DNA of 64,000 nt from Bryopsis sp. KO-2023 (taxonomy: Eukaryota > Chlorophyta > Ulvophyceae > Bryopsidales > Bryopsidaceae), in contig BSYQ01000001.1 of NCBI GenBank assembly GCA_030272585.1, forward strand, positions 10,555,001 to 10,619,000. Reading direction: 5' to 3'. Positions 1 through 64,000 of this stretch are shown here, piece after piece. Both the position numbers and the translations under genes were made by a program. The notes below the pieces were generated by a model. The model had not been told where the DNA came from and ran no database searches. It saw nothing but the letters and a program-made list of their open reading frames with translations. Each line of letters begins with the position of its first letter. Within the stretch, counting starts at the first letter, position 1.

Positions 1-2198
1 GAATGCCCAGAATTTATTTTCCTCTACTCTTCGAACACGGACTTTTCAAGTCTTGGGGGTGAGTCTCCACAGCTACCTTTTTCTGCAACCAGCATCTATC
101 TCATCACTTGGTTTATGTACCTGGCACATGTTGATATATATAAGAAAAATACCCGAAGAGCTAAATTAACGAAATCAATCAGTCGTACAAGGGATTCCGT
201 GGCTGAGGAAAAGGGTTAAGGGTTTTTAGAAAAAAACTCAGCAAAAACTGAATCAATCGAGACTATTAATCACAGAAATAAGGGAGGATTCAGGTTTTTC
301 TTCATTGTCAATATCTTTTGATACAACGCTGTGCTACGATCGGTAAAAAAAGAAAAACAAAAGGAACAAGGAAATTTTTAAAAAAAGTCAATGAATCATT
401 TCCAGAAGATCTGGTTTGGTGATGTTAAATTTTGAAGAAAAAAAAACAAGAAGGCGTTGGTTTCGTATTGTGTCTTGTTGCCCATGTCTGACATCGTTCG
501 GGGTTTGGACTGCTCATGGTTTTCATCAAGTGGTGTGTTCTGTGATAAAAGAAAAGAAATGGATGTACTTTTTGAGAAGGGAGGTTGATTGCTTATGAGA
601 AGGGGCCGTTTTTTTAGGGACAGTCACCCCTCCCCTTTATTGGCTGTCTTGGAAGTGTTTTTTTTGCCATCGGTCTCGCGGGTTGGTGGTGGTTTACATC
701 AGTCGAGCAGCCTTTACAATAAAGAAAGATGCGTCGTAATTTTTGGACACATTGTGGAAGTCTGTTTCTCTTTACATCCACAATCCATTTTTCTTGGTGC
801 TTCTAAAATGGAAAATATAAAGTGAACTGGAGCAAGTGGTGCGAAGGAGCTCTGTGGGAAGCAAATCAAAGGGGGATTTCCTTTCTCTTGTTTGTTTCTG
901 TCGTTCTTTCTTTTTTGGATGGGTTAGGTGGTGATCGATCAGACTAATAGCAGCAATGTTGAGGGGCCTTTTTCTGTCGAAGAGCAAACTGCTTTGTTTT
1001 ATGCATGTTGTACTCGTTCATGTCAGGGGGATTGATTTTTTTTTTCAGGATATTCAGAAGAAAAAGAAAGTTGAGCAGATTTGAAAGTTTTTCCTGTGGC
1101 TTTTCCCCTTTACCACATGTCCCATTCAACCCACCACATCTTAATTGAATATCCAGCATTGACGTTTCACATAAACCTCAGAAAAGCTTCCAAATACCCA
1201 GGAGTCCCCTCATCCACCAAAAAAAAACCAAAACAGCATGCAAATAAAAGATATCAAGTCAGATATTAATTCTCACCTCAAATACCTCCAACCAAAAGAT
1301 TAATGTAACCCTTGCAAGCTTGACTGAGATCAGCTTTGCTTCTCCAGTGCATTCTGCAAATCTTTATTTTTTAAATAGAATCTTAACTTTTATCCACAAC
1401 ACAAGATAGCGAGGAAACCTGTCTGGTTGCGAGTTTTGATATGTGCTAGGGTGCTCTTTTACCTGCACATGGTGAAACTGAAAATCAGAGGCTTCAACGC
1501 AGAGGGAGGAATTGGCAACATTTAAGGCAGGTTATAGGGGTTCAAGAGAAATGACTCCGCAGTGCACTAAAGAAATTGCCATTGACTAAGCTGTGTCTTG
1601 TGGTTGCAGTATTAAAGGCAGCAATGAAAATCCCACCCAACCCGAGAGAAAAAAACCTATGAAAGGGGCTATTTGTCTGGAAAAAATGTAGCACATGGAA
1701 TTCTTTCATCCACCCAGCAACTTCCAGTTCTCAAATTCTCAGAATATCAAAACCATCCCGGCTATTTTTCTATCCTCTTAACATATTTGACACTCAAATC
1801 TAGTTCAAACCTATGGTACAGCACTCTCCACAACAGGCACAGAACTCAACAAAAACACACCTCCTTCTTTGTCTCTCGGGCTGGTGGGGGGCGATTCTTG
1901 GAAAAAGAAAAGAAATAAAGGAACTGCTTTGTTTGTTTCCTTGCTTGTTTTATGAGTTCTGCTGTTGTGGTCACACCTTAGTCACTCGCAGTTTTCAATG
2001 GTGGCAGTTTAGTCACCTTTTCGCCCGTAACACTCTCTGCATTAAGCCTTTCATTTCACGGACAACATAGCGATTATCCGCACATGGTGCGCGCACGAAA
2101 AAGTTTATGGAACTCGGCAAGTATTTCCCAATGTCGGTTAGTAGTTAGTACGTATCTATGAGCTGGATAGGTCGGAAACAGAGAGAAGAGTTGTCGCC
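1..2198. other. No supported gene (upstream of the kinase)
   Basis: This stretch is AT-rich with many A and T homopolymers. The short open frames in it (longest about 85 codons) overlap in different frames, and none shows a recognisable motif or a splice-linked continuation. The last few hundred bases must hold the promoter and 5' leader of the kinase gene that starts at 2199. I see no clear TATA element. Confidence 0.5.
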
Positions 2199-3841
2199 AT
2201 GAAGACGCTGGGACGCCACCAAGCGTTCTTACCATCGAATAGGGTGCACGCAGTCGGCCGAAGGCTTGGTCTGACAAGAGTGCCGTCTGGTCGACCGTTT
2301 GGAAGCCATTGTTCCGCCCCCAGCAGAGCCAACTTTGGGCTTAGGGTGGCCTGGGATGATGTGGAGGAATTCGCAACGGCCACTGTAAAGACCTCCGTGC
2401 CTACGGTTGTTTGGAGGGAGGATTTCGACGACCTCTTCGCACTTCAGACAGAAGTTGCTGCTGGCAGTTTCGGCAAGGTGTGGAAGGCGAACGAGAAGGC
2501 AACTGGAAAGCCAGTGGCCGTCAAGCGACTTCAAATCCAACGGGGGAACCTGACGACGGAAAAAACCCGCGTGAAGGTAGACAGGGAAGTCAGAGTTCTG
2601 ATGGAGCTCCAGGGCCACCCTGGGGTGGTGAACCTCCACGGCACGTTCCTTCACGACAGCCACTACGACGTGGTCATGGATTTCTGCGAGGGGGGGGACT
2701 TGAAGTCTCACGTCCAGGTTTGTTGAGTCGTTCTGATTTGCCGTGGGGATAAACCCTATTTTGACTGTTATGTGTTGCATATCCTTGCGTTCTTCCTTGT
2801 GTTGACGAGACCAAGTTCTCCTTCTGCCTGCGCAGGCTTCAGGGCCTATTTCCGAACGTCTGGGTGCTGCAGTGGCCTGGGAGATCCTAGGCGCAGTGAG
2901 GAAGTGCCGACAAGCGAAAGTCGTCCACGGTGACGTGAAGGCGGCTAATTTCCTGGTCGCTTCGGAAAGGTGCAATCCTTTCCATAGCACTGATGTTATC
3001 GCGCTGCCGTCTGGGTGGCTGAAGGCTGTGGACTTCGGTGCTTCCCGCTTCTTCCGGGGTGAGCTCCCCCTCTACGATGTTTTGTGTGATGCAAATAAAG
3101 TCGTCGCGATGTCGACGACTTTGATGTTGATGTTCGCACCCGATCTCCCGGAATTTGGACTACACATTGTTGTCTTCCCATGTTGAGTTATGTGCTGACG
3201 ATTGTACTGCTGGGCCCAGGATGATAACTGATGGTTTGAGGTTTGACGTCCACAGGCAGACCAAAGGATGTCATCCGAGGCTGCTGTGGAAGCCCGGTCT
3301 ATATGGCCCCAGAAGTCCTCTGGGGACACTATGGTTATGAAGCTGACCTGTGGTCTGTGGGGATCACACTCTTTTACCTTATGTCTGGTCGGTTTCCACT
3401 GTGGTAAGATCGGTTTGCCCACCTTGTAGCAGTTTTCCCTAGTTCCTATTTGCTCACTTTGAACCAGAACAACCAGCATTCTTTCTTGCTTGTCGTTTTC
3501 TCTTTCTGAAGGTGTTGTGCTATCATATCAGGGAGACTGAGCAGGTGGCCCTGCAGCAAAATCTGGCCCAGGTCAAGGAGGCTGTGGCCCGGCAGCCCAT
3601 GAGGATTGATCCAGTGGCTGTGGGGAATCCTTCCCCCAGTTGCATGGACTTTCTCAGACGGCTGCTGATCCGGAACAACAAGTTCCGGATGACTCTGGAG
3701 GATGCCGAGCAGCACCCTTTCTTCCATGAAAACCTGGCCATTTGCGAAAATGGAGCTGTCATCCTAGGGTCAAACTCCAGCGAGTCCTCTGCTTCCAAGG
3801 CAGAATTGTGCGCTTTGACCTGGGCCCTTGAAGGCATGTAG
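2199..3841 (+). CDS. CDPK/CAMK-like serine/threonine protein kinase, 4 exons
   Basis: Exons are 2199-2717, 2836-3058, 3256-3403 and 3532-3841, giving 399 residues. All three introns are GT-AG and keep phase. The glycine-rich loop (AAGSFGKVW) is near residue 88, the ATP lysine (PVAVK) is K109, the catalytic loop [10 protein letters not shown] starts at 204, the DFG motif is at 239, and the activation segment ends in a YMAPEVL motif. The WETEQ segment after the fourth exon junction resembles the FWAETE region of calcium-dependent kinases, which places it near CAMK/CDPK. The protein stops soon after the catalytic domain and I see no EF-hands. The catalytic loop has HGD in place of HRD, so it is a non-RD-type kinase that keeps the catalytic Asp. 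The first 45 residues are rich in Arg and Ser and poor in acid, which could be an organelle targeting sequence; that is inference. The first three residues of the glycine loop (A-A-G) deviate from G-x-G. Confidence 0.88.
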
Positions 3842-5231
3842 GGCTTTAACTAAGAATCTTGTATTTCCCGTGATTTCAACGGGTGTACTTTATTTTTGTA
3901 CAATACTGGGATGGGATGGACAATCGCCCCCCTTTTTTTTATAACGGTTTTTATCCCCTCAGTGGGATGCGAGAAGATTTTAACTAGCAAACACAAGCTG
4001 AGAGAGGAAAAAAAGAATTGTTTTGTTTACTTCAAGTTTTTGATGTCAGTCGAAAAGACTGGCTGGAGATCAGTGTGCGGTCTTTATGGCTTGAAAGGCC
4101 GGATATAACTTTTTTGGGAGATATTATTTTGGCAGGGGTACAAACCTACCCTGGTATGTTTTTCTTTCTGCACCCTGCTATCCTTTTTCTCCGAAGAAAA
4201 CAGGTGCACTTGAAATAGAAGAAAAATAAAGAACAAAAAAGTAGAAGCTAAAAGAAAAACAAATTACCATTGCTGAGGTATTTCCGAAAAGCCATATGAA
4301 ACAGAAAAAAAGAACCAGGCATGCAAGTGTGTTTCGACAGTCGATTCACAAGTCTTTTTTTTTTTATAGGTTATTTTGGGTTGAGATCATTTGGGCCAAT
4401 GTCAATAGGTCCTTTTGGCAATATATTATTGAAGTACCTTTTGGGTTCTAATGGGGAGTGGTGGTCAGATATTCTGTTCAAAAAAGGGAATCATTTCATG
4501 TGAGCAAATATTCAGGTGCAAAATGTTTGCGGAAGGAAATTTTGGGTTGTGAAAGTCTTGGAGGATCAAATCTGGGTATGAAACTTGAAACTTGCATGAG
4601 AAGTTTGGGCAGGGGCAGCTGAGCTTTGTCAAAAATCCAGCAAAGAAGTTCTTTTGGAGGGGCAGGAATCTCAGCAAGATTTAGCTCATCAATGAAATTG
4701 TTAATGTTGCGCAGTGTAGAGCTTGCATGCAACTCATAAGAGCCTGTTGAGACTCCACCCCGCTTGAATGAACCAATCTCAGCGAAAAGCCAAAAGGGGA
4801 CCATGAGAATGCCCGAAGTTTATCTGTCAGAAATACACCCAAGGTGTTGATCAAGCTGGATTGACTGGCAGTTAGATCCCTTGTGCTTGTGTTTCGGTCC
4901 TTTTGATTATCCTTCAACTTTTCCTTGAAGCTTTTTTGACAGGGACACTCAACATTGAACAGAAACAAAGAGGATTGCCCAGATGCAATCCGCAAGTTAC
5001 ATGCTTACAGCTGCAGTCGATGATTACTAATATTTGATGGCATAATATAAAGGCACATATTTCCAAAACAATTGGATCGGCTCTACCTAATTAAACCCAG
5101 TAAACCTGCTCCTATATGAAGATCCTAATCATTCAAAAATTCAAACAGTGACTCAAAAAAAAAAAAGAAGAAGAAGAAGAAGAAACAAAGAAAGAAAGAA
5201 AACTATACTTTTAGACATAGAGAGTGGATTT
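3842..5231. other. Convergent intergenic region; no supported gene
   Basis: This lies between the 3' ends of the kinase (+) and NUF2 (-) and holds both 3' untranslated regions. Two overlapping minus-strand open frames at 4496-4995 (about 100 codons each, in different frames) have coding-like composition, but I found no family match or consistent splice signals. An AAG/GAA purine tract occurs near 5160-5200. Confidence 0.4.
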
Positions 5232-8200
5232 TCAAGTGGATTTTCGGTGGGCATTTTCTGCTGTGTTTTGCATTGTTGCTTTCAACTCATCCCTCCATGC
5301 ATTGAAATCTTTTTGCATCGCTTCGTACAGCTTGAAGTGTTCCTCTATATATTTCAAAGCTTTTTTCTCGTTCAACTCTTCCAGAGCCCTGTATTCCTCA
5401 ACCTGACAGCGAAAAAAAAGAAATTTCCACACAATACAAATACACACATCAATACAAGATATTTTTCAGCTATGATCGTAAGAAAATCTGTGACGTAGGA
5501 ATGGTCCATGCATGGAACCAAGCTCTTTCTGGATTCAAAGAAGGATGAAAAAAATGCCATTCAATCATGATGAAATCGCCAAAAAATTCAAGAATCAGTT
5601 TAATACCTTTCTGCAGGATTCAGCGATTTTCTTTTCCCTGATTTCCTTTTCCCTTTTCAAGATCCCGTCCCTTTCCGATATGCGATTGCGTAACACCACA
5701 TCCGACAAAGCTTGTTCAGACTGGAGCTGCAAAAAAAGAAAAGAGAAAAGGGAAAGATTTTCAAATTAATTAATATTATTTTTTTAAATCAAACTCCTCC
5801 ACAAACCACTGCTCCATAATCTTCGTTCAATTTTTCTTCCCCCCCCCCCCCAAAAAAAAAACCAATTATTTCTCAAAAGGATTCGAAACAAAAAAACACA
5901 CGTCTGCTTCACCTCTAAAAATGAAGGAAAATAAAATAAATAAATAAATCACCCCAAGCATAAAACTCACCTTTTCTTTTGCTACCCTTTTTTTCTCTTC
6001 TGCGGCTTCATTGAGTTGCTGGGATTGTGCCCTGAGGTGTTCAACCGACTCTTTATCTTTGGCCAAGTCTTTCACTTTTTCCTTCAGGCTCTTTACCTCT
6101 TTAGAAACGACTTTCTTCTCGTTTTGTAGCAGCGATTCAAGCTCTTTCAACATGGAGCAGATATCCACAGCCCCCCTCCGATACTGCAAAAACAAGGGGC
6201 CATGCGAAAAAAATCTCCAAACATAGAAAGAGGAACGGCATGGCAAAAGAACAAGATTCTGTTGATAAAATGAGAATTACACAGCCCAGATTAACTAATG
6301 CTCATTCCACAGCCAAACATTTCCCAATTTTCCCAATTTTGTTCTTTTTTTTTCAGCTATTTTGCCGAAACAAACTCCAAAGGCATGGGACACAAAGTAT
6401 CGAGACGATTAATCCTGACTGACATAGCACCGATGCATCCTGAGATGAGCAGAAAACAGAAAAAGAGACCCCCCCCCCCCCCCCTGAAGGATAAACAAGA
6501 AAAGTTTGTATTGCCACACCTTTTCGACCGCTTTGAATGCCTCATAGAGATGCATGGATTCTTTTCGCATTTCCTCAAGCTGCTGTTCTTCTTGCTCCAT
6601 TGTTTTGCTTGCATGTTCGACGATGCCTTGCAATCGATCGGGCGACTAAGCATGCAAGTTCAGATAACAACCCCTCCATTTCAATCCAAAAAAAAAACCC
6701 AAAAAACAAAAACAGCAGTTGGATGGAATTCGATCGTTTCTGTGGCTCTCACCTGTACAATTTGCCTTCTCAAATCCTCAAGCTCCTGCATTTTTGAGTT
6801 GCATTCGAAGGTCGCTGCAGCCAGCTTGTCCTTACTTCGGTTGTAGGTCATGTTGAGTTCACCCCGCTGAGATTGAAGCCAGAACAAGAAAAGATTCATG
6901 GATATCCTTGTTTCGGGAAAAAAAAACGGTATGTTTACAGATGTAACCTCAAACTCAAGCAGGCTATGGAGATTGCAATCCTCCGACAGGTTCTCCTATT
7001 TTGATTTGCTGTGGATTATCAATTCACCTCATTTTGGTTCTGCGTCAGAGCTTGTTGTAGCTGTTGGCAATCCTGATATGCACTGTCACACTCTGGCTTC
7101 AAAGCTTTTGCCTCCTGCACAGAAGAACACCCATCCAATCCCAATTTTCAAATTTGTGAAAAAAAAACATGCTCTTCTTTTCGGACTGATGAATCTCTTT
7201 TGGACGATGTTTGATTCAACAACAGCATCATGTCTCTTTTTCTTTTTTTGTCTTCGCTGTTGGAAATCAGGATTAGCTAGATCTACTAGGGGAAAACACC
7301 TGGTTGGAAAAATCTCAACTAAGAATTTTTCAACGCACTGTTTATCTCACCAGTACATTTTCTGCACACACACATATTATTATTATTATTTTAATCAAGC
7401 CATTTTTATTTTTACTAATTTATTTATTTATATATATATATATTTTGTTTTTATTATTATTTTATTTTTTTTAATATATTTTTTTATTGTTGGGGGGAGG
7501 TGGTATTGATACAGCATAAGCAAGGCACGCTGTTGTATAATATGTATATCTACACATTCTGCTAAAAAACTTACATCTTCATCAACTTGACGAGCAGCCT
7601 TCAATTCTGCCAACATTTTTTCCTGTTACGAAAGCAATTGTCAATCAGCTCCACAGCAGTCATGAATCAAACAAGAAGCGAATGAAGGCGTCGCCATTCA
7701 TTTTTAAACACATCCATTCGTATTTTTCTGGTACTCACATTCTTTTCCAGCTCCTCTTTCATGGCATTGTCGACTTGCAACAAATTTCCACGAGTTTCAC
7801 GACGCTCCGCATGAAACGCCATCTGTTCTCCTCGGAATTTCATAAAATTCATAATTTCGTACAGATGGTCTTTGAAAATGCGCGCATCTGGCCAAAGAAT
7901 ATCCTGCAATATTTCCAAAGGTGAAAAAAAAACCCAAATCAGAGGAAGTTCTGGAAAAATGTGCAGCAATATTTCAAAAGTTGTAACATAGATCAAGAAC
8001 TCTACCTCCATCGAAAATCCAAGCCTGCTTATTTGCGAGAGGAAATCCATCATGCCTTTCGACAGCAACAAGTCTGACATGGTGTCATGGAAGTGCTGAG
8101 GGTTATCCACACAATCCGATAAAGAATTGGGGGGTTGTTCCAGCTCTTGGCTGCAAAACCACCACACACAGTCGCTCCAGCCCTGACTCCTGCCAAACGC

Positions 8201-8548
8201 TTATCCAATCTGAAGGTTATTGTAACCTCCTCTGCAAGATCTCTACAATTTTTTTTTTCCATTCAATGAATTTTGTAACTTGAGACAAATCCTATAGCAG
8301 CACAGAAAAATCGACCTTGACGTTTTTTACAACGCTTTCAAGGTGACGTTCACTGCTCGAGGTTTCCTCACGAACCTTGTGATGCCTTGACAGACCAGTA
8401 GAACTGCTGAGTACACGCGCTTGACGAATTCGCGCGTCGGCTTGTCGAAGCACTCCGGGGTGACGTTAGCCACCCCGAAGAAGTGGTCGAGCATCCCACA
8501 TAGGTCTTTCACGGAAATGATAGGACTTTTCAGCTTTTTTTGCGGCAT
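5232..8548 (-). CDS. NUF2: Kinetochore protein Nuf2 (NDC80 complex), 10 exons
   Basis: Exons, 5' to 3' on the minus strand, are 8548-8376, 8150-8006, 7903-7739, 7622-7575, 7114-7028, 6866-6753, 6645-6520, 6183-5971, 5726-5607 and 5402-5232. Together they encode 453 residues, close to the usual 440-465 of Nuf2. All nine introns are GT-AG, and most exons are whole-codon units. Residues 1 to about 140 match the calponin-homology-like Nuf2 head: a helix with FVKRVYSAVLLVCQGIT, then DILWPDARIFKDHLYEIMNF, which aligns with the [20 protein letters not shown] region of animal Nuf2. The remainder is a long charged coiled coil (for example SLKEKVKDLAKDKESVEHLR). In known NDC80 complexes this head pairs with Ndc80 and contributes to microtubule attachment at kinetochores. 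The ATG at 8548 is the first in frame. Introns run from 102 to 460 bases. Confidence 0.9.
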
Positions 8549-9263
8549 CCTTCCCCCAAGTTGTGCACTGACACTCGACAAAGGGCGTGCAGCAGAAAAG
8601 TATTAATAATTCAGCCATTTTGTCGCTCCCAGTCTGTCCAGTCTGACATACTCGAAAATTATGGAGTTGGGGGTTTCTGGCAAATTTGCTTGATTTCTGG
8701 GGAGGTGGATTTCAACACCGTCAATGTCGATTCCGCGCAGACTTGTCCCGCTTTCATTGTTTGTTTGTTTGTTTGTCCCGGTTTCATTTTAAATGTTGAT
8801 TGATTGAAAGTTTTCATTTCTGATTATGGGACCAAACATCATCGCCCAGTTTCTTGCCGCCTTTGCTTTGCCTTTGCTTTGCCTTTGCATTTTTAAATTC
8901 AAAACCAAACATGGAAATACATTAGCAAGGGCAGGATCGTTTGGTCTTTCCACAGAGTGAGTTGGAGTGACATGACTGCATCATAGCATATTCTGAGGTA
9001 CTAAACGGAGTCTTCGGAGCAAAAATTAACTTTTTGGCTGTGGTGGGCAATTTTCCACCACAGGAAATTCTACACATTAACATTACAATGTAAGACATGG
9101 AAACCTAGGCCTGTAAACGCAAAATTGTGACAACTAAACTACGATCGATGCAATCATTAACCCCGTTGCTGTTGAAAAACGCTTCTTGTCATTAAATGTA
9201 CAAAAATGTCACTATCTTCTCTCTTCCCCGTTTCTTGTCGCGCTGCTGTTTGCTGATTCCTGT
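8549..9263. other. Spacer between NUF2 start and VWA gene end
   Basis: This holds the NUF2 promoter and leader and the 3' end of the VWA gene, both on the minus strand. It contains short simple repeats: TTTG units near 8760-8780 and CTTTGC units near 8855-8890. No coding exon was found. Confidence 0.4.
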
Positions 9264-12187
9264 TCATTTTCCTCCACCCACAAAAGCCGATGCAGCATCA
9301 GCACTTGCTGTCTGGCTGCTTGTCCTTGCTGATGAAGAAGAGAGAGCAGATGCTCCAAATCCCCTTTGGACCTTCAGGGAGGCAGCCCCACTTGAAAACG
9401 CTGCGGCCGTACCTTCTGCCAAAACCTGATCCAACACAGACGCAGAAACCTTTCAGAATTACTCTTTACAGATTTGACCCAGACCACCCCACGTTCCTGA
9501 TCCGTTCACAACAGTGGTTGGAGTATGTTACTGGATTTACAGCATTGAATGAATTTGAGGGAAGAAAAATTAGATCCTGTCTCTTGCCAACCCGATCCTG
9601 CTTTTGTTACTGGAAAATCACCTCTCCTCCCCACACAAATAAGCACAAAATCACGATTTCCTTTTTGAACACCCAGCATAGGATGGTTGAAAAGAACGAC
9701 GAAAAAAATGCAACTGGGGGAAACCTACCTCGTCTTGTGACACACTGGACTTGACTTTCTCCACATCGGCCCTCAGTGATGCAACACCCCCATTGGAGCT
9801 TGCACTGGAGGCTGACAGGGCAGACAGAGTTCCATCCAATGTGGCGGTGGCAGTCGCTGTATCTCCAGCTTCCTTTTGTGCAACAGCTGCCGTAATATCC
9901 TGCACCCCCCCAAACAACAAATTAGAAGTCAGCCTATTTTCTTACATTGCTTTTCAGTTTTGAAAAACCTTCGGCCGATACAAATACGAGACATGTTCTC
10001 TCTTTTTGTATTCGAATTTCATGAACAGGGTTTTCCGAACAAGAAAAACAAAACTGTTGAGGACCGGTGATTTCCGGTGCAGATCAAACTGGGAAATGAA
10101 ACCTACATCAGCAACTTTGAAGCGTAATCTGGTCACTTCGAAGGTTTCGTCAGCAACAGTTGGAGTTGGTCCTTTCCTTCTGTCCACCACAACGACGATG
10201 GTCTGAACAGCATCTTGGCCCTTCACGACATCAAAAAACTCGACCTTGGCCTCCAGGACGACGTTGGTGGATGAAGAGGAGGCTGGAAGCTTCATGTCGA
10301 TCAAAATATCCCTCTTTTCCTCCGCAAAAAGATCTGGGAACTCCGTGCTGCAAAACCGGAATGGATTTTGACATGAATCAGCAATGGTAATAAGACATTT
10401 CTGATTTTCACCGCACACTCCCACTCCTACTCATCTCTGGGAGCGAAGATGGAACAAGGACTTCACAAAAAGGAGTGATTTTGTGGAGGCGCTGGTTTCC
10501 CTCACTCTTCTTATCCACACAAATGGCAGTCTGTCTGACCAGTTTCTGGACTGAAACACACAGGCTTGGGCGGGAAATTTAGTCACTCACATCCAAGAAG
10601 TTGGCGATGGTGTCACTTTTCCTCCTTTCATAGAAGTGATTCTTCCTCCGTTTCTGGGTGTAAGAGTGACCTTGATCTTCTGGGCAGTGACTGTCAGCAG
10701 GCCACCAATGATATCACCAAATGAGGTAGCAATCACTGATTCATTCTCAATGAACACATAGGACCCCTCTCCTGTCCTTGCGATTTCCTACAATACCACC
10801 ACCTCCCATTCAGTTGGCAGCTTCCACCATACATTACACTTTTTTTCGAATGGATATTATGAAGCATAGCAACACAACGACAACACCAAGCCATGCAATG
10901 GAAATTTTCGGCCCATTTTCAACCGACAAGAATCAGCATCTGCTCTCCCCATCCCCACCCCAGGAAAACAAAATCAAGAGGAACCTTGTGTCGCTGTTCA
11001 TTGGACTGACCTGCAAGAACTCAACATCGTGACCCGTTCCGAATCCAAGGGCATATACAATCGGAGCATTCCTGGACCCCAGTTCCTGAGCCAATTTCCT
11101 TTTGATCTCCGTAATGTCTGTGATACCTGCAGACACACCCAACCAAACACCATGAGTCCGGAAGCACACTCTTTGACACAACACCGAGGTCAAAACCTGG
11201 AAATGGTGTCAGGATGACAGACAGGTACAGCCAAGAGGAGTGAACTCACCCTGATTTGCAACGCCGTCTGTCAGCATGATGACAGATTTGACACTTCTTT
11301 GGGGGATGTCTCCAGTCTTTTGCTGTTGAACTCCTTTGAAGAGACCCCCGGAAAGATTGGTGCTGCCTGATGCTCGTATGTTATCGATGCTCCTTTGGAT
11401 ACTCTCTTTGGAGGCTCCTGTGACCGGCGTCAGTGGAACATCCTCGGAAACCTACACACGTTCGGTCCAGTGTCATGATTATTCCCACTGGAGCTGTAAG
11501 TCATGCAACCGAAAAACTACTTTTTCAGCCACAATCAGCCGTGCGTTCAGAAATATGTTCTCATACCTCGCTAGCGTACGACACAATCCCGATGGAGTCA
11601 CCCTCTTGCAGTTGATCCACCAAGAATTCTGTCGATCTCTTCAAGAGGTCGATTTTGCTTCCCGACATGGACCCGGATCGATCGAGCACGGCCGTCAGCG
11701 ACACTGGTGCCCTGTCGGCGTTGGCGATCGCTTGCGGAGCTTGAATGGTGATGACATGGGAAAAGTCGGTCTCCACGACTGGGATGTAAGGGAACTCCGG
11801 AATGACGGACAAGCTGAGTGCTGTTGAACCCCCCCCTACGAAACGAAAACCTGGCGTCAAAACGTGCACTACCCCACAGTGCTGCACCCACGCAACGTCG
11901 AACTTGAAACACACATCCCCAAAATATGTTTTCCAGCTTGGACAGATCCCGAAGCTGTTCCCTTCGACGCACCGCAGCCCGTAAGGGACGAGGAGTGCTG
12001 TGCACAATACTGTGCCACAATTTTGATCTGAGACCCCAATGCACTAGATCACCAGTTATGTCCCCATCCCACCTTCCGCTGAAACACTCGCGCGGCCCTG
12101 TTGCAGCACCCGACTCGCAGACGTAGTAGAGGTCGCCGCCGCGAGCACCAGTAATAAAACTATCGCGGATGATTTCATTGCCGCCAT
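9264..12187 (-). CDS. Secreted von Willebrand factor A (VWA) domain protein, 8 exons
   Basis: Exons are 12187-12073, 11997-11567, 11451-11250, 11126-11011, 10787-10591, 10347-10107, 9899-9729 and 9425-9264, for 544 residues with phase kept throughout. The start at 12187 opens a clear signal peptide (MKSSAIVLLLVLAAATSTTS), so the protein enters the secretory pathway. The VWA domain follows: a MIDAS motif DRSGSMSG near residue 144, LTDGVANQG, and a GFGTGHDVEFLQ segment. After it come a beta-rich region (FAEEKRDILIDMKLP) and a Ser/Ala-rich tail. This order resembles plant WAV3-type and inter-alpha-inhibitor-like VWA proteins; the domain call is firm but the function is unknown. The segment coded at 11840-11990 (Cys-rich, unlike the family) may hide a further intron. 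It is divergent from the dehydrogenase gene at 12403. Confidence 0.8.
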
Positions 12188-12402
12188 CCTTGCAAACGTA
12201 CTTGCTTTTGGTGATGCGCTGTGCAGGAGTATGGTTTTCTGGACTTTGATTATCGTTCTTGTGTTCGGATCCGAGTTCCGTAATTTGAACTGCTTTGGGA
12301 CTCGAATTTCGCGCTGAGTTCACAGCGAAGTTCGCACTTCCATTACTGGAAAGTGTGAAACTTAGGAAACGACCCTAATTTGGAAGTGTTACATTATTTT
12401 TG
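12188..12402. promoter_or_regulatory. Shared divergent promoter region (VWA / SDR)
   Basis: Only 215 bases separate the start codons of the minus-strand VWA gene and the plus-strand dehydrogenase. Both core promoters and leaders must lie here unless they overlap the genes. No TATA element is evident. Co-regulation of the pair is possible but not shown by the sequence. Confidence 0.4.
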
Positions 12403-13449
12403 ATGACCTGGTGGGTGCGCATCAACACCCAGAAGGGTGGCATGAACAAATTTTCGACGGAAGGTGGGGTTGGCACCTGGATCTCAGCGACTTTCCACCC
12501 AAACAAACACCCGAGGATCCCGTCGCGTGTGACCGCGGAAGCTGTGGCTAAGGATTGGGATGGCGAAGGGAAGGTTGCGGTGGTCACTGGGGGTTATTCG
12601 GGGATCGGGCTCGAAACCGCCCGGGTTCTGGCGCTGCAAGGGTGCGACGTTGTGATTGCCGGTCGCGACGTAGAGAAAGGGAATGCCGCTGTGGAGGGTA
12701 TCAAGAAGGAGCACAGGCGTGCTCGAGTCCGGTTTTCAAAATTGGATCTTTCCTCGTTGCCTTCCGTGAAGTCGTTCGTTGACAACTTTGGGACGTCTCG
12801 ATCGAACCTGGACATTCTGGTGAACAACGCGGGGGTAGGCGGTTGCCCGTTCACCCTTAACGCCAGCGGTCGGGAGATTCAGTTCGCCACGAACCATGTG
12901 GGCCACTTTTTGTTGACAAATTTGCTGCTGAAACGGCTGCGAGACACTGGCAAGAGGAAGAAACGGCCGGCCAGGGTTATAACCGTCTCCAGTCACGCGC
13001 ATTTCCGTTCCTATCGCGAAGGGATCCGTTTCGGGAAATTGGACTCCCCTTTTGGATACAACAGGATGCAGTCGTACGGACAGAGCAAACTGGCAAATTT
13101 GCTCTTTGCAAGATCATTGGATGAGCGGCTGAAGGCTCGAAAAGACCCAGTCGTTTCTGTGGCAGTCCACCCAGGGGTCATTTTCACGAATCTGTTCAGA
13201 CATATTCCTGGATGGATAGTGCAGCCGCTGGAATTTGTTTCGAAATACATTTCCCTTCCTCATGTGCTGACCATACCTGAAGGGGCGGCTTCTTCTGTTT
13301 ATCTGGCCACAGCTCCGGACTGGAAACTGAAGGGAGGGGAATATTACTACAGTTGTACGATCCAGCCTTCATCAGAACAATCACAAGATCGAGATGCTGG
13401 GGATAAACTCTGGGCTATCAGCGAAAAACTTTGTGAGGGGTACCTCTAG
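12403..13449 (+). CDS. Short-chain dehydrogenase/reductase (retinol dehydrogenase/TIC32-like), intronless
   Basis: A single open frame of 348 codons. The cofactor motif TGGYSGIG is at about residues 62-69, then AGRD (basic, favouring NADP(H)), LDLSS, NNAG near 141, the catalytic Ser in ITVSSHA, and YGQSK near 225 as the Tyr-x3-Lys pair. The segment after it (VAVHPGVIFTNL) is typical of WWOX/retinol dehydrogenase/TIC32-type SDRs, which reduce or oxidise hydrophobic alcohols and ketones with NADP(H). The true substrate cannot be read from sequence. About 55 residues precede the Rossmann fold, possibly a targeting sequence; an alternative start is the in-frame Met at 12442. It has no intron, in contrast to the 4-12 exon genes nearby. 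Confidence 0.88.
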   Translation: MTWWVRINTQKGGMNKFSTEGGVGTWISATFHPNKHPRIPSRVTAEAVAKDWDGEGKVAVVTGGYSGIGLETARVLALQGCDVVIAGRDVEKGNAAVEGIKKEHRRARVRFSKLDLSSLPSVKSFVDNFGTSRSNLDILVNNAGVGGCPFTLNASGREIQFATNHVGHFLLTNLLLKRLRDTGKRKKRPARVITVSSHAHFRSYREGIRFGKLDSPFGYNRMQSYGQSKLANLLFARSLDERLKARKDPVVSVAVHPGVIFTNLFRHIPGWIVQPLEFVSKYISLPHVLTIPEGAASSVYLATAPDWKLKGGEYYYSCTIQPSSEQSQDRDAGDKLWAISEKLCEGYL

Positions 13450-14190
13450 GCTTTGTCAAGACATCAAGGAAATTGACACCTGACACTTGGGCAAGGGCGG
13501 TTGGACCTTGATATAAAAAGTCTTTGGTGACCAACCTGTGGAAATGACATGATGATGGGGTTTTGGAAAGGGGGGTTTGCCTGGGTGAGCTTTGACAAGC
13601 TGCTTTCTTTTTGAAAAGACGAGGCCATGGGGTTTTGGCTCACTTCACTCGGGAACTAACTTCAAGGTTTGCTTATTCATCCACTTGTGCCTCTGTGGTG
13701 GTGGCCCGGATCCTGATTCAGTGATTGAGAGAGACCTTGTCGAAAGGAGATTCTCCCTTCTTTGCAAAAGAGCCATCTGTTGATATCTTTCGAAATGTGT
13801 GGTTCAGAAGATTTTATTGCTCCACCTGAACTGATAAATATCGGAATGGACAGAAGTAGTTCCCTAAAGAAATTATGTCGCGCTTTCAGATAGCTCAGTG
13901 CAAAAGAAGAAAGATATGGTGGTAAAACTGGACCAAATGTTGTGAAGAAACAGAGGTAGATTAGTGTTGAAAAAATATACTTCGAAACTGAAAAATATAT
14001 TACAAACTGAACCATGGGTTCAAAAGAGAATAAGATAGATGATGGATGAACGTTCAGCTCATCACAGACTTCCTGATTAAGCCCCCTTTTATTTTTCAAC
14101 AGGTTTTTTGTCTGAAACCATCTAGCAGGGACCCAAGTTGTGATATAGAGTCATCTAATTGTCCCACAAAAATTAATTCGCCTTGAAGCG
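13450..14190. other. Convergent intergenic region
   Basis: Spacer between the 3' ends of the dehydrogenase (+) and the lactonase (-). A minus-strand open frame of about 140 codons at 13677-14099 has no motif and an unconvincing composition, so I do not call it a gene. Confidence 0.4.
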
Positions 14191-15315
14191 TCAAAGACCA
14201 TTAACATTCAGCTCGACTGCGTAAATGTCCGTCTCTGCCAGCATCACTAGCGTGTCGTCCGCGAACGCAAGGTTTGCAACACCGTTCGCCACGAGAATCT
14301 TTCCGAGCAGGGCCCCCTCCGCAGAGAAAACTGAAACACCGTCCCCAGCTCCAACGTAGACGTTTCCAGCAGCGTCGAGCTTCAACCCATCAGGAATCTT
14401 ATTATCGACGACAGCGAAAACTCGTCGGTTTTGCACCGCCACTTCACCCGTGGGTTTCTTCTCCAAGTCGAACGCGTACACTGCATGCGGCCTCAACCTA
14501 TCGAAACTCCCGTCGCCCTCGAAGAAACCGCTGTCGGAGGCGTACAGAACAGTTTCGTTGGGTGAGATCGCCAACCCGTTCGGCTTGACGAAACCGTCCG
14601 CGACGACCTTGGGTACTTTAGTTTCGGGGTCCAGCCGCCAGATATACTCTCCAAGCTCAGGCTCCGTGCGGAAATTCTGTTCGTGTCCGTAGGAGGGATC
14701 TGTGAACCAAATAGCCCCGTCCTTTGTGGAAAGCACGTCGTTCGGGCTGTTAAACTTCAGCCCAAACCAATTATCCACCACCGTTTTAACCTCGAGCGTT
14801 TGGGGATCCAATCGAACGATGCTGCCGCCCACAGAGCCACGGCCCTGCGAGCACACCAGAATCTTCCCGTCGTTATCCAGACTCAAGCCGTTGGCCATCG
14901 GTATCGGCTCCTTTGGGACGACTTTCGCCACGTCACCGGTAGACACCAAAACCTTATAGATCTCCACGAACTGATCGACGCCGGACGTATCGCCGAGTCT
15001 GTTGGACGTGAAAAACACTTCCCCTGTTCTTTTAATATACGCGCCCCCCTCGTGTGCGAAAGCGAAATCCTTGCTTGCGAGTTTCTTCAGCCGCGGCTTC
15101 CTCCCTATCACTTCCCGAAAGGAGTCGGCGATAACTTGAAACTCGCACCCTTCGGGAACGGTTTGATCAGGGCTTGCCCCGCCATCAACCTCGGTATCTG
15201 AAAACTGGTCGAGCTTTTCCCTCTGAACGTCAGGCCCCAACACACTGCCTTGAAAAGTGCAGACATTCGACTCACTGGCACCAACACCGAGCGCGAGCAA
15301 GGCGAAAACAATCAT
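14191..15315 (-). CDS. Secreted SMP-30/gluconolactonase-like beta-propeller, intronless
   Basis: An uninterrupted 374-codon frame from the Met at 15315. The frame stays open upstream, but with no earlier ATG, and this Met begins a good signal peptide (MIVFALLALGVGASES). The SMP-30/gluconolactonase/LRE family motifs follow in order: HEGGAY (metal-binding Glu), NGLSLDNDGKI, SPNDVLSTKDGAIWFTDP, KPNGLAISPNETVLYASD and IPDGLKLDAAGNVYVG. These supply the Glu, Asn, Asn and Asp that bind the divalent metal in the six-bladed propeller. Family members hydrolyse sugar lactones or organophosphates, and the substrate here is not readable. Two Cys flank the N-terminal region (CTFQG and CEFQV) and could form a disulfide. 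The gene has no intron and bacterial-like motif spacing. Confidence 0.88.
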   Translation of the reverse strand: MIVFALLALGVGASESNVCTFQGSVLGPDVQREKLDQFSDTEVDGGASPDQTVPEGCEFQVIADSFREVIGRKPRLKKLASKDFAFAHEGGAYIKRTGEVFFTSNRLGDTSGVDQFVEIYKVLVSTGDVAKVVPKEPIPMANGLSLDNDGKILVCSQGRGSVGGSIVRLDPQTLEVKTVVDNWFGLKFNSPNDVLSTKDGAIWFTDPSYGHEQNFRTEPELGEYIWRLDPETKVPKVVADGFVKPNGLAISPNETVLYASDSGFFEGDGSFDRLRPHAVYAFDLEKKPTGEVAVQNRRVFAVVDNKIPDGLKLDAAGNVYVGAGDGVSVFSAEGALLGKILVANGVANLAFADDTLVMLAETDIYAVELNVNGL

Positions 15316-15969
15316 AGCTGCGCCGCAGTTCAACACGATGTTGGTATGTTTGTGAACATGGATGGAGGGGGAGTTGGTGGTTTGGGGGCTGTGAGTCAAC
15401 TGGTTCGGGTTGTAAAGGACGTAAGTCCTCCAAACCTGTAAAAATATCCCGTTTGTCAATTGGTTGCATCAGAATGGGTCGAATTGAAACGTGTGTCGAT
15501 TTTTGCGGCTGGGCTGCAAGAAAAGGTGACAGTAAACTGAGTTTGTGGTTGGGGGGCTGTCGTCGTGAATCGAAGAGAGAACACTGCGGGGTATTTGAGA
15601 AGGGCGACCAGTGGAAGCGACAGTCCTTTGCCTTTGGTGCTATTCGACAGTTGCTCACTTTGTTTACCACGGAACTCTTTCCATTTTTAACACAACAATT
15701 CCCACACGGGCTGCAGAGCAGCGAAACTTGAAGCACACACATACGAAAACGTCTACCCAAGCAAGAATGTCTCCGTTGAGCGGAATCTGCCTTTGGGCAT
15801 TGTCGTCAGTCGACGTCCCATCTCGATCACAAGAATCCAACCCCCAGCTCCCCCGTGTTCTATTTCCAAAACCTCGACCACCCGTCCTTATTCAAATTCC
15901 TCCTTTTCTTTTACCCACGCGTTCGTGCGCTCGGTTGAGGCGAAAGCATAGCTCTAGAAATTGGCGGTG
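15316..15969. other. Divergent intergenic region (lactonase / GST)
   Basis: The leaders and promoters of two head-to-head genes lie here. Overlapping open frames on both strands (up to 160 codons) have no recognisable domain and are not called. I see no clear core promoter element. Confidence 0.4.
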
Positions 15970-17899
15970 ATGGACACCAAGCCGATCACTCTGTATACCG
16001 CCGCCACCCCAAACGGATTCAAAGCATCGATCACGTTGGAAGAGTTGGGCGTGCCGTACGAAGTTCGTAGCGTCGATTTGAGCAAAGGAGAGCAAAAGGA
16101 GGCCTGGTTTCTGAAAATCAGCCCAAACGGAAAAATCCCTGCAATTGGTAAAGCTTCAATGAGATATTCATCCAGCAGCTGATTTAAAGGAAATCCACCC
16201 TTCAGACTTTTTCATGAAAAATGAATGGAGGAATCTTTAACAATGGCTTGCTCATGATCTATATTCACCCTCGAACAAATCAACGAAGCACAGGTCGAGG
16301 CCAATTAAATTGTCTGCTTTGTCAATATGCTTGCATCCTAGCAAAGGTCAAACCCCCAAGTCTCAAAGCTTTATTTCATTCACAAAAACACTCTCTGCTT
16401 ATTATCAGTAATTTTTTGCCAGCATCCATGCACCAGAAAACCAATCTGGAGGTTTGCAAATAAACTGCCCTTTGAACAGACCCTTTTGAGAGAGTGGATT
16501 TTTTTGCCCCTGAGCATACAATCGATAAAGAAATATATAGATGTTTCTTAAATAAATATGCTTCTTCGAGAGTGCATATGTGGCCTGCAGTGGATCACTG
16601 GCACGATGATGTGGCAATCTTTGACAGCGGAGCCCTCATGTTGTATCTAGTCGAGCAATATGGTGAAGGGAATTTGATGCCCGAGCTGATGCCAAGAGAG
16701 CCCAAGGAGCGATCAGAGGTTCTTTCATGGTTAATGTTTCATTTGGTGAGTCAACTCCTCATCTCACCACAAAGTGTTTACTCATGCATGCGTGCGTGGA
16801 GGTTCCATTACCAATATGAAACATGTGTTTTACATTTGAAGCAAGAAACGAGTGTTTTTGGGAAGTATGAATGGGAGAGATTGTGTTATTGCGAAGTCTG
16901 ACATGGGGCCCACGCAAGGGGAAGCTGCGTATTACGTCCGAACAGAGGAAAGCAACCCGATGGCCCAGCGCCGATTATTGAAAGAGACCAAGCAGATGTA
17001 TAGTGTGCTTGACAAAGCACTGAAAGGTCAGCTTCCATCCCCCCCTCCCAATCGAGTTTTGAACGAAAAACTTTGAGTATGTTTTCTGCGCAATGATTGT
17101 TCATATATCCCTTCTGTCTCTATTTTTTTTGAAAGGTTGAAAGCTTGAACTTTTAAAGATTCTTCTTCTTGATTTTCTGGTTTGGTGGAAATTTTCAGGG
17201 AAGAAATTTCTGGCTGGTGGAAGATTTTCCCTGGCAGACATTGCTCACTTCTGCTGGGTGGCGTTTCATTTTCACGTTGGAATTTCATTGGATGACTTCC
17301 CAAACATTAAAGTACAGTTCGGCAAGCCACACAATAACAGGACATGACATGAGTGCAGAGCATCGCTGAGCTTTCTTGCATTAAACTTTTACATTTGCAT
17401 TGTCCATCCATAGATTCACAGAGGAGCCAACAATTTCTGAAATATAATTCATTCGATCCCTGCTGTCTTGTTTTTCTGAAAAAAGAAAGTGAAAAAGTTA
17501 ACCGAGCAAAATTTGAGCAAGCTTTGCTTTTGGATTTAGGAATGGGTCTATCGGATATATGGCCGAGAGGCCGTCAAAAGGGGACTGAATGTTCCTGTTG
17601 AGTTCAAGTACAAGGTAATCAAAACCCTTTATTTTGAGGATTCTTTTTCTCTTTGGTCCGTGTCTTTTTTTTCTCTGTGAAAATTTACTGAGAGGAGGTG
17701 TACAGCTCTTTCACAGATGAATCCTTCGAAATATGTTTTTTGTTTAGAATTTGTTCTTTGAAGTAAAGAAAGGGGGGGATTCTTTTTGCTTTTTTTTTTA
17801 GAGGATAAGAATGTAATGCTTTTTTTGCAGGAGCTGTTTCAGGATGCTTCGACAATGAAGAAGTGGGTGGAAGCAGCAAGGAAAAGGATTCTGGACTAG
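15970..17899 (+). CDS. Glutathione S-transferase, YfcG/Ure2 (nu)-like, 6 exons
   Basis: Exons are 15970-16147, 16591-16745, 16897-17026, 17199-17311, 17540-17614 and 17831-17899, for 239 residues with all junctions in phase. The thioredoxin-like half begins [20 protein letters not shown], where the TPNG turn is the glutathione-activating site of YfcG/Ure2-type enzymes. It continues with [12 protein letters not shown] (cis-Pro) and [16 protein letters not shown] (the Glu/Asp-Ser glutathione pocket). The helical half has [25 protein letters not shown] and DDFPNIK. Relatives use glutathione for disulfide reduction or peroxide reduction, usually in the cytosol. No targeting extension is seen. The acceptor of exon 3 has a weak pyrimidine tract, but the frame and homology fix it. 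Confidence 0.87.
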
Positions 17900-19754
17900 A
17901 CTGGAATTTCGAAGTTTTGTGTAGTGTTTGTGTGATTTTTTATTTTCTTTTGTTTTGCATTTTTTTATTTTTGTTCGTTCTGTTTAGTCCCTTGGACTTT
18001 GTACGATTGTGTTTTCTTGCTTTTAAGTGTGTTGTATGTGGGATCTGGGTTGTTGAAGCCAAAGCCAGACCTTGTTGGCAGGGAGAGGCTTCTTCTGAAA
18101 GGAAAAAAAAAATGATTCTGACAATTGTGCCTCTGGTTGGATAAATGTTGTTTTATGAAGGGATTTTTAAGCTGTGTGCTATAATCTTGATCATAAGTCC
18201 ATTCTCAAGACTTCAACCGATTCGCAGAAGAAAAAAATGTTGAAACAAAATATAGGCCACAGGGTAGTGCATAGCAGTAATGCTCCCCACAGACAAATTA
18301 AAAAAAAAAACAGGAGTCCTGCTGGGTGGCTTGTTTAGGGATGGACGATTTTTCTGCCCTTCACTTCGCATCGATAGGCACTGGACAAACCCTAGCAAAA
18401 GAAAAGAACTTCGAAAATAAATCCGGTCTCAGTATAATTACAACCTTCGATTGCAAATCTACCTCATCAACACAAACATATATTTTTTTTCCAGTTATTC
18501 GCTTCTTTTCTTTCTTTTTTTTTTTTTGGGACGTTCCATGATCCTGCCCTGTGGATTTTTCTTTATTACTCTTCCTAAAATTAAAATTATTTTTGGACAC
18601 CTTTCTTGAAATTGAAAACGCACACGCAAAATTTGCAAACCGCCCCAGGCTTGATCGGTCACAATTCAGCACTTATCCTTAACCCTATTTAATCACTTGG
18701 ATTTTTTTTTTATATGTCAATTTCACATATTATGCAAAACATATTTTCTACTTTTCCACTTTCCAATGATTTGAAACCGTTTTTTTTCATTCATTTTCTT
18801 TGTCTTTTTTGATCGAATTCACATAACTTGTTTTTTTGTTTTTTGTTTTTTCTTGCAACATATTTGTCATGTACAAATCCAAGTTCAATTATCAAGTATT
18901 ATGGCTACTAATATTTGTCAAACCAAAAATTTTACTGGATCCATTCATCCGTTGTTTTTTTCTTTTTCCTTTTTTTTCCTAATCAATTTTTTTAATTCCC
19001 TGCTGTTTAACCTTTTTTTCTCAAAAAAAGAAAAAGAAAACAAATATCAAGAATGCCCCCAACCAAACATCCTTTCTTGAATTATCAATCCACCCACCAA
19101 AGCTAAATATTATGTTAAAATCTCCAAAAGACTCGACCCCCACTACTTCACAAAAGAAAATCGCTTGAAAAGTTAAAAAACCTTTTACAGTTATTGGAGC
19201 CGAGTCTGACATACAGGGGCAAAAGAATCCCCCCCCCTGGAAAATGCAATTTTCATACACACAGTGTAATTGTTCCTAATTCAAGCTCATATCCACAAAC
19301 GCACGAAACGAAAAAAAAAAGAAAAAAAGGCTGGGTTCGGTGGAAAATTATTATGTAAGACCCATGTGATCTCGTCCCTCTGTGTGGGTAGACTTACATG
19401 TATTCGCTGAAAAAGGGGCAAAAAAAAAGATATTACTAAACCTGCTCCATCCCACAGGCAAGCAAGCCAACCCAACCCCACCCAACCCCACCGTTTTCTG
19501 GGTAGCAATTTTGGTTATGTTGAAAAGCTTGCCATTTGGATCGCACCCATCATGAAAACAAATTTTGCTTGTGCTTTCCATTCCTTTTTTCTGAAAGGAA
19601 GAGGAGGGGGGGTGAAATATTCAAAATATTTGTCCAGAAAGAAAGACGAAAATCAAAAACAAAATAACCTATACAGGGGGGAAAAAAAATTGTACAAATT
19701 TACGGGATGCATACACTACACGCAAGCTTTTTTTTTCTCCATTTTATCGCTCCC
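17900..19754. other. T-rich convergent intergenic region
   Basis: This 1.85 kb stretch between the GST 3' end (+) and the coiled-coil gene 3' end (-) is rich in T and A runs. Open frames are short and low in complexity. It holds the two 3' untranslated regions and nothing else that I can support. Confidence 0.45.
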
Positions 19755-20805
19755 TCAGTCGAGCCAAGGACACATTTTACATGCAACAAAAGGGTCTGAT
19801 CGAACATGCTGATTCTCGGTGCATTCCGAAGGCGATTCCCCGAAGGTCAACTCGGGCCGATTCAACGTTTTGTTGAAACTCATCACAGAGGTGATCAAAC
19901 AGCACACCGCCACAACAGCACTGATGCTCCCCAGACTGACTGGCAGTTTCATTCGCATGCGAATGACCAGTCGATGGAAAGCACTGGTCAGGTTTTTCCC
20001 CACGGAGCGCCGCTTGTTTTGATGAGAATCCTCGTTCTTCTTTTTGTGCGAGTCGGGCCCACAACCAGCTTCCTCTTTTGATGGAAGACTCAGACTGTCC
20101 CGACCCTGATTCAAAAATAAGCAAAAGAAAAAGAGATGTGCCATTTCAGACGACATTTCCTGACCTCACTTACCCTAAACAGTGGATTTCACCCCCCCTT
20201 AGGAACAAGCTTCTGTTTCTGGAGGGAACTGCACTAGAGATATCGGCACAGCAATACATCCGCGATGACGTTTTCCTTTCGAATTTCAGCACCACCTTCC
20301 GTTCGTTTCCCTCCCAGTATTCATGTGAATCGTACGTTCACAGACAATTCAACCGTACCTTCGGAGGATTTTCCCAAGGTTCGATTTGCACCACGTCGCC
20401 TTGACCGCCTTCGACACCGCCCCCCGCCTCCGCGAAAACTCCAATATCACTCGACCCCTGCGCTTGCCCCAGTTCCCCGTCCCCCCGGCTGCCCCCCGCT
20501 TCTTCACTCCGATCACCCCGCTCTGCACGGTCGTTGTAATTTCCCGAAATCGATCGCGTCCGGACATCATGCTCGACCTCCAATTCACGTGGGCTTTCCA
20601 AAGACTCCAACCGTCTGCGCAACACGACCACCTCTTCGGCCAATTCTTCCACCACGTTCTCCAATGACAAGATCCGCTGGTCGAGCGCGGACTTCATCGA
20701 AGTGGCAAACTCCCTCGTATCGTCGATTTCACTGCCCGCGGCCCGTCCCTCTTCTGGCTCGACATCGAACAGAATGTTTTCCTGCATCATGGACGCGGTC
20801 GACAT
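19755..20805 (-). CDS. Coiled-coil protein with one C-terminal membrane segment, 2 exons
   Basis: Exons are 20805-20359 and 20105-19755, for 265 residues, joined by one 253-base GT-AG intron in phase 0. I do not recognise the family. Residues 30-75 form a heptad-patterned helix (ILSLENVVEELAEEVVVLRR). A Gly/Glu/Ser-rich acidic linker follows, then a basic patch (HKKKNEDSHQNKRRSVGKN). One hydrophobic segment lies at about 203-226 (LPVSLGSISAVVAVCCLITS), preceded by RLVIRMRMK and followed by about 40 residues. With no signal peptide and positive charge on the N-terminal side, the bulk is expected to face the cytosol, as in tail-anchored or C-terminally anchored tethers. That topology is inference. 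The ATG at 20805 is the first of the frame. Confidence 0.65.
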
Positions 20806-21556
20806 AACTCGCAGCTCACAGAGAGGCTGTGTGAAGGGAGCGTCGCCTCTCCCCTAAACGGAGTACTACCGGTTTCTGATTAGGATGAGCTCGTTCGATG
20901 CGACTGGGTTTACCACGCTCAGGTTGCGTCACGTGCGTTGGGCAGAGGAGGAGGTGGACGATGGGGGGGGGCTCATATCTCGCAACTTTTACTGTGTTCA
21001 CGGGAAACGCACAAATTCTCCAATGAGATTACCATCACATTGCTTTTTCTTGCTTTTGTTCCGCCCTTTATCGATCGCTCCACGGTGGATTCGTTTCTTT
21101 TTTTTTCAGGGAGTGCTTGATTGAAGTTGTTTTTCAAGCAACTTTGGGGAAAAAAGAGTCCATAAGGTTGTTGAGGGGATGCTGTCCTCCCAGAAAAAAA
21201 TAAATTCGTGGCTTTGCTTTGTCGTATGCAAAGCCAGGAAATGTTCCTTTTTCTATTCTTGTATCTATCCTCCGAGCTCGATGACTTGTGGAACTTGGCT
21301 AAGCCAATAAGCAATCGTGCAGTACTTGCAAAGACTGCCCAACCCGTGGTGCGTGCATGATCTGGAGGCTATCGCTCAAGTCGATGAACTCGTAGGCTCG
21401 CTTTCGGTGACAGCGTTTCCAGTTCCTCATAAGATACAGTGTCTGTCGTCGGAACGCCAACCGTTACTTGGCGCCAAACACATAACGGAATATCCCCACA
21501 ACGCAACCACCAAAACGCATAAACAATCGAAGAAACTTCCCTTGCCTTGAGAGGGA
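20806..21556. other. Intergenic region with uncalled open frames
   Basis: Open frames of 60-110 codons occur on both strands (20885-21124 +, 21317-21550 +, 21299 to about 21460 -). Some look coding in composition, but no two frames can be tied together by splice sites with confidence. It should contain the promoter of the minus-strand coiled-coil gene. Confidence 0.35.
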
Positions 21557-21745
21557 ATGAGTTCAAAAAACATAAGCAACATCAATCCGGATCTCAAGAC
21601 TTCACCTCAGACAGCATTCCTTAGTGAACATGCCAAGCTTGGGATGTTCACTTTTTTGAAAAAGAGACTCGTAGAACTCCCTGTGCGAGGCAGCGCCTTG
21701 ATAGACCAGCTGAAGAGATACGACAGTCGAGCGCCAGGGGCTTGA
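21557..21745 (+). CDS. Possible small protein of 62 residues
   Basis: This is an ATG-started frame (GGGAATGAG context) of 62 codons ending in TGA. The composition is protein-like: a polar N-terminus, then FTFLKKRLVELPVRGSALID as an amphipathic basic helix. I do not recognise it. It could be a complete small gene, for example a mitochondrial accessory subunit, or the last exon of a longer plus-strand gene whose upstream exons I could not identify. No antisense gene explains it. Confidence 0.35.
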   Translation: MSSKNISNINPDLKTSPQTAFLSEHAKLGMFTFLKKRLVELPVRGSALIDQLKRYDSRAPGA

Positions 21746-23587
21746 CCAGTGGATAAAAACGAACCTTCACAATCTTCTTGTGACCCTATTGTGGCCCGTT
21801 TCCGTGGCGGCGCGCAACAAGAAAGGAAAAAGGAGAGGGAAAGAAAATGGCAACCAGAGCTTGACTAAGATGCTTTTGATTGTTCAACAGCAAACAAGCT
21901 CTAGATGTGAAAAAAATGTTGTGATTGCTCTCTTTGATTTTGCTTGGAAACATTGAGATTTTTTATTGCTATTGAGTTGTTTTGTTATTGTATTTTTTCT
22001 TTGTGGAAGAGAAAAAAATGGGGAGAATAACAATTTTTGATTATGCTTGCATATTGGATGCATTGGAGGCCACACAACTGATGTGTGATAACATTGATTT
22101 CAGGGGACATTTTTTCTTGATTGCTGAACTGATGGGATTTACCATCGATATGAAGTCAGTTAAGAGTGTTGACTGGGGAATGATCAAAAGAGGGAGAAAA
22201 GTGTTTTTGTATTGCTGAGATCCAAAAAATGGGAGAGTGATATATTGTCTGCTGTCAACATTGGTGTAGTTGAAAAGAGTGGGGTCCAGTGAACAAAAAA
22301 CCATGGGAGTTTTAGTCTTTGAAAGAAGCAGTGTGTGAAATGGAAGGAAATACAATATGTAAAATCTATTTTTTTTATGAAGAGACATTGTGTTTTGGAA
22401 ATAACAACTGTGTTACAGTCGACCTTTTCGATAGACTTGAGCGAGATGCAGTAGCAACACAAGGGCTTTCCAAGGATAAGAAAACTCTTCCCTCGCTTTT
22501 GATCGTAGGTTTGAATGTAGTTGGCAAGGCGGTGGTTAGAAAATGATTCTTGAGACGGTCAGCAAATTGGGAAGATTTTCAGTGATTATTGTAAGTCTGG
22601 TCCAGGAAATTGCATGCAGTTGGGTCAAAATTTTACGAATTTGTTGGGGATGAACGGGTAACAACACAAGGAAACCTGGTACTATGAATAAATATTGTAC
22701 TAGAATTCTATCTTTCAAGTTGGGACACGTGATCGCTATTTTTCCCAAAAACAATAAGAAAAAAACCAAACACAGATGTGACAACTAAGCACATCAAAAA
22801 AAAAAGTCTGCAATGCATATGAATGGCTGATTGAAAATGGTTTAGTTCAGAAAATCTTAAGAAGAAGGTAACCAGCTTTTTTTGTTGTAGAAGCTTCAAG
22901 AAAAACAAAACCCAACGGCAAGCGATTCAAACTCTTTCTTTTTAAATGAACGGCGGTTGGGTGGACTATAAACGAAGTGGTCTACAATTCAATATATTTT
23001 GAAATTAAGTAGGCTGGTGTTACAGTGGGGAATGTGTGATGACTGTGGGTTGACAGATTGCATTGGTTGACTCACTGGTGGTAGTTGGGAGGCTACAGTT
23101 ATGCCTCAACCCCCTCTTATACGTTCGTGACATTCGACAGTGTTGTAATATTCTTGGGTCTGAACCTTTGCCCTAACCAATCCGACCGCGCCTAAAACAC
23201 TGGAAAGAAAAATTGAAAATTCTTAACCCGAAAACGACCAAGACATGAGAGCCGTTGGGGGTTGCGTTAGTAACAGAAATCCTCTGCTCGGGTCCAGTCA
23301 CCAATAGAGATGTCAGAATCGACAGACGCGCGCGCGCCTGATTGATCTACACAACTCCAACAACCACCTCCACATGGAGGACTTGCAACCAGAGAACGTC
23401 TTTCAGTTGCACTTCTCGCAGACGGTTGGGATGCGAGATTAGTATTTAACAGTTCAGGTTCAAAGCCTACAGTTCGGGTGGCCCCCGCCGCCGCACCCTC
23501 TCACGTCAACAAACCGTTTCTGACGGTGTGTTTCTGGTGCCATCCAGGGACCCCCGACGATGGAGCCCCAAGACGCTGCCACTAGCT
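21746..23587. other. Intergenic region; GC-rich block from about 23,290
   Basis: The first 1.5 kb is AT-rich with no supported exon. From about 23,290 the base composition shifts to GC-rich, with a CG dinucleotide run near 23,328 and many short palindromic words, leading straight into the ribozyme. This block has no long open frame on either strand. It may be the untranslated end of a non-LTR retroelement. Confidence 0.35.
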
Positions 23588-23601
23588 AGCCCTATAGGGC
23601 T
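23588..23601. repeat. Perfect 14-bp palindrome upstream of the ribozyme
   Basis: AGCCCTATAGGGCT is its own reverse complement and ends 14 bases before the predicted ribozyme cleavage site. As RNA it could form a short hairpin, and as DNA a dyad site. Its link to the ribozyme is positional only. Confidence 0.7.
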
Positions 23602-23615
23602 GCAAAAAGGTGCGT

Positions 23616-23705
23616 GGGAGACTTAGGCCGGGGACCTCCTCGTGGTGTCTCCCGGACAACTGTCCCTGCCAGGTAAAACTGGCGGGGACAGGCTGACACC
23701 CGGTC
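23616..23705 (+). ncRNA. HDV-like self-cleaving ribozyme
   Basis: All parts of the nested double pseudoknot can be drawn. P1 is GGGAGAC (23616-23622) with GTCTCCC (23647-23653). P2 is GGCCGGG (23626-23632) with CCCGGTC (23699-23705), seven pairs including one G-U. P3 is ACC (23634-23636) with GGT (23644-23646). L3 is TCCTCGT, whose CC can form P1.1 with GG at 23654-23655. P4 is a 13-bp hairpin (23660-23672 with 23679-23691) with loop GTAAAA and one G-U pair. The J4/2 strand GCTGACA (23692-23698) supplies the candidate catalytic C at 23693 in a CTGA context. Cleavage is expected just before G23616. Known ribozymes of this fold often sit at the 5' end of non-LTR retrotransposons, but no reverse transcriptase follows here. 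Confidence 0.85.
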
Positions 23706-23904
23706 ATTCTTAACTCGACTCTCGTCTTGTTGTTTTCCTAGTGTTGAAGTGTTTTCTTTTTGTGTGTTTCCATGCTTCTTACGGGTTGGGCCTTGGGCGG
23801 GTTGTGTTGTTTTCGCACCGGAGACGTGTGTGCCTCTGGCGTTTTTTGTCGGCGCTACACGAGCACAATTATTCGAACGCACGCGAAGCAAGGTATCTTT
23901 TCGC

Positions 23905-24312
23905 ATGTCTTCCACGCACAGGCTCTCTTTCGTCGGTTCGAGGGAACTGAAGTACACTTGTAAGTTGTTGGCAACTGTTGAGGATGGTGGGCTGGCGAAG
24001 GTGGGAACATCTCCTGCACCTCAGTTGAACAGGACAGTGGTCGTGCTTTTTCTGAAAAGAAGAAGTTGTGAGTTTGATTTGAATACAACAGGCTGCCCAG
24101 GCACCCAGGGCAGTCAGTATCTCAGGTGGCAGATGCTGCTGTTCTGACAGTTTTCCTGAAGTCACACCCTAGTTCTTGCAAGAAAAGTGTATTTGCGTTG
24201 TTTGCGATATTTATTGCTTGTAGTTGTTGGTCTGCGCAGGAAGAACGTTGTCCTAGGTGCTTTCAAAAAGCTACAAAAAAACCAAAAAAACCTTCCGACG
24301 CAGACAACCTGA
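23905..24312 (+). CDS. Tentative 53-residue spliced frame downstream of the ribozyme
   Basis: A start codon at 23905 leads to a strong donor (GTAAGT) after 23959. Joining 23905-23959, 24092-24125 and 24240-24312 keeps one frame of 53 residues ending KKLQKNQKNLPTQTT. The second donor (GTGGCA) is only moderate, and the product matches nothing I know. It begins about 200 bases after the ribozyme, so if real its transcript could carry the ribozyme in its leader. Treat it as a weak hypothesis. Confidence 0.18.
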
Positions 24313-25046
24313 TTCCTTGTTGGGTTGATAAATGATAGATTCGGATGATGAAGGTCGAACGCGATCGCATCACCAGATCCCTTCCGTCTGACCAGAAACG
24401 TGGTCGTCGCGTTTCCGAAGAGGGAAAAATGAATCATGGAACGTGTTGGGAAATCAAGGAAAGTCAACACACAACAGAACGTATGACAACGGAGTTCGAG
24501 GTATGAAGTTGAACTAGATGGTGTAGATTGTTTGGACAAGAATGCACCTCAACAAAGTTTGCGAAAACTTTTCGATCTGGAGTGACCAAGTTTCCATTTG
24601 TTTGAGTTGCGTGGAGGGAAGTCAGGGTCGACTCGATAAGGTAGGATGGGGAAAATCAGTGTTTCTGTTCCCACGTGACTGGCCGATGTAGCGATCATTT
24701 GAAAGGTAACCGCTGAAATATTGCGCAGTAGGAAAACCAAAGATGGTGGCGTGAGAACTGACCTGGCAATTTTTTTTCTCTGAAATTCCAAACAGCCAAA
24801 GGCCATCCTCCTTCGAAAAATCAATTCCAAATCTCTCTCTCTTGTTGTGTATTGTCGTCCGTGATTTCCCAACACTTGTATATATACATTCCAGAAAACA
24901 CCAATGAAAAAAATATTTTCAAGACCCATCAAAAGGTTAAAGAAAAAAAACGAGAACCAAGTGCGTGCTCTTACAGAATGTGAAACAAACCGAAAGAAAG
25001 AGTCGGAAGAAAAAACATCATGAGAAAACAAAACACAGTGCGTGTG
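24313..25046. other. Spacer downstream of ispF
   Basis: This contains the ispF 3' untranslated region. A 160-codon minus-strand frame (24549-25031) directly follows ispF but lacks any motif and is rich in Phe, as translated T runs would be. I do not call it. Confidence 0.4.
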
Positions 25047-27771
25047 TCACTCTTTTATGAGCATCACGACAGTGTGACATGCAATGCTCCTCTCCTCCCC
25101 AATGCTGTCAACTTTTTCGTGCGTCTTGGCCTGAAAAACAAGAGAGAGGTGAATTGTGCTAGGTGAAATTTTCCATCCAGATCATTACTGTTTTGGTACT
25201 AAGCGCCAATTTAACACAATTGAAAAACGAAAACGGACTAAAATCGGAATATGGAGATTTCCTCGTTTTTTTTTTTTTTTTTTTTTTTTTTTTCTGGGAA
25301 AACTAAGAGGAATCAAACTAACAGGGTGCAACTTCATATATTATACCATCTTGAATTCGTGGGTTGCCTGGTTAGATGAGAATCATATTCTATTTTTGTT
25401 TTCATTTGCCCCACTCTTTTTTATGATCCAAAATTCAGACTACTGTACCTTCACATTGACAACGGAAGGATGGGCTTCCAAAAGATCGCATAAATTTTTT
25501 CGAATATTCTCCTGGATTAGAAAAAAAAAATGCCTTTTCAGTTGCGATATAAAAATTCATCACAGAGAAAAAAACAAAAATAAAACCTCTCCATTGTAAA
25601 ATATCAAAACATGGCTTGAACTGAGCATCTCTTCAGTTGTGTCAAGAACATTTCCAACACTCCGAAAAACTATGAAAGAAACAACCCTACGAACAAATAA
25701 CACAGAGGGAATTTCCATTCGCAGAAAACCCTCTCTGCCACCCCCCACCCCCAAAAAAAGATTTTTTTTTTTGAAAGAAACTTGAATTTCACCTTGTGAG
25801 GAGAGAGCTTGGGTTTTTGCGCGATCAGTGTGCAATCCAAATTGCCAATTGAATAGCCTCTTTCCCTCATCAACCGGAACTGTATCAATTGAAAAGCAAG
25901 TCAAAACGACTAAATCTGAGTCTGTCATCGAGTCAGGTTACCACATAATTCAAGAATCTGGAAAATATAAGTTGAAAAAAAATGAAATTGTTTGGTGAAA
26001 CTGAAATATTGCCTCAGTCTCCGTGTTATGTCTGACAGAGGAATATACGCAACTTACCGCTTCTCTGATAAAAATGTCAGAAGAGGCTCCCTTCCATTTG
26101 GGGTCAGTGTCTGGAAAGAGCTGCCCTACCAATCAAAAAAAAGATAAAAAAAAAGATAAATCTTAAAACAAAGATGTTATTTTTTGAAAATGAGTGTGAA
26201 TACAAGACCTCTCCTTTCCAGTTTCAAGCACAAGAACAGCATCATTTGCTGGTCAATATTCCCATGAAAATACTTACCTATGTCAGGCAAACTCAGGGCT
26301 CCCAAAATAGCATCAACCACACAATGCAAAAGAACATCCCCTGCACCACAATGTCATCACAGCATGTATTCATCCTTTTGTCCACCCCCCCCCCCAAAAA
26401 AAAATTCCCCTATTTTAACTTTCTTCGATCGATCCTGAAGTGGAAAATTTATCTGGTGTTGTGATTGCTCGAATCTTTCTGATATAGTGCTGTCTGCAAG
26501 CCCTTCAGTGTTTGTTTCTAGATGGAACCTCCAATATTCAAGAAATATTCCTTTCGACCCAGATACATCTGTACAACACTGCTCCAACATTTCTTACCCC
26601 CCAAAAAAACAACCACCAGATCTGATGGGTTAATATTTCTGCATCTCGTGTTTTGCTAAAAATACTCATTGATCGCATATTCGTTTCAAAAGAAAATCAA
26701 GGTAGATAGCTGTCCAGAAAGAACTGCTAAACTACTTGGTATGACGCTCTCGAATGTTTCTTCAGTTTTCAAGTGAAAAAAAATAACTTCATGTGGATAT
26801 CTATCCTACCATCTGAATGAGCCTCGCAGCCTTTGGTGTGGGGAATATTGATGCCACCGATAATCAAAGGATAACCTTCTGCCAATCTATGAAGATCAAA
26901 GCCATGACCGACCCTGAATGGAGGCTCCACAATTTTTGCATTGTCGCCTGCCCAATATCAGCTTTTTTTTTTAATAAATCAACTCCGAATGAAAACAATA
27001 AGTTCTTTGATCTATTAACAAATTTCGAATGTCTGACCATTGGATTTTCTACATGTCTTGAAATCAATGGGAAAACAGATTGCCAAAAATTTCACCAATG
27101 TTTTGGGTTCTTCAAATGTAAATATATTTCCAGAATGAAAAGAAATAAAAATATCTAAATTTGTACCATTGAGCTTCCCGTCTGTCTGAGGTTGGAAAAA
27201 TATACAGGCACTCATACATTTTTCAAACATGGGGCCCAAAGTTGATTTAAAAAGAAATAAATCCATCACAAAGAAAACTTACCTGCTGAAGCTTCCTCTG
27301 TTGCAACACTAGCAGCATGACACCTGCATCCAGAATCAGAAATTCATGCATCCAAAATTAATGACCATCTTGAAGTTTTAATCTAGAATCTGAATGTTCA
27401 AAGAATTTGCAGAAAAATCTCATAAGGACAACCCATCAAGTCACAATCCTGCTGAAACAGGGAGATTTTGTGTATTTTGCATGGAGGTTTTAGGTGTGTT
27501 TTTTTCTTACCTAGGTGGACATCGACGCACAATCTCTTTAAATGAGCCTTTCGAGAAGGTGCCTGAATTCTATGCAGGGCAGCCAAATGAGTAAGCGACG
27601 TTCCTGCACACACACCCTCCCCAGCAGAAGCAAAACGGTGTTTCTTATGAGGTCGAAGTATTGAAGCACCAACAGAGCGTCCACCTTTTGTACGCGGGCT
27701 ACGCGAGGCTGGGAGGAGCCTGTCAAAACGCGACTGTGGACCTTCAGGTGGGGTGCGTGCGAGTGCAGCAT
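25047..27771 (-). CDS. ispF: 2-C-methyl-D-erythritol 2,4-cyclodiphosphate synthase, 10 exons
   Basis: This is the fifth enzyme of the plastid MEP isoprenoid pathway; it cyclises CDP-ME 2-phosphate to MEcPP with release of CMP. Secure exons are 27323-27283, 27181-27167, 26947-26810, 26340-26278, 26125-26058, 25879-25793, 25511-25449 and 25130-25047. The proposed 5' exons, 27771-27616 and 27569-27511, are uncertain because they need a 46-base intron. The total would be 257 residues. The mature domain starts [12 protein letters not shown] (zinc Asp and His) and continues [29 protein letters not shown] (third zinc His), [26 protein letters not shown] and [20 protein letters not shown]. These are all family signatures and it ends at the usual place. 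Exon 27181-27167 is only 15 bases. The 90-odd N-terminal residues should include plastid targeting, and their exact form is unresolved. Confidence 0.9.
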
Positions 27772-28355
27772 TTTTCCAACAGAGTGTGAGACGGTTCGCG
27801 CGCGGTCGACGATCAACACATCTTGCCACCCAAATCGACACACGATGAGAAGGTACGAGAACAAAATGGATCGTGATGGGCGTTACACTTTTCACACTAA
27901 ACGCCCGCGTTTGTAGGACACTCAAGCGTTATTACTTGGTGGCGGCAGGCATGCAGTGTGTAAAGACAGGATGCACGGTGCAAGAGGTGATTTTTCTTGC
28001 AGTTTTGGATTGAGTTGGGCTAGATATATAAACCCTCCTTGCAGAGTATTTCTTCTCGAGCCATCGGTTGACTAAGGGGAGCGACAGCTTGTAAAATTTT
28101 CCTTGAATTCAGCTTCCCCCAGAACCCACCAAGACAAAAAAAGTCCACAATTTTCGACCACCATGATGCCACAAATCTATCCTTGCTTTACATTCCCCCA
28201 TTGATCAAAATCTCAACTCAGTCCAAATCATAAAGATACACAAATTCCCACACCCCGATTTTCCCGATCTCTGCTTTGAGAATCGACCTTTCTATATTAG
28301 AAGTCTGCTAAATATAGACAGAAGATAAATAAGACATCGATTTCGCAGGTTGATA
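27772..28355. promoter_or_regulatory. ispF upstream region and gamma-adaptin 3' end
   Basis: A TATA-like stretch (TATATA, about 28,024-28,030) lies roughly 250 bases before the proposed ispF start in the correct orientation. A very short upstream frame precedes the proposed start codon. The remainder is the 3' untranslated region of the gamma-adaptin gene, also on the minus strand. Confidence 0.3.
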
Positions 28356-31300
28356 TTATCGCAACCCGGCAGGGAAGTTTTTCACTTCGCACATTTCTGT
28401 GATGGGGGAGCCCGCCACTGTCGCTGAAATTTTCATCCGCATAGCAATTGGTTTCTGAGCACCACAATGCAACACACAGCTTAGAATTATATCACCCTTA
28501 AATAAATAAAACAAATAAATTGAAGTAAATTTCATGGAGATCAGATTTCAGCTGGAAACTACAATTAAGGATGTCACTGGAAAGCTGGTTGGACTGAATA
28601 CCTGTTGGGCATATTGTGTGTTGGTGACATGGATCTTCTGAATGATGGACCCTTGACCGGAGGGAGGCAAGGTCGTCCCAGCAGCAGGTTCCAGTCTCAA
28701 TTGCATGAACTTAGGCACCGCTGCTTGGAGAGAAAAGTTTTCCACCGGGGTTGATGTGGTGTTTATGTACGTGGCGGTGATATCGGTGGCCTCTGGGGTT
28801 CCGCTGGGCTTTGCAAAATCGAAAGAAACTCTGAATCCATGGCCTTCATATGCTACGATAGAAGGAATGGCCGGACCTGCAGAAGCCGTCGTCGATGGAC
28901 CCATATCCAACGGTGAATCCTGTGTATTCAAACGAAAAAAAAACAACCAAAAGTTGGAAAAGGCATGCAATGGATGTCTCAAGCTGCTATACACAGCACA
29001 GCTGTTTTTTAATTCAGACTGGGAGATTCAGCTGCGAAGGAAAAAAGTACTGGGCCAGAATTCCAGATTCTTCTGCACAATGCTGCAATTCAAATTTTGA
29101 CTTGGCTTTGCTCCCCTGAAAAATCACATAGGATGAAAGAAAAGCATGTGAGCAACAAAGAAAACACCTGGATTCCTCCATCCCCAAGGAGATCCATGAG
29201 GTCGACCGCAGCAGATGTTGGGGGGGTGGCTAAGGCTGCCACCGTCCCTGTGGGTTCTGGTGCAAGCAAGTCATCCAAAACGTTTGTAGTGGGAATAGCC
29301 GCCGCTTCACCCAAAATATCATCCATCCCCAACAGATCCTGAAAAAAACAACCGCACTCTTTGAATCACCAATTCTGAATCGAAGAAAACTATGCCGAGT
29401 TTGCTGGAGAATGTGCAATATCAGCCCAAGAAGAGGTTAAAGAAAAATAAATAAATGAACTTGTGTTCGTTCTCAAACTGAATCACAGCAAACTTGGAAA
29501 GAAAAGCTCACCGGTTGATCCAGACCAACCGCAGTTCCATTAGCCACGCCACCAACAGGGGTGGCTGGCATCGCAGCGACATCGATGCCAAGATTCTGAG
29601 CATATTCTTTCTCGTCCAGGGCTGGCATGTGCTCCAGGAGCTGTGGTCGAATCTGATCATCAACAAGAAAAGTGCAGATTCATCAAAACCATCCTCGTTG
29701 CATCGCAGGGCACTACAAATATTTTTTTTGTATGCTTCAGTCACACTTCGAGCATTTCCAAGCACTGACCCCACTACTTTTACCTAAGAAGATATAGATT
29801 ATGCGACCTTTTCCAAAAGCCCCACAAGTGTGCATCTAGATAATTAGCAAATAAAAAGGACCAAACTTTCAGCACACTCACCTCATCGTAGTTGAATATC
29901 TTGCTGTATTCGCAAGATCTTTGTTGAACCTCCAGATGAGCACTGCAGGTGAATCCCGCCACCAACACTTTTATCCGTTGTTGCTGGCTGGGGAGCTTCG
30001 CGGATAATTTCATGAGTGCTGTGAGAACGTACTGCTTGGGGCTGTCTTTTTCCTTCAAAAACTTCTCCAAAATATCCACTATGCCCGATTCTGATACCTC
30101 GAGAGGGGTTTCGCCATCTTTCAGCGGACCCCCTGCTCCAGCCAGCAACATTTCGCCATACTCTCCAATACACCATGTCCTGCACAACACACATTTCAAA
30201 CATCAAGCTATCCAAGAGCAGTTTATCGAAAACAATCAAAACACCCTGTTTTTAGATGTGCCACCTGACTCCAAACAACGAAACCACATCTAATTTTGCA
30301 CAAAGCAAGGCAAAACCAAGAACGATTCGAAACAAGATATGCATGCCGCAGGTTCCTTGCAGTTTCTATGGCCAAAAAAAAAATTAAAAATTTCACCAGA
30401 CCATTAACACCGGTTAGGGTTGATAATAATTTAATAAAAAAGTTGGAAATGCTTTTTACATATTTGCAGTTTCTCATGGGATCGTGGCAGCATCTTACCC
30501 GACCGAAATGAGGGAGCTTGAAGTGGCTTTGCTTTCTTGGAGGGCTCTGTACATAGACCGCACCGTGAATCCAAACAGATCCGGAGCATTCGTTATCAGC
30601 ACAATCAAGGCACAGCACACTTCCTCTTTCACGTATTTCCCTGCTTGCAGCATTACCTGTCCAGCCGGTACGACTATATTAAATTAAAAAGCGATGTGGG
30701 CAGGCAAAATAACAGCGACCTCAACAGTTTTCAACACAAAGCTCTCTGATCTGGGTGCTTGGGGGGGGAAAATGCGGCTTCCTCTCTGGAACCTCGGAAA
30801 ACTACCAGGTTTGAGAAAACCCCACCCACCTCGATCATGCTCTCAATATGCCACCGTTTTTCAGGTGAAAACCGCTGAATCAGCGTGCAAATTTTCGCTG
30901 TCAAATCTGGTTTGAACTCCGCATCACTGACAGTCAGGTACTCCAACAGCTCATTGGTCAGATTCTTGATGTTCGTCTCATTGACCAGAGAATACACCAG
31001 CTCCAGAGCCCGCTTCCTTATCGACACATCAGCATCTTTCACACATTCAACGACAGTAGCCCTGTGTCTTTGAACGGCTTGGGCATCCACACTCACAACC
31101 TTGGCCAGAGTGTTCAAAGCAACATAGCGGATGTTATTATCTCGGTTGGCCAGGAATCGCCCCAAAATGTTGACTGCCAAAACGCGGAGCCCTGCAATGC
31201 TCTCCACACCCATGATCGTTTGGACGCATTCGTACAGAATGCTATTTCCAGCGTTCCGACTTGGTTCAGTGTTTGTCGCCACTTGTGCGAGGATGTCTGA

Positions 31301-33341
31301 CATTTGATCGCTGGCTTCTGGGCTCCCTTTGCCTGTTTTGAGGAAAACACCGCACAAATGCAAATCATTTCCTTTCATTATGAACCAGGTTTCACCCAGT
31401 GGATCTTGCCGTGGATGGAGTGCCAAGTTAAGGTAAGCCAGCTTTTCCCCTCGCCTGACATAGCTTCTGGAAACCTTACCCAATAACCTCAACAATCTGA
31501 GGATCTTGACTTGGAGAAAGGGGTCGTTGATGCCCCCAACATCGTGATCGGGCGAAAATCCACTGACGGTCAAACTTTTCAAAATTTTGCAAAGTTGATT
31601 GACGTGAGCCCTGTAGTGAATGGTGGCCCTTTCCTCCACGTCGCTGATTTCCAGCATCAAAGTGACCCCAGCCAATATCACTCCATGGTTTCGGTCGTTC
31701 AGCAGATTAGATGCCAATTCCTGGAAAGCCTCCACAAGCTCTGGAACCTTTTTGACAATCCTACCCACAACAGCACAGAAACCCATTATTTTTGGATTTT
31801 TTGGAGGCCTCCTGCTTCACAGGTGAATACATGTATCAAGGAACTGATTGGGAAAAAGGGAAAAAAAAGGAGGAGGGATGAATGATAACCCCTGTACCCA
31901 TGAACTTACGAATGCTACACTACCTACACAACGTTTTGGTGCAAAATGATAATCAAGAATGAATGGGATTTCACCTGATCGCACACAGTGCTGCTTTCTT
32001 TCGAATATATCCGTTGCTATTTTTCAGCAATCGCTCGACATCAGGAGCAAGATCCCTGGCCATTTCTACACCAAACAAAAAAAATTGTCTCTGAAACCCT
32101 AGACGAAACTCAAGAAAGCAGTCATGGCAACAGAACAGTTTTCTGATTTTTCCAGTAACAGGTCTGATCAGAAAAATTACTGGGCAAATATTGTACACAA
32201 CATTGAATCCCCCCCTTCAAACAATGAGAGAATATACTGGATGCTCCTTCAATAAAAAAAAACTTTGTTCCAAGATCGATGTCTATTTATAGAGTTTGGG
32301 TGATTGGTTACCTGCTGAGCAAATATTTCCCAAAGCAGCTAAGGCAAGACCCACAATGTAGTGATTTCGGCTGTTCAGATCATTCTTCAGGGAATTGGTC
32401 ACCAGCATCAAAACGTCTTGCCTTTCATCCAGCAAGATCATCAGCCCGAGGTAACCTACTCTCTGGCAAAAAAAAATAAAAAAAAATAAAAAAAATTAAA
32501 GATTTTCAGATACATTTTGTCTACTTCCTATTTTCCACTTTGGGATTGCTTCGTTTCCATTCGGTGCAACTTTCAGGGTTTCATTTTCATTTTCACTTTT
32601 TTTTGGGGGGGGGGTGTTAAAAAATTGACCTGTGCCATATATCTTACTAACAACTATTCTCGTGCAGTTATCTAACCCCCTCGAAAATAAAAATAAAAAA
32701 ACAATGCGTGTAGCTTGGACATGAAAGCACACTTCAACTGTTTTACACCAAACTTGATATTTTTTTTTTTTTCTGAGGTTGTCCACCCAAGATTTATTTT
32801 ATTTTTTTCCTGGAAACGTTTACATTTGGTATTCTTTGTAAAACAAGACAAGGTGCCAACCTTTTCAGGAAAACTGTTTGCAGCAACCAGCTTGAGGCAC
32901 TCCATTTGCCCGAAGTGGGTGGGATAACCCATCATATGAATGTACATTAACTTCGCAACATTTCTGTGTTGATGGGACGAGTCTTGTTTTCTGAACGCCT
33001 CCCTCAACGCGGCACTCTCTTTGGCCACGACATTTCGTTCCTCTGCGGCAGTTTTGGCTTGACGAACCGATCGGATCAGCTCTCTGCGTCGGGTGTTCAT
33101 AGAAAAAAAAACAACTTCCTTGCCACAGAATCAAGCCAAAAACCATGAAAAATAACACATACTCTATGTTCCGAAGCATGCACTTCATTCTTTTCCTAGA
33201 GGTGTGGTTTCAGCAGGCTTTATGTATTCTTTTTAAGAATTCCACACTGGTTGCCAAGGCGTCGGATCTCAAGAGCGAACGTCAAACAGTTGCGGTTTCG
33301 AGGATTGATCGGAAGACGACTTACCTTAGCCTCACCGTCAT
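28356..33341 (-). CDS. AP1G: AP-1 clathrin adaptor complex, gamma-adaptin, 12 exons
   Basis: Exons are 33341-33325, 33083-32861, 32462-32312, 32065-31975, 31760-31480, 31332-30830, 30656-30499, 30179-29882, 29652-29512, 29338-29168, 28919-28602 and 28454-28356. They encode 816 residues, against about 820 in animals. The N-terminal trunk shows hallmark gamma segments: [66 protein letters not shown] and [12 protein letters not shown] Pro/Ala/Gly hinge follows (about 600-690, with [10 protein letters not shown]). The gamma-ear follows and ends NFPAGLR. AP-1 sorts clathrin cargo at the trans-Golgi and endosomes with beta, mu and sigma partners. The first coding exon is only 17 bases. The 147-base intron 31479-31333 is a multiple of three and free of in-frame stops. 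The gene is head-to-head with the gene at 33668. Confidence 0.93.
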
Positions 33342-33667
33342 TTCCTCAACCAGAATGTCGTCTGCGGAAGGCGGGCTGTTTTGGTTGCGTTTTTTGTTGG
33401 GGGCGGGGGGTGGAGTCTGTCGCTCTCGCCAGCGGCCAACCGACAAAAAAAGCTACTCGAAACCTTGGACAATCGATTTGCCAATTCTCTCTTGCTGCCA
33501 GTACAAACTGGCACTACAATGTCCAGAAACTGCACAAAAGTCCATGATTCAGAAAATCAGAAAACACACATCCCGTCCACAGGAAGCAAAAACACGCGCG
33601 CGCGTTTGCACTCCCGAAACCTGAAATTGGAGAACGACACGGCGTGATCGATATTTTTTGAAAGGGA
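33342..33667. promoter_or_regulatory. Shared divergent promoter region (gamma-adaptin / unknown gene)
   Basis: The two start codons are 326 bases apart on opposite strands. A CG-alternating stretch (near 33,595-33,604) lies inside it. No TATA element is seen on either strand. Confidence 0.4.
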
Positions 33668-36006
33668 ATGCCGTCCAAAGCGAAATGGTTTGCCCCCGAC
33701 GAAAGGTGTCTTGGTGGGGCACACGAAATCGAGAGCGAGTATCAAAACATGCACAAGAAAATCACCGAAGCGAAGCCACGGGTGAGTCCAAGGTCTCGCA
33801 GCGATCAGGGAAGCGTTGTTTGCCTTTATTCTCCTTGGAAAAGGCGTTTAAGCGTCACCAAAGACGTCGGATAGTATCGTAAACATGGCAATTTGGCGTG
33901 TTTTTCTTCTACTGACAGTAACGCAACGTGTTCAGGATGCTGGTGTTGGGTTTTTTTCCAGGTTGCCGACAACGGACGTAGGCGAAAGTCTGATGCTTCA
34001 TCCCGCCCTATGACTGCACGGTCTTACCAGGTGAAGTTGCAAACGATGCAGGCACTAGCTTTCGTACTTTTTTTTTTTTTGGAAGAGGAAAGGCAAGATC
34101 AATTTTTGTGAACCTATCCCCAAGTGACCCCATCTGTAGCCTCCCTCCTTGTTTCAATGCCAGTCTATAAAAAGCAATCGACTCATGACTTATGCTGCTG
34201 CGTAGAGCAGGTCCAGTTACAGGGATGCTCCCCCCACGAGCATGGCAGACAGACTGAGCATGAACAGGTAGGCCGAAATTAATTGCACTTCCTTCATTTG
34301 GACTGCCTGCCACTATTTCAAAGTTCCGTTGCTAAACCTGCCACCTGGATTAAGGATCTGGGGAACGTTTTCCCCTTAATTTTGTTCTGTTTGATCTTTT
34401 TTCGACAGATTATAATAATCACCATTCATGCCTGCATGGTATTGTTATTAAAATTTAAAGTAGTTCTGGAACAGTATCTATCATTTGAATAATTTTTCTT
34501 TGTGTGTTTTTCTTTTTGCGTTTTTCAATTTTTTTTTTTCCTGTTAGAGCTCGGAGGCGTGCCACCACAGATATGACATTTGCTAATCACTACAATAATC
34601 TTTACCATTTGCAACGAAGAATCGAGGAGCAAGATTCGCAAACAGAGAGAAAAAAGAACCCCTATGACGTCGACATTTACCCCACGCACAAAAACTCAAC
34701 CAGGAAATCCATGGTTTGCCAAGATGTAGCAACATGGTTGCCGAGAGCTGACAGGTAATCCCTCATCGAAGGGATTCAAAAATTGCTCAACACACTGATT
34801 ACTGAATATGAAGTATATGTAGTATATTCGTGTGGAGATTCTTGATTTCACCAGAACAGGGAAATTAATTCAATTTTTCTTGCCTCAACCTGGAGTTTTT
34901 CACAGCAACTTTACTTATACCGAAAATTTAAAATTTAGGCCTTCCTTTGTTTAGCAAGCCAGCTGAGTCTATAGAAGCTTTGAGTTAAATGCTCAATTCC
35001 AGCAGCAGAATGAAAGAAAAAAAAAACAATGCTTTCTCCAACCTCTATCCAGGGATCGACCATCAACCTCACCATCGAAGTCGACTGAATACTATGAGGA
35101 AATCCCAGGTGATGAAATTGCCCCCCTCCCCCGTCCCTTTTAAAAAAATAAAAAAATAAAACTGCAAACAACAATTCATTAAAAAATAAAACCGGGTGAG
35201 TACATCCTGGATCTAGAATAAACATTTTGTCGGTTTCTTCGCCTTGGAATGAAATGAACTGAAAGAATCGCTCGCAAGAAAGCTGCAATAAGAAAGTTGT
35301 GCCGAAGTTGTGTTCACTATCATGAGTGAATTCGTGATTCGTTCAATGCATTTAAGGAAATTCATAACATCAGCTTTCGGACAAACTGCCTTAGTCTCAG
35401 AATTCAATCAAGGTTTTCCTATTCAGCAGGAGAAGGATATTCTGAACAGGAGTTTGACATCATTGACTCGCCCTGCACTTTTCTGAATCGACGAGAACAG
35501 AAGGCAAAAACTCAACGGTAAAACAGAAAAATCAAAGCACCAATAACGAAAGTGAACTGTTCGTCCCAGACAAAGTTTAACAAGAAACGATTACGAAACA
35601 CTATCACTCTTTGTGGAAATTTTGACATATAGTATGTTCAAGGAATTTCAATTCTAGACCAGTCAGTATAGTTTGCACATGTTGGGTTGTATTCGAGGTG
35701 TCGCCAAAAAATAAGGTTCCTATTGGTCCAAACAGATCATGCAGTTCTTGTAATTCAACGAGCAATTCAAAAAAGAAGGACATGAAATAGAGAATATATC
35801 ACTTCATAATTTTTTCCAGGGAAAATATCAGTTATGAACAATTCCGAGACACGATGCTCAAGGAAATCATCGACAGAAGAATGTACGAAGAAGAAAAAAT
35901 AAAAGGGCTGTTCAAAGACTACTTGAGGTCCAACCCACCGGAACACCGCAGAGCGATCTCAAGGGCAATCGAAGACCTCAAACAAGAGCTCGATGTTGAA
36001 TTTTGA
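33668..36006 (+). CDS. Unrecognised basic protein of 261 residues, 7 exons
   Basis: Exons are 33668-33781, 33962-34030, 34206-34267, 34548-34754, 35053-35108, 35427-35517 and 35820-36006. Every junction is GT-AG and in phase, which is strong evidence that this is a real gene. I do not recognise the family. The protein is hydrophilic with no signal peptide or membrane segment. The first 90 residues are basic and Ser-rich (GRRRKSDASSRPMTARSY), followed by a helical stretch (NHYNNLYHLQRRIEEQDSQT) and a short acidic linker. The C-terminal 62 residues are predicted helical (EQFRDTMLKEIIDRRMYEEE, then a segment ending LKQELDVEF). The overall look is of a cytoskeletal, centriolar or ciliary accessory protein, but that is only an impression. 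The last exon is the part most likely to be conserved. Confidence 0.75.
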
Positions 36007-36354
36007 ATGCCATCCAGCCAACAAGACTTCCCCAAAACTTTTTTGCCTTTGCTTTCTTCAAGGCTAGAAATGAAAGAAATGAGAAAGGGGGGAGGGGCCA
36101 GAAAAAAAAAGAGGGAGTGGGGGTATATTGAGATTTAGGTGTAGGGTGTTATTGTGTTTGGTGGCGTGGATGCCTTGAAATGACCTGATATAGAAGAATG
36201 TAAGGAGGATTGTTTTTTTGGAGCGTGGATCTGGGCATGGTATCATCGGCAGCGAAAATGCACTGAGAGTTTTATCACATTTGATTCTTTTCGCTCCTTC
36301 GCACATCTATCAAGGTCTTCCTTGAAAGAGATGTACGTCATCCGTTTGGCGGTC
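36007..36354. other. 3' flank of the 261-residue gene
   Basis: This is the 3' untranslated region and spacer before the MITE-like element. There is no gene here, only the antisense frames expected by chance. Confidence 0.4.
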
Positions 36355-36380
36355 AAAAAAAAGGGCTGGCAATTAATTTT

Positions 36381-36452
36381 GCCGCCGAATGCTTAATTAT
36401 GGCGCCGAATGCTGAATTTTGCCGCCGAATGCTGAATTTTGCCGCCGACCGA
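36381..36452. repeat. Left subterminal 20-bp tandem repeats of the MITE-like element
   Basis: Three and a half units of GCCGCCGAATGCTGAATTTT with a few substitutions (36381-36400, 36401-36420, 36421-36440 and a partial copy). They are the reverse complement of the units at the right end. Confidence 0.85.
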
Positions 36453-36461
36453 CTGGCAGCC

Positions 36462-36770
36462 GCCGGTCTACTTCGCGCTTGTTTAGCCCACTCGCTTGGC
36501 GCGCGCCGGTCGCGCTAACCCTAAACCCTAAACCCAACCCCCCCTTTTTTTACGCTGTTTGAACATAAGCTTTCTGAGGGGAGAGAAAGCCCTAAACACT
36601 TGGGATTTCCTCGGCGTGATCCGGGTTCCCATTTTTGGAGTCGACGGCCACGGCTCCAGAGTCGACGGCCTCGCCGGCGCGCCGGTCTACTTCGCGCTTG
36701 TTTAGCCCACTCGCTTGGCGCGCGCTGGTCGCGCTAACCCTAAACCCTAAACCCAACCCCCCTTTTTTTT
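36462..36770. repeat. Two direct 90-bp copies containing telomere-like CCCTAAA repeats
   Basis: The blocks at 36462-36552 and 36681-36770 are near identical. Each starts GCCGGTCTACTTCGCGCTTG and ends in CCCTAAACCCTAAACCC followed by C and T runs. CCCTAAA is the plant/alga-type telomere unit, but with only two units per copy these are not a telomere. Confidence 0.85.
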
Positions 36771-36850
36771 GGTCTGACATACATACGTTGGTCGCCTGTC
36801 GACCGACATCGCGACATCGCGTCTCCGAAGGGACGTCTGACAGTCGGGCG

Positions 36851-36944
36851 GCGGCAGAATTCAGCATTCGGCGGCAGAATTCAGCATTCGGCGGCAGAAT
36901 TCAGCATTCGGCGGCAAAATTCAGCATTTGGCGGTAAAATTAAG
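36851..36944. repeat. Right subterminal 20-bp tandem repeats of the MITE-like element
   Basis: Four units of GCGGCAGAATTCAGCATTCG starting at 36851, 36871, 36891 and 36911, then a partial decayed copy. They are inverted relative to the left array and could be transposase binding sites. Confidence 0.85.
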
Positions 36945-36975
36945 TTTTTGCCAAAAAAAAGAAACAGGCCCTGGT

Positions 36976-37566
36976 TGTAACCCCAAACCACGTCGCCTCG
37001 ACCAATTTTGTCACCTCCAGGGCTAGAGTGATATCAGGGGAGGGAATGCTGCTTGAGGCAGTCCCAGACGGATTACGTAGGGCTAGCAGTCACCCCGGGA
37101 CAGTTCTGCCATGGCAGTTCCGCCACAGTTTAGGGGTAGCAATTTGGCTACAGCTGTGACTAGGTTGGACAGTCCTAGGAAGTGGTGCTGTATGAATAGA
37201 CTAGGGATACTTTTGAAGGATCAGATGGGTTTGATAGCTTGGGTTGTCTACTCGGGGATTGGGATCATGGACGATCAATGGGACGGGGATGAGTCAGTCT
37301 AGGGCCTATTTAAGTGGCTGATCTTAGGGTATTGGAGGGACTTCTGACTTTTGCTTCTTCTGTTGTATTCTTTGGGTTCGAGGTCTTTGTAAGATCTTTG
37401 GAAAGAGTGTGGTCTCGTGTTTACCCATTTCTTGTGAGAGGGTGCCCAAGTGCTTCGTTTAAAGGGGCTGTCCCCACTTCTTCCGTTCCATTTCTGCAAA
37501 GAACGACTCTGCAACCGTTACTCCCGCTGCAGGGGTGACCCCAGCGGTCAAGGCGACGCAATTTGT
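36976..37566 (+). repeat. 5' LTR of element A
   Basis: It starts TGTAACC right after the target duplication and ends ATTTGT next to the primer site. A TATA-like CTATTTAAG occurs near 37,308, so the RNA start is probably shortly after. Unlike the 3' end of the element, it is not followed by GGTTACA. Confidence 0.92.
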
Positions 37567-37578
37567 TGGTTTCGGAGC
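37567..37578 (+). other. Primer binding site of element A
   Basis: TGGTTTCGGAGC begins with the TGG that pairs with tRNA CCA. The same 12 bases follow the 5' LTR of B and C and occur in D, so all four use the same primer tRNA, whose 3' end would read GCTCCGAAACCA. Confidence 0.85.
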
Positions 37579-40500
37579 CCAGGCGCGCACACTTTTCAGC
37601 TGTGCTGCAGCAGACGTGCACTACGGCTCTGGCAGACGTTATACGAGGGCAGTCTGGACGAGCAAGGCCTGAGAGTAGAAAAAGAAGCGGAGGAAGCTCT
37701 TGCAAGAGTGAAGAGAAGGACCCACAGGGGTGGATACGTTTCAAAAGGGTACAAGGTCGAGCTTGGGTCGCTCACAAGGGTAAAGAGAAGGCGAAAAAGC
37801 TTTGTGGGTTTCGGGATCTTGTGGGATCTTAACCTAAGGTTAGGTCAGAACTGCTGTTGGGTCGCTTTTGTCTTGTTTGGGCTGCAGCAAGGTCGAGAAC
37901 AAATACAAGAAAGAGTGACAAACTGCATAAGGTGGAAAAAGAAGCAAGGGCAGTACTTATCCGAGGTTTGGAGGAGAACAGAGGGTAAAAGAGAAGGATC
38001 ACGACCAGAAGGGAGACTTGCCACTCAGATCTGTGGCGGCGCTGAAGAAAAAGAAGATCTTGACGAAAAAGTGAACGAGGAAGAAGAGCCAAACGAGGAA
38101 GAAAGCCTTGGTCGTGCAGAAGGAGTGGACGTTGAGGTTTCTGAGGCTGTTGGTGCTTTTTCTGAGGCTGGTCTTGTTGACGACGAAGGGGTGTTGAGGA
38201 AAGACTTTCTTGGCGGCTGGGATAACGAGGAAGTGAACGAGGTTGACGAGGAAGAGGTTGTGATGGTCGAGAGTGTTCGTGAAGAACGTGAAGCAAGACA
38301 AGGAGACAGAGCTGCTGGAGACGAGGTTACGAGGGCAGAGGTAGACGACGAAGTGGTTGCTGTCGTTAAAGAAGAAGAAGAGCAAGCAAGTGTTGACCCC
38401 ACTGGAAGGGAGGTACAAGAAGGAAACCTCGTTGGCGTTACTGACCAAGGAGAAGCCGAGGTTGTCCAAGAGGAGGAAGAAGTGCTTGCGGAAGAAGTAA
38501 AAGAAGAAGACGAAGCAAGACGAGTGACCAAAGAAGAGGAGGAAGCCTTTGTTGAGCCAGAAGTTGTGGTTAAGGAAGAAGTCAAACAAGAAGAGGAAGA
38601 AGAGAGCAGTGTTGCTGCAGGGAACGGAGGAAATGGAGGCGCTACCAACGAGCCCTCGAGTTCCAGTTCCGACGAGGACAAACCTGAAGGGGAAAGAGAC
38701 AAGAGGGAGACATCCTCTAGTTCCGAGGAAGAGCCTGTGCCCCCAGTACATCCACCACTGAACCCATTTGCCTTTGCTGCCAGTCTCCCCCAGATTCCTC
38801 CAATTGTGCCACCTGGTCCAGTTGTTCCATCCGTTCCACCAAGACCTCCTGTTCCACCACCAGTTTGTCCACCGACTCCAGGCAGTGGCGGCGCCATGAT
38901 ACATCCAGCAGAAGGACCTCCTAATCGGTTGACTAACAGTCATTTACCCGCATTTACGGGTGCAGAGGCAGAAGATGTGGCCACCAGGTTACGTTCCTAT
39001 GGGATCCTCGCTGAAGGCTCTGGCTGGAACGTACCCCCAGCAGTGCAGCCACACGAAGACGAGAGGATAGAGAGACTGGTCCGCTATACAACCAGGGAGG
39101 CTCGGTCATGGGTTGACAATTGGATATCCAGACATCCAGCCCTTGTGGAAGGAGTGCCAAACCCATTGAGGACGTGGCAGAAGTTGCAAACGGACATGCT
39201 GGCCTGGTTTGGAATTGCCCCAGCAACACTAGTGGCCCATACCTTGGAACAAAGCCGGAAATGTGATGAACCAGAGGACGAGTGTGCATCTGCGCCATCC
39301 CAGGAGCAAGTGGAAGCGGACAGGGTACCAGGCAGTCCAACCGTGGCGAATGAGACATTACATCGATCGATCAAGGATGGAGCTCAGGGGGAGTTGACAC
39401 CTATACTTCATGCACCCACGGAGGATACTTTGGAAGGAGTCAGTGCCAGAGCCGGACAAGTTGAGAAGAGACAAGTGGACCCCAGTTCCACCCAGAAGGA
39501 AGTGACGGTCCCAGCAACCGAACTGATGGGAGAACTGCAGGAGCATGCAGCATTGGAGCCTGTTTTGGCAGAAGTGGGCGTTATGGATCGGAGAGTAAAT
39601 GGGCAAATTGACAGCCTAAGGAAGGAAATGCGTGATCACAAAATTGTGACGGATTCAAGACTTCGAGGAGTGGAGCAGCAAGTGAGAATATCTGGGCGGC
39701 AGTATAGCGAACTCAGGAGGATGATCTCCGCCTTGACAGAAAGGGTAGCAGATATGCGACAATCGGAAGAACCCGAGCTGGCAGGGGTGAGCCATGGCAT
39801 TACTGGAGACACTGGAGTGGATCGAATACCTACCAATGGGGAAAGAGGCCGGGGAAACCACAGAGGAAGTGAATGGAGGAGAAGGAGTGGACGGATAAAC
39901 ATGAGCGAAGTCACGTGTTGGCATTGCTTACGCCTTGGACATTACAGAAGAAATTGTCCCAACCGGGTGCAGAGCTTCCAAGCAGAACTTGACGATGAGT
40001 TTATTATGGATTTCGAGCAGACCGACCCAGTGACAGCAGCCATGGAGGAACCAGAGGAAGTTCTGGCATCAATCTTGTACTCTGCTATGGATGTCGATAA
40101 CGGAGCAATGGACAGTGTCGAAGGAAGCAATGGAGGGACTCCGATGGATACCAGTCCAATACCCTCAGATCCGCAACCAACCACTGCAGAAGATGTTGAA
40201 ATGGAGGAACCGAAAGAAGAGCCAGACCCTGAAACAAAGAAAGAGCCAAAAGAGATTCCAAAGCAACTGCCTGAACTAGAAGATGTGCCGAAACCAGAGG
40301 ATGTGCCGAAGCCAGAAGATGTGCCACAAGGATCCAAACCAGTTGTGATGCCGCTAGTGATGCATAGACCGATGCAAGTACCATCGCCGAGAAATACCAT
40401 GGCAAAGAAAAAGAAGATGGTCAAGAAATCAACAATGGAGCCAAAGAAGAAGCGCATGTTTACTAAGGCGGAGGCCAAGAAGTTTGTGGAAGGACTGACG

Positions 40501-41628
40501 GCGGAAGTTTCCATGGCCAAACTCTGTCAACATCATCCGGAGCTGATTGATGCTTGGCTGAAAGCATTGAGGGTGCCCAAGGCAAAAGTCCCGGCAGTTA
40601 CCACCATGGCAGGAGTGGACAGGACAAGCACATTTACAGTCACAACAGCCACAGCCAAAGTGATGGAAACTAAAGTGCCAGGAGCAATCATTGACACCGG
40701 AGCGAGTGCCTGTGTGATATCCAAAAAACTCCTAACACAAACGGGGTTAGCACACCTTATGGAGGAACCAAGAGGGCGTTACCGCGACTGCAATGGACAG
40801 ACTCGGCAGGCAGTAGGGTACATCCCCGCCCTACCCATTGGCCTTGGACAATGCAAGCAAAGGGTACCGTGCCATGTGGTGGAGAACAGCCACTTCTCCT
40901 TGATCATTGGGACTCCGTGGCTAGCGAAAACGGGGGCGGAAATCGACTACGGGCTCAAAAAGCTCACTCCATACATGGCAGGACAGCGCATGGATGGCGT
41001 GCCGATCGAGTTCATCCACTCTGTAACGCCTGCAACCGCTGCAGTCGTCTCTGTCTACCAGACCCTCCGCCACATCGAAGAGCCCAGTCCTGCACCAGCC
41101 CAACCACCCTCTTCTACCGGGGAACTTTTGCAGCCGAACTCAAGGACAATTCATGATGGCCTGAACCAGCCCACCGCCGCCAGTCGACATCCACCGACCC
41201 TCCGGCTTACATACTACCAAGCAAGGGTGCTGCAAGAGTGCTACACCATGCGTCGGGAGAACGGAATGAGTGAGGCAGCAGCCTCACACCTCCACCAGCA
41301 AGAGATGGAGTTACTGGATGCAAGAAGAGGGCACCATTTGAAAATACAAAAAGAGAACGAAGGGAGTTTGGAGGAAACACTGCGAAGGGAAGGAAAACAG
41401 GGGAGAAGGAATGGTGTAACAGAGGAATACATGCGGAGGCGGGAGGCACTGAAACAACAAGAAAACGAGGAGCTCAAAAAGCTATTGGAACACTTCCGGG
41501 AAACTGCACAATCATGGAGGCCAACAGGAGGGGCTGCAACAGGAGTGCCTCCAGCAGCGGCCGCAACCGGAGAGAAAGGAGGGAGTGAGCCACCTCGGGT
41601 GGTGAGCTACACAACGTCGGATTTTTGA
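37567..41628 (+). CDS. Element A gag-protease polyprotein ORF
   Basis: One open frame runs from the LTR through the primer site to TGA at 41628. There is no ATG near its start; the first in-frame ones are at 38263 and 38896. The latter aligns with an equivalent Met in element B (PPNRL follows in both). Regions in order: an acidic Glu-rich segment, a Pro-rich linker, a gag helical core (ARSWVDNW, PLRTWQKL), a CCHC knuckle CWHCLRLGHYRRNCP, an acidic/Lys-rich linker, and an aspartic protease with AIIDTGASACVIS and LIIGTPW. Relative to B, the part after the gag core is shortened and diverged. Protease lies in the gag ORF, with RT-RNase H next in the -1 frame. Confidence 0.82.
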   Translation, partial: WFRSPGAHTFQLCCSRRALRLWQTLYEGSLDEQGLRVEKEAEEALARVKRRTHRGGYVSKGYKVELGSLTRVKRRRKSFVGFGILWDLNLRLGQNCCWVAFVLFGLQQGREQIQERVTNCIRWKKKQGQYLSEVWRRTEGKREGSRPEGRLATQICGGAEEKEDLDEKVNEEEEPNEEESLGRAEGVDVEVSEAVGAFSEAGLVDDEGVLRKDFLGGWDNEEVNEVDEEEVVMVESVREEREARQGDRAAGDEVTRAEVDDEVVAVVKEEEEQASVDPTGREVQEGNLVGVTDQGEAEVVQEEEEVLAEEVKEEDEARRVTKEEEEAFVEPEVVVKEEVKQEEEEESSVAAGNGGNGGATNEPSSSSSDEDKPEGERDKRETSSSSEEEPVPPVHPPLNPFAFAASLPQIPPIVPPGPVVPSVPPRPPVPPPVCPPTPGSGGAMIHPAEGPPNRLTNSHLPAFTGAEAEDVATRLRSYGILAEGSGWNVPPAVQPHEDERIERLVRYTTREARSWVDNWISRHPALVEGVPNPLRTWQKLQTDMLAWFGIAPATLVAHTLEQSRKCDEPEDECASAPSQEQVEADRVPGSPTVANETLHRSIKDGAQGELTPILHAPTEDTLEGVSARAGQVEKRQVDPSSTQKEVTVPATELMGELQEHAALEPVLAEVGVMDRRVNGQIDSLRKEMRDHKIVTDSRLRGVEQQVRISGRQYSELRRMISALTERVADMRQSEEPELAGVSHGITGDTGVDRIPTNGERGRGNHRGSEWRRRSGRINMSEVTCWHCLRLGHYRRNCPNRVQSFQAELDDEFIMDFEQTDPVTAAMEEPEEVLASILYSAMDVDNGAMDSVEGSNGGTPMDTSPIPSDPQPTTAEDVEMEEPKEEPDPETKKEPKEIPKQLPELEDVPKPEDVPKPEDVPQGSKPVVMPLVMHRPMQVPSPRNTMAKKKKMVKKSTMEPKKKRMFTKAEAKKFVEGLTAEVSMAKLCQHHPELIDAWLKALRVPKAKVPAVTTMAGVDRTSTFTVTTATAKVMETKVPGAIIDTGASACVISKKLLTQTGLAHLMEEPRGRYRDCNGQTRQAVGYIPALPIGLGQCKQRVPCHVVENSHFSLIIGTPWLAKTGAEIDYGLKKLTPYMAGQRMDGVPIEFIHSVTPATAAVVSVYQTLRHIEEPSPAPAQPPSSTGELLQPNSRTIHDGLNQPTAASRHPPTLRLTYYQARVLQECYTMRRENGMSEAAASHLHQQEMELLDARRGHHLKIQKENEGSLEETLRREGKQGRRNGVTEEYMRRREALKQQENEELKKLLEHFRETAQSWRPTGGAATGVPPAAAATGEKGGSEPPRVVSYTTSDF

Positions 41629-43643
41629 GTGGGCCGGCCACCGACGTCCCCCTTCGTCGACACCTGGAGGGGTGGCGGAAGTGGGTCGGTCCAGAAAGAC
41701 AAAAGAAAAGAAAAAGAAAAAGGAGGAGACGAGGCAAACGTGGGGGACGGAAAGAGCAATGGCGTCGATCAGGGAGGCGGATCAAGGAGCAGGAATGGAG
41801 AATGAAACGCCAAGGGCAAGAAATAGAACGAGCGAATCGGCGGTGGCCAGACTCTTGGGCCAGACAGTGTTTGAGTCACAGCAGAAAAGTGGAGGCAGAA
41901 ATTCTGATGAGACAAGAGATAAAAGAAAGGGAAGAAAGGGAAGAAGAAGGAAAAAGAAATACAAGAGAAAAAGAAGGGAAAGGGAAAAGAACAGGAAATG
42001 GAAAAAGAAAAGAAAAAGGGGAAGAGAGTTTGGGGTTACAAGGGACTGAACAGGCAGCAGTTCAGCTGCAGGAAAACCAAATTTGGGCAGGGGTTGCTCC
42101 CCTAGGGACTTCGGAGGTAGAAAATAAAACGTTTGCCACAGAGAAGGAAAAAGAAAAAGAACAGGTGTCACTTAGAGAAAAACTAGAGAACCTTAAAATC
42201 AGCTCCCACCTTACCCCACAACAACGGAAGGAGTTACTGGACTTGCTCGAAGAATATCCGGACGCCTGTGCTTGGTCCTCGGATCAAGTGGGCCAAACCA
42301 ACGTCCTATACCATGAGATCCCAACCGGTGATCACCTCCCTATCAGGCAAAATCCCTACCGCTTCAGCTTCGCCGAGAACCAAGTGGTGAAGTCAGAAGT
42401 GGCGAAGATGCTCTTGGATGGAGTGGTCCGGAAGTCGAAATCCCCGTGGGCCTCACCGATTGTTCTAGTGCCAAAGCCGGATGGAGCCGTGCGATTTTGT
42501 GTGGACTACCGCAAGCTAAACAAGATCACGACCCGGGATAGCTTCCCTCTTCCAAGGATTGAGGATGCAATCAATCAGTTCTCGGAGGCGAAGCATTTCA
42601 CGGCACTCGATCTGCGATCGGGGTATTGGCAGGTCAGAATGAGCACCGCCTCCGCGGAGAAAACGGCCTTCATCACGCAAGAGGGACTATATGAATTCGT
42701 GGTGATGCCCTTCGGGCTCAGTAACGCCCCAGCGACCTTCCAGAGGATGATGAACGAGGTGCTGGGACCCATGCTGTGGAAGGGGGTGATCGTATACCTG
42801 GATGATATCATCATCTATGCGGAGACGTGGGAAAAGCATCAGGAGATCCTGGCAGAGGTGCTGCAGCGGTTGAAGGAGGCCAACCTGAGGATCAGCCCAA
42901 GGAAATCGGACTTCGGGTTTGAGGAGCTGCTGTACTTGGGCCACATCGTGGGGAAAGGAGAGATAAAAATGAATCCGGGGAAAATAGCAACAGTGGAGAT
43001 GCAGGAGCCACCGGTGGATGTGTCTACTTTGCGGTCCTTCCTGGGCCTTACTTCTTACTACAGGAGATTTGTGCGCGACTATGCAAGGATCGCTGCACCT
43101 CTGACGGAGTTGTTGAAGAAGGATGTGCCATTTGAATGGAGGGAACGCCACCACCAAGCATTTGAGAGGCTGAAGAAAAGCATTACCGATCAACCAGTCC
43201 TGGCTCCACCACAGCCACACCTACCATACATTCTGCAAACAGACTGGAGCACCCAGGCTGTGGGGGCAGTACTCTGTCAAAAGGATGAGCAAGGGAGAGA
43301 GCATGTGGTGGCTTATGCCAGCAAAAGACTCAATCCTGCTGAGAGGAATTATTCTGCAGTGGAAGGGGAGTGCCTAGCAGTGGTGTGGGCTTGCACCTTA
43401 TTTCGGCCATACATCTACGGAACGGAATTTGTGCTGCAGACTGATCAAAGAGCCTTACAATGGTTGATGACGGGTACCAAACTGACGGGGAAACTGATGA
43501 GGTGGGCACTCCGCCTACAAGAGTTTGATTTCACGATTGAGTTCCGCGCTGGGAAGAGTAACGCAAATGCGGATGCACTGACAAGGCTTCCAGTTCCGCT
43601 GGACCATCCAATAGTCAGTGGTTCCACAGCGCTTCGTCCATGA
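41625..43643 (+). CDS. Element A reverse transcriptase-RNase H ORF
   Basis: The frame is -1 relative to gag-protease and overlaps its stop, at a TTTTTGA tract, so expression by -1 frameshift is likely. After a charged Lys/Arg/Glu-rich linker come RT motifs: WASPIVLVPKPDGAVRFCVD, ALDLRSGYWQ (motif A Asp), FGLSNAPATFQ, YLDDIIIY (catalytic YLDD) and FLGLTSYYRRFV. The RNase H domain is of the gypsy type (ILQTDWSTQAVGAVLCQ, ERNYSAVEGECLAVVWA, LQTDQRAL, GKSNANADALTRLP). The ORF ends after RNase H, and no integrase follows. Confidence 0.9.
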   Translation: MSGPATDVPLRRHLEGWRKWVGPERQKKRKRKRRRRGKRGGRKEQWRRSGRRIKEQEWRMKRQGQEIERANRRWPDSWARQCLSHSRKVEAEILMRQEIKEREEREEEGKRNTREKEGKGKRTGNGKRKEKGEESLGLQGTEQAAVQLQENQIWAGVAPLGTSEVENKTFATEKEKEKEQVSLREKLENLKISSHLTPQQRKELLDLLEEYPDACAWSSDQVGQTNVLYHEIPTGDHLPIRQNPYRFSFAENQVVKSEVAKMLLDGVVRKSKSPWASPIVLVPKPDGAVRFCVDYRKLNKITTRDSFPLPRIEDAINQFSEAKHFTALDLRSGYWQVRMSTASAEKTAFITQEGLYEFVVMPFGLSNAPATFQRMMNEVLGPMLWKGVIVYLDDIIIYAETWEKHQEILAEVLQRLKEANLRISPRKSDFGFEELLYLGHIVGKGEIKMNPGKIATVEMQEPPVDVSTLRSFLGLTSYYRRFVRDYARIAAPLTELLKKDVPFEWRERHHQAFERLKKSITDQPVLAPPQPHLPYILQTDWSTQAVGAVLCQKDEQGREHVVAYASKRLNPAERNYSAVEGECLAVVWACTLFRPYIYGTEFVLQTDQRALQWLMTGTKLTGKLMRWALRLQEFDFTIEFRAGKSNANADALTRLPVPLDHPIVSGSTALRP

Positions 43644-45099
43644 TTTACTATGGAACCCCAGATCAGAGCTGACAAGGTGCAACCATTGTTGTCCCAATGG
43701 AAGTACTCAACAGTGGTAGGGGACACTTGAATTTTGTGAGGTTTTTGCATATTTCTTGCCTACCATTGTTGTTGCAAAAGATCAAGGGGGAAAAAGTGGA
43801 TCAATGGATGGATAAGGATCAAATGAAATATTTGGAAAGAAAGGATTTGCCTGCTGGGAGTCAAGCTGAGGCAAAAGTGCACAGAAGAAGTCGACGATAT
43901 TGAAGGGTAGCAGGAGATGCTCACCCACTCAAGTACTTGAGCAGAGAAAGAGAATGGCGACAGGTGCCAAATGAGGAACAACGATAGTCTGTGGTTCGAG
44001 ATATCCACAGACAGAATGCGCACATCGGCGGGAGAGGATTAAGCCAGAAGAGTGCAGCAGCTGCACAGCAGCAAGAGTTGTATATCAAAAGAGGAAGAGC
44101 AAGTGTGGCAGACGTGCCATAACTGCAGAGAGAGTTAAAAAGCGCCTAAGGAACTATATCCGCTACGGCAGCATGAGAGAGAGAAAGCGCCTAAGGGACT
44201 TCATCCACTACGGCAGCATATACCGTTGAGAGCTTGGGAGAAAACAAAACAGCGGAAAAAGGGGAAAGAAATGAAGTGGCAGAACTTCTACAGAAGCCGG
44301 GCGTTCAACTAAGGAAAGGACGACTATACCATTCGGAGACCGATTGACTAGTGGTACGGATGGATCGCGAAATACAATATGGTATTTTCTGGTTTTGTTT
44401 TGTTTTGTATTGTTTGTTTTGTTTTGTATTGTTTGTTTTGTTTGGTATTGCTGTATTTCTGCAGCAGCAGTGGGTGGGTTTTTATTTTGTTTTTGGTTCT
44501 ATTTTGTTCTTGGGTACTATTTCTGCAGGAATAGTATTCAGTCAGTCGATAAAGAAAAGAACTTTCCGTTTGATACTTTTTGAGCTCAATAGAGACCTGG
44601 GGAAGAAAAGGGGGGTAAACAAGGGACAAACAAGGACAAACTGGTCACTTTGACCTATAGGGGTGAAAGAACAGCTGTTAGCTATGAGGAAAAAAAAGGG
44701 GGGGGAACTGATTGAAGTGCAGCACCACTGGTTTACATTCGAGTGCTCTTTGAACAGTCCCGCTGGGTTCAAAGAACAGCTGATGGCTGTGATTAAGAAG
44801 AAAGGGGGGGACCTGTTTGAGGAACAACATTGTTAGTTCACATTTTGATATCCTTGGATAGTTTTGTTGTGGAAAAATAGTAACAGTGGGCACTTGTTTT
44901 GTGTTTCTGAGCACTACGTCTACAGACATAGTAGCCAGTCAGGCAGTTAAGAGAAAGATTTTCTTGTTGATACTTTTTGGAAAAGTTCTGGGAACAACTA
45001 GCTAACAACTAAAAGACCAGGGACAGAAGAAGTTCAGTGGGGGAGGTTGAGTTTAACTTTTGGGGACAAAAGTCAAGGGAGGAGGGGAGTGGTTACAGC
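43644..45099 (+). other. Non-coding 3' region of element A
   Basis: This occupies the place where integrase would lie but has only short frames. It contains a 35-bp direct repeat (44140-44174 and 44185-44219, AAGCGCCTAAGG...GGCAGCAT), TTTTG runs near 44,390-44,450, and two diverged copies of a segment with GAACAGCTG (near 44,670 and 44,775). A purine-rich tract (GGGAGGAGGGGAGT, about 45,077-45,090) before the 3' LTR is a good polypurine primer candidate. Confidence 0.7.
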
Positions 45100-45690
45100 T
45101 GTAACCCCAAACCACGTCGCCTCGACCAATTTTGTCACCTCCAGGGCTAGAGTGATATCAGGGGAGGGAATGCTGCTTGAGGCAGTCCCAGACGGATTAC
45201 GTAGGGCTAGCAGTCACCCCGGGACAGTTCTGCCATGGCAGTTCCGCCACAGTTTAGGGGTAGCAATTTGGCTACAGCTGTGACTAGGTTGGACAGTCCT
45301 AGGAAGTGGTGCTGTATGAATAGACTAGGGATACTTTTGAAGGATCAGATGGGTTTGATAGCTTGGGTTGTCTACTCGGGGATTGGGATCATGGACGATC
45401 AATGGGACGGGGATGAGTCAGTCTAGGGCCTATTTAAGTGGCTGATCTTAGGGTATTGGAGGGACTTCTGACTTTTGCTTCTTCTGTTGTATTCTTTGGG
45501 TTCGAGGTCTTTGTAAGATCTTTGGAAAGAGTGTGGTCTCGTGTTTACCCATTTCTTGTGAGAGGGTGCCCAAGTGCTTCGTTTAAAGGGGCTGTCCCCA
45601 CTTCTTCCGTTCCATTTCTGCAAAGAACGACTCTGCAACCGTTACTCCCGCTGCAGGGGTGACCCCAGCGGTCAAGGCGACGCAATTTGT
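45100..45690 (+). repeat. 3' LTR of element A
   Basis: It is the same as the 5' LTR by eye and lies 8,124 bases downstream. It is preceded by GGTTACAGC, which with the LTR start forms the perfect 16-bp palindrome GGTTACAGCTGTAACC. After its last base come GGTTACA (45691-45697) and the target duplication. Confidence 0.92.
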
Positions 45691-45774
45691 GGTTACACCT
45701 GGTGATTCGTTTCTGATTATGGAGAATTGACAACTATGAGCATCAAAGTCCAAGTTCTTTTGCAACCGCTGAAA

Positions 45775-46236
45775 TTAGCTGGATAAGGCAATGAATCGAC
45801 CCATATCTGTTGGACTTGACAGAAACGAACCTCGATTGATAGAGTCGCTTCGTTCTAACATCACCAGTGCAGATAAATGCGGTTGAATCTTGTTTGCAGC
45901 GTCCTGAGCTCCTGTCTCATGACGCATGTTTGTGCTCGGTGGTCTGCAATTGCACCGATCGGTGTCGTTGTCGTCATTCTCCTCCCGTAAAGGCAGGCAC
46001 CACGCTCCCGACAGCCAGATTCGACTGAGCGGGCGAGCGGTTATGAAGCGGTGTTGAATTGTGGTCGAAGTGGCATCATTCTGGGGCGACAGACAGTGCC
46101 TTCTGTGAGGGAATATCTTGACTTGAGAGTTTGCATTTCGGTGCTCTCCGCAGTTTGGAGGGTCGTTTTGCGTTGCGGGAAATTCTGGTATCATGACCTG
46201 ACGTCCAGTTTCGATCTTTGACTTTGGCTGCTGCAT
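45775..46236 (-). CDS. Hypothetical ORF of 153 codons
   Basis: An ATG-started frame with no known motif, rich in Ser, Arg, Asn and Pro, and with a run of Cys/Asn near the middle. Length alone makes chance occurrence possible at this base composition. The neighbouring sequence is a transposon-rich spacer, which lowers the odds of a conserved gene. Confidence 0.2.
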   Translation of the reverse strand: MQQPKSKIETGRQVMIPEFPATQNDPPNCGEHRNANSQVKIFPHRRHCLSPQNDATSTTIQHRFITARPLSRIWLSGAWCLPLREENDDNDTDRCNCRPPSTNMRHETGAQDAANKIQPHLSALVMLERSDSINRGSFLSSPTDMGRFIALSS

Positions 46237-47237
46237 TGGTCAGGCACCGAACACTGCAAAGTTTTTGGGAGGAGCATGGGGGGCTTCTTGATTGATCGTC
46301 GCTCGCTCACGTGTTGTCCTCTTTGATTCAGGAAACAACCCAACGATGAGCCACTGAGCGAGGACTCCAATACTTCTTATTTCTTATTTTCTTACTTGCG
46401 TTCTACACGTGTTTAAAACTCACAAAAGCCAAAGTCCAAGCTAGTGCGAGAAAAATATTGCGTTTTCGATGATGCAAAACCTTTTGATTCGTTTCCTTGC
46501 AGATGAGCTCTTGTCTGGGGTCTTAGAAGTTGAAAGACCGCCGTGGTGCGCTTGGTGGGCGGCGCCCACTGGGCGCCACGGCCCTAGGTAAACTCGGGGA
46601 CGGGCAGGCGAAGAAGCTCGTCACACTTGGTAAGGCGTTTTCCTTTAAAGTTTTAAGCATCCTCCTGTTCTTCCTGTACTCCCCTGTGTTTGATGAGATC
46701 CCTGCACCATGCGCCAGGTTCCAAGGAGAAGAGGACGCCGCCACCAAAGATGATCATGAAGGCATCACGACCGCCGCCACGATGAGGTATAGATTGCCAA
46801 GAATAATTATGTAGCAAAGCTATGCTTGGACTTTGGCTTGTGTGTATCCTCTGTGAAATTATAACGGAGCAAAAGCTCTCCCCGAGGCAAGGAATCCAGG
46901 GAGGTCGTTACAGACTGGGGTTCGATTCCTCGATTGCCCTCGGTTACTGTGCCAATTTTGTATGGAAATCCAAATGGTTGGTACCAAGTTGACAATAGAA
47001 ACAGAAACAGTGTACAAAAAGCCTGGGAAAGCCCGCCCCTAAGGGGGGGCAATACGAATCAATAGAACTTGCAAAGCCTTTTTTTTCTCTTCACAATACC
47101 CTTTCATAGATTTTCCCAGGAAAAAACACACACTGATAGTAGTAACTCGGGTTTAGGGTTATTGTGTAGTACAATGGGATGTACGACAGGGTTTATAGGG
47201 CAGGGGGCCCTCCTGTAAAAATTAATCTTCCCAGTGA

Positions 47238-47274
<37 letters not shown>
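47238..47274. repeat. CT/GT dinucleotide microsatellite
   Basis: About ten CT units pass directly into about eight GT units. It lies some 35 bases before the primer site of element D, within its presumed LTR. Confidence 0.9.
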
Positions 47275-47308
47275 CTTGTGTCTCGGGGTCCTAGACCCCC
47301 TTATCATT

Positions 47309-47320
47309 TGGTTTCGGAGC
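47309..47320 (+). other. Primer binding site of element D
   Basis: TGGTTTCGGAGC, identical to the sites after the 5' LTRs of A, B and C. It marks the right edge of the 5' LTR of D. Confidence 0.75.
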
Positions 47321-47935
47321 TGGCGAGGCCAGGCGCACCCCACAGGAGAACTCGCGAACCCCCCCCCAAAGATCTGACCTTAGGGATTACTAAATCCCAC
47401 AGATCTGGAACTCTGTGTTCCAGGGGTCGCGAGGAGAGCTATCCTTCGAACGACGTGCTCGCGTCGTCGTTCGAAAACGTCAGGCGAAGTCGCAAAAGAA
47501 TCGGAGTCCAGTGAACGAATTTCTGGAAACCTACAGATCTGTAGATCTAAAGGAAAACAAGGCGAAAGCACTACAACAGTGCAAGGAGAGCAACGATCGG
47601 CGTAAACCCGAAACGCGCAGGCGAACAACCGAAAGTGCGAACCGGCGTAGGAAAGAACGTCGTCCGGAACGACCAACTTCCGTCGACTGACGCTTCTGCC
47701 AGTAACACGAAAAACAGTCGTTCTGGCAGGTGACTCATTGTCACTCTTTCCAGCGCGCAATCGGTTACCGCACCGCCTGAGTCACGACTGGTTCTACAGT
47801 TAGTCGTAGACTGAATCACCGGCCAAGGTACTAACCTAGTCGGCTGACAGAACGCGAACGGGAAGTAACACCCGACGTTGTCAAGTGTAAAACTCCTATC
47901 TATTTCTGACCTAGTAAGGTTCAAGAAAAGATAGC

Positions 47936-48522
47936 TGTAACCTTCATTTTGAGGGTCAAGAGCAGGCGAAGGGTCTTGTGGAAACAGCCCATGCCAGAAA
48001 CAGCTCTAGGAAAAGGATAGAAAAGGCAGAACTGTAAGAGAAAGTGGGTAGGAGACACTGGGACAGTTTAGCCGAAACAGACGCTGGCAGGACTGCTGGT
48101 TTAGGAGAAACTGCTGTTTGAGCAGTACTGCGGTAGTCAGTTATAACGGTTACGAGGGGGAATGGATTGATCTAGTGACAAAGGGCTTAGTCAAGGTTCC
48201 AAAGGGATCAGAGAAGACTAGGGTAGTGTTGGAATAGGTTGATCCATAGGGGTTGAGGTGACTGATGCCTAGGAAGAACCTAGGATATAAAGGGCAGTGC
48301 TGTGGGTTAGGGTTAGGTTCCCATTCTGGTTGAGATTGTTCTTGCTGGAAGCACAGCCGATTGGCTTTGTAAAAGCTTCGTTTTGGACGTATTCCACTTG
48401 TGTTTCGACTCCGTTTCCACCACTGCAACAGTTACAACAACCACTACAGCCGCCAGACTGCAGACAGTCACAGTGCTGCAGAACTGTGAGGGCCCACCGC
48501 CTGCCAGGCGCACCCATTTGTT
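47936..48522 (+). repeat. 5' LTR of element B
   Basis: It starts TGTAACC. A TATA-like GATATAAAGG lies near 48,286. Near its right edge is the hairpin CGCCTG-C-CAGGCG followed by CACCC, a feature shared in form with element C. It ends directly at the primer site. Confidence 0.92.
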
Positions 48523-48534
48523 TGGTTTCGGAGC
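48523..48534 (+). other. Primer binding site of element B
   Basis: TGGTTTCGGAGC follows the 5' LTR immediately and matches the sites in A, C and D. Confidence 0.85.
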
Positions 48535-48567
48535 TAGCACTGAGACTTCTACGTTCTCAGTTCCTGA

Positions 48568-51500
48568 CCTGGAGGAAAAGGCAGTCTGGAGGGCTACACT
48601 GAAGACGAACAGTTCGCTGTAGTGCAAGAGTATTGGAGGACTTTGGCAGTGTGGCGTGGAACAGAGAGCACAGGATACACTGTACCGCCAGAGAGAGTGG
48701 TAGAACGAACGTTTGTTGGACCTTTACCTGAAGTGCTAGACTCATCGTGGTTAGCTGTGTGGATACACCGCCAGAGAGGTCTTGCTTACTGGAATCAGTT
48801 CTGCGCTTTTGTCACTACTGGCGTGAGTGAAAGAGTACTTGCAGACGCTGCTGCAAAGACCTTCAGTGGCAGTTATTCTGAACTCTTTGCCAGCGCTCAA
48901 AGGTCAAGCCACGCTCGGGCATACACCAGACGGCAGCACGGCCAAGTTGCTTTCACTGAGGACGAGGTAGTTCAAAGAGATCAAGGGCAAGGGTCAGAAC
49001 CTACAGCACAAGGGTCAGGAGTGCCGACTGACAGTGCTACAGAAGCGGAGTTACAAGCAGTGCAGCAGCCACAAGAGTCAGAAGGAGGTGTATCAAGCAC
49101 AACTGAAGGAGACAGTGTGCCAGACGAGGAGCCAAGGCCATATCCTGTACACTGGTTTGGAGGAAGACGAGTGAGCTTGCGAGAGACAGAGTCCGAGGAA
49201 GAGCCGTTGTCCGAGGAAGCGAGGTCCAAGGAGACGAACGGAGGCAGTACTGAGGAAACAGAGTCGGAGTTACCCTCGTCTGAATATCAGAGTGCCAGAT
49301 CGGGAACTGGTGAGAGTGGCGGCGGAGGTTCATTATTTCTGGGTTTGACTGACGAAGAGAGAGAAGAAGTAAGAGACACATCTGAGCCTACAGAAGGAGG
49401 AGACAGAGAAGGCAGTGTTTCCATCCCCTCGGAACCAGAAGAACCTTTTGAAGAGAGAGATCAAGAAGAAGCTGGACCTTCGGGAAGAGACTTTACACCA
49501 CCGCATCCAGACCCAGACGACGGAGGAGGAAGTAGTAGCAGCAGTGGAAAGCCTACTACATCGACCAGTTTGGACAGTACAGATCCAGGACCACCACCTC
49601 CACCACCACCACCGTGGAATATGGCTGTTCCTGGCGCAGCAGCAGCACCGCCAAATAGATTGGTGAATGTCCATTTCCCTACCTTTCACGGCAAGGAGAA
49701 GGAAGATGTTTCCACATGGATCAAGCAATACGAAGTACTGGCAATTGGAGCAGGATGGCAAATGCCTAACGATGTGCCGGCACACGAAGATCAGAGGATC
49801 GAGCGTTTAATCCTTTACACCGCTGACAAGGCTCGTTCATGGGTGGACAACTGGGAGACGAGTCATCCACCAATACTGCCAGCAGGAGTTGTTGGAGGAG
49901 GAAACCCAAATCCTGCGCGGACATGGCAGAACATGCGTGCAGCACTGTTGGCTCGATTTGGATCTGAACCCTCCACGTTGATGAAGAAGCTGGTGGAGCG
50001 CCGCCAAACAGCAAGCGAAACGGCCAATGAGTTTGCCCAGGATCTGGAAGCACTGCGGCAGCAGATGATGGTGATTGGCGGACCTGTGGTTGGAGACGAT
50101 ATGCTGCTCAGTATTTTCAAGCATGGTATCCGCGATGATTTGGCAATGGTGCTACTTTCACACACGGGGGATACGTTTGAACAAGCAGTGGAACGAGCAA
50201 GAGTGGTGGAGAGACAGATGCAACGACCCAAGAAGAAGGCCGGAGCTGTGAATGTGTTTGACGAAAGCGAAGAGGGGAAGGAGTTGGCAGAACTACCTCC
50301 TTTGGAAGAAGTGACAGTGATGGACCAAAGAGTGAATGAGCAGATCGACAACCTTCGCCGGGAAGTACGAGACCATCAGAAGGTCAATGACAATCGCTTA
50401 CGAGCCTTGGAGAAAAACTCACGAGAGTATGCCACTACTTCCAACGAGATCAAGAATATGGTGTCCACCTTATCCAGTTTGGTAGCCGATATTGCCCAGC
50501 CGGCAGATACGCAGCAGTACCAAGGCAAGATGCACAGAAATGGAACTGGAAGTAATCAAGTGCCTTTGGGAAACGGAGGTCATCAAGGAAGAGGAGGAGG
50601 TCGAGGCTACGGTGGAAGAGGATATGGAGGCAATCGAGGCAATGGACGAACTAATGGGCCGATGAGAGGTGGAGCTGGGGCTCAGCAGGGAAGAAATGGT
50701 TGGAAAGGACATAATACAGCGCCGAGTGGGATTCAGTGCTGGAACTGCCACAGATATGGTCACTATGCTGCCCATTGTCCCGACAACATCACCTATTTCG
50801 AAGACTACGATACCACCTATGTCATGGACTTCAACTATCTCGAGACGGACGAACTTTCCCCTGATCAGATACACTACTCAGCGATGGAAGTAGACGAGAG
50901 TGCTGGGGCGAATGAAGAAGTGGAAGAAGTGGAGATGGGGGAACCAAGTGCCCCGGGAACCTCAGCTGGAGGAAGTCCAATGGATACTGAACCTGTTCTT
51001 ACGGAACCAGTCGTGGAAGAGCCAGGAGAAGCTGTGCCAGAGCCAGAAAAGGAAGAAGAAGTGCCTGAAGTGAAGGAACCAGAGAAGGAACCAGAAATAG
51101 TGCCAGAACCAGTTCCGCGATTTCAAGCCACGTTACCTATGCCGACATTTCCACGTGCCAGAGCTATGCCAGATCCAGTGCCACCGAAGAAGAAGAGAGC
51201 GAAGCCTACTCGGAAAAAGACAAAAGAACTTCCCCCTGGAGTTATGTTCTCAGCGGCTGAAGCCAAAGCTTTTCTGGAGAAACAGTTGGTGGAAGTACCC
51301 TTGGCGAAGCTGTGCAAGTGTCACCCGGAAATCGTGGAAGCTTGGTTGAACTCTCTCCAGAAACCGAAGGGAGTGAATGCAATGGAGGAAGCTGGAGGAA
51401 GTGCTCCTAAGTTTGCCGTTACGACCGTTACTGCGAAGATTCTCGAGCACAAAGTCCCCAAGGCGATACTGGACTCCGGCGCCAGTGCTTGTGTTATCTC

Positions 51501-52542
51501 GGAAGAACTACTGCGAAAGGTGGATTTGGTTCATTTGATGGAAGCGCCGAAAGGAAGATATCGAGACTGCAATGGAGGAATCCGCACTGCTGTGGGATAT
51601 GTGCCAGGACTGCCGCTGTCTGTGGGTCGCTGTCGGCTAGTCGTTCCATGTCACGTCGTTTCGACCGGTCACTATCCATTGATCATTGGGACCCCTTGGA
51701 TGAGTGCTGCTCAAGCTGAGATACACTATGGCACAAGCCGCCTTGTTACGACCATAAGTGGACAAAAGTTGGGGTCAGTGCCGATTACATTTTCTTACCT
51801 CGCAGCGCAGCAAACAGCCGAATTCGACAACGAAATGGATCCTGCACACACGACCACGCCAACAGTCAAGTCCGAGGAGGAGCTGAACGTTTGGGAAGGA
51901 CTGCAGGAAACTGGAAGTTTTCTGGGGGAAGCGCCGCAGTTCTCACCACGCAGCACAGCGAGAGTGCAGCCACCAGGGTTGGAACCAGAGGAGGAGGTGA
52001 AAGTGGAAGAAAGAGACGGTATTGGGGGACCCTCGGAGCTTGTGCGAAGCTTGAATGTCGGTCACAAAGTGTGGTGTCAGAGGACGCAGCAATGGTGGTT
52101 CCCAGAAGTGCTGGACTACCTCAGGAAACAGCGGATGGAGGCCGCCGACCGACACGAAGAGAGGGATGAGAATCCTTTGGATTTGGAAGCTCAGAACCGC
52201 TACAAGGAAGAGCTGCGAATGCTCGACCGCAGTGCCCGGGAAATGAACTTCAGCATGGATGGTGGGCAAGGAAAAGACACGCCGGCGGAGCGAGAGAAAC
52301 AGGAGAAGGACAGGAAGGCACGACAGTACTTCCAGGAGCAATTGCGTTTGGCTGAGCACCATTCCAGATTTGCAGTGGAAGCGAGGGAGTTGGCTGAGAA
52401 ACGGCTGAGGAATGCCTATGTTATGCCGTCGGAACATGCGCAGGAGATCTACCTTCGGGATATGGCGAAGCTGCGGGAAAGAGAGCCAGAAGGGGCAAGG
52501 CTGACGATCGGGCCATTGCCGCAGACAGGACCTTTTCCCTAG
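48568..52542 (+). CDS. Element B gag-protease polyprotein ORF
   Basis: The frame opens after a stop at 48565-48567 and runs 1,324 codons to TAG at 52542. No ATG occurs in the first 350 codons. The first in-frame Met is at 49621, in the same place as the Met at 38896 of element A, and may be the real start. Regions: an acidic Ser/Glu-rich segment, Pro-rich stretch, gag core (KARSWVDNW, ARTWQNMRAALLARFG, ASETANEFAQDLEALRQQM), an Arg/Gly-rich box, a CCHC knuckle CWNCHRYGHYAAHCP, Pro/Glu linker, aspartic protease (AILDSGASACVIS, LIIGTPW) and a helical tail. The protease active site is DSGA instead of the commoner DTGA. Confidence 0.85.
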   Translation, partial: PGGKGSLEGYTEDEQFAVVQEYWRTLAVWRGTESTGYTVPPERVVERTFVGPLPEVLDSSWLAVWIHRQRGLAYWNQFCAFVTTGVSERVLADAAAKTFSGSYSELFASAQRSSHARAYTRRQHGQVAFTEDEVVQRDQGQGSEPTAQGSGVPTDSATEAELQAVQQPQESEGGVSSTTEGDSVPDEEPRPYPVHWFGGRRVSLRETESEEEPLSEEARSKETNGGSTEETESELPSSEYQSARSGTGESGGGGSLFLGLTDEEREEVRDTSEPTEGGDREGSVSIPSEPEEPFEERDQEEAGPSGRDFTPPHPDPDDGGGSSSSSGKPTTSTSLDSTDPGPPPPPPPPWNMAVPGAAAAPPNRLVNVHFPTFHGKEKEDVSTWIKQYEVLAIGAGWQMPNDVPAHEDQRIERLILYTADKARSWVDNWETSHPPILPAGVVGGGNPNPARTWQNMRAALLARFGSEPSTLMKKLVERRQTASETANEFAQDLEALRQQMMVIGGPVVGDDMLLSIFKHGIRDDLAMVLLSHTGDTFEQAVERARVVERQMQRPKKKAGAVNVFDESEEGKELAELPPLEEVTVMDQRVNEQIDNLRREVRDHQKVNDNRLRALEKNSREYATTSNEIKNMVSTLSSLVADIAQPADTQQYQGKMHRNGTGSNQVPLGNGGHQGRGGGRGYGGRGYGGNRGNGRTNGPMRGGAGAQQGRNGWKGHNTAPSGIQCWNCHRYGHYAAHCPDNITYFEDYDTTYVMDFNYLETDELSPDQIHYSAMEVDESAGANEEVEEVEMGEPSAPGTSAGGSPMDTEPVLTEPVVEEPGEAVPEPEKEEEVPEVKEPEKEPEIVPEPVPRFQATLPMPTFPRARAMPDPVPPKKKRAKPTRKKTKELPPGVMFSAAEAKAFLEKQLVEVPLAKLCKCHPEIVEAWLNSLQKPKGVNAMEEAGGSAPKFAVTTVTAKILEHKVPKAILDSGASACVISEELLRKVDLVHLMEAPKGRYRDCNGGIRTAVGYVPGLPLSVGRCRLVVPCHVVSTGHYPLIIGTPWMSAAQAEIHYGTSRLVTTISGQKLGSVPITFSYLAAQQTAEFDNEMDPAHTTTPTVKSEEELNVWEGLQETGSFLGEAPQFSPRSTARVQPPGLEPEEEVKVEERDGIGGPSELVRSLNVGHKVWCQRTQQWWFPEVLDYLRKQRMEAADRHEERDENPLDLEAQNRYKEELRMLDRSAREMNFSMDGGQGKDTPAEREKQEKDRKARQYFQEQLRLAEHHSRFAVEARELAEKRLRNAYVMPSEHAQEIYLRDMAKLREREPEGARLTIGPLPQTGPFP

Positions 52543-52583
52543 GGCCAACCAAGCGACAGCTGCTCTGTCGATACCTCGGAGAC

Positions 52584-53596
52584 ATGCAGCATTGGCTTGG
52601 CCAGGTGAAAGAAATAAAGCGACGGAAACAGTTGCAGAAAAAGCAAAGAAAGAAAAGGAGAGGAAATCGTGGTGGACGAAGGCATAAACCAATACAGTGG
52701 CAGAGGTGGAGCAAGAGAAGAGAAGGCAGCCCTGTGGGAGTTAGCTACTCGTGGCCGTTCCGTAAACATTCTTCATGGGATGAGCAGTGTCTCCGATACT
52801 GTGACCTACTGACAGTGGAAATACAGGAAACACTGGAGAGGAAGAGGGAAGAAGGCCATCGTTCAGAAGAAAAGAGCAGCAGCAGTGCAAAAGAAACAGT
52901 GGGTGAAAAAGAGAAGGGAAAAAGAATTGAAAAAGAAAATGAAAAAGGGGCTGAAAAAGGAAAGGAAAGCAGAAAAATAAAAGGGAAAAGAACTGGGGTT
53001 TTAAGAGATGAAAAAGAAGAAGAACAGGTTTTTGGAAAAGATCAAGAAAAAAATGTATGGGCTGGGGTGATGCCATTAGGCAAATCAGGAAAATTTGTAG
53101 GAAACACTGCTGTAGAAACCACGATTCCGATCTACTCTGTTTCCAAGCGTGACAAGGTATCACTGCGAGAAAAGATAGAAAGTTTGAAAATTTCAGAAGA
53201 CTTGGAACCATATCAAAAGAAAGAAATAGTTGACTTACTCGAAGCATTTCCCGATGCCTGTGCCTGGACATCCGGGGAAGTGGGCCAAACGAACATCCTC
53301 TACCACGAAATACCCACCAGCGATCACCCACCAATTCGGCAGAATCCCTACCGATTCAGTCCTGCCGAAAACGCTGTGGTCAAGAAGGAAGTGGAGAAGA
53401 TGCTGCTGGATGGAATCGTTCGACCGTCTACTTCCGCCTGGGCGTCTCCTATCGTACTCGTGCCGAAGCCTGATGGAACGGTCCGCTTCTGCGTGGACTA
53501 CCGCAAGGTGAACAAGGTGACGACTCGAGACATGTTTCCGCTACCACGGATCGAGGATGCTTTAAACCAGTTCGCGGAGTCGAAGTACTTCACGGC
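52584..53596 (+). pseudogene. Element B RT-RNase H ORF, 5' part (split by element C)
   Basis: The frame is -1 relative to gag-protease and open back through the gag stop (at CCTTTTCCCTAG), so frameshift expression is plausible. The first ATG is at 52584. A Lys/Glu-rich linker leads into RT: NPYRFSPAENAVVKKEVEK, WASPIVLVPKPDGTVRFCVD, then TTRDMFPLPRIEDALNQF. It is cut after KYFTA, just before motif A, where element C is inserted. Translation past the junction runs into the C LTR and soon stops. Confidence 0.88.
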
Positions 53597-54083
53597 TGTG
53601 ACCTGCATTTTAAGGGTCTGTGGCAGGAGAAGGGTCCAGCTCCTCTTGCAGTACTGGGAAGGACGTTCAGAAGTCCTGCTTATGTTATCAGAAACAGTGA
53701 AACTTAGGAAACAGTACTCAGTGTTTCTCACTGAGTACCTCCAATTTGTAAGGGTTGGTAATAGTTAATAAAGGGTAGTTGGGTGAAGCTAGGGTATTAG
53801 AAATGGGTAGCTACGGGGTAGCTACTTTGTACAAATGAGTAGCTAAGAAGTGGCTCTTTTACCCTATAAGAGAAGGGGGTTTTTTATTCTTCCTTGTAAC
53901 CACTTTTTGTTCATGTTCGACTTGTGCCTCAGTCTCCACGCTTTTGGTCGTCCAAAGCTCTTGTATTCCGACCTCTCACCGAGCTCTCCTAGTTGAAACG
54001 ATAAAGGGTATAAGGTTTTCGATTTGCAGCGTTTCCTGCTAAGAAACACCTGACCCATCGCCTGCAAGGCGCACCCAAAGGAT
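53597..54083 (+). repeat. 5' LTR of element C
   Basis: It starts TGTGACC. It includes a CTATAAGA TATA-like site near 53,864 and, near its right edge, the hairpin CGCCT-GCA-AGGCG followed by CACCC. It ends AAAGGAT against the primer site. Confidence 0.92.
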
Positions 54084-54095
54084 TGGTTTCGGAGC
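54084..54095 (+). other. Primer binding site of element C
   Basis: TGGTTTCGGAGC directly after the 5' LTR, identical to those of A, B and D although the coding part of C is only distantly related. Confidence 0.85.
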
Positions 54096-54160
54096 CAGGT
54101 TACAGCGTTCTGGAGAACTTAAGTTTTCGTGGGAGACTACTCCAAAGACTACAAGGAAGA

Positions 54161-56131
54161 ATGGCGGGGATACCATCACCATCTCTGGATAAGATATGTC
54201 GATATGAAACTATCACTTCCAGAAATTTCCGGTATGCGTTTCAGCGCTCAAGGATCTACGCGACATATCAGCAGTTCTGCGCATCAGTGGTGGACCACTA
54301 TGTCCCAGAAGGACCCGGAGAGAATATTTTGGCAATACTGTACGAAGTTAACAATGTTCTGATGGCCGACTTCGACGCAGCATATCCTCCAGGATCACAC
54401 GGGAGGCCCGCAGCTTCTCCAGCAGCAGTGGCTGGAAATATTGATGCGTTAAAGATGAACGTGGCAGGATTTCTCGTAACGGAAAGAGCTATCTTGGAGA
54501 GTCCTTCAGAAAAGGAAGCAGTCCTTCGCAAATGTGTCAAGAAAAAGGGGCAAACGTGGCTGCAGTGGATCGAGCAGTTTCGCCAAGAAGCAATGGCAGT
54601 GGAACAGGATGTGGATGATGCGAAAATAAAAGAAATTTTCTTCAAACTACTTCCAAAGGATTGCAGAGTCGGAACGGCAGCAATGGTGACCGCCACATAC
54701 GTAGACGCTATCGCAAACGCAAAGGAATGGATCATCAACGTGTTTCGCCTCGAAGATACAACAGCGAAACTCCAAGGGGACGCGATGGACATTGGAGCCG
54801 TAGGAGAAGCGATGGGCAGTACTGCAACAGCAGAAACGGAAACACCTGTGAGACAGGGAGATATGCCGCCAACTGATTGGCAGCAGAAGCTAAAAGAGGT
54901 ACCATTCGGCTCGCTCAAGTTTTTCATCACTCAATTGAGCAAGAGAGACAGAAGATTTCGTGGATTTTTGAGTTGGTTGGCCAGAAACGGAAGCAGCGGA
55001 AATGCAGGCAACAGTGGTTCCAGAAACACTGGAGGATACAGGAGAAGTGGTACACCATATCGTGGAATGGCCACAAGAACGGTCCAATTCGAGGAACCCC
55101 ATTTCGAAGATCACAATGATTTTGAGGGATTGGAAGAAGAAGACCTCTACCAACCCGAGACAAACTATGTCGGGACTATCTCGGTTGCACCTGTGGAGAA
55201 AGTGCCAACGAAGAAGTGGAGGAAGTCTGAAAGAACGCAGTACCGCCAGAGCAAAACTGCTACAGGACCCAAACAAAAGAAGATTCCCAAATCCACCGGA
55301 TGTGGAGGAATCACGACAAGCAAAACTTACAAAGAAGTATTGACCGTGGGGAGATCAGCAGGACTGCTTACCACCAAAATGTCCCTTGTGTCCACTGCTG
55401 CCGAGAGCGTGGAGGAATTTGCAATCATCGACACGGGAGCCGCGGTGAATGTGATGTCTTCCGGATTGGCAAAGAGATTGGGAGTCTCGCCAACACAAGA
55501 GGGAGGACCCGGCAAGATAAAAACTGCTGATGGCAGGACTGTGGAAACCGAAGGCAGCATTTCTTCCATCAAGATAGGCACCGAGGGGAAGAAGGTTTCT
55601 GCAGATTTTTATGTGATGAAGGAGCCCGGCTATGAGTTATTGGTTGGAATGCCGATACTCAACTCCTTGAACGCGGTTATTGATGTACGGAGGAAGAGGA
55701 TCAGTATCGGATCCGGAAAAACGCTGCAGTGCATGGTAACACGGTTGCCAGAAGAAGTGGTTCTTCCAGAAAGAGAATCAGTGGAAGGAGAAAGCCTGGA
55801 TCTCACTTCTGCCAAGCGTCACTTGAAGATAATCAACGTTGCCGAGAACTACTATTCAGTGCCGCTGGGGAGAAATCTCGTCCTTCGACCTCACTCGTTG
55901 TCAACCGTGTGGATCCCTATCAAGGCTTCCAAGGAAATCGAGTTGAAGCCAGTAGTGCCAACTGGGAGCAGTATCGCCATCCATGCCGGACTTAATTATC
56001 GCGGGCAGTATCTCCGCGTGCAGATAGGGAACTGGAACGACTTACCAGTGCAGTTGCCGAGCAATTACAAGGTTGCAACCTTTGCTCACGAAGGGGTGGT
56101 CAAGTTCAATGACCGAGAGGTATCAAACTAA
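54161..56131 (+). CDS. Element C gag-protease ORF
   Basis: Starting at the ATG of MAGIPSPSLD (54161) the frame gives 656 residues; it is also open upstream to the primer site without another ATG. The N-terminal half is a helical gag-like region (TWLQWIEQFRQEAMAVEQDV). A Gly/Ser/Arg-rich stretch replaces the usual CCHC knuckle, which is absent. An aspartic protease follows with FAIIDTGAAVNVMSSGLAKR and ELLVGMPIL. The last 120 residues form a beta-rich domain of unknown role (PHSLSTVWIPIKAS). Confidence 0.83.
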   Translation: MAGIPSPSLDKICRYETITSRNFRYAFQRSRIYATYQQFCASVVDHYVPEGPGENILAILYEVNNVLMADFDAAYPPGSHGRPAASPAAVAGNIDALKMNVAGFLVTERAILESPSEKEAVLRKCVKKKGQTWLQWIEQFRQEAMAVEQDVDDAKIKEIFFKLLPKDCRVGTAAMVTATYVDAIANAKEWIINVFRLEDTTAKLQGDAMDIGAVGEAMGSTATAETETPVRQGDMPPTDWQQKLKEVPFGSLKFFITQLSKRDRRFRGFLSWLARNGSSGNAGNSGSRNTGGYRRSGTPYRGMATRTVQFEEPHFEDHNDFEGLEEEDLYQPETNYVGTISVAPVEKVPTKKWRKSERTQYRQSKTATGPKQKKIPKSTGCGGITTSKTYKEVLTVGRSAGLLTTKMSLVSTAAESVEEFAIIDTGAAVNVMSSGLAKRLGVSPTQEGGPGKIKTADGRTVETEGSISSIKIGTEGKKVSADFYVMKEPGYELLVGMPILNSLNAVIDVRRKRISIGSGKTLQCMVTRLPEEVVLPERESVEGESLDLTSAKRHLKIINVAENYYSVPLGRNLVLRPHSLSTVWIPIKASKEIELKPVVPTGSSIAIHAGLNYRGQYLRVQIGNWNDLPVQLPSNYKVATFAHEGVVKFNDREVSN

Positions 56132-56193
56132 AAAGGCCCGTCGAAAGGGGACTTCGGGCGGGCCTGACTAGATCCGAACAAGAAAAAGAGTCC

Positions 56194-57696
56194 ATGGCGG
56201 AAGCGCTGAAAGAAATGGTGAGGAAACACCCGGAAGTCTTCGGGACTCTAGTACCTCCGCAGAAGACTAAAATGGCGGAAATGGCAGTATCGCTGGAGGA
56301 ATGCGGCTATAGGAGAAAGCCGCCGAAGTCAAACGTCCCTCAAAGGAGCATTCAAGACCAGCGATTATCCGAAGAACAAGTGCAGAAATGGCTAAAGGAA
56401 CAAGTGGAGCTCGGGTTCATTGAACCGCTGCATCGGAAGGACTACCCTCAAGGCGTATACTGGAATCCATCCCAGATAAGCTACTGCGAAAGGAGAAAGG
56501 GGCCAAGACCGATCATAGACTTCAGGAAGCTCAACACCTACGGCAGCGATGAGCATCAACCGGGCATTCAGGACGCAAGGAGACTCGTGAGATCGATTCC
56601 AAGGAAATGGAAATACTTCATCGTCGTGGATGTAGCCAAGGCATACAATAAAGTGCCGATAAAGAAGGAGGTCAAGGCACTAACGGCGTTCAAAGTGGGG
56701 AGCAAAGAGTTCGTCAATAGCACCATCCCCCACGGTACTTCTTGGTCCGTTAGAGTATTCAACGACAAGATGTGCCGTGTATTCGAAGGTTTGGAAGAGT
56801 TCCGCCGTTACATGGATGATCTGCTCATTGGCGGCGCTACTGTGGAGGAGTGCTTCCAGAATTTCGAAAAGGTCGTTTCTCGATGCAAGGAGTATGGACT
56901 TCAGATCAACCAGAGGAAAATCGTCAGCGGAACTGAGGTAAAGTTTCTCGGATTCCATATCCAAGAAGGAAAATTCCACCCGGATATACCGTGGGAAAAA
57001 GTGAACGAAACTATCGCCAAGCTGGTGGGATCGGCAGAACTGCGGGAGATTCAGCAGCTCCGCGGTTTGCTGAATGCTTTCAAGAACTCGACTCTGGAAT
57101 GGGACATGCAGCATTTCTTGGCTAAGATGGAAGCCAATCAAATATCGCCACAAGAGGTAAAGGAAGAACTAAAAAGTAAGGTATCACGTTGGTTGAGTCG
57201 TTGCTATTGCCGAGCATTTTCTGCCGGTGATAATCAAAGGAAGTTGTTCGTTGATTGGGCTTCTATTGACACCTCAGAGTATTTCGGGTATATTTTGACC
57301 GATGGTTCGGGAAGGATTTTATACCTCGGACATGGAAAAATAAGTGGACAACATTCAAGTTTTTTGGGGGAAGTATTGGCAGCCATGAGCGCCGTTAAGG
57401 AAATACCCGCAGATTTGTGGAGAGGAACTGCTGTTCAGATTTTCTCCGATAATTGGGCAGCAGTGAAAAGTTTATGGGCACACCTTACCCAAGAGGGGAA
57501 AGAGGCAGCACCGATTAAAGATTTGAGAACTTTGCGAGCAGTAACGGGAATCAAAGAAACTTTGCAGTTCAGCGGTTGTTCAAGTATCTCCGTAAGACAC
57601 ATAGATGGGAAAGCCAATTTTGTTGCAGACCATCTGAGTAGATGGTATGAAATTCGGAGTACTTCACAGTGGAAACGAAGTGGGTTACAGCTGTGA
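56194..57696 (+). CDS. Element C reverse transcriptase-RNase H ORF
   Basis: This 500-residue frame with its own ATG begins 62 bases after the gag-protease stop. RT motifs: GPRPIIDFRKLN, IVVDVAKAYNKVPI (motif A), PHGTSWSVRVFNDKM, YMDDLLIGG (YMDD) and FLGFHIQEGKFH. RNase H follows with LFVDWASIDTSEYFGYILTD, SFLGEVLAAM, FSDNWAAV and HIDGKANFVADHLS. The sequence is far from the RT of A and B. The stop codon TGA is formed inside the first bases of the 3' LTR (CAG CTG TGA), so coding runs through the GGTTACAGC end motif. No integrase is encoded. Confidence 0.88.
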   Translation: MAEALKEMVRKHPEVFGTLVPPQKTKMAEMAVSLEECGYRRKPPKSNVPQRSIQDQRLSEEQVQKWLKEQVELGFIEPLHRKDYPQGVYWNPSQISYCERRKGPRPIIDFRKLNTYGSDEHQPGIQDARRLVRSIPRKWKYFIVVDVAKAYNKVPIKKEVKALTAFKVGSKEFVNSTIPHGTSWSVRVFNDKMCRVFEGLEEFRRYMDDLLIGGATVEECFQNFEKVVSRCKEYGLQINQRKIVSGTEVKFLGFHIQEGKFHPDIPWEKVNETIAKLVGSAELREIQQLRGLLNAFKNSTLEWDMQHFLAKMEANQISPQEVKEELKSKVSRWLSRCYCRAFSAGDNQRKLFVDWASIDTSEYFGYILTDGSGRILYLGHGKISGQHSSFLGEVLAAMSAVKEIPADLWRGTAVQIFSDNWAAVKSLWAHLTQEGKEAAPIKDLRTLRAVTGIKETLQFSGCSSISVRHIDGKANFVADHLSRWYEIRSTSQWKRSGLQL

Positions 57697-58178
57697 CCTG
57701 CATTTTAAGGGTCTGTGGCAGGAGAAGGGTCCAGCTCCTCTTGCAGTACTGGGAAGGACGTTCAGAAGTCCTGCTTATGTTATCAGAAACAGTGAAACTT
57801 AGGAAACAGTACTCAGTGTTTCTCACTGAGTACCTCCAATTTGTAAGGGTTGGTAATAGTTAATAAAGGGTAGTTGGGTGAAGCTAGGGTATTAGAAATG
57901 GGTAGCTACGGGGTAGCTACTTTGTACAAATGAGTAGCTAAGAAGTGGCTCTTTTACCCTATAAGAGAAGGGGGTTTTTTATTCTTCCTTGTAACCACTT
58001 TTTGTTCATGTTCGACTTGTGCCTCAGTCTCCACGCTTTTGGTCGTCCAAAGCTCTTGTATTCCGACCTCTCACCGAGCTCTCCTAGTTGAAACGATAAA
58101 GGGTATAAGGTTTTCGATTTGCAGCGTTTCCTGCTAAGAAACACCTGACCCATCGCCTGCAAGGCGCACCCAAAGGAT
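57692..58178 (+). repeat. 3' LTR of element C
   Basis: It is the same as the 5' LTR by eye. It is preceded by GGTTACAGC, which is also the end of the RT ORF, and followed by GGTTACA (58179-58185) and CACGGC. Confidence 0.92.
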
Positions 58179-58185
58179 GGTTACA

Positions 58186-59230
58186 CACGGCTTTGGACCT
58201 TCGCTCGGGATACTGGCAAGTTCGGATGAGCACTACTGCTGCGGAGAAGACGGCGTTTACTACCCAGGAAGGACTCTACGAGTTCGTGGTGATGCCGTTT
58301 GGACTCAGCAATGCTCCGGCTACCTTCCAGCGAATGATGAACAAAGTATTGGGACCACTGCTATGGAAAGGGGTAATCGTTTACTTGGACGACATCGTGA
58401 TACACGCTGCTACTTGGGAAGAACACCAGCGTCTCCTGAAGGAAGTACTGGAGCGCCTCCGGGATGCTAACCTTCGCATCAGTCCGCGGAAGTCCGACTT
58501 TGGCTTTCGGGAACTGCTGTACTTGGGCCATATCGTTGGGAAGAACCAGATCCGGATGAACCCAAGGAAGATATCGAGTGTTTCTTTGCAGGTGCCGCCA
58601 ATCAACGTGACTACTCTGAGGTCTTTCCTAGGCCTAACGTCCTACTATCGGCGTTTCGTGCGCGATTATGCGAGAATTGCAGCACCGCTGAACAAGCTAC
58701 TTCAGAAGGATACGGTATTCGAATGGGGAGAAGCTCAAGAAAAAGCTTTCCAAACACTCAAGGAGAAGATCATTGCCGAACCAGTGCTGATGCCACCGCA
58801 GCCGGATAAACCTTACATTCTGCAAACGGATTGGAGCAACCAAGCTATTGGAGCAGTACTGAGCCAGAAGGATGATGATGGAGTGGAAAGAGTCGTTGCT
58901 TATGCAAGCAAATCACTCAGCGCTGCTGAAAAGAATTACTCTGCTGTCGATGGTGAATGTTTGGCAGTGGTGTGGGCTTGCACCTACTTCCGCCCATACA
59001 TCTACGGAAGGGAGTTTATTCTTCAAACGGATCAGCAAGCACTGCAATGGTTGATGACCGGGACTCGGTTGTCTGGACGACTACTTCGTTGGGCACTGCG
59101 ACTTCAAGAGTTCGACTTTACTATCCAGTATCGCCCAGGAAAAGCTAATGGCAACGCTGATGCCCTTACACGAATGCCAGTGCCGCAGGAGCACAATGTT
59201 TCCATCGGCGCCGCCGTACTCCAACCGTGA
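58186..59230 (+). pseudogene. Element B RT-RNase H ORF, 3' part (split by element C)
   Basis: It resumes with the duplicated CACGGC and motif A (LDLRSGYWQVRM), then FGLSNAPATFQRMM, YLDDIVIH, FLGLTSYYRRFVRDYARIA and the RNase H domain (ILQTDWSNQAIGAVLSQ, EKNYSAVDGECLAVVWA, GKANGNADALTRMP). Apart from the insertion no damage is seen. The ORF ends after RNase H at 59230, 54 bases before the integrase ORF, which lies in another frame. Confidence 0.88.
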
Positions 59231-59283
59231 ATTGAGATCTCTGATCTTACTTCCTATTTCCAGATGGAAAGCCTCGCGCGAGG

Positions 59284-62200
59284 ATGATAAAAGAAAGCTA
59301 CCCTGATGTCAGGAGTCATCAGCTCGGAAAGGAGGGATCGCGACCCGAATTTTTGCGTTTTTCTGGAGAAGAAAAGGGTGGTAATTTGGAAATGCCGGGA
59401 GTGGATCCATGGAAGGATACGGAATTGATGGAAATGCTGCAGGACAAGCAGAAGTGGGAACGAGAGGTGAACAAAGCGAATCGAAAGAGAGTGTTGAGAA
59501 AAGCGAAGAGATACCGCTGGAGTGCGGATGAGAAACAGTTGGAGTTCAAGGACAAACAAGGATGTTGGAAAATTGTGCCTGAACCAGAGAAACGCGCGGA
59601 TGTGGTCAGAAAGGTGCACCTTCGCCACAGTCATGCAAGCGGTTTGAGGCTCCAGACTTTGGTGGCAGAGAAGTACTGGTGGCCAGCAATGAGAGAAGAG
59701 TCGAGAAAAGGCAGGCGAGGATGTGCTGCCTGTATGAAGAGTGAGAAAATGCCGAAGGCGAAAGTTCCACTGCGCCAGCATATCCCACTGCGGCCGTGGC
59801 AACGACTAGGGATCGATCTAGTAACACTAGAGGAGAGCACGGAGGGCTTTCATTATCTCGTAGTGGCGGTGGACTACTTCACAAAGTGGGTGATGGCAGG
59901 AGCACTGCGAACAAAGGCCAGCGCTGAAGTTGGGCAGTGGTTTCTAGCAGAAGTAGTGCAGAAATATGGGCCGCCGGAAGCAGTGATTTCGGACAATGGT
60001 GGAGAATTTAGTGGAGCGTTTGCTGCACTACTGAAGGAATGGAGCATACTCCAAAAGTCTGGTCGACCGTATCACCCTGAGACGAATGGGCTGGTGGAAA
60101 GGAATAACCAGGAAATCCAGAAAATGTTGAGAAGAGAAAGTGGAGGGGCAATACTGGCAGATTGGGCAACAGTACTTCCTACTGTTATATACGAAATCAA
60201 TACAAGGCGACACAGCTCTACCGGGGTGAGCCCAGCAGAAGCCCTTTTTAGCCGACCATTTCAGAAACGATGTAGCCAGGAGGAAGTGGAAAAGACAATA
60301 ATGCTGCAGAACCGGTGGAAAAGAGATGATACCTTCGAAGTACAAAGAGCCGCACTACTGCGAACGGCGGCAGGAGTCAGGAAAAAGGGAAAACAGGAGA
60401 TCAGGGAAATGCTGCAGAAAGCTAGAGTCAAGCAGCAGTTGGAGCATCTGTGGAGTAGGATGGGGCAGCAGTTGGAGGAGCAGGAGAATCTGGAAATTGG
60501 GGACATGGTGCTGACCTGCAGTGCTGCAGCAGTTTTCCATCCCAAAGACACCCCCTACAACCAAGGGCCATGGATGATCCAGGAGGTAATGGGAGATTAC
60601 ATAAGGGTTGGTCACACCCCTGACAAATCCTGGGTTCTGCATCGGACGCAATGTCAACTCATGCGAAACGACACGTCAGCGATCGGAGGAGGCGCTGCGC
60701 GCGAAGTGGAGGATAAGGACGTCCTGCGCTTCGGTATTCTTCAAACGTGCGATATGGCGACCACCAGGGTTATCTTCAGTTTGTGTTGGGTTTTGGTACT
60801 GTTCGGAGTCGTGCGACATGGTTTGGCCGGTCGCGTTGGTGATGGAACAGAGGGAAGTAGTGGTGGAAAGGATGGCGGAGGCGATAGCGAGGGAGGAACA
60901 AACATCGACACGGGAGAGAACGTCCCAGGAGAGCACGCGGATCAAGAACTGATCGACCTCTTAGGAGGAAATACTGAGAGCGACGATCCAATGGAGGAAG
61001 ACCCCCTCTCTGACGACAATCTTTGGTTGAGTGACAGTGGTGACGAACGAAAGGAAGAAGAGGATGTGAATGCGCAGAAGGAGAAAGAGGAGAAAGCGAA
61101 AAAGGATCGAGAGGAGAAAGCCAGAAAAACAAAAGAGGAGCAGGAAGAGAAAGAGCGAAAGGCCCAAGAAGAGAAAAACAAAGGAAAAGGCCCAGCCACA
61201 CCGCCTCCGCAACCTCTCCCGACACCAAATCCAGTTCAGTCAGGAGCTGAAGGGCCAAGCATTCTTTCTGAGGCAACCCTGCTTGCAGAGCACCTCGAAC
61301 AATATGTTCAAAGTACCGAAGCGACAATAGCAGCACTGACGGAGAGAGCAGAGACAGGCGTGGTGCGTATGGAAATACAAGTCAGGGAAAAACCAGAACC
61401 GGAATCGCAGGAGCAATCGACAGAAACACCAACTGAGTGGAATGACCGGGGAAGGTTGGAGCGTATGGAAAGGGTCGCGCGAGAAATGGTGGCCGCGGAA
61501 AAGAAAGCGACTTCGGACGAAAAGAAGAAGTGGGAAAGGTTAGAACATTACTATGACCTGCTTCGACAGAAATACCAAACGCTCGCACGGTCGACAAGGT
61601 ACCGATTGACCGCCAAGGACATTATTACTTCTCGACCGGCGCCAGCAACTCCTGAGGAAATAGCAGCGAGAGAAAAAGAGTCAAAAGAGAAGGCAGACAC
61701 CTTACGACAGCGCATGGAGGTGCGAAAAAGGAGTTATCGCGGAGCTAATTTGGGGGAGTCTGCTGAAGAAGGAGTGTCGCAGCCAGGAGAAGGCAAAAGC
61801 AAGGAAACGCCGGAACCAAAGAAGAAGCGTCGCACAAAAGAAGATGACAGGCCCGCCAGTGAGTCCAACTCGGAACCACCGCTGAAGGAAAGTACACCCT
61901 CGCCGTTGAAGAAGAAGCCAGACGACGTCGACAAGAATACGAAATCGGAGAGCGGAAAAGGAAAAGGTCTTGTGTGTGTCATTTGTTCCAAGATACCACC
62001 TGCTGGAAATGGTCGATATGTGGTGACGACATGCCCGGAGGGACATGCCCTCTGCGCCGCTTCTTCACGTGGGGGATGGCGCCACTGTTTCCGCATGATG
62101 TTGGCGATACTCATGATGTGTGCAGCGGGGATCGAGAAGAATGGACGTCGGCTTCAATTGAAGAAACCGTTTACGGCGGAGCAACTGGCTCGGATACCAG

Positions 62201-62550
62201 CATTTCGGAGAGGCGCTACTGCTGAGGAAATACTGGGAACGGGGGCAGAGTGTCCGGGGTGTGTCTGGACGGCCGTCAAAGAGCGATTTGGAGCTCAGCC
62301 TCAATGGAGGGTACCGGTGCGCGATCTCTTTCGCAATTATGACGCCTTGTACCGCCCATTTATCGACCCGGAGCTGCCTGAGATTGAACGTGTGGAGCTA
62401 CTGATCCGTTACCTGGCGGAAGATGGCAAAATCTCCTACACTGTTTCGGATATGGCCAAGCGGTTCCAGAAGAAGGACGACGGGGATGACGGCGGCAAGG
62501 GCGGTGGTCTCGGGGAAGGCAGTGGTGCATCGGGAATGGTCAGTACTTAG
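59284..62550 (+). CDS. Element B integrase with long C-terminal extension
   Basis: This ORF has 1,088 codons starting from an ATG. The integrase zinc domain is HLRHSHASGLRLQTL...CAACMKSEK (HHCC). The catalytic core has GIDLVT (first Asp), SDNGGEFSGAF (second Asp) and VERNNQEIQ (Glu). A GPF/Y-type module follows (YNQGPWMIQEVMGDYIRVG). About residue 485 the chain continues without a stop into an extension of more than 500 residues. It starts with a hydrophobic stretch (RVIFSLCWVLVLFGVV), then an acidic segment, a Lys/Glu coiled coil, a Pro linker, a second helical region, a basic patch (EPKKKRRTKEDDR) and a Cys/His-rich end with CVICSKIPP, CPEGHALC, CF, C and CPGC spacing like a RING-type zinc domain. 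Typical integrases of this group end soon after GPF/Y. Confidence 0.88.
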   Translation: MIKESYPDVRSHQLGKEGSRPEFLRFSGEEKGGNLEMPGVDPWKDTELMEMLQDKQKWEREVNKANRKRVLRKAKRYRWSADEKQLEFKDKQGCWKIVPEPEKRADVVRKVHLRHSHASGLRLQTLVAEKYWWPAMREESRKGRRGCAACMKSEKMPKAKVPLRQHIPLRPWQRLGIDLVTLEESTEGFHYLVVAVDYFTKWVMAGALRTKASAEVGQWFLAEVVQKYGPPEAVISDNGGEFSGAFAALLKEWSILQKSGRPYHPETNGLVERNNQEIQKMLRRESGGAILADWATVLPTVIYEINTRRHSSTGVSPAEALFSRPFQKRCSQEEVEKTIMLQNRWKRDDTFEVQRAALLRTAAGVRKKGKQEIREMLQKARVKQQLEHLWSRMGQQLEEQENLEIGDMVLTCSAAAVFHPKDTPYNQGPWMIQEVMGDYIRVGHTPDKSWVLHRTQCQLMRNDTSAIGGGAAREVEDKDVLRFGILQTCDMATTRVIFSLCWVLVLFGVVRHGLAGRVGDGTEGSSGGKDGGGDSEGGTNIDTGENVPGEHADQELIDLLGGNTESDDPMEEDPLSDDNLWLSDSGDERKEEEDVNAQKEKEEKAKKDREEKARKTKEEQEEKERKAQEEKNKGKGPATPPPQPLPTPNPVQSGAEGPSILSEATLLAEHLEQYVQSTEATIAALTERAETGVVRMEIQVREKPEPESQEQSTETPTEWNDRGRLERMERVAREMVAAEKKATSDEKKKWERLEHYYDLLRQKYQTLARSTRYRLTAKDIITSRPAPATPEEIAAREKESKEKADTLRQRMEVRKRSYRGANLGESAEEGVSQPGEGKSKETPEPKKKRRTKEDDRPASESNSEPPLKESTPSPLKKKPDDVDKNTKSESGKGKGLVCVICSKIPPAGNGRYVVTTCPEGHALCAASSRGGWRHCFRMMLAILMMCAAGIEKNGRRLQLKKPFTAEQLARIPAFRRGATAEEILGTGAECPGCVWTAVKERFGAQPQWRVPVRDLFRNYDALYRPFIDPELPEIERVELLIRYLAEDGKISYTVSDMAKRFQKKDDGDDGGKGGGLGEGSGASGMVST

Positions 62551-63008
62551 GGGCAGTGTTTCTTTGCAGCGTTTCTGGGGTGTTGGGTGTTTTTTGTGTT
62601 TTTCTTTGTTTTTGTTTGATAGTCTGTTTGGTGAAAGGGCGGTCCCGTTTCGGGTGATCCGTGAGGTTGGAAGTGGTTTGATTGGGGATGGGTTTTTCTT
62701 TTTGTTTTCGCAATGAACTTTTTCCTGTGGGGTATTTGAACGAATGAACAAACAGTCAGAAATGGTCTTAAGATCACCCTTGTAAGGAAAGAGTATGAGC
62801 AGTAGTGAAATAGTGTCGGGGAAATAGTACTCGGGGAAATGGTAGAAGAAAGAAAAAAAAAAAAAAAAAAAAAACTAACTCCTGAGAAATAGCACATGGA
62901 AATAGTGAAAAAAAAAAAAAAAAAAAAAAAAAGACGAACCCCTTACGCGATAGCAGTGTGGTCGCCCTTGTGGGACACAAGGCTTTCCGGGGAGGGGAAG
63001 GTCACAGC
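62551..63008 (+). other. 3' untranslated region of element B with two long poly-A tracts
   Basis: It contains A22 (62853-62874) and A25 (62908-62932), with several copies of GGAAATAGT-like words around them. A purine tract (GGGGAGGGGAAGG, about 62,990-63,002) just before GTCACAGC and the 3' LTR is the likely polypurine primer. Confidence 0.75.
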
Positions 63009-63595
63009 TGTAACCTTCATTTTGAGGGTCAAGAGCAGGCGAAGGGTCTTGTGGAAACAGCCCATGCCAGAAACAGCTCTAGGAAAAGGATAGAAAAGGC
63101 AGAACTGTAAGAGAAAGTGGGTAGGAGACACTGGGACAGTTTAGCCGAAACAGACGCTGGCAGGACTGCTGGTTTAGGAGAAACTGCTGTTTGAGCAGTA
63201 CTGCGGTAGTCAGTTATAACGGTTACGAGGGGGAATGGATTGATCTAGTGACAAAGGGCTTAGTCAAGGTTCCAAAGGGATCAGAGAAGACTAGGGTAGT
63301 GTTGGAATAGGTTGATCCATAGGGGTTGAGGTGACTGATGCCTAGGAAGAACCTAGGATATAAAGGGCAGTGCTGTGGGTTAGGGTTAGGTTCCCATTCT
63401 GGTTGAGATTGTTCTTGCTGGAAGCACAGCCGATTGGCTTTGTAAAAGCTTCGTTTTGGACGTATTCCACTTGTGTTTCGACTCCGTTTCCACCACTGCA
63501 ACAGTTACAACAACCACTACAGCCGCCAGACTGCAGACAGTCACAGTGCTGCAGAACTGTGAGGGCCCACCGCCTGCCAGGCGCACCCATTTGTT
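63009..63595 (+). repeat. 3' LTR of element B
   Basis: It is the same as the 5' LTR by eye. It is preceded by GGTCACAGC and followed by TGGTCACA (63596-63603) and then the target duplication GATAGC. Confidence 0.92.
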
Positions 63596-63723
63596 TGGTC
63601 ACAGATAGCGACTAGGATTGCAACCAGAACTGAAACGAGTTCGCATCCAAGTCACCAGAAAGTTTGGAAACTTTCCGGACACACTCCTATTACGTCAAAA
63701 TTCCAGGAAATTCAAACAAAAAC

Positions 63724-64000
63724 ATGTCCGGCCAGACGCCGCCACAGCTACCACCTATTCCACCTCCTGAGGAGGAAGAGGTGGTGGATAACCAACTAAT
63801 TCCCGTGGTTTATCCAGATGTGGTGCACCCACCAGCGCAGCAAATACATGATTTGCAGTGGGACAGACATGTACCCGACCAGGTTGAGGAACCGGACGAA
63901 GACTTAGACTCTGAACAAGAGTCGGAAGAGTCCGGGGACGAGGAGTATGATGAGGATATGGAGGACGTCCCGACAATAGAAGTCACCAACATCCTTCACC
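63724..64000 (+). CDS. Element D gag N-terminus, cut by window end
   Basis: An open frame starts at an ATG (AACATGTCC context) and is still open at the last base, 92 codons in. It begins MSGQTPPQLPPIPPPEEEE and is Pro- and acid-rich with Ser/Glu/Asp runs, as is common for gag N-termini and similar in style to the N-terminal parts of A and B. No domain is visible yet. Confidence 0.6.
   Translation, partial: MSGQTPPQLPPIPPPEEEEVVDNQLIPVVYPDVVHPPAQQIHDLQWDRHVPDQVEEPDEDLDSEQESEESGDEEYDEDMEDVPTIEVTNILH

Follow-up and report, generated by a model that had tools for sequence, protein, structure and literature searches.

A 22-copy family of HDV-like ribozymes, 18 of them abutting a 5'-splice-site-like octamer, in the genome of Bryopsis sp. 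KO-2023

An HDV-like ribozyme lies on the forward strand of the window, by which we mean the whole 64,000-nucleotide stretch analysed here (C1:10555001-10619000 of the 91-Mb, 28-contig genome of Bryopsis sp. KO-2023). Protein searches match the green lineage, with land plants scoring best and Ostreobium giving the highest identity of a named match (51%). The motif is confirmed to be real in form, as all five helices and the cytosine of J4/2 are in place, and it belongs to a family of 22 copies, 18 of which stand behind a signal resembling a 5' splice site. Judging from these sequences, we favour, at about an even chance, the reading that the ribozyme belongs to a host transcription unit, where it would cleave itself immediately after a putative 5' splice site and thereby compete with splicing. 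Since 22 copies are conserved and 18 of them follow the splice-like signal, a host RNA-processing device appears likelier than the dead end of a mobile element. The earlier note on this DNA had left open a dead LINE end or a domesticated host ribozyme in a transcript leader; the latter is nearer to our conclusion.

Table 1. Coordinates of the window ribozyme, its surroundings and related loci
Feature	Position	Strand	Remarks
HDV-like ribozyme, family A1	23616..23705	+	all helices; RF00094 37.5 bits; 22-copy family; paired substitutions
P1, strands 23616-23622 / 23647-23653	23616..23653	+	encloses P3
P3	23634-23636 / 23644-23646	+	
P1.1	C23638, C23639 / G23654, G23655	+	
P2 (pseudoknot), strands 23626-23632 / 23699-23705	within 23626..23705	+	one G-U
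Unpaired nucleotide	G23633	+	separates P2 from P3
P4, strands 23660-23672 / 23679-23691	23660..23691	+	13 bp, one G-U
J4/2	3' of P4	+	contains candidate catalytic C23693
5'-splice-site-like octamer AG|GTGCGT	23608..23615	+	abuts predicted cleavage site
TATA-like box TATTTAA	23443..23449	+	173 nt before G1; similar box in 4/4 A1 copies
Possible acceptor TTTTCCTAG, window copy only	23733..23741	+	sequence; absent from C1 sister
TTTTCGCACC, counterpart of the acceptor-like motif TTTTCGCAG	23810..23819	+	TTTTCGCAG kept by the other three A1 copies
Unit common to window and sister at C1:7588004	23265..24405	+	blocks of 83-87% identity
A1 members	window copy; C1:7588004; C11:1830825; C1:4555981		
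Inverted family-A pairs	L035 about 5690-6275; L036 about 4400-5000; L032/L033 = C7:4451198-4451787		
Family-B domain	L014:1781-1950	-	
Family-B domain	L015:1051-1269; L017:1151-1360; L020:1148-1362		

The coordinates and helices in Table 1 bear out the complete fold of P1, P2, P3, P1.1 and P4 that the earlier note had described, and its candidate catalytic residue is indeed a cytosine, which is kept in all 22 copies. Cleavage is predicted between 23615 and 23616. The Rfam model RF00094 aligns with the window ribozyme from end to end (37.5 bits, E 0.00064 in a 501-base search), so that the covariance-model check proposed earlier gave the match, but at a score under the curated gathering score of 50, which is a threshold of curation and not a structural feature. 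A scan of the whole window with Rfam at gathering level listed nothing, and genome-wide no copy attains this score, the best of the 12 matches listed having 41.1 bits. The predicted energy of the 90-base ribozyme is 4.05 standard deviations below that of dinucleotide shuffles. Its minimum-energy fold contains P1 and P4, and P2 and P3 are missing from it because the folding program cannot draw pseudoknots.

DNA searches, Rfam searches and a core pattern, all applied to the same genome, yielded the 22 copies on 9 contigs, possibly an undercount, as more diverged copies could escape these searches. The core pattern alone matched the whole genome 22 times, compared with once for its reversed control. 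The copies fall into subfamilies A1 (n = 4), A2 (n = 14, including three inverted pairs on C7) and B (n = 4), the first two constituting family A with 18 members. P2, P3 and P1.1 are retained throughout the 22 copies, as is the J4/2 cytosine; the P4 segment folds with 11-20 pairs in each of them, and P1 is perfect in 21, a single mismatch being present only in L030. At the first position of P1, 18 copies have a G-U pair and 4 a G-C pair. Core identity amounts to 0.95 in A1 (4 copies) and 0.86 in A2 (11 of the 14 copies), whereas the flanks of the same copies are far less similar, the upstream side having 0.51 (A1) and 0.56 (A2) and the downstream side 0.47 (A1) and 0.39 (A2). The ribozyme is therefore the best-kept part of the units, and its retention in every copy despite flank identities of 0.39-0.56 suggests selection.

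Paired substitutions in homologous copies, which had been set as a test of the motif, were found. Family A was aligned with 15 of its 18 members, omitting a C8 copy found later and two identical rows. This alignment has 99.7% of its cells paired and contains 17 double-change cells against 5.5 in shuffles, none of 500 shuffles reaching as high a count and slid controls giving 0-4. Two coarser measures on this alignment do not rise above the shuffles: further pair types number 7, below the shuffles (8.8), and the 4 pairs with a double change are equalled by 60 of 500 shuffles. With 19 of the 22 copies aligned, 20 double-change cells were counted against 4.4 after shuffling (0/500 as high), and for the same two coarser measures 378 and 128 of 500 shuffles gave values at least as high. 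The earlier statement that such a motif is very unlikely by chance overstates the case when the motif is taken by itself, since a loose descriptor of the whole pseudoknot, which matches the window once, also matched in 2 of 60 simulated 64-kb windows. That result, together with the RF00094 score under the gathering score, would be compatible with a chance fold without function. Chance is nevertheless excluded through the family, because there are 22 copies (1 with the reversed control) with the full helix set in all and with paired substitutions; on these sequence comparisons, a chance fold is refuted as far as structure is concerned, and we assign it a negligible probability.

The sequence before the cleavage site is conserved as well. 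All 18 family-A copies carry, immediately 5' of the site, an octamer of the form AG|GTRMGT (in one case AG|GCGCGT). It reads AGGTGCGT in 15 copies, and the remaining three variants, AGGCGCGT, AGGTACGT and AGGTAAGT, differ by changes of the sort tolerated at a 5' splice site. To our knowledge, HDV ribozymes have no need for such an upstream sequence. As a yardstick, we used four gaps of a phosphorylase gene in this genome: for three of them the best-scoring introns start with CAG|GTGAGT, CAG|GTGAAA and CAG|GTGAAT, while in the fourth gap GAA|GTCACT and CAG|GTACTC score equally, a comparison that supports the assignment weakly because the scoring favours the consensus. Further upstream, a TATA-like box is located 161-205 nt from the cleavage site in 16 of the 18 family-A copies. 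ATAAAA occurs 161-182 nt before G1 in 12 of the 14 A2 copies (7 of 350 same-size control blocks), and TAYTTA 166-205 nt before G1 in all four A1 copies (2 of 100 control blocks). Two A2 copies, L006 and L059, lack ATAAAA and have weaker variants only, which speaks against a reading in which splicing and cleavage compete. We also considered a conserved structure in the family-A leader and rejected it, as RNAalifold gave -4.4 kcal/mol with one pair showing a double change. The members of the three inverted pairs point away from a common centre that is flanked by TATA-like boxes, one per side, an arrangement resembling bidirectional promoters.

Downstream of the ribozyme, half of the family-A copies (9 of 18, with 1.3 expected) carry an acceptor-like YGCAG at a distance of 150-230 nt from G1; the motif was picked after seeing the sequences, and five of the nine copies represent only two divergent pairs and one arm of a third. 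The absence of this acceptor from the other nine copies argues against competition with splicing. In the window copy the motif is altered to TTTTCGCACC, and thus another site, for example TTTTCCTAG ending at 23741, would be needed if splicing occurs. The extent of downstream homology past the ribozyme differs among copies: it fades at about 110 nt in several A2 pairs; L008/L030 and L025/L033, which are closer pairs, retain it over some 290-540 nt, and the window and its C1 sister over about 700 nt. Relative to the window, an insert of about 4.2 kb splits the sister unit, and a ferredoxin-like frame lies behind that unit; the insert corresponds to L047:652-4836, and none of the top six frames listed for L047 lies inside it. 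A short ATG frame near 23904 was examined as a protein-coding second exon. It has 85% DNA identity to the C1 sister, and we do not take it as coding because the sister has an early stop. The other copies lie next to unrelated genes, which occur in both orientations (in sense, a ubiquitin-conjugating enzyme and ferredoxin; in antisense, a phosphorylase, a DEAD helicase and alanyl-tRNA synthetase), and the lack of a common downstream gene is a further point against the reading that we favour. The same holds for the altered acceptor motif of the window copy, the RF00094 score below gathering level, the two coarser covariation measures and the leader, in which no conserved fold was found.

According to that reading, a TATA-driven RNA of roughly 145 nt, with the start assumed 30 nt past the box, would extend to the putative 5' splice site AG|GTGCGT. 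The ribozyme could then fold on the nascent RNA as soon as P2 is able to form, some 90 nt beyond the splice site, and its cut between 23615 and 23616 would fall between the putative intron positions +6 and +7. Presumably, cleavage would proceed except where U1 binding or splicing prevents it. Should splicing win, the ribozyme would be removed with the intron; should cleavage win, the transcript would terminate directly after the still intact 5' splice site, with loss of the downstream part. We infer that the outcome may thus decide whether anything downstream gets made, which would give the putative competition a regulatory meaning. As a precedent, one study (PMC10919898) reports that fast synthetic ribozymes placed in introns lead to unspliced mRNA, and that the half-life of the Cpeb3 ribozyme matches the time of transcription to the next exon.

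Family B has a different upstream side. Each of its four copies is preceded, at a distance of 145-238 nt, by a domain of 155-204 nt, and all four matches to the pattern of the 5' end of this domain belong to family-B ribozyme copies. The structure obtained with RNAalifold has 47 pairs, with 94.1% of the cells paired and 19 pairs showing double changes (four sequences only; shuffles 8.5, slid versions 2-6), a covariation that is favoured because the structure was derived from the same alignment. Searching for a known RNA class, we obtained from Rfam only HDV models and weak matches far below the gathering scores. On this basis, the domain is best described as an unclassified, covarying structured RNA domain. 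A polypyrimidine-rich stretch and an acceptor-like TAG|G directly precede the family-B ribozymes, and in the two long pairwise alignments homology stops 3-5 nt past the ribozyme. By eye, the conserved CCAACY of the domain could pair with the P1 strand GGGTTG of the ribozyme, a possible switch. A viral origin of family B was also considered, as six viral-contig loci have an exact match over 18 positions; these are treated as chance because they lack extended similarity. The family-A core pattern had no match in the viral contigs.

The most serious alternative is that the ribozyme forms the 3' end of short stand-alone noncoding RNAs, in which case AGGTGCGT would be a functional tail instead of a splice site. 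On this view, family A would specify a TATA-driven RNA of about 145 nt, and family B a structured RNA of about 400-500 nt. We regard this as possible but rather unlikely. It would account for the units lying in either orientation to their neighbours with no gene in common downstream, for the two family-B alignments that stop so soon past the ribozyme, and for the restriction of the family-B 5' pattern to ribozyme copies; moreover, theta ribozymes next to phage tRNAs offer a precedent for RNA-end processing of the HDV type (PMC10879173). The lack of a conserved fold in the family-A leader, the adherence of the three octamer variants to the rules of 5' splice sites and the enrichment of acceptor-like motifs downstream speak against it. 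That HDV-type ribozymes serve a eukaryote as standard devices for the 3' processing of two host RNA families, A and B, is a proposal that we consider doubtful and put forward tentatively. If it is true, family-A cleavage would set free leaders with an intact 5' splice site at their 3' end (AAG|GUGCGU>p), which could serve as unit-silencing dead ends or as minimal trans-splicing donors, and family B would represent a new class of structured RNA, with a 3' end cut by its own ribozyme just behind a polypyrimidine-AG.

Dispersal over 9 contigs in 22 copies, three inverted C7 pairs with arms 88-94% identical and the mostly unrelated flanks beyond the unit would suit a mobile element of unknown kind, either SINE-like or palindromic with two outward-facing arms, carrying its own promoter and ribozyme. 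We judge such an element improbable: no coding capacity was found in the unit, no target-site duplication was seen by eye at the one pair inspected, the C7 copies share further flank as in a segmental duplication, and the conservation of the core within diverged flanks points to selection. Less probable still is a relic of an R2/RTE/L1Tc-type LINE 5' end. HDV-type ribozymes are known in such LINEs (PMC4035085, PMC3774820), and some family-A pairs do share 290-700 nt downstream of the ribozyme. However, R2 and L1Tc ribozymes open the element, and therefore unconserved target DNA should precede them, whereas the upstream side is conserved in both families, in family A with the TATA-like box and the octamer. 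It is mainly for this reason that we reject a LINE end, and with it the dead LINE end suggested before. Upstream identity also exceeds downstream identity in A2, the two values being close in A1, and family-B homology ends with the ribozyme. Behind the window copy, all ten plus-strand frames of at least 110 aa from 23677 to 37400 were scanned with Pfam without a match. Among the 14 minus-strand frames of this interval, the 10 scanned gave adaptin domains only.

The fold itself is a known one, and it is the position behind a splice-site-like octamer that is unusual. The copies share with the HDV-like ribozymes of RF00094 the P1-P2-P3-P1.1-P4 pseudoknot, an L3 loop with CTCCTCG, the cytosine in J4/2 and, in 18 of 22 copies, a G-U first pair of P1, but differ from them in scoring under the gathering threshold and in their placement. 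With the R2, RTE and L1Tc (Pr77) LINE ribozymes they have in common the ribozyme class and the dispersal of genomic copies; those ribozymes open their element, while in the present family conservation extends to the 5' side of the cleavage site, and a reverse transcriptase was not found downstream of the window copy. The mammalian CPEB3 ribozyme is likewise HDV-like and intronic (the intron being putative here), and its cleavage is able to compete with splicing, yet it resides in the second intron of one gene, whereas here there are 18 copies that begin with nucleotide +7 of a putative intron. In gut phages, theta ribozymes are also HDV-like and have their cleavage site at the edge of another RNA, but they have a minimal fold and often lie beside tRNAs; here, ARAGORN found no tRNA in any of the 20 loci scanned. 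The fungal HDV variants (PMC5640933) resemble the present copies in being multi-copy and eukaryotic with varied neighbours and in having an extra nucleotide between P2 and P3 (G23633 here). They typically differ in the first pair, which is C-G where our copies have G-U or G-C, and in P4, which contains a loop E where ours folds as a plain helix.

No report of HDV-like ribozymes at 5' splice sites was found in the literature searched, which consisted mostly of papers outside subscription. Host roles of HDV-like ribozymes beyond mobile elements are few, the cases encountered in this literature being Cpeb3 (PMC10919898) and the tRNA-linked theta ribozymes of phages (PMC10879173). A 22-copy family at splice-site-like sequences, whose core is kept while the flanks diverge and whose second branch lies beside a new structured RNA, would make a host role of genomic self-cleaving ribozymes directly testable in one organism.

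The window contains several other features. A TIC32-like short-chain dehydrogenase is encoded at 12400-13449, and an adaptin gene with several minus-strand exons (28551-33130(-)) follows on the downstream side of the ribozyme unit, the two being convergent. The interval 36461-36770 is taken up by two 91-nt repeats containing CCCTAAA telomere-type units, between long inverted-repeat arms and just before the first of two stretches of LTR-type retrotransposon frames, which we take to be of the Gypsy type. These stretches, 37450-43643 and 48622-62550, both encode aspartyl protease, RT and RNase H, and the second also has gag and an integrase core.
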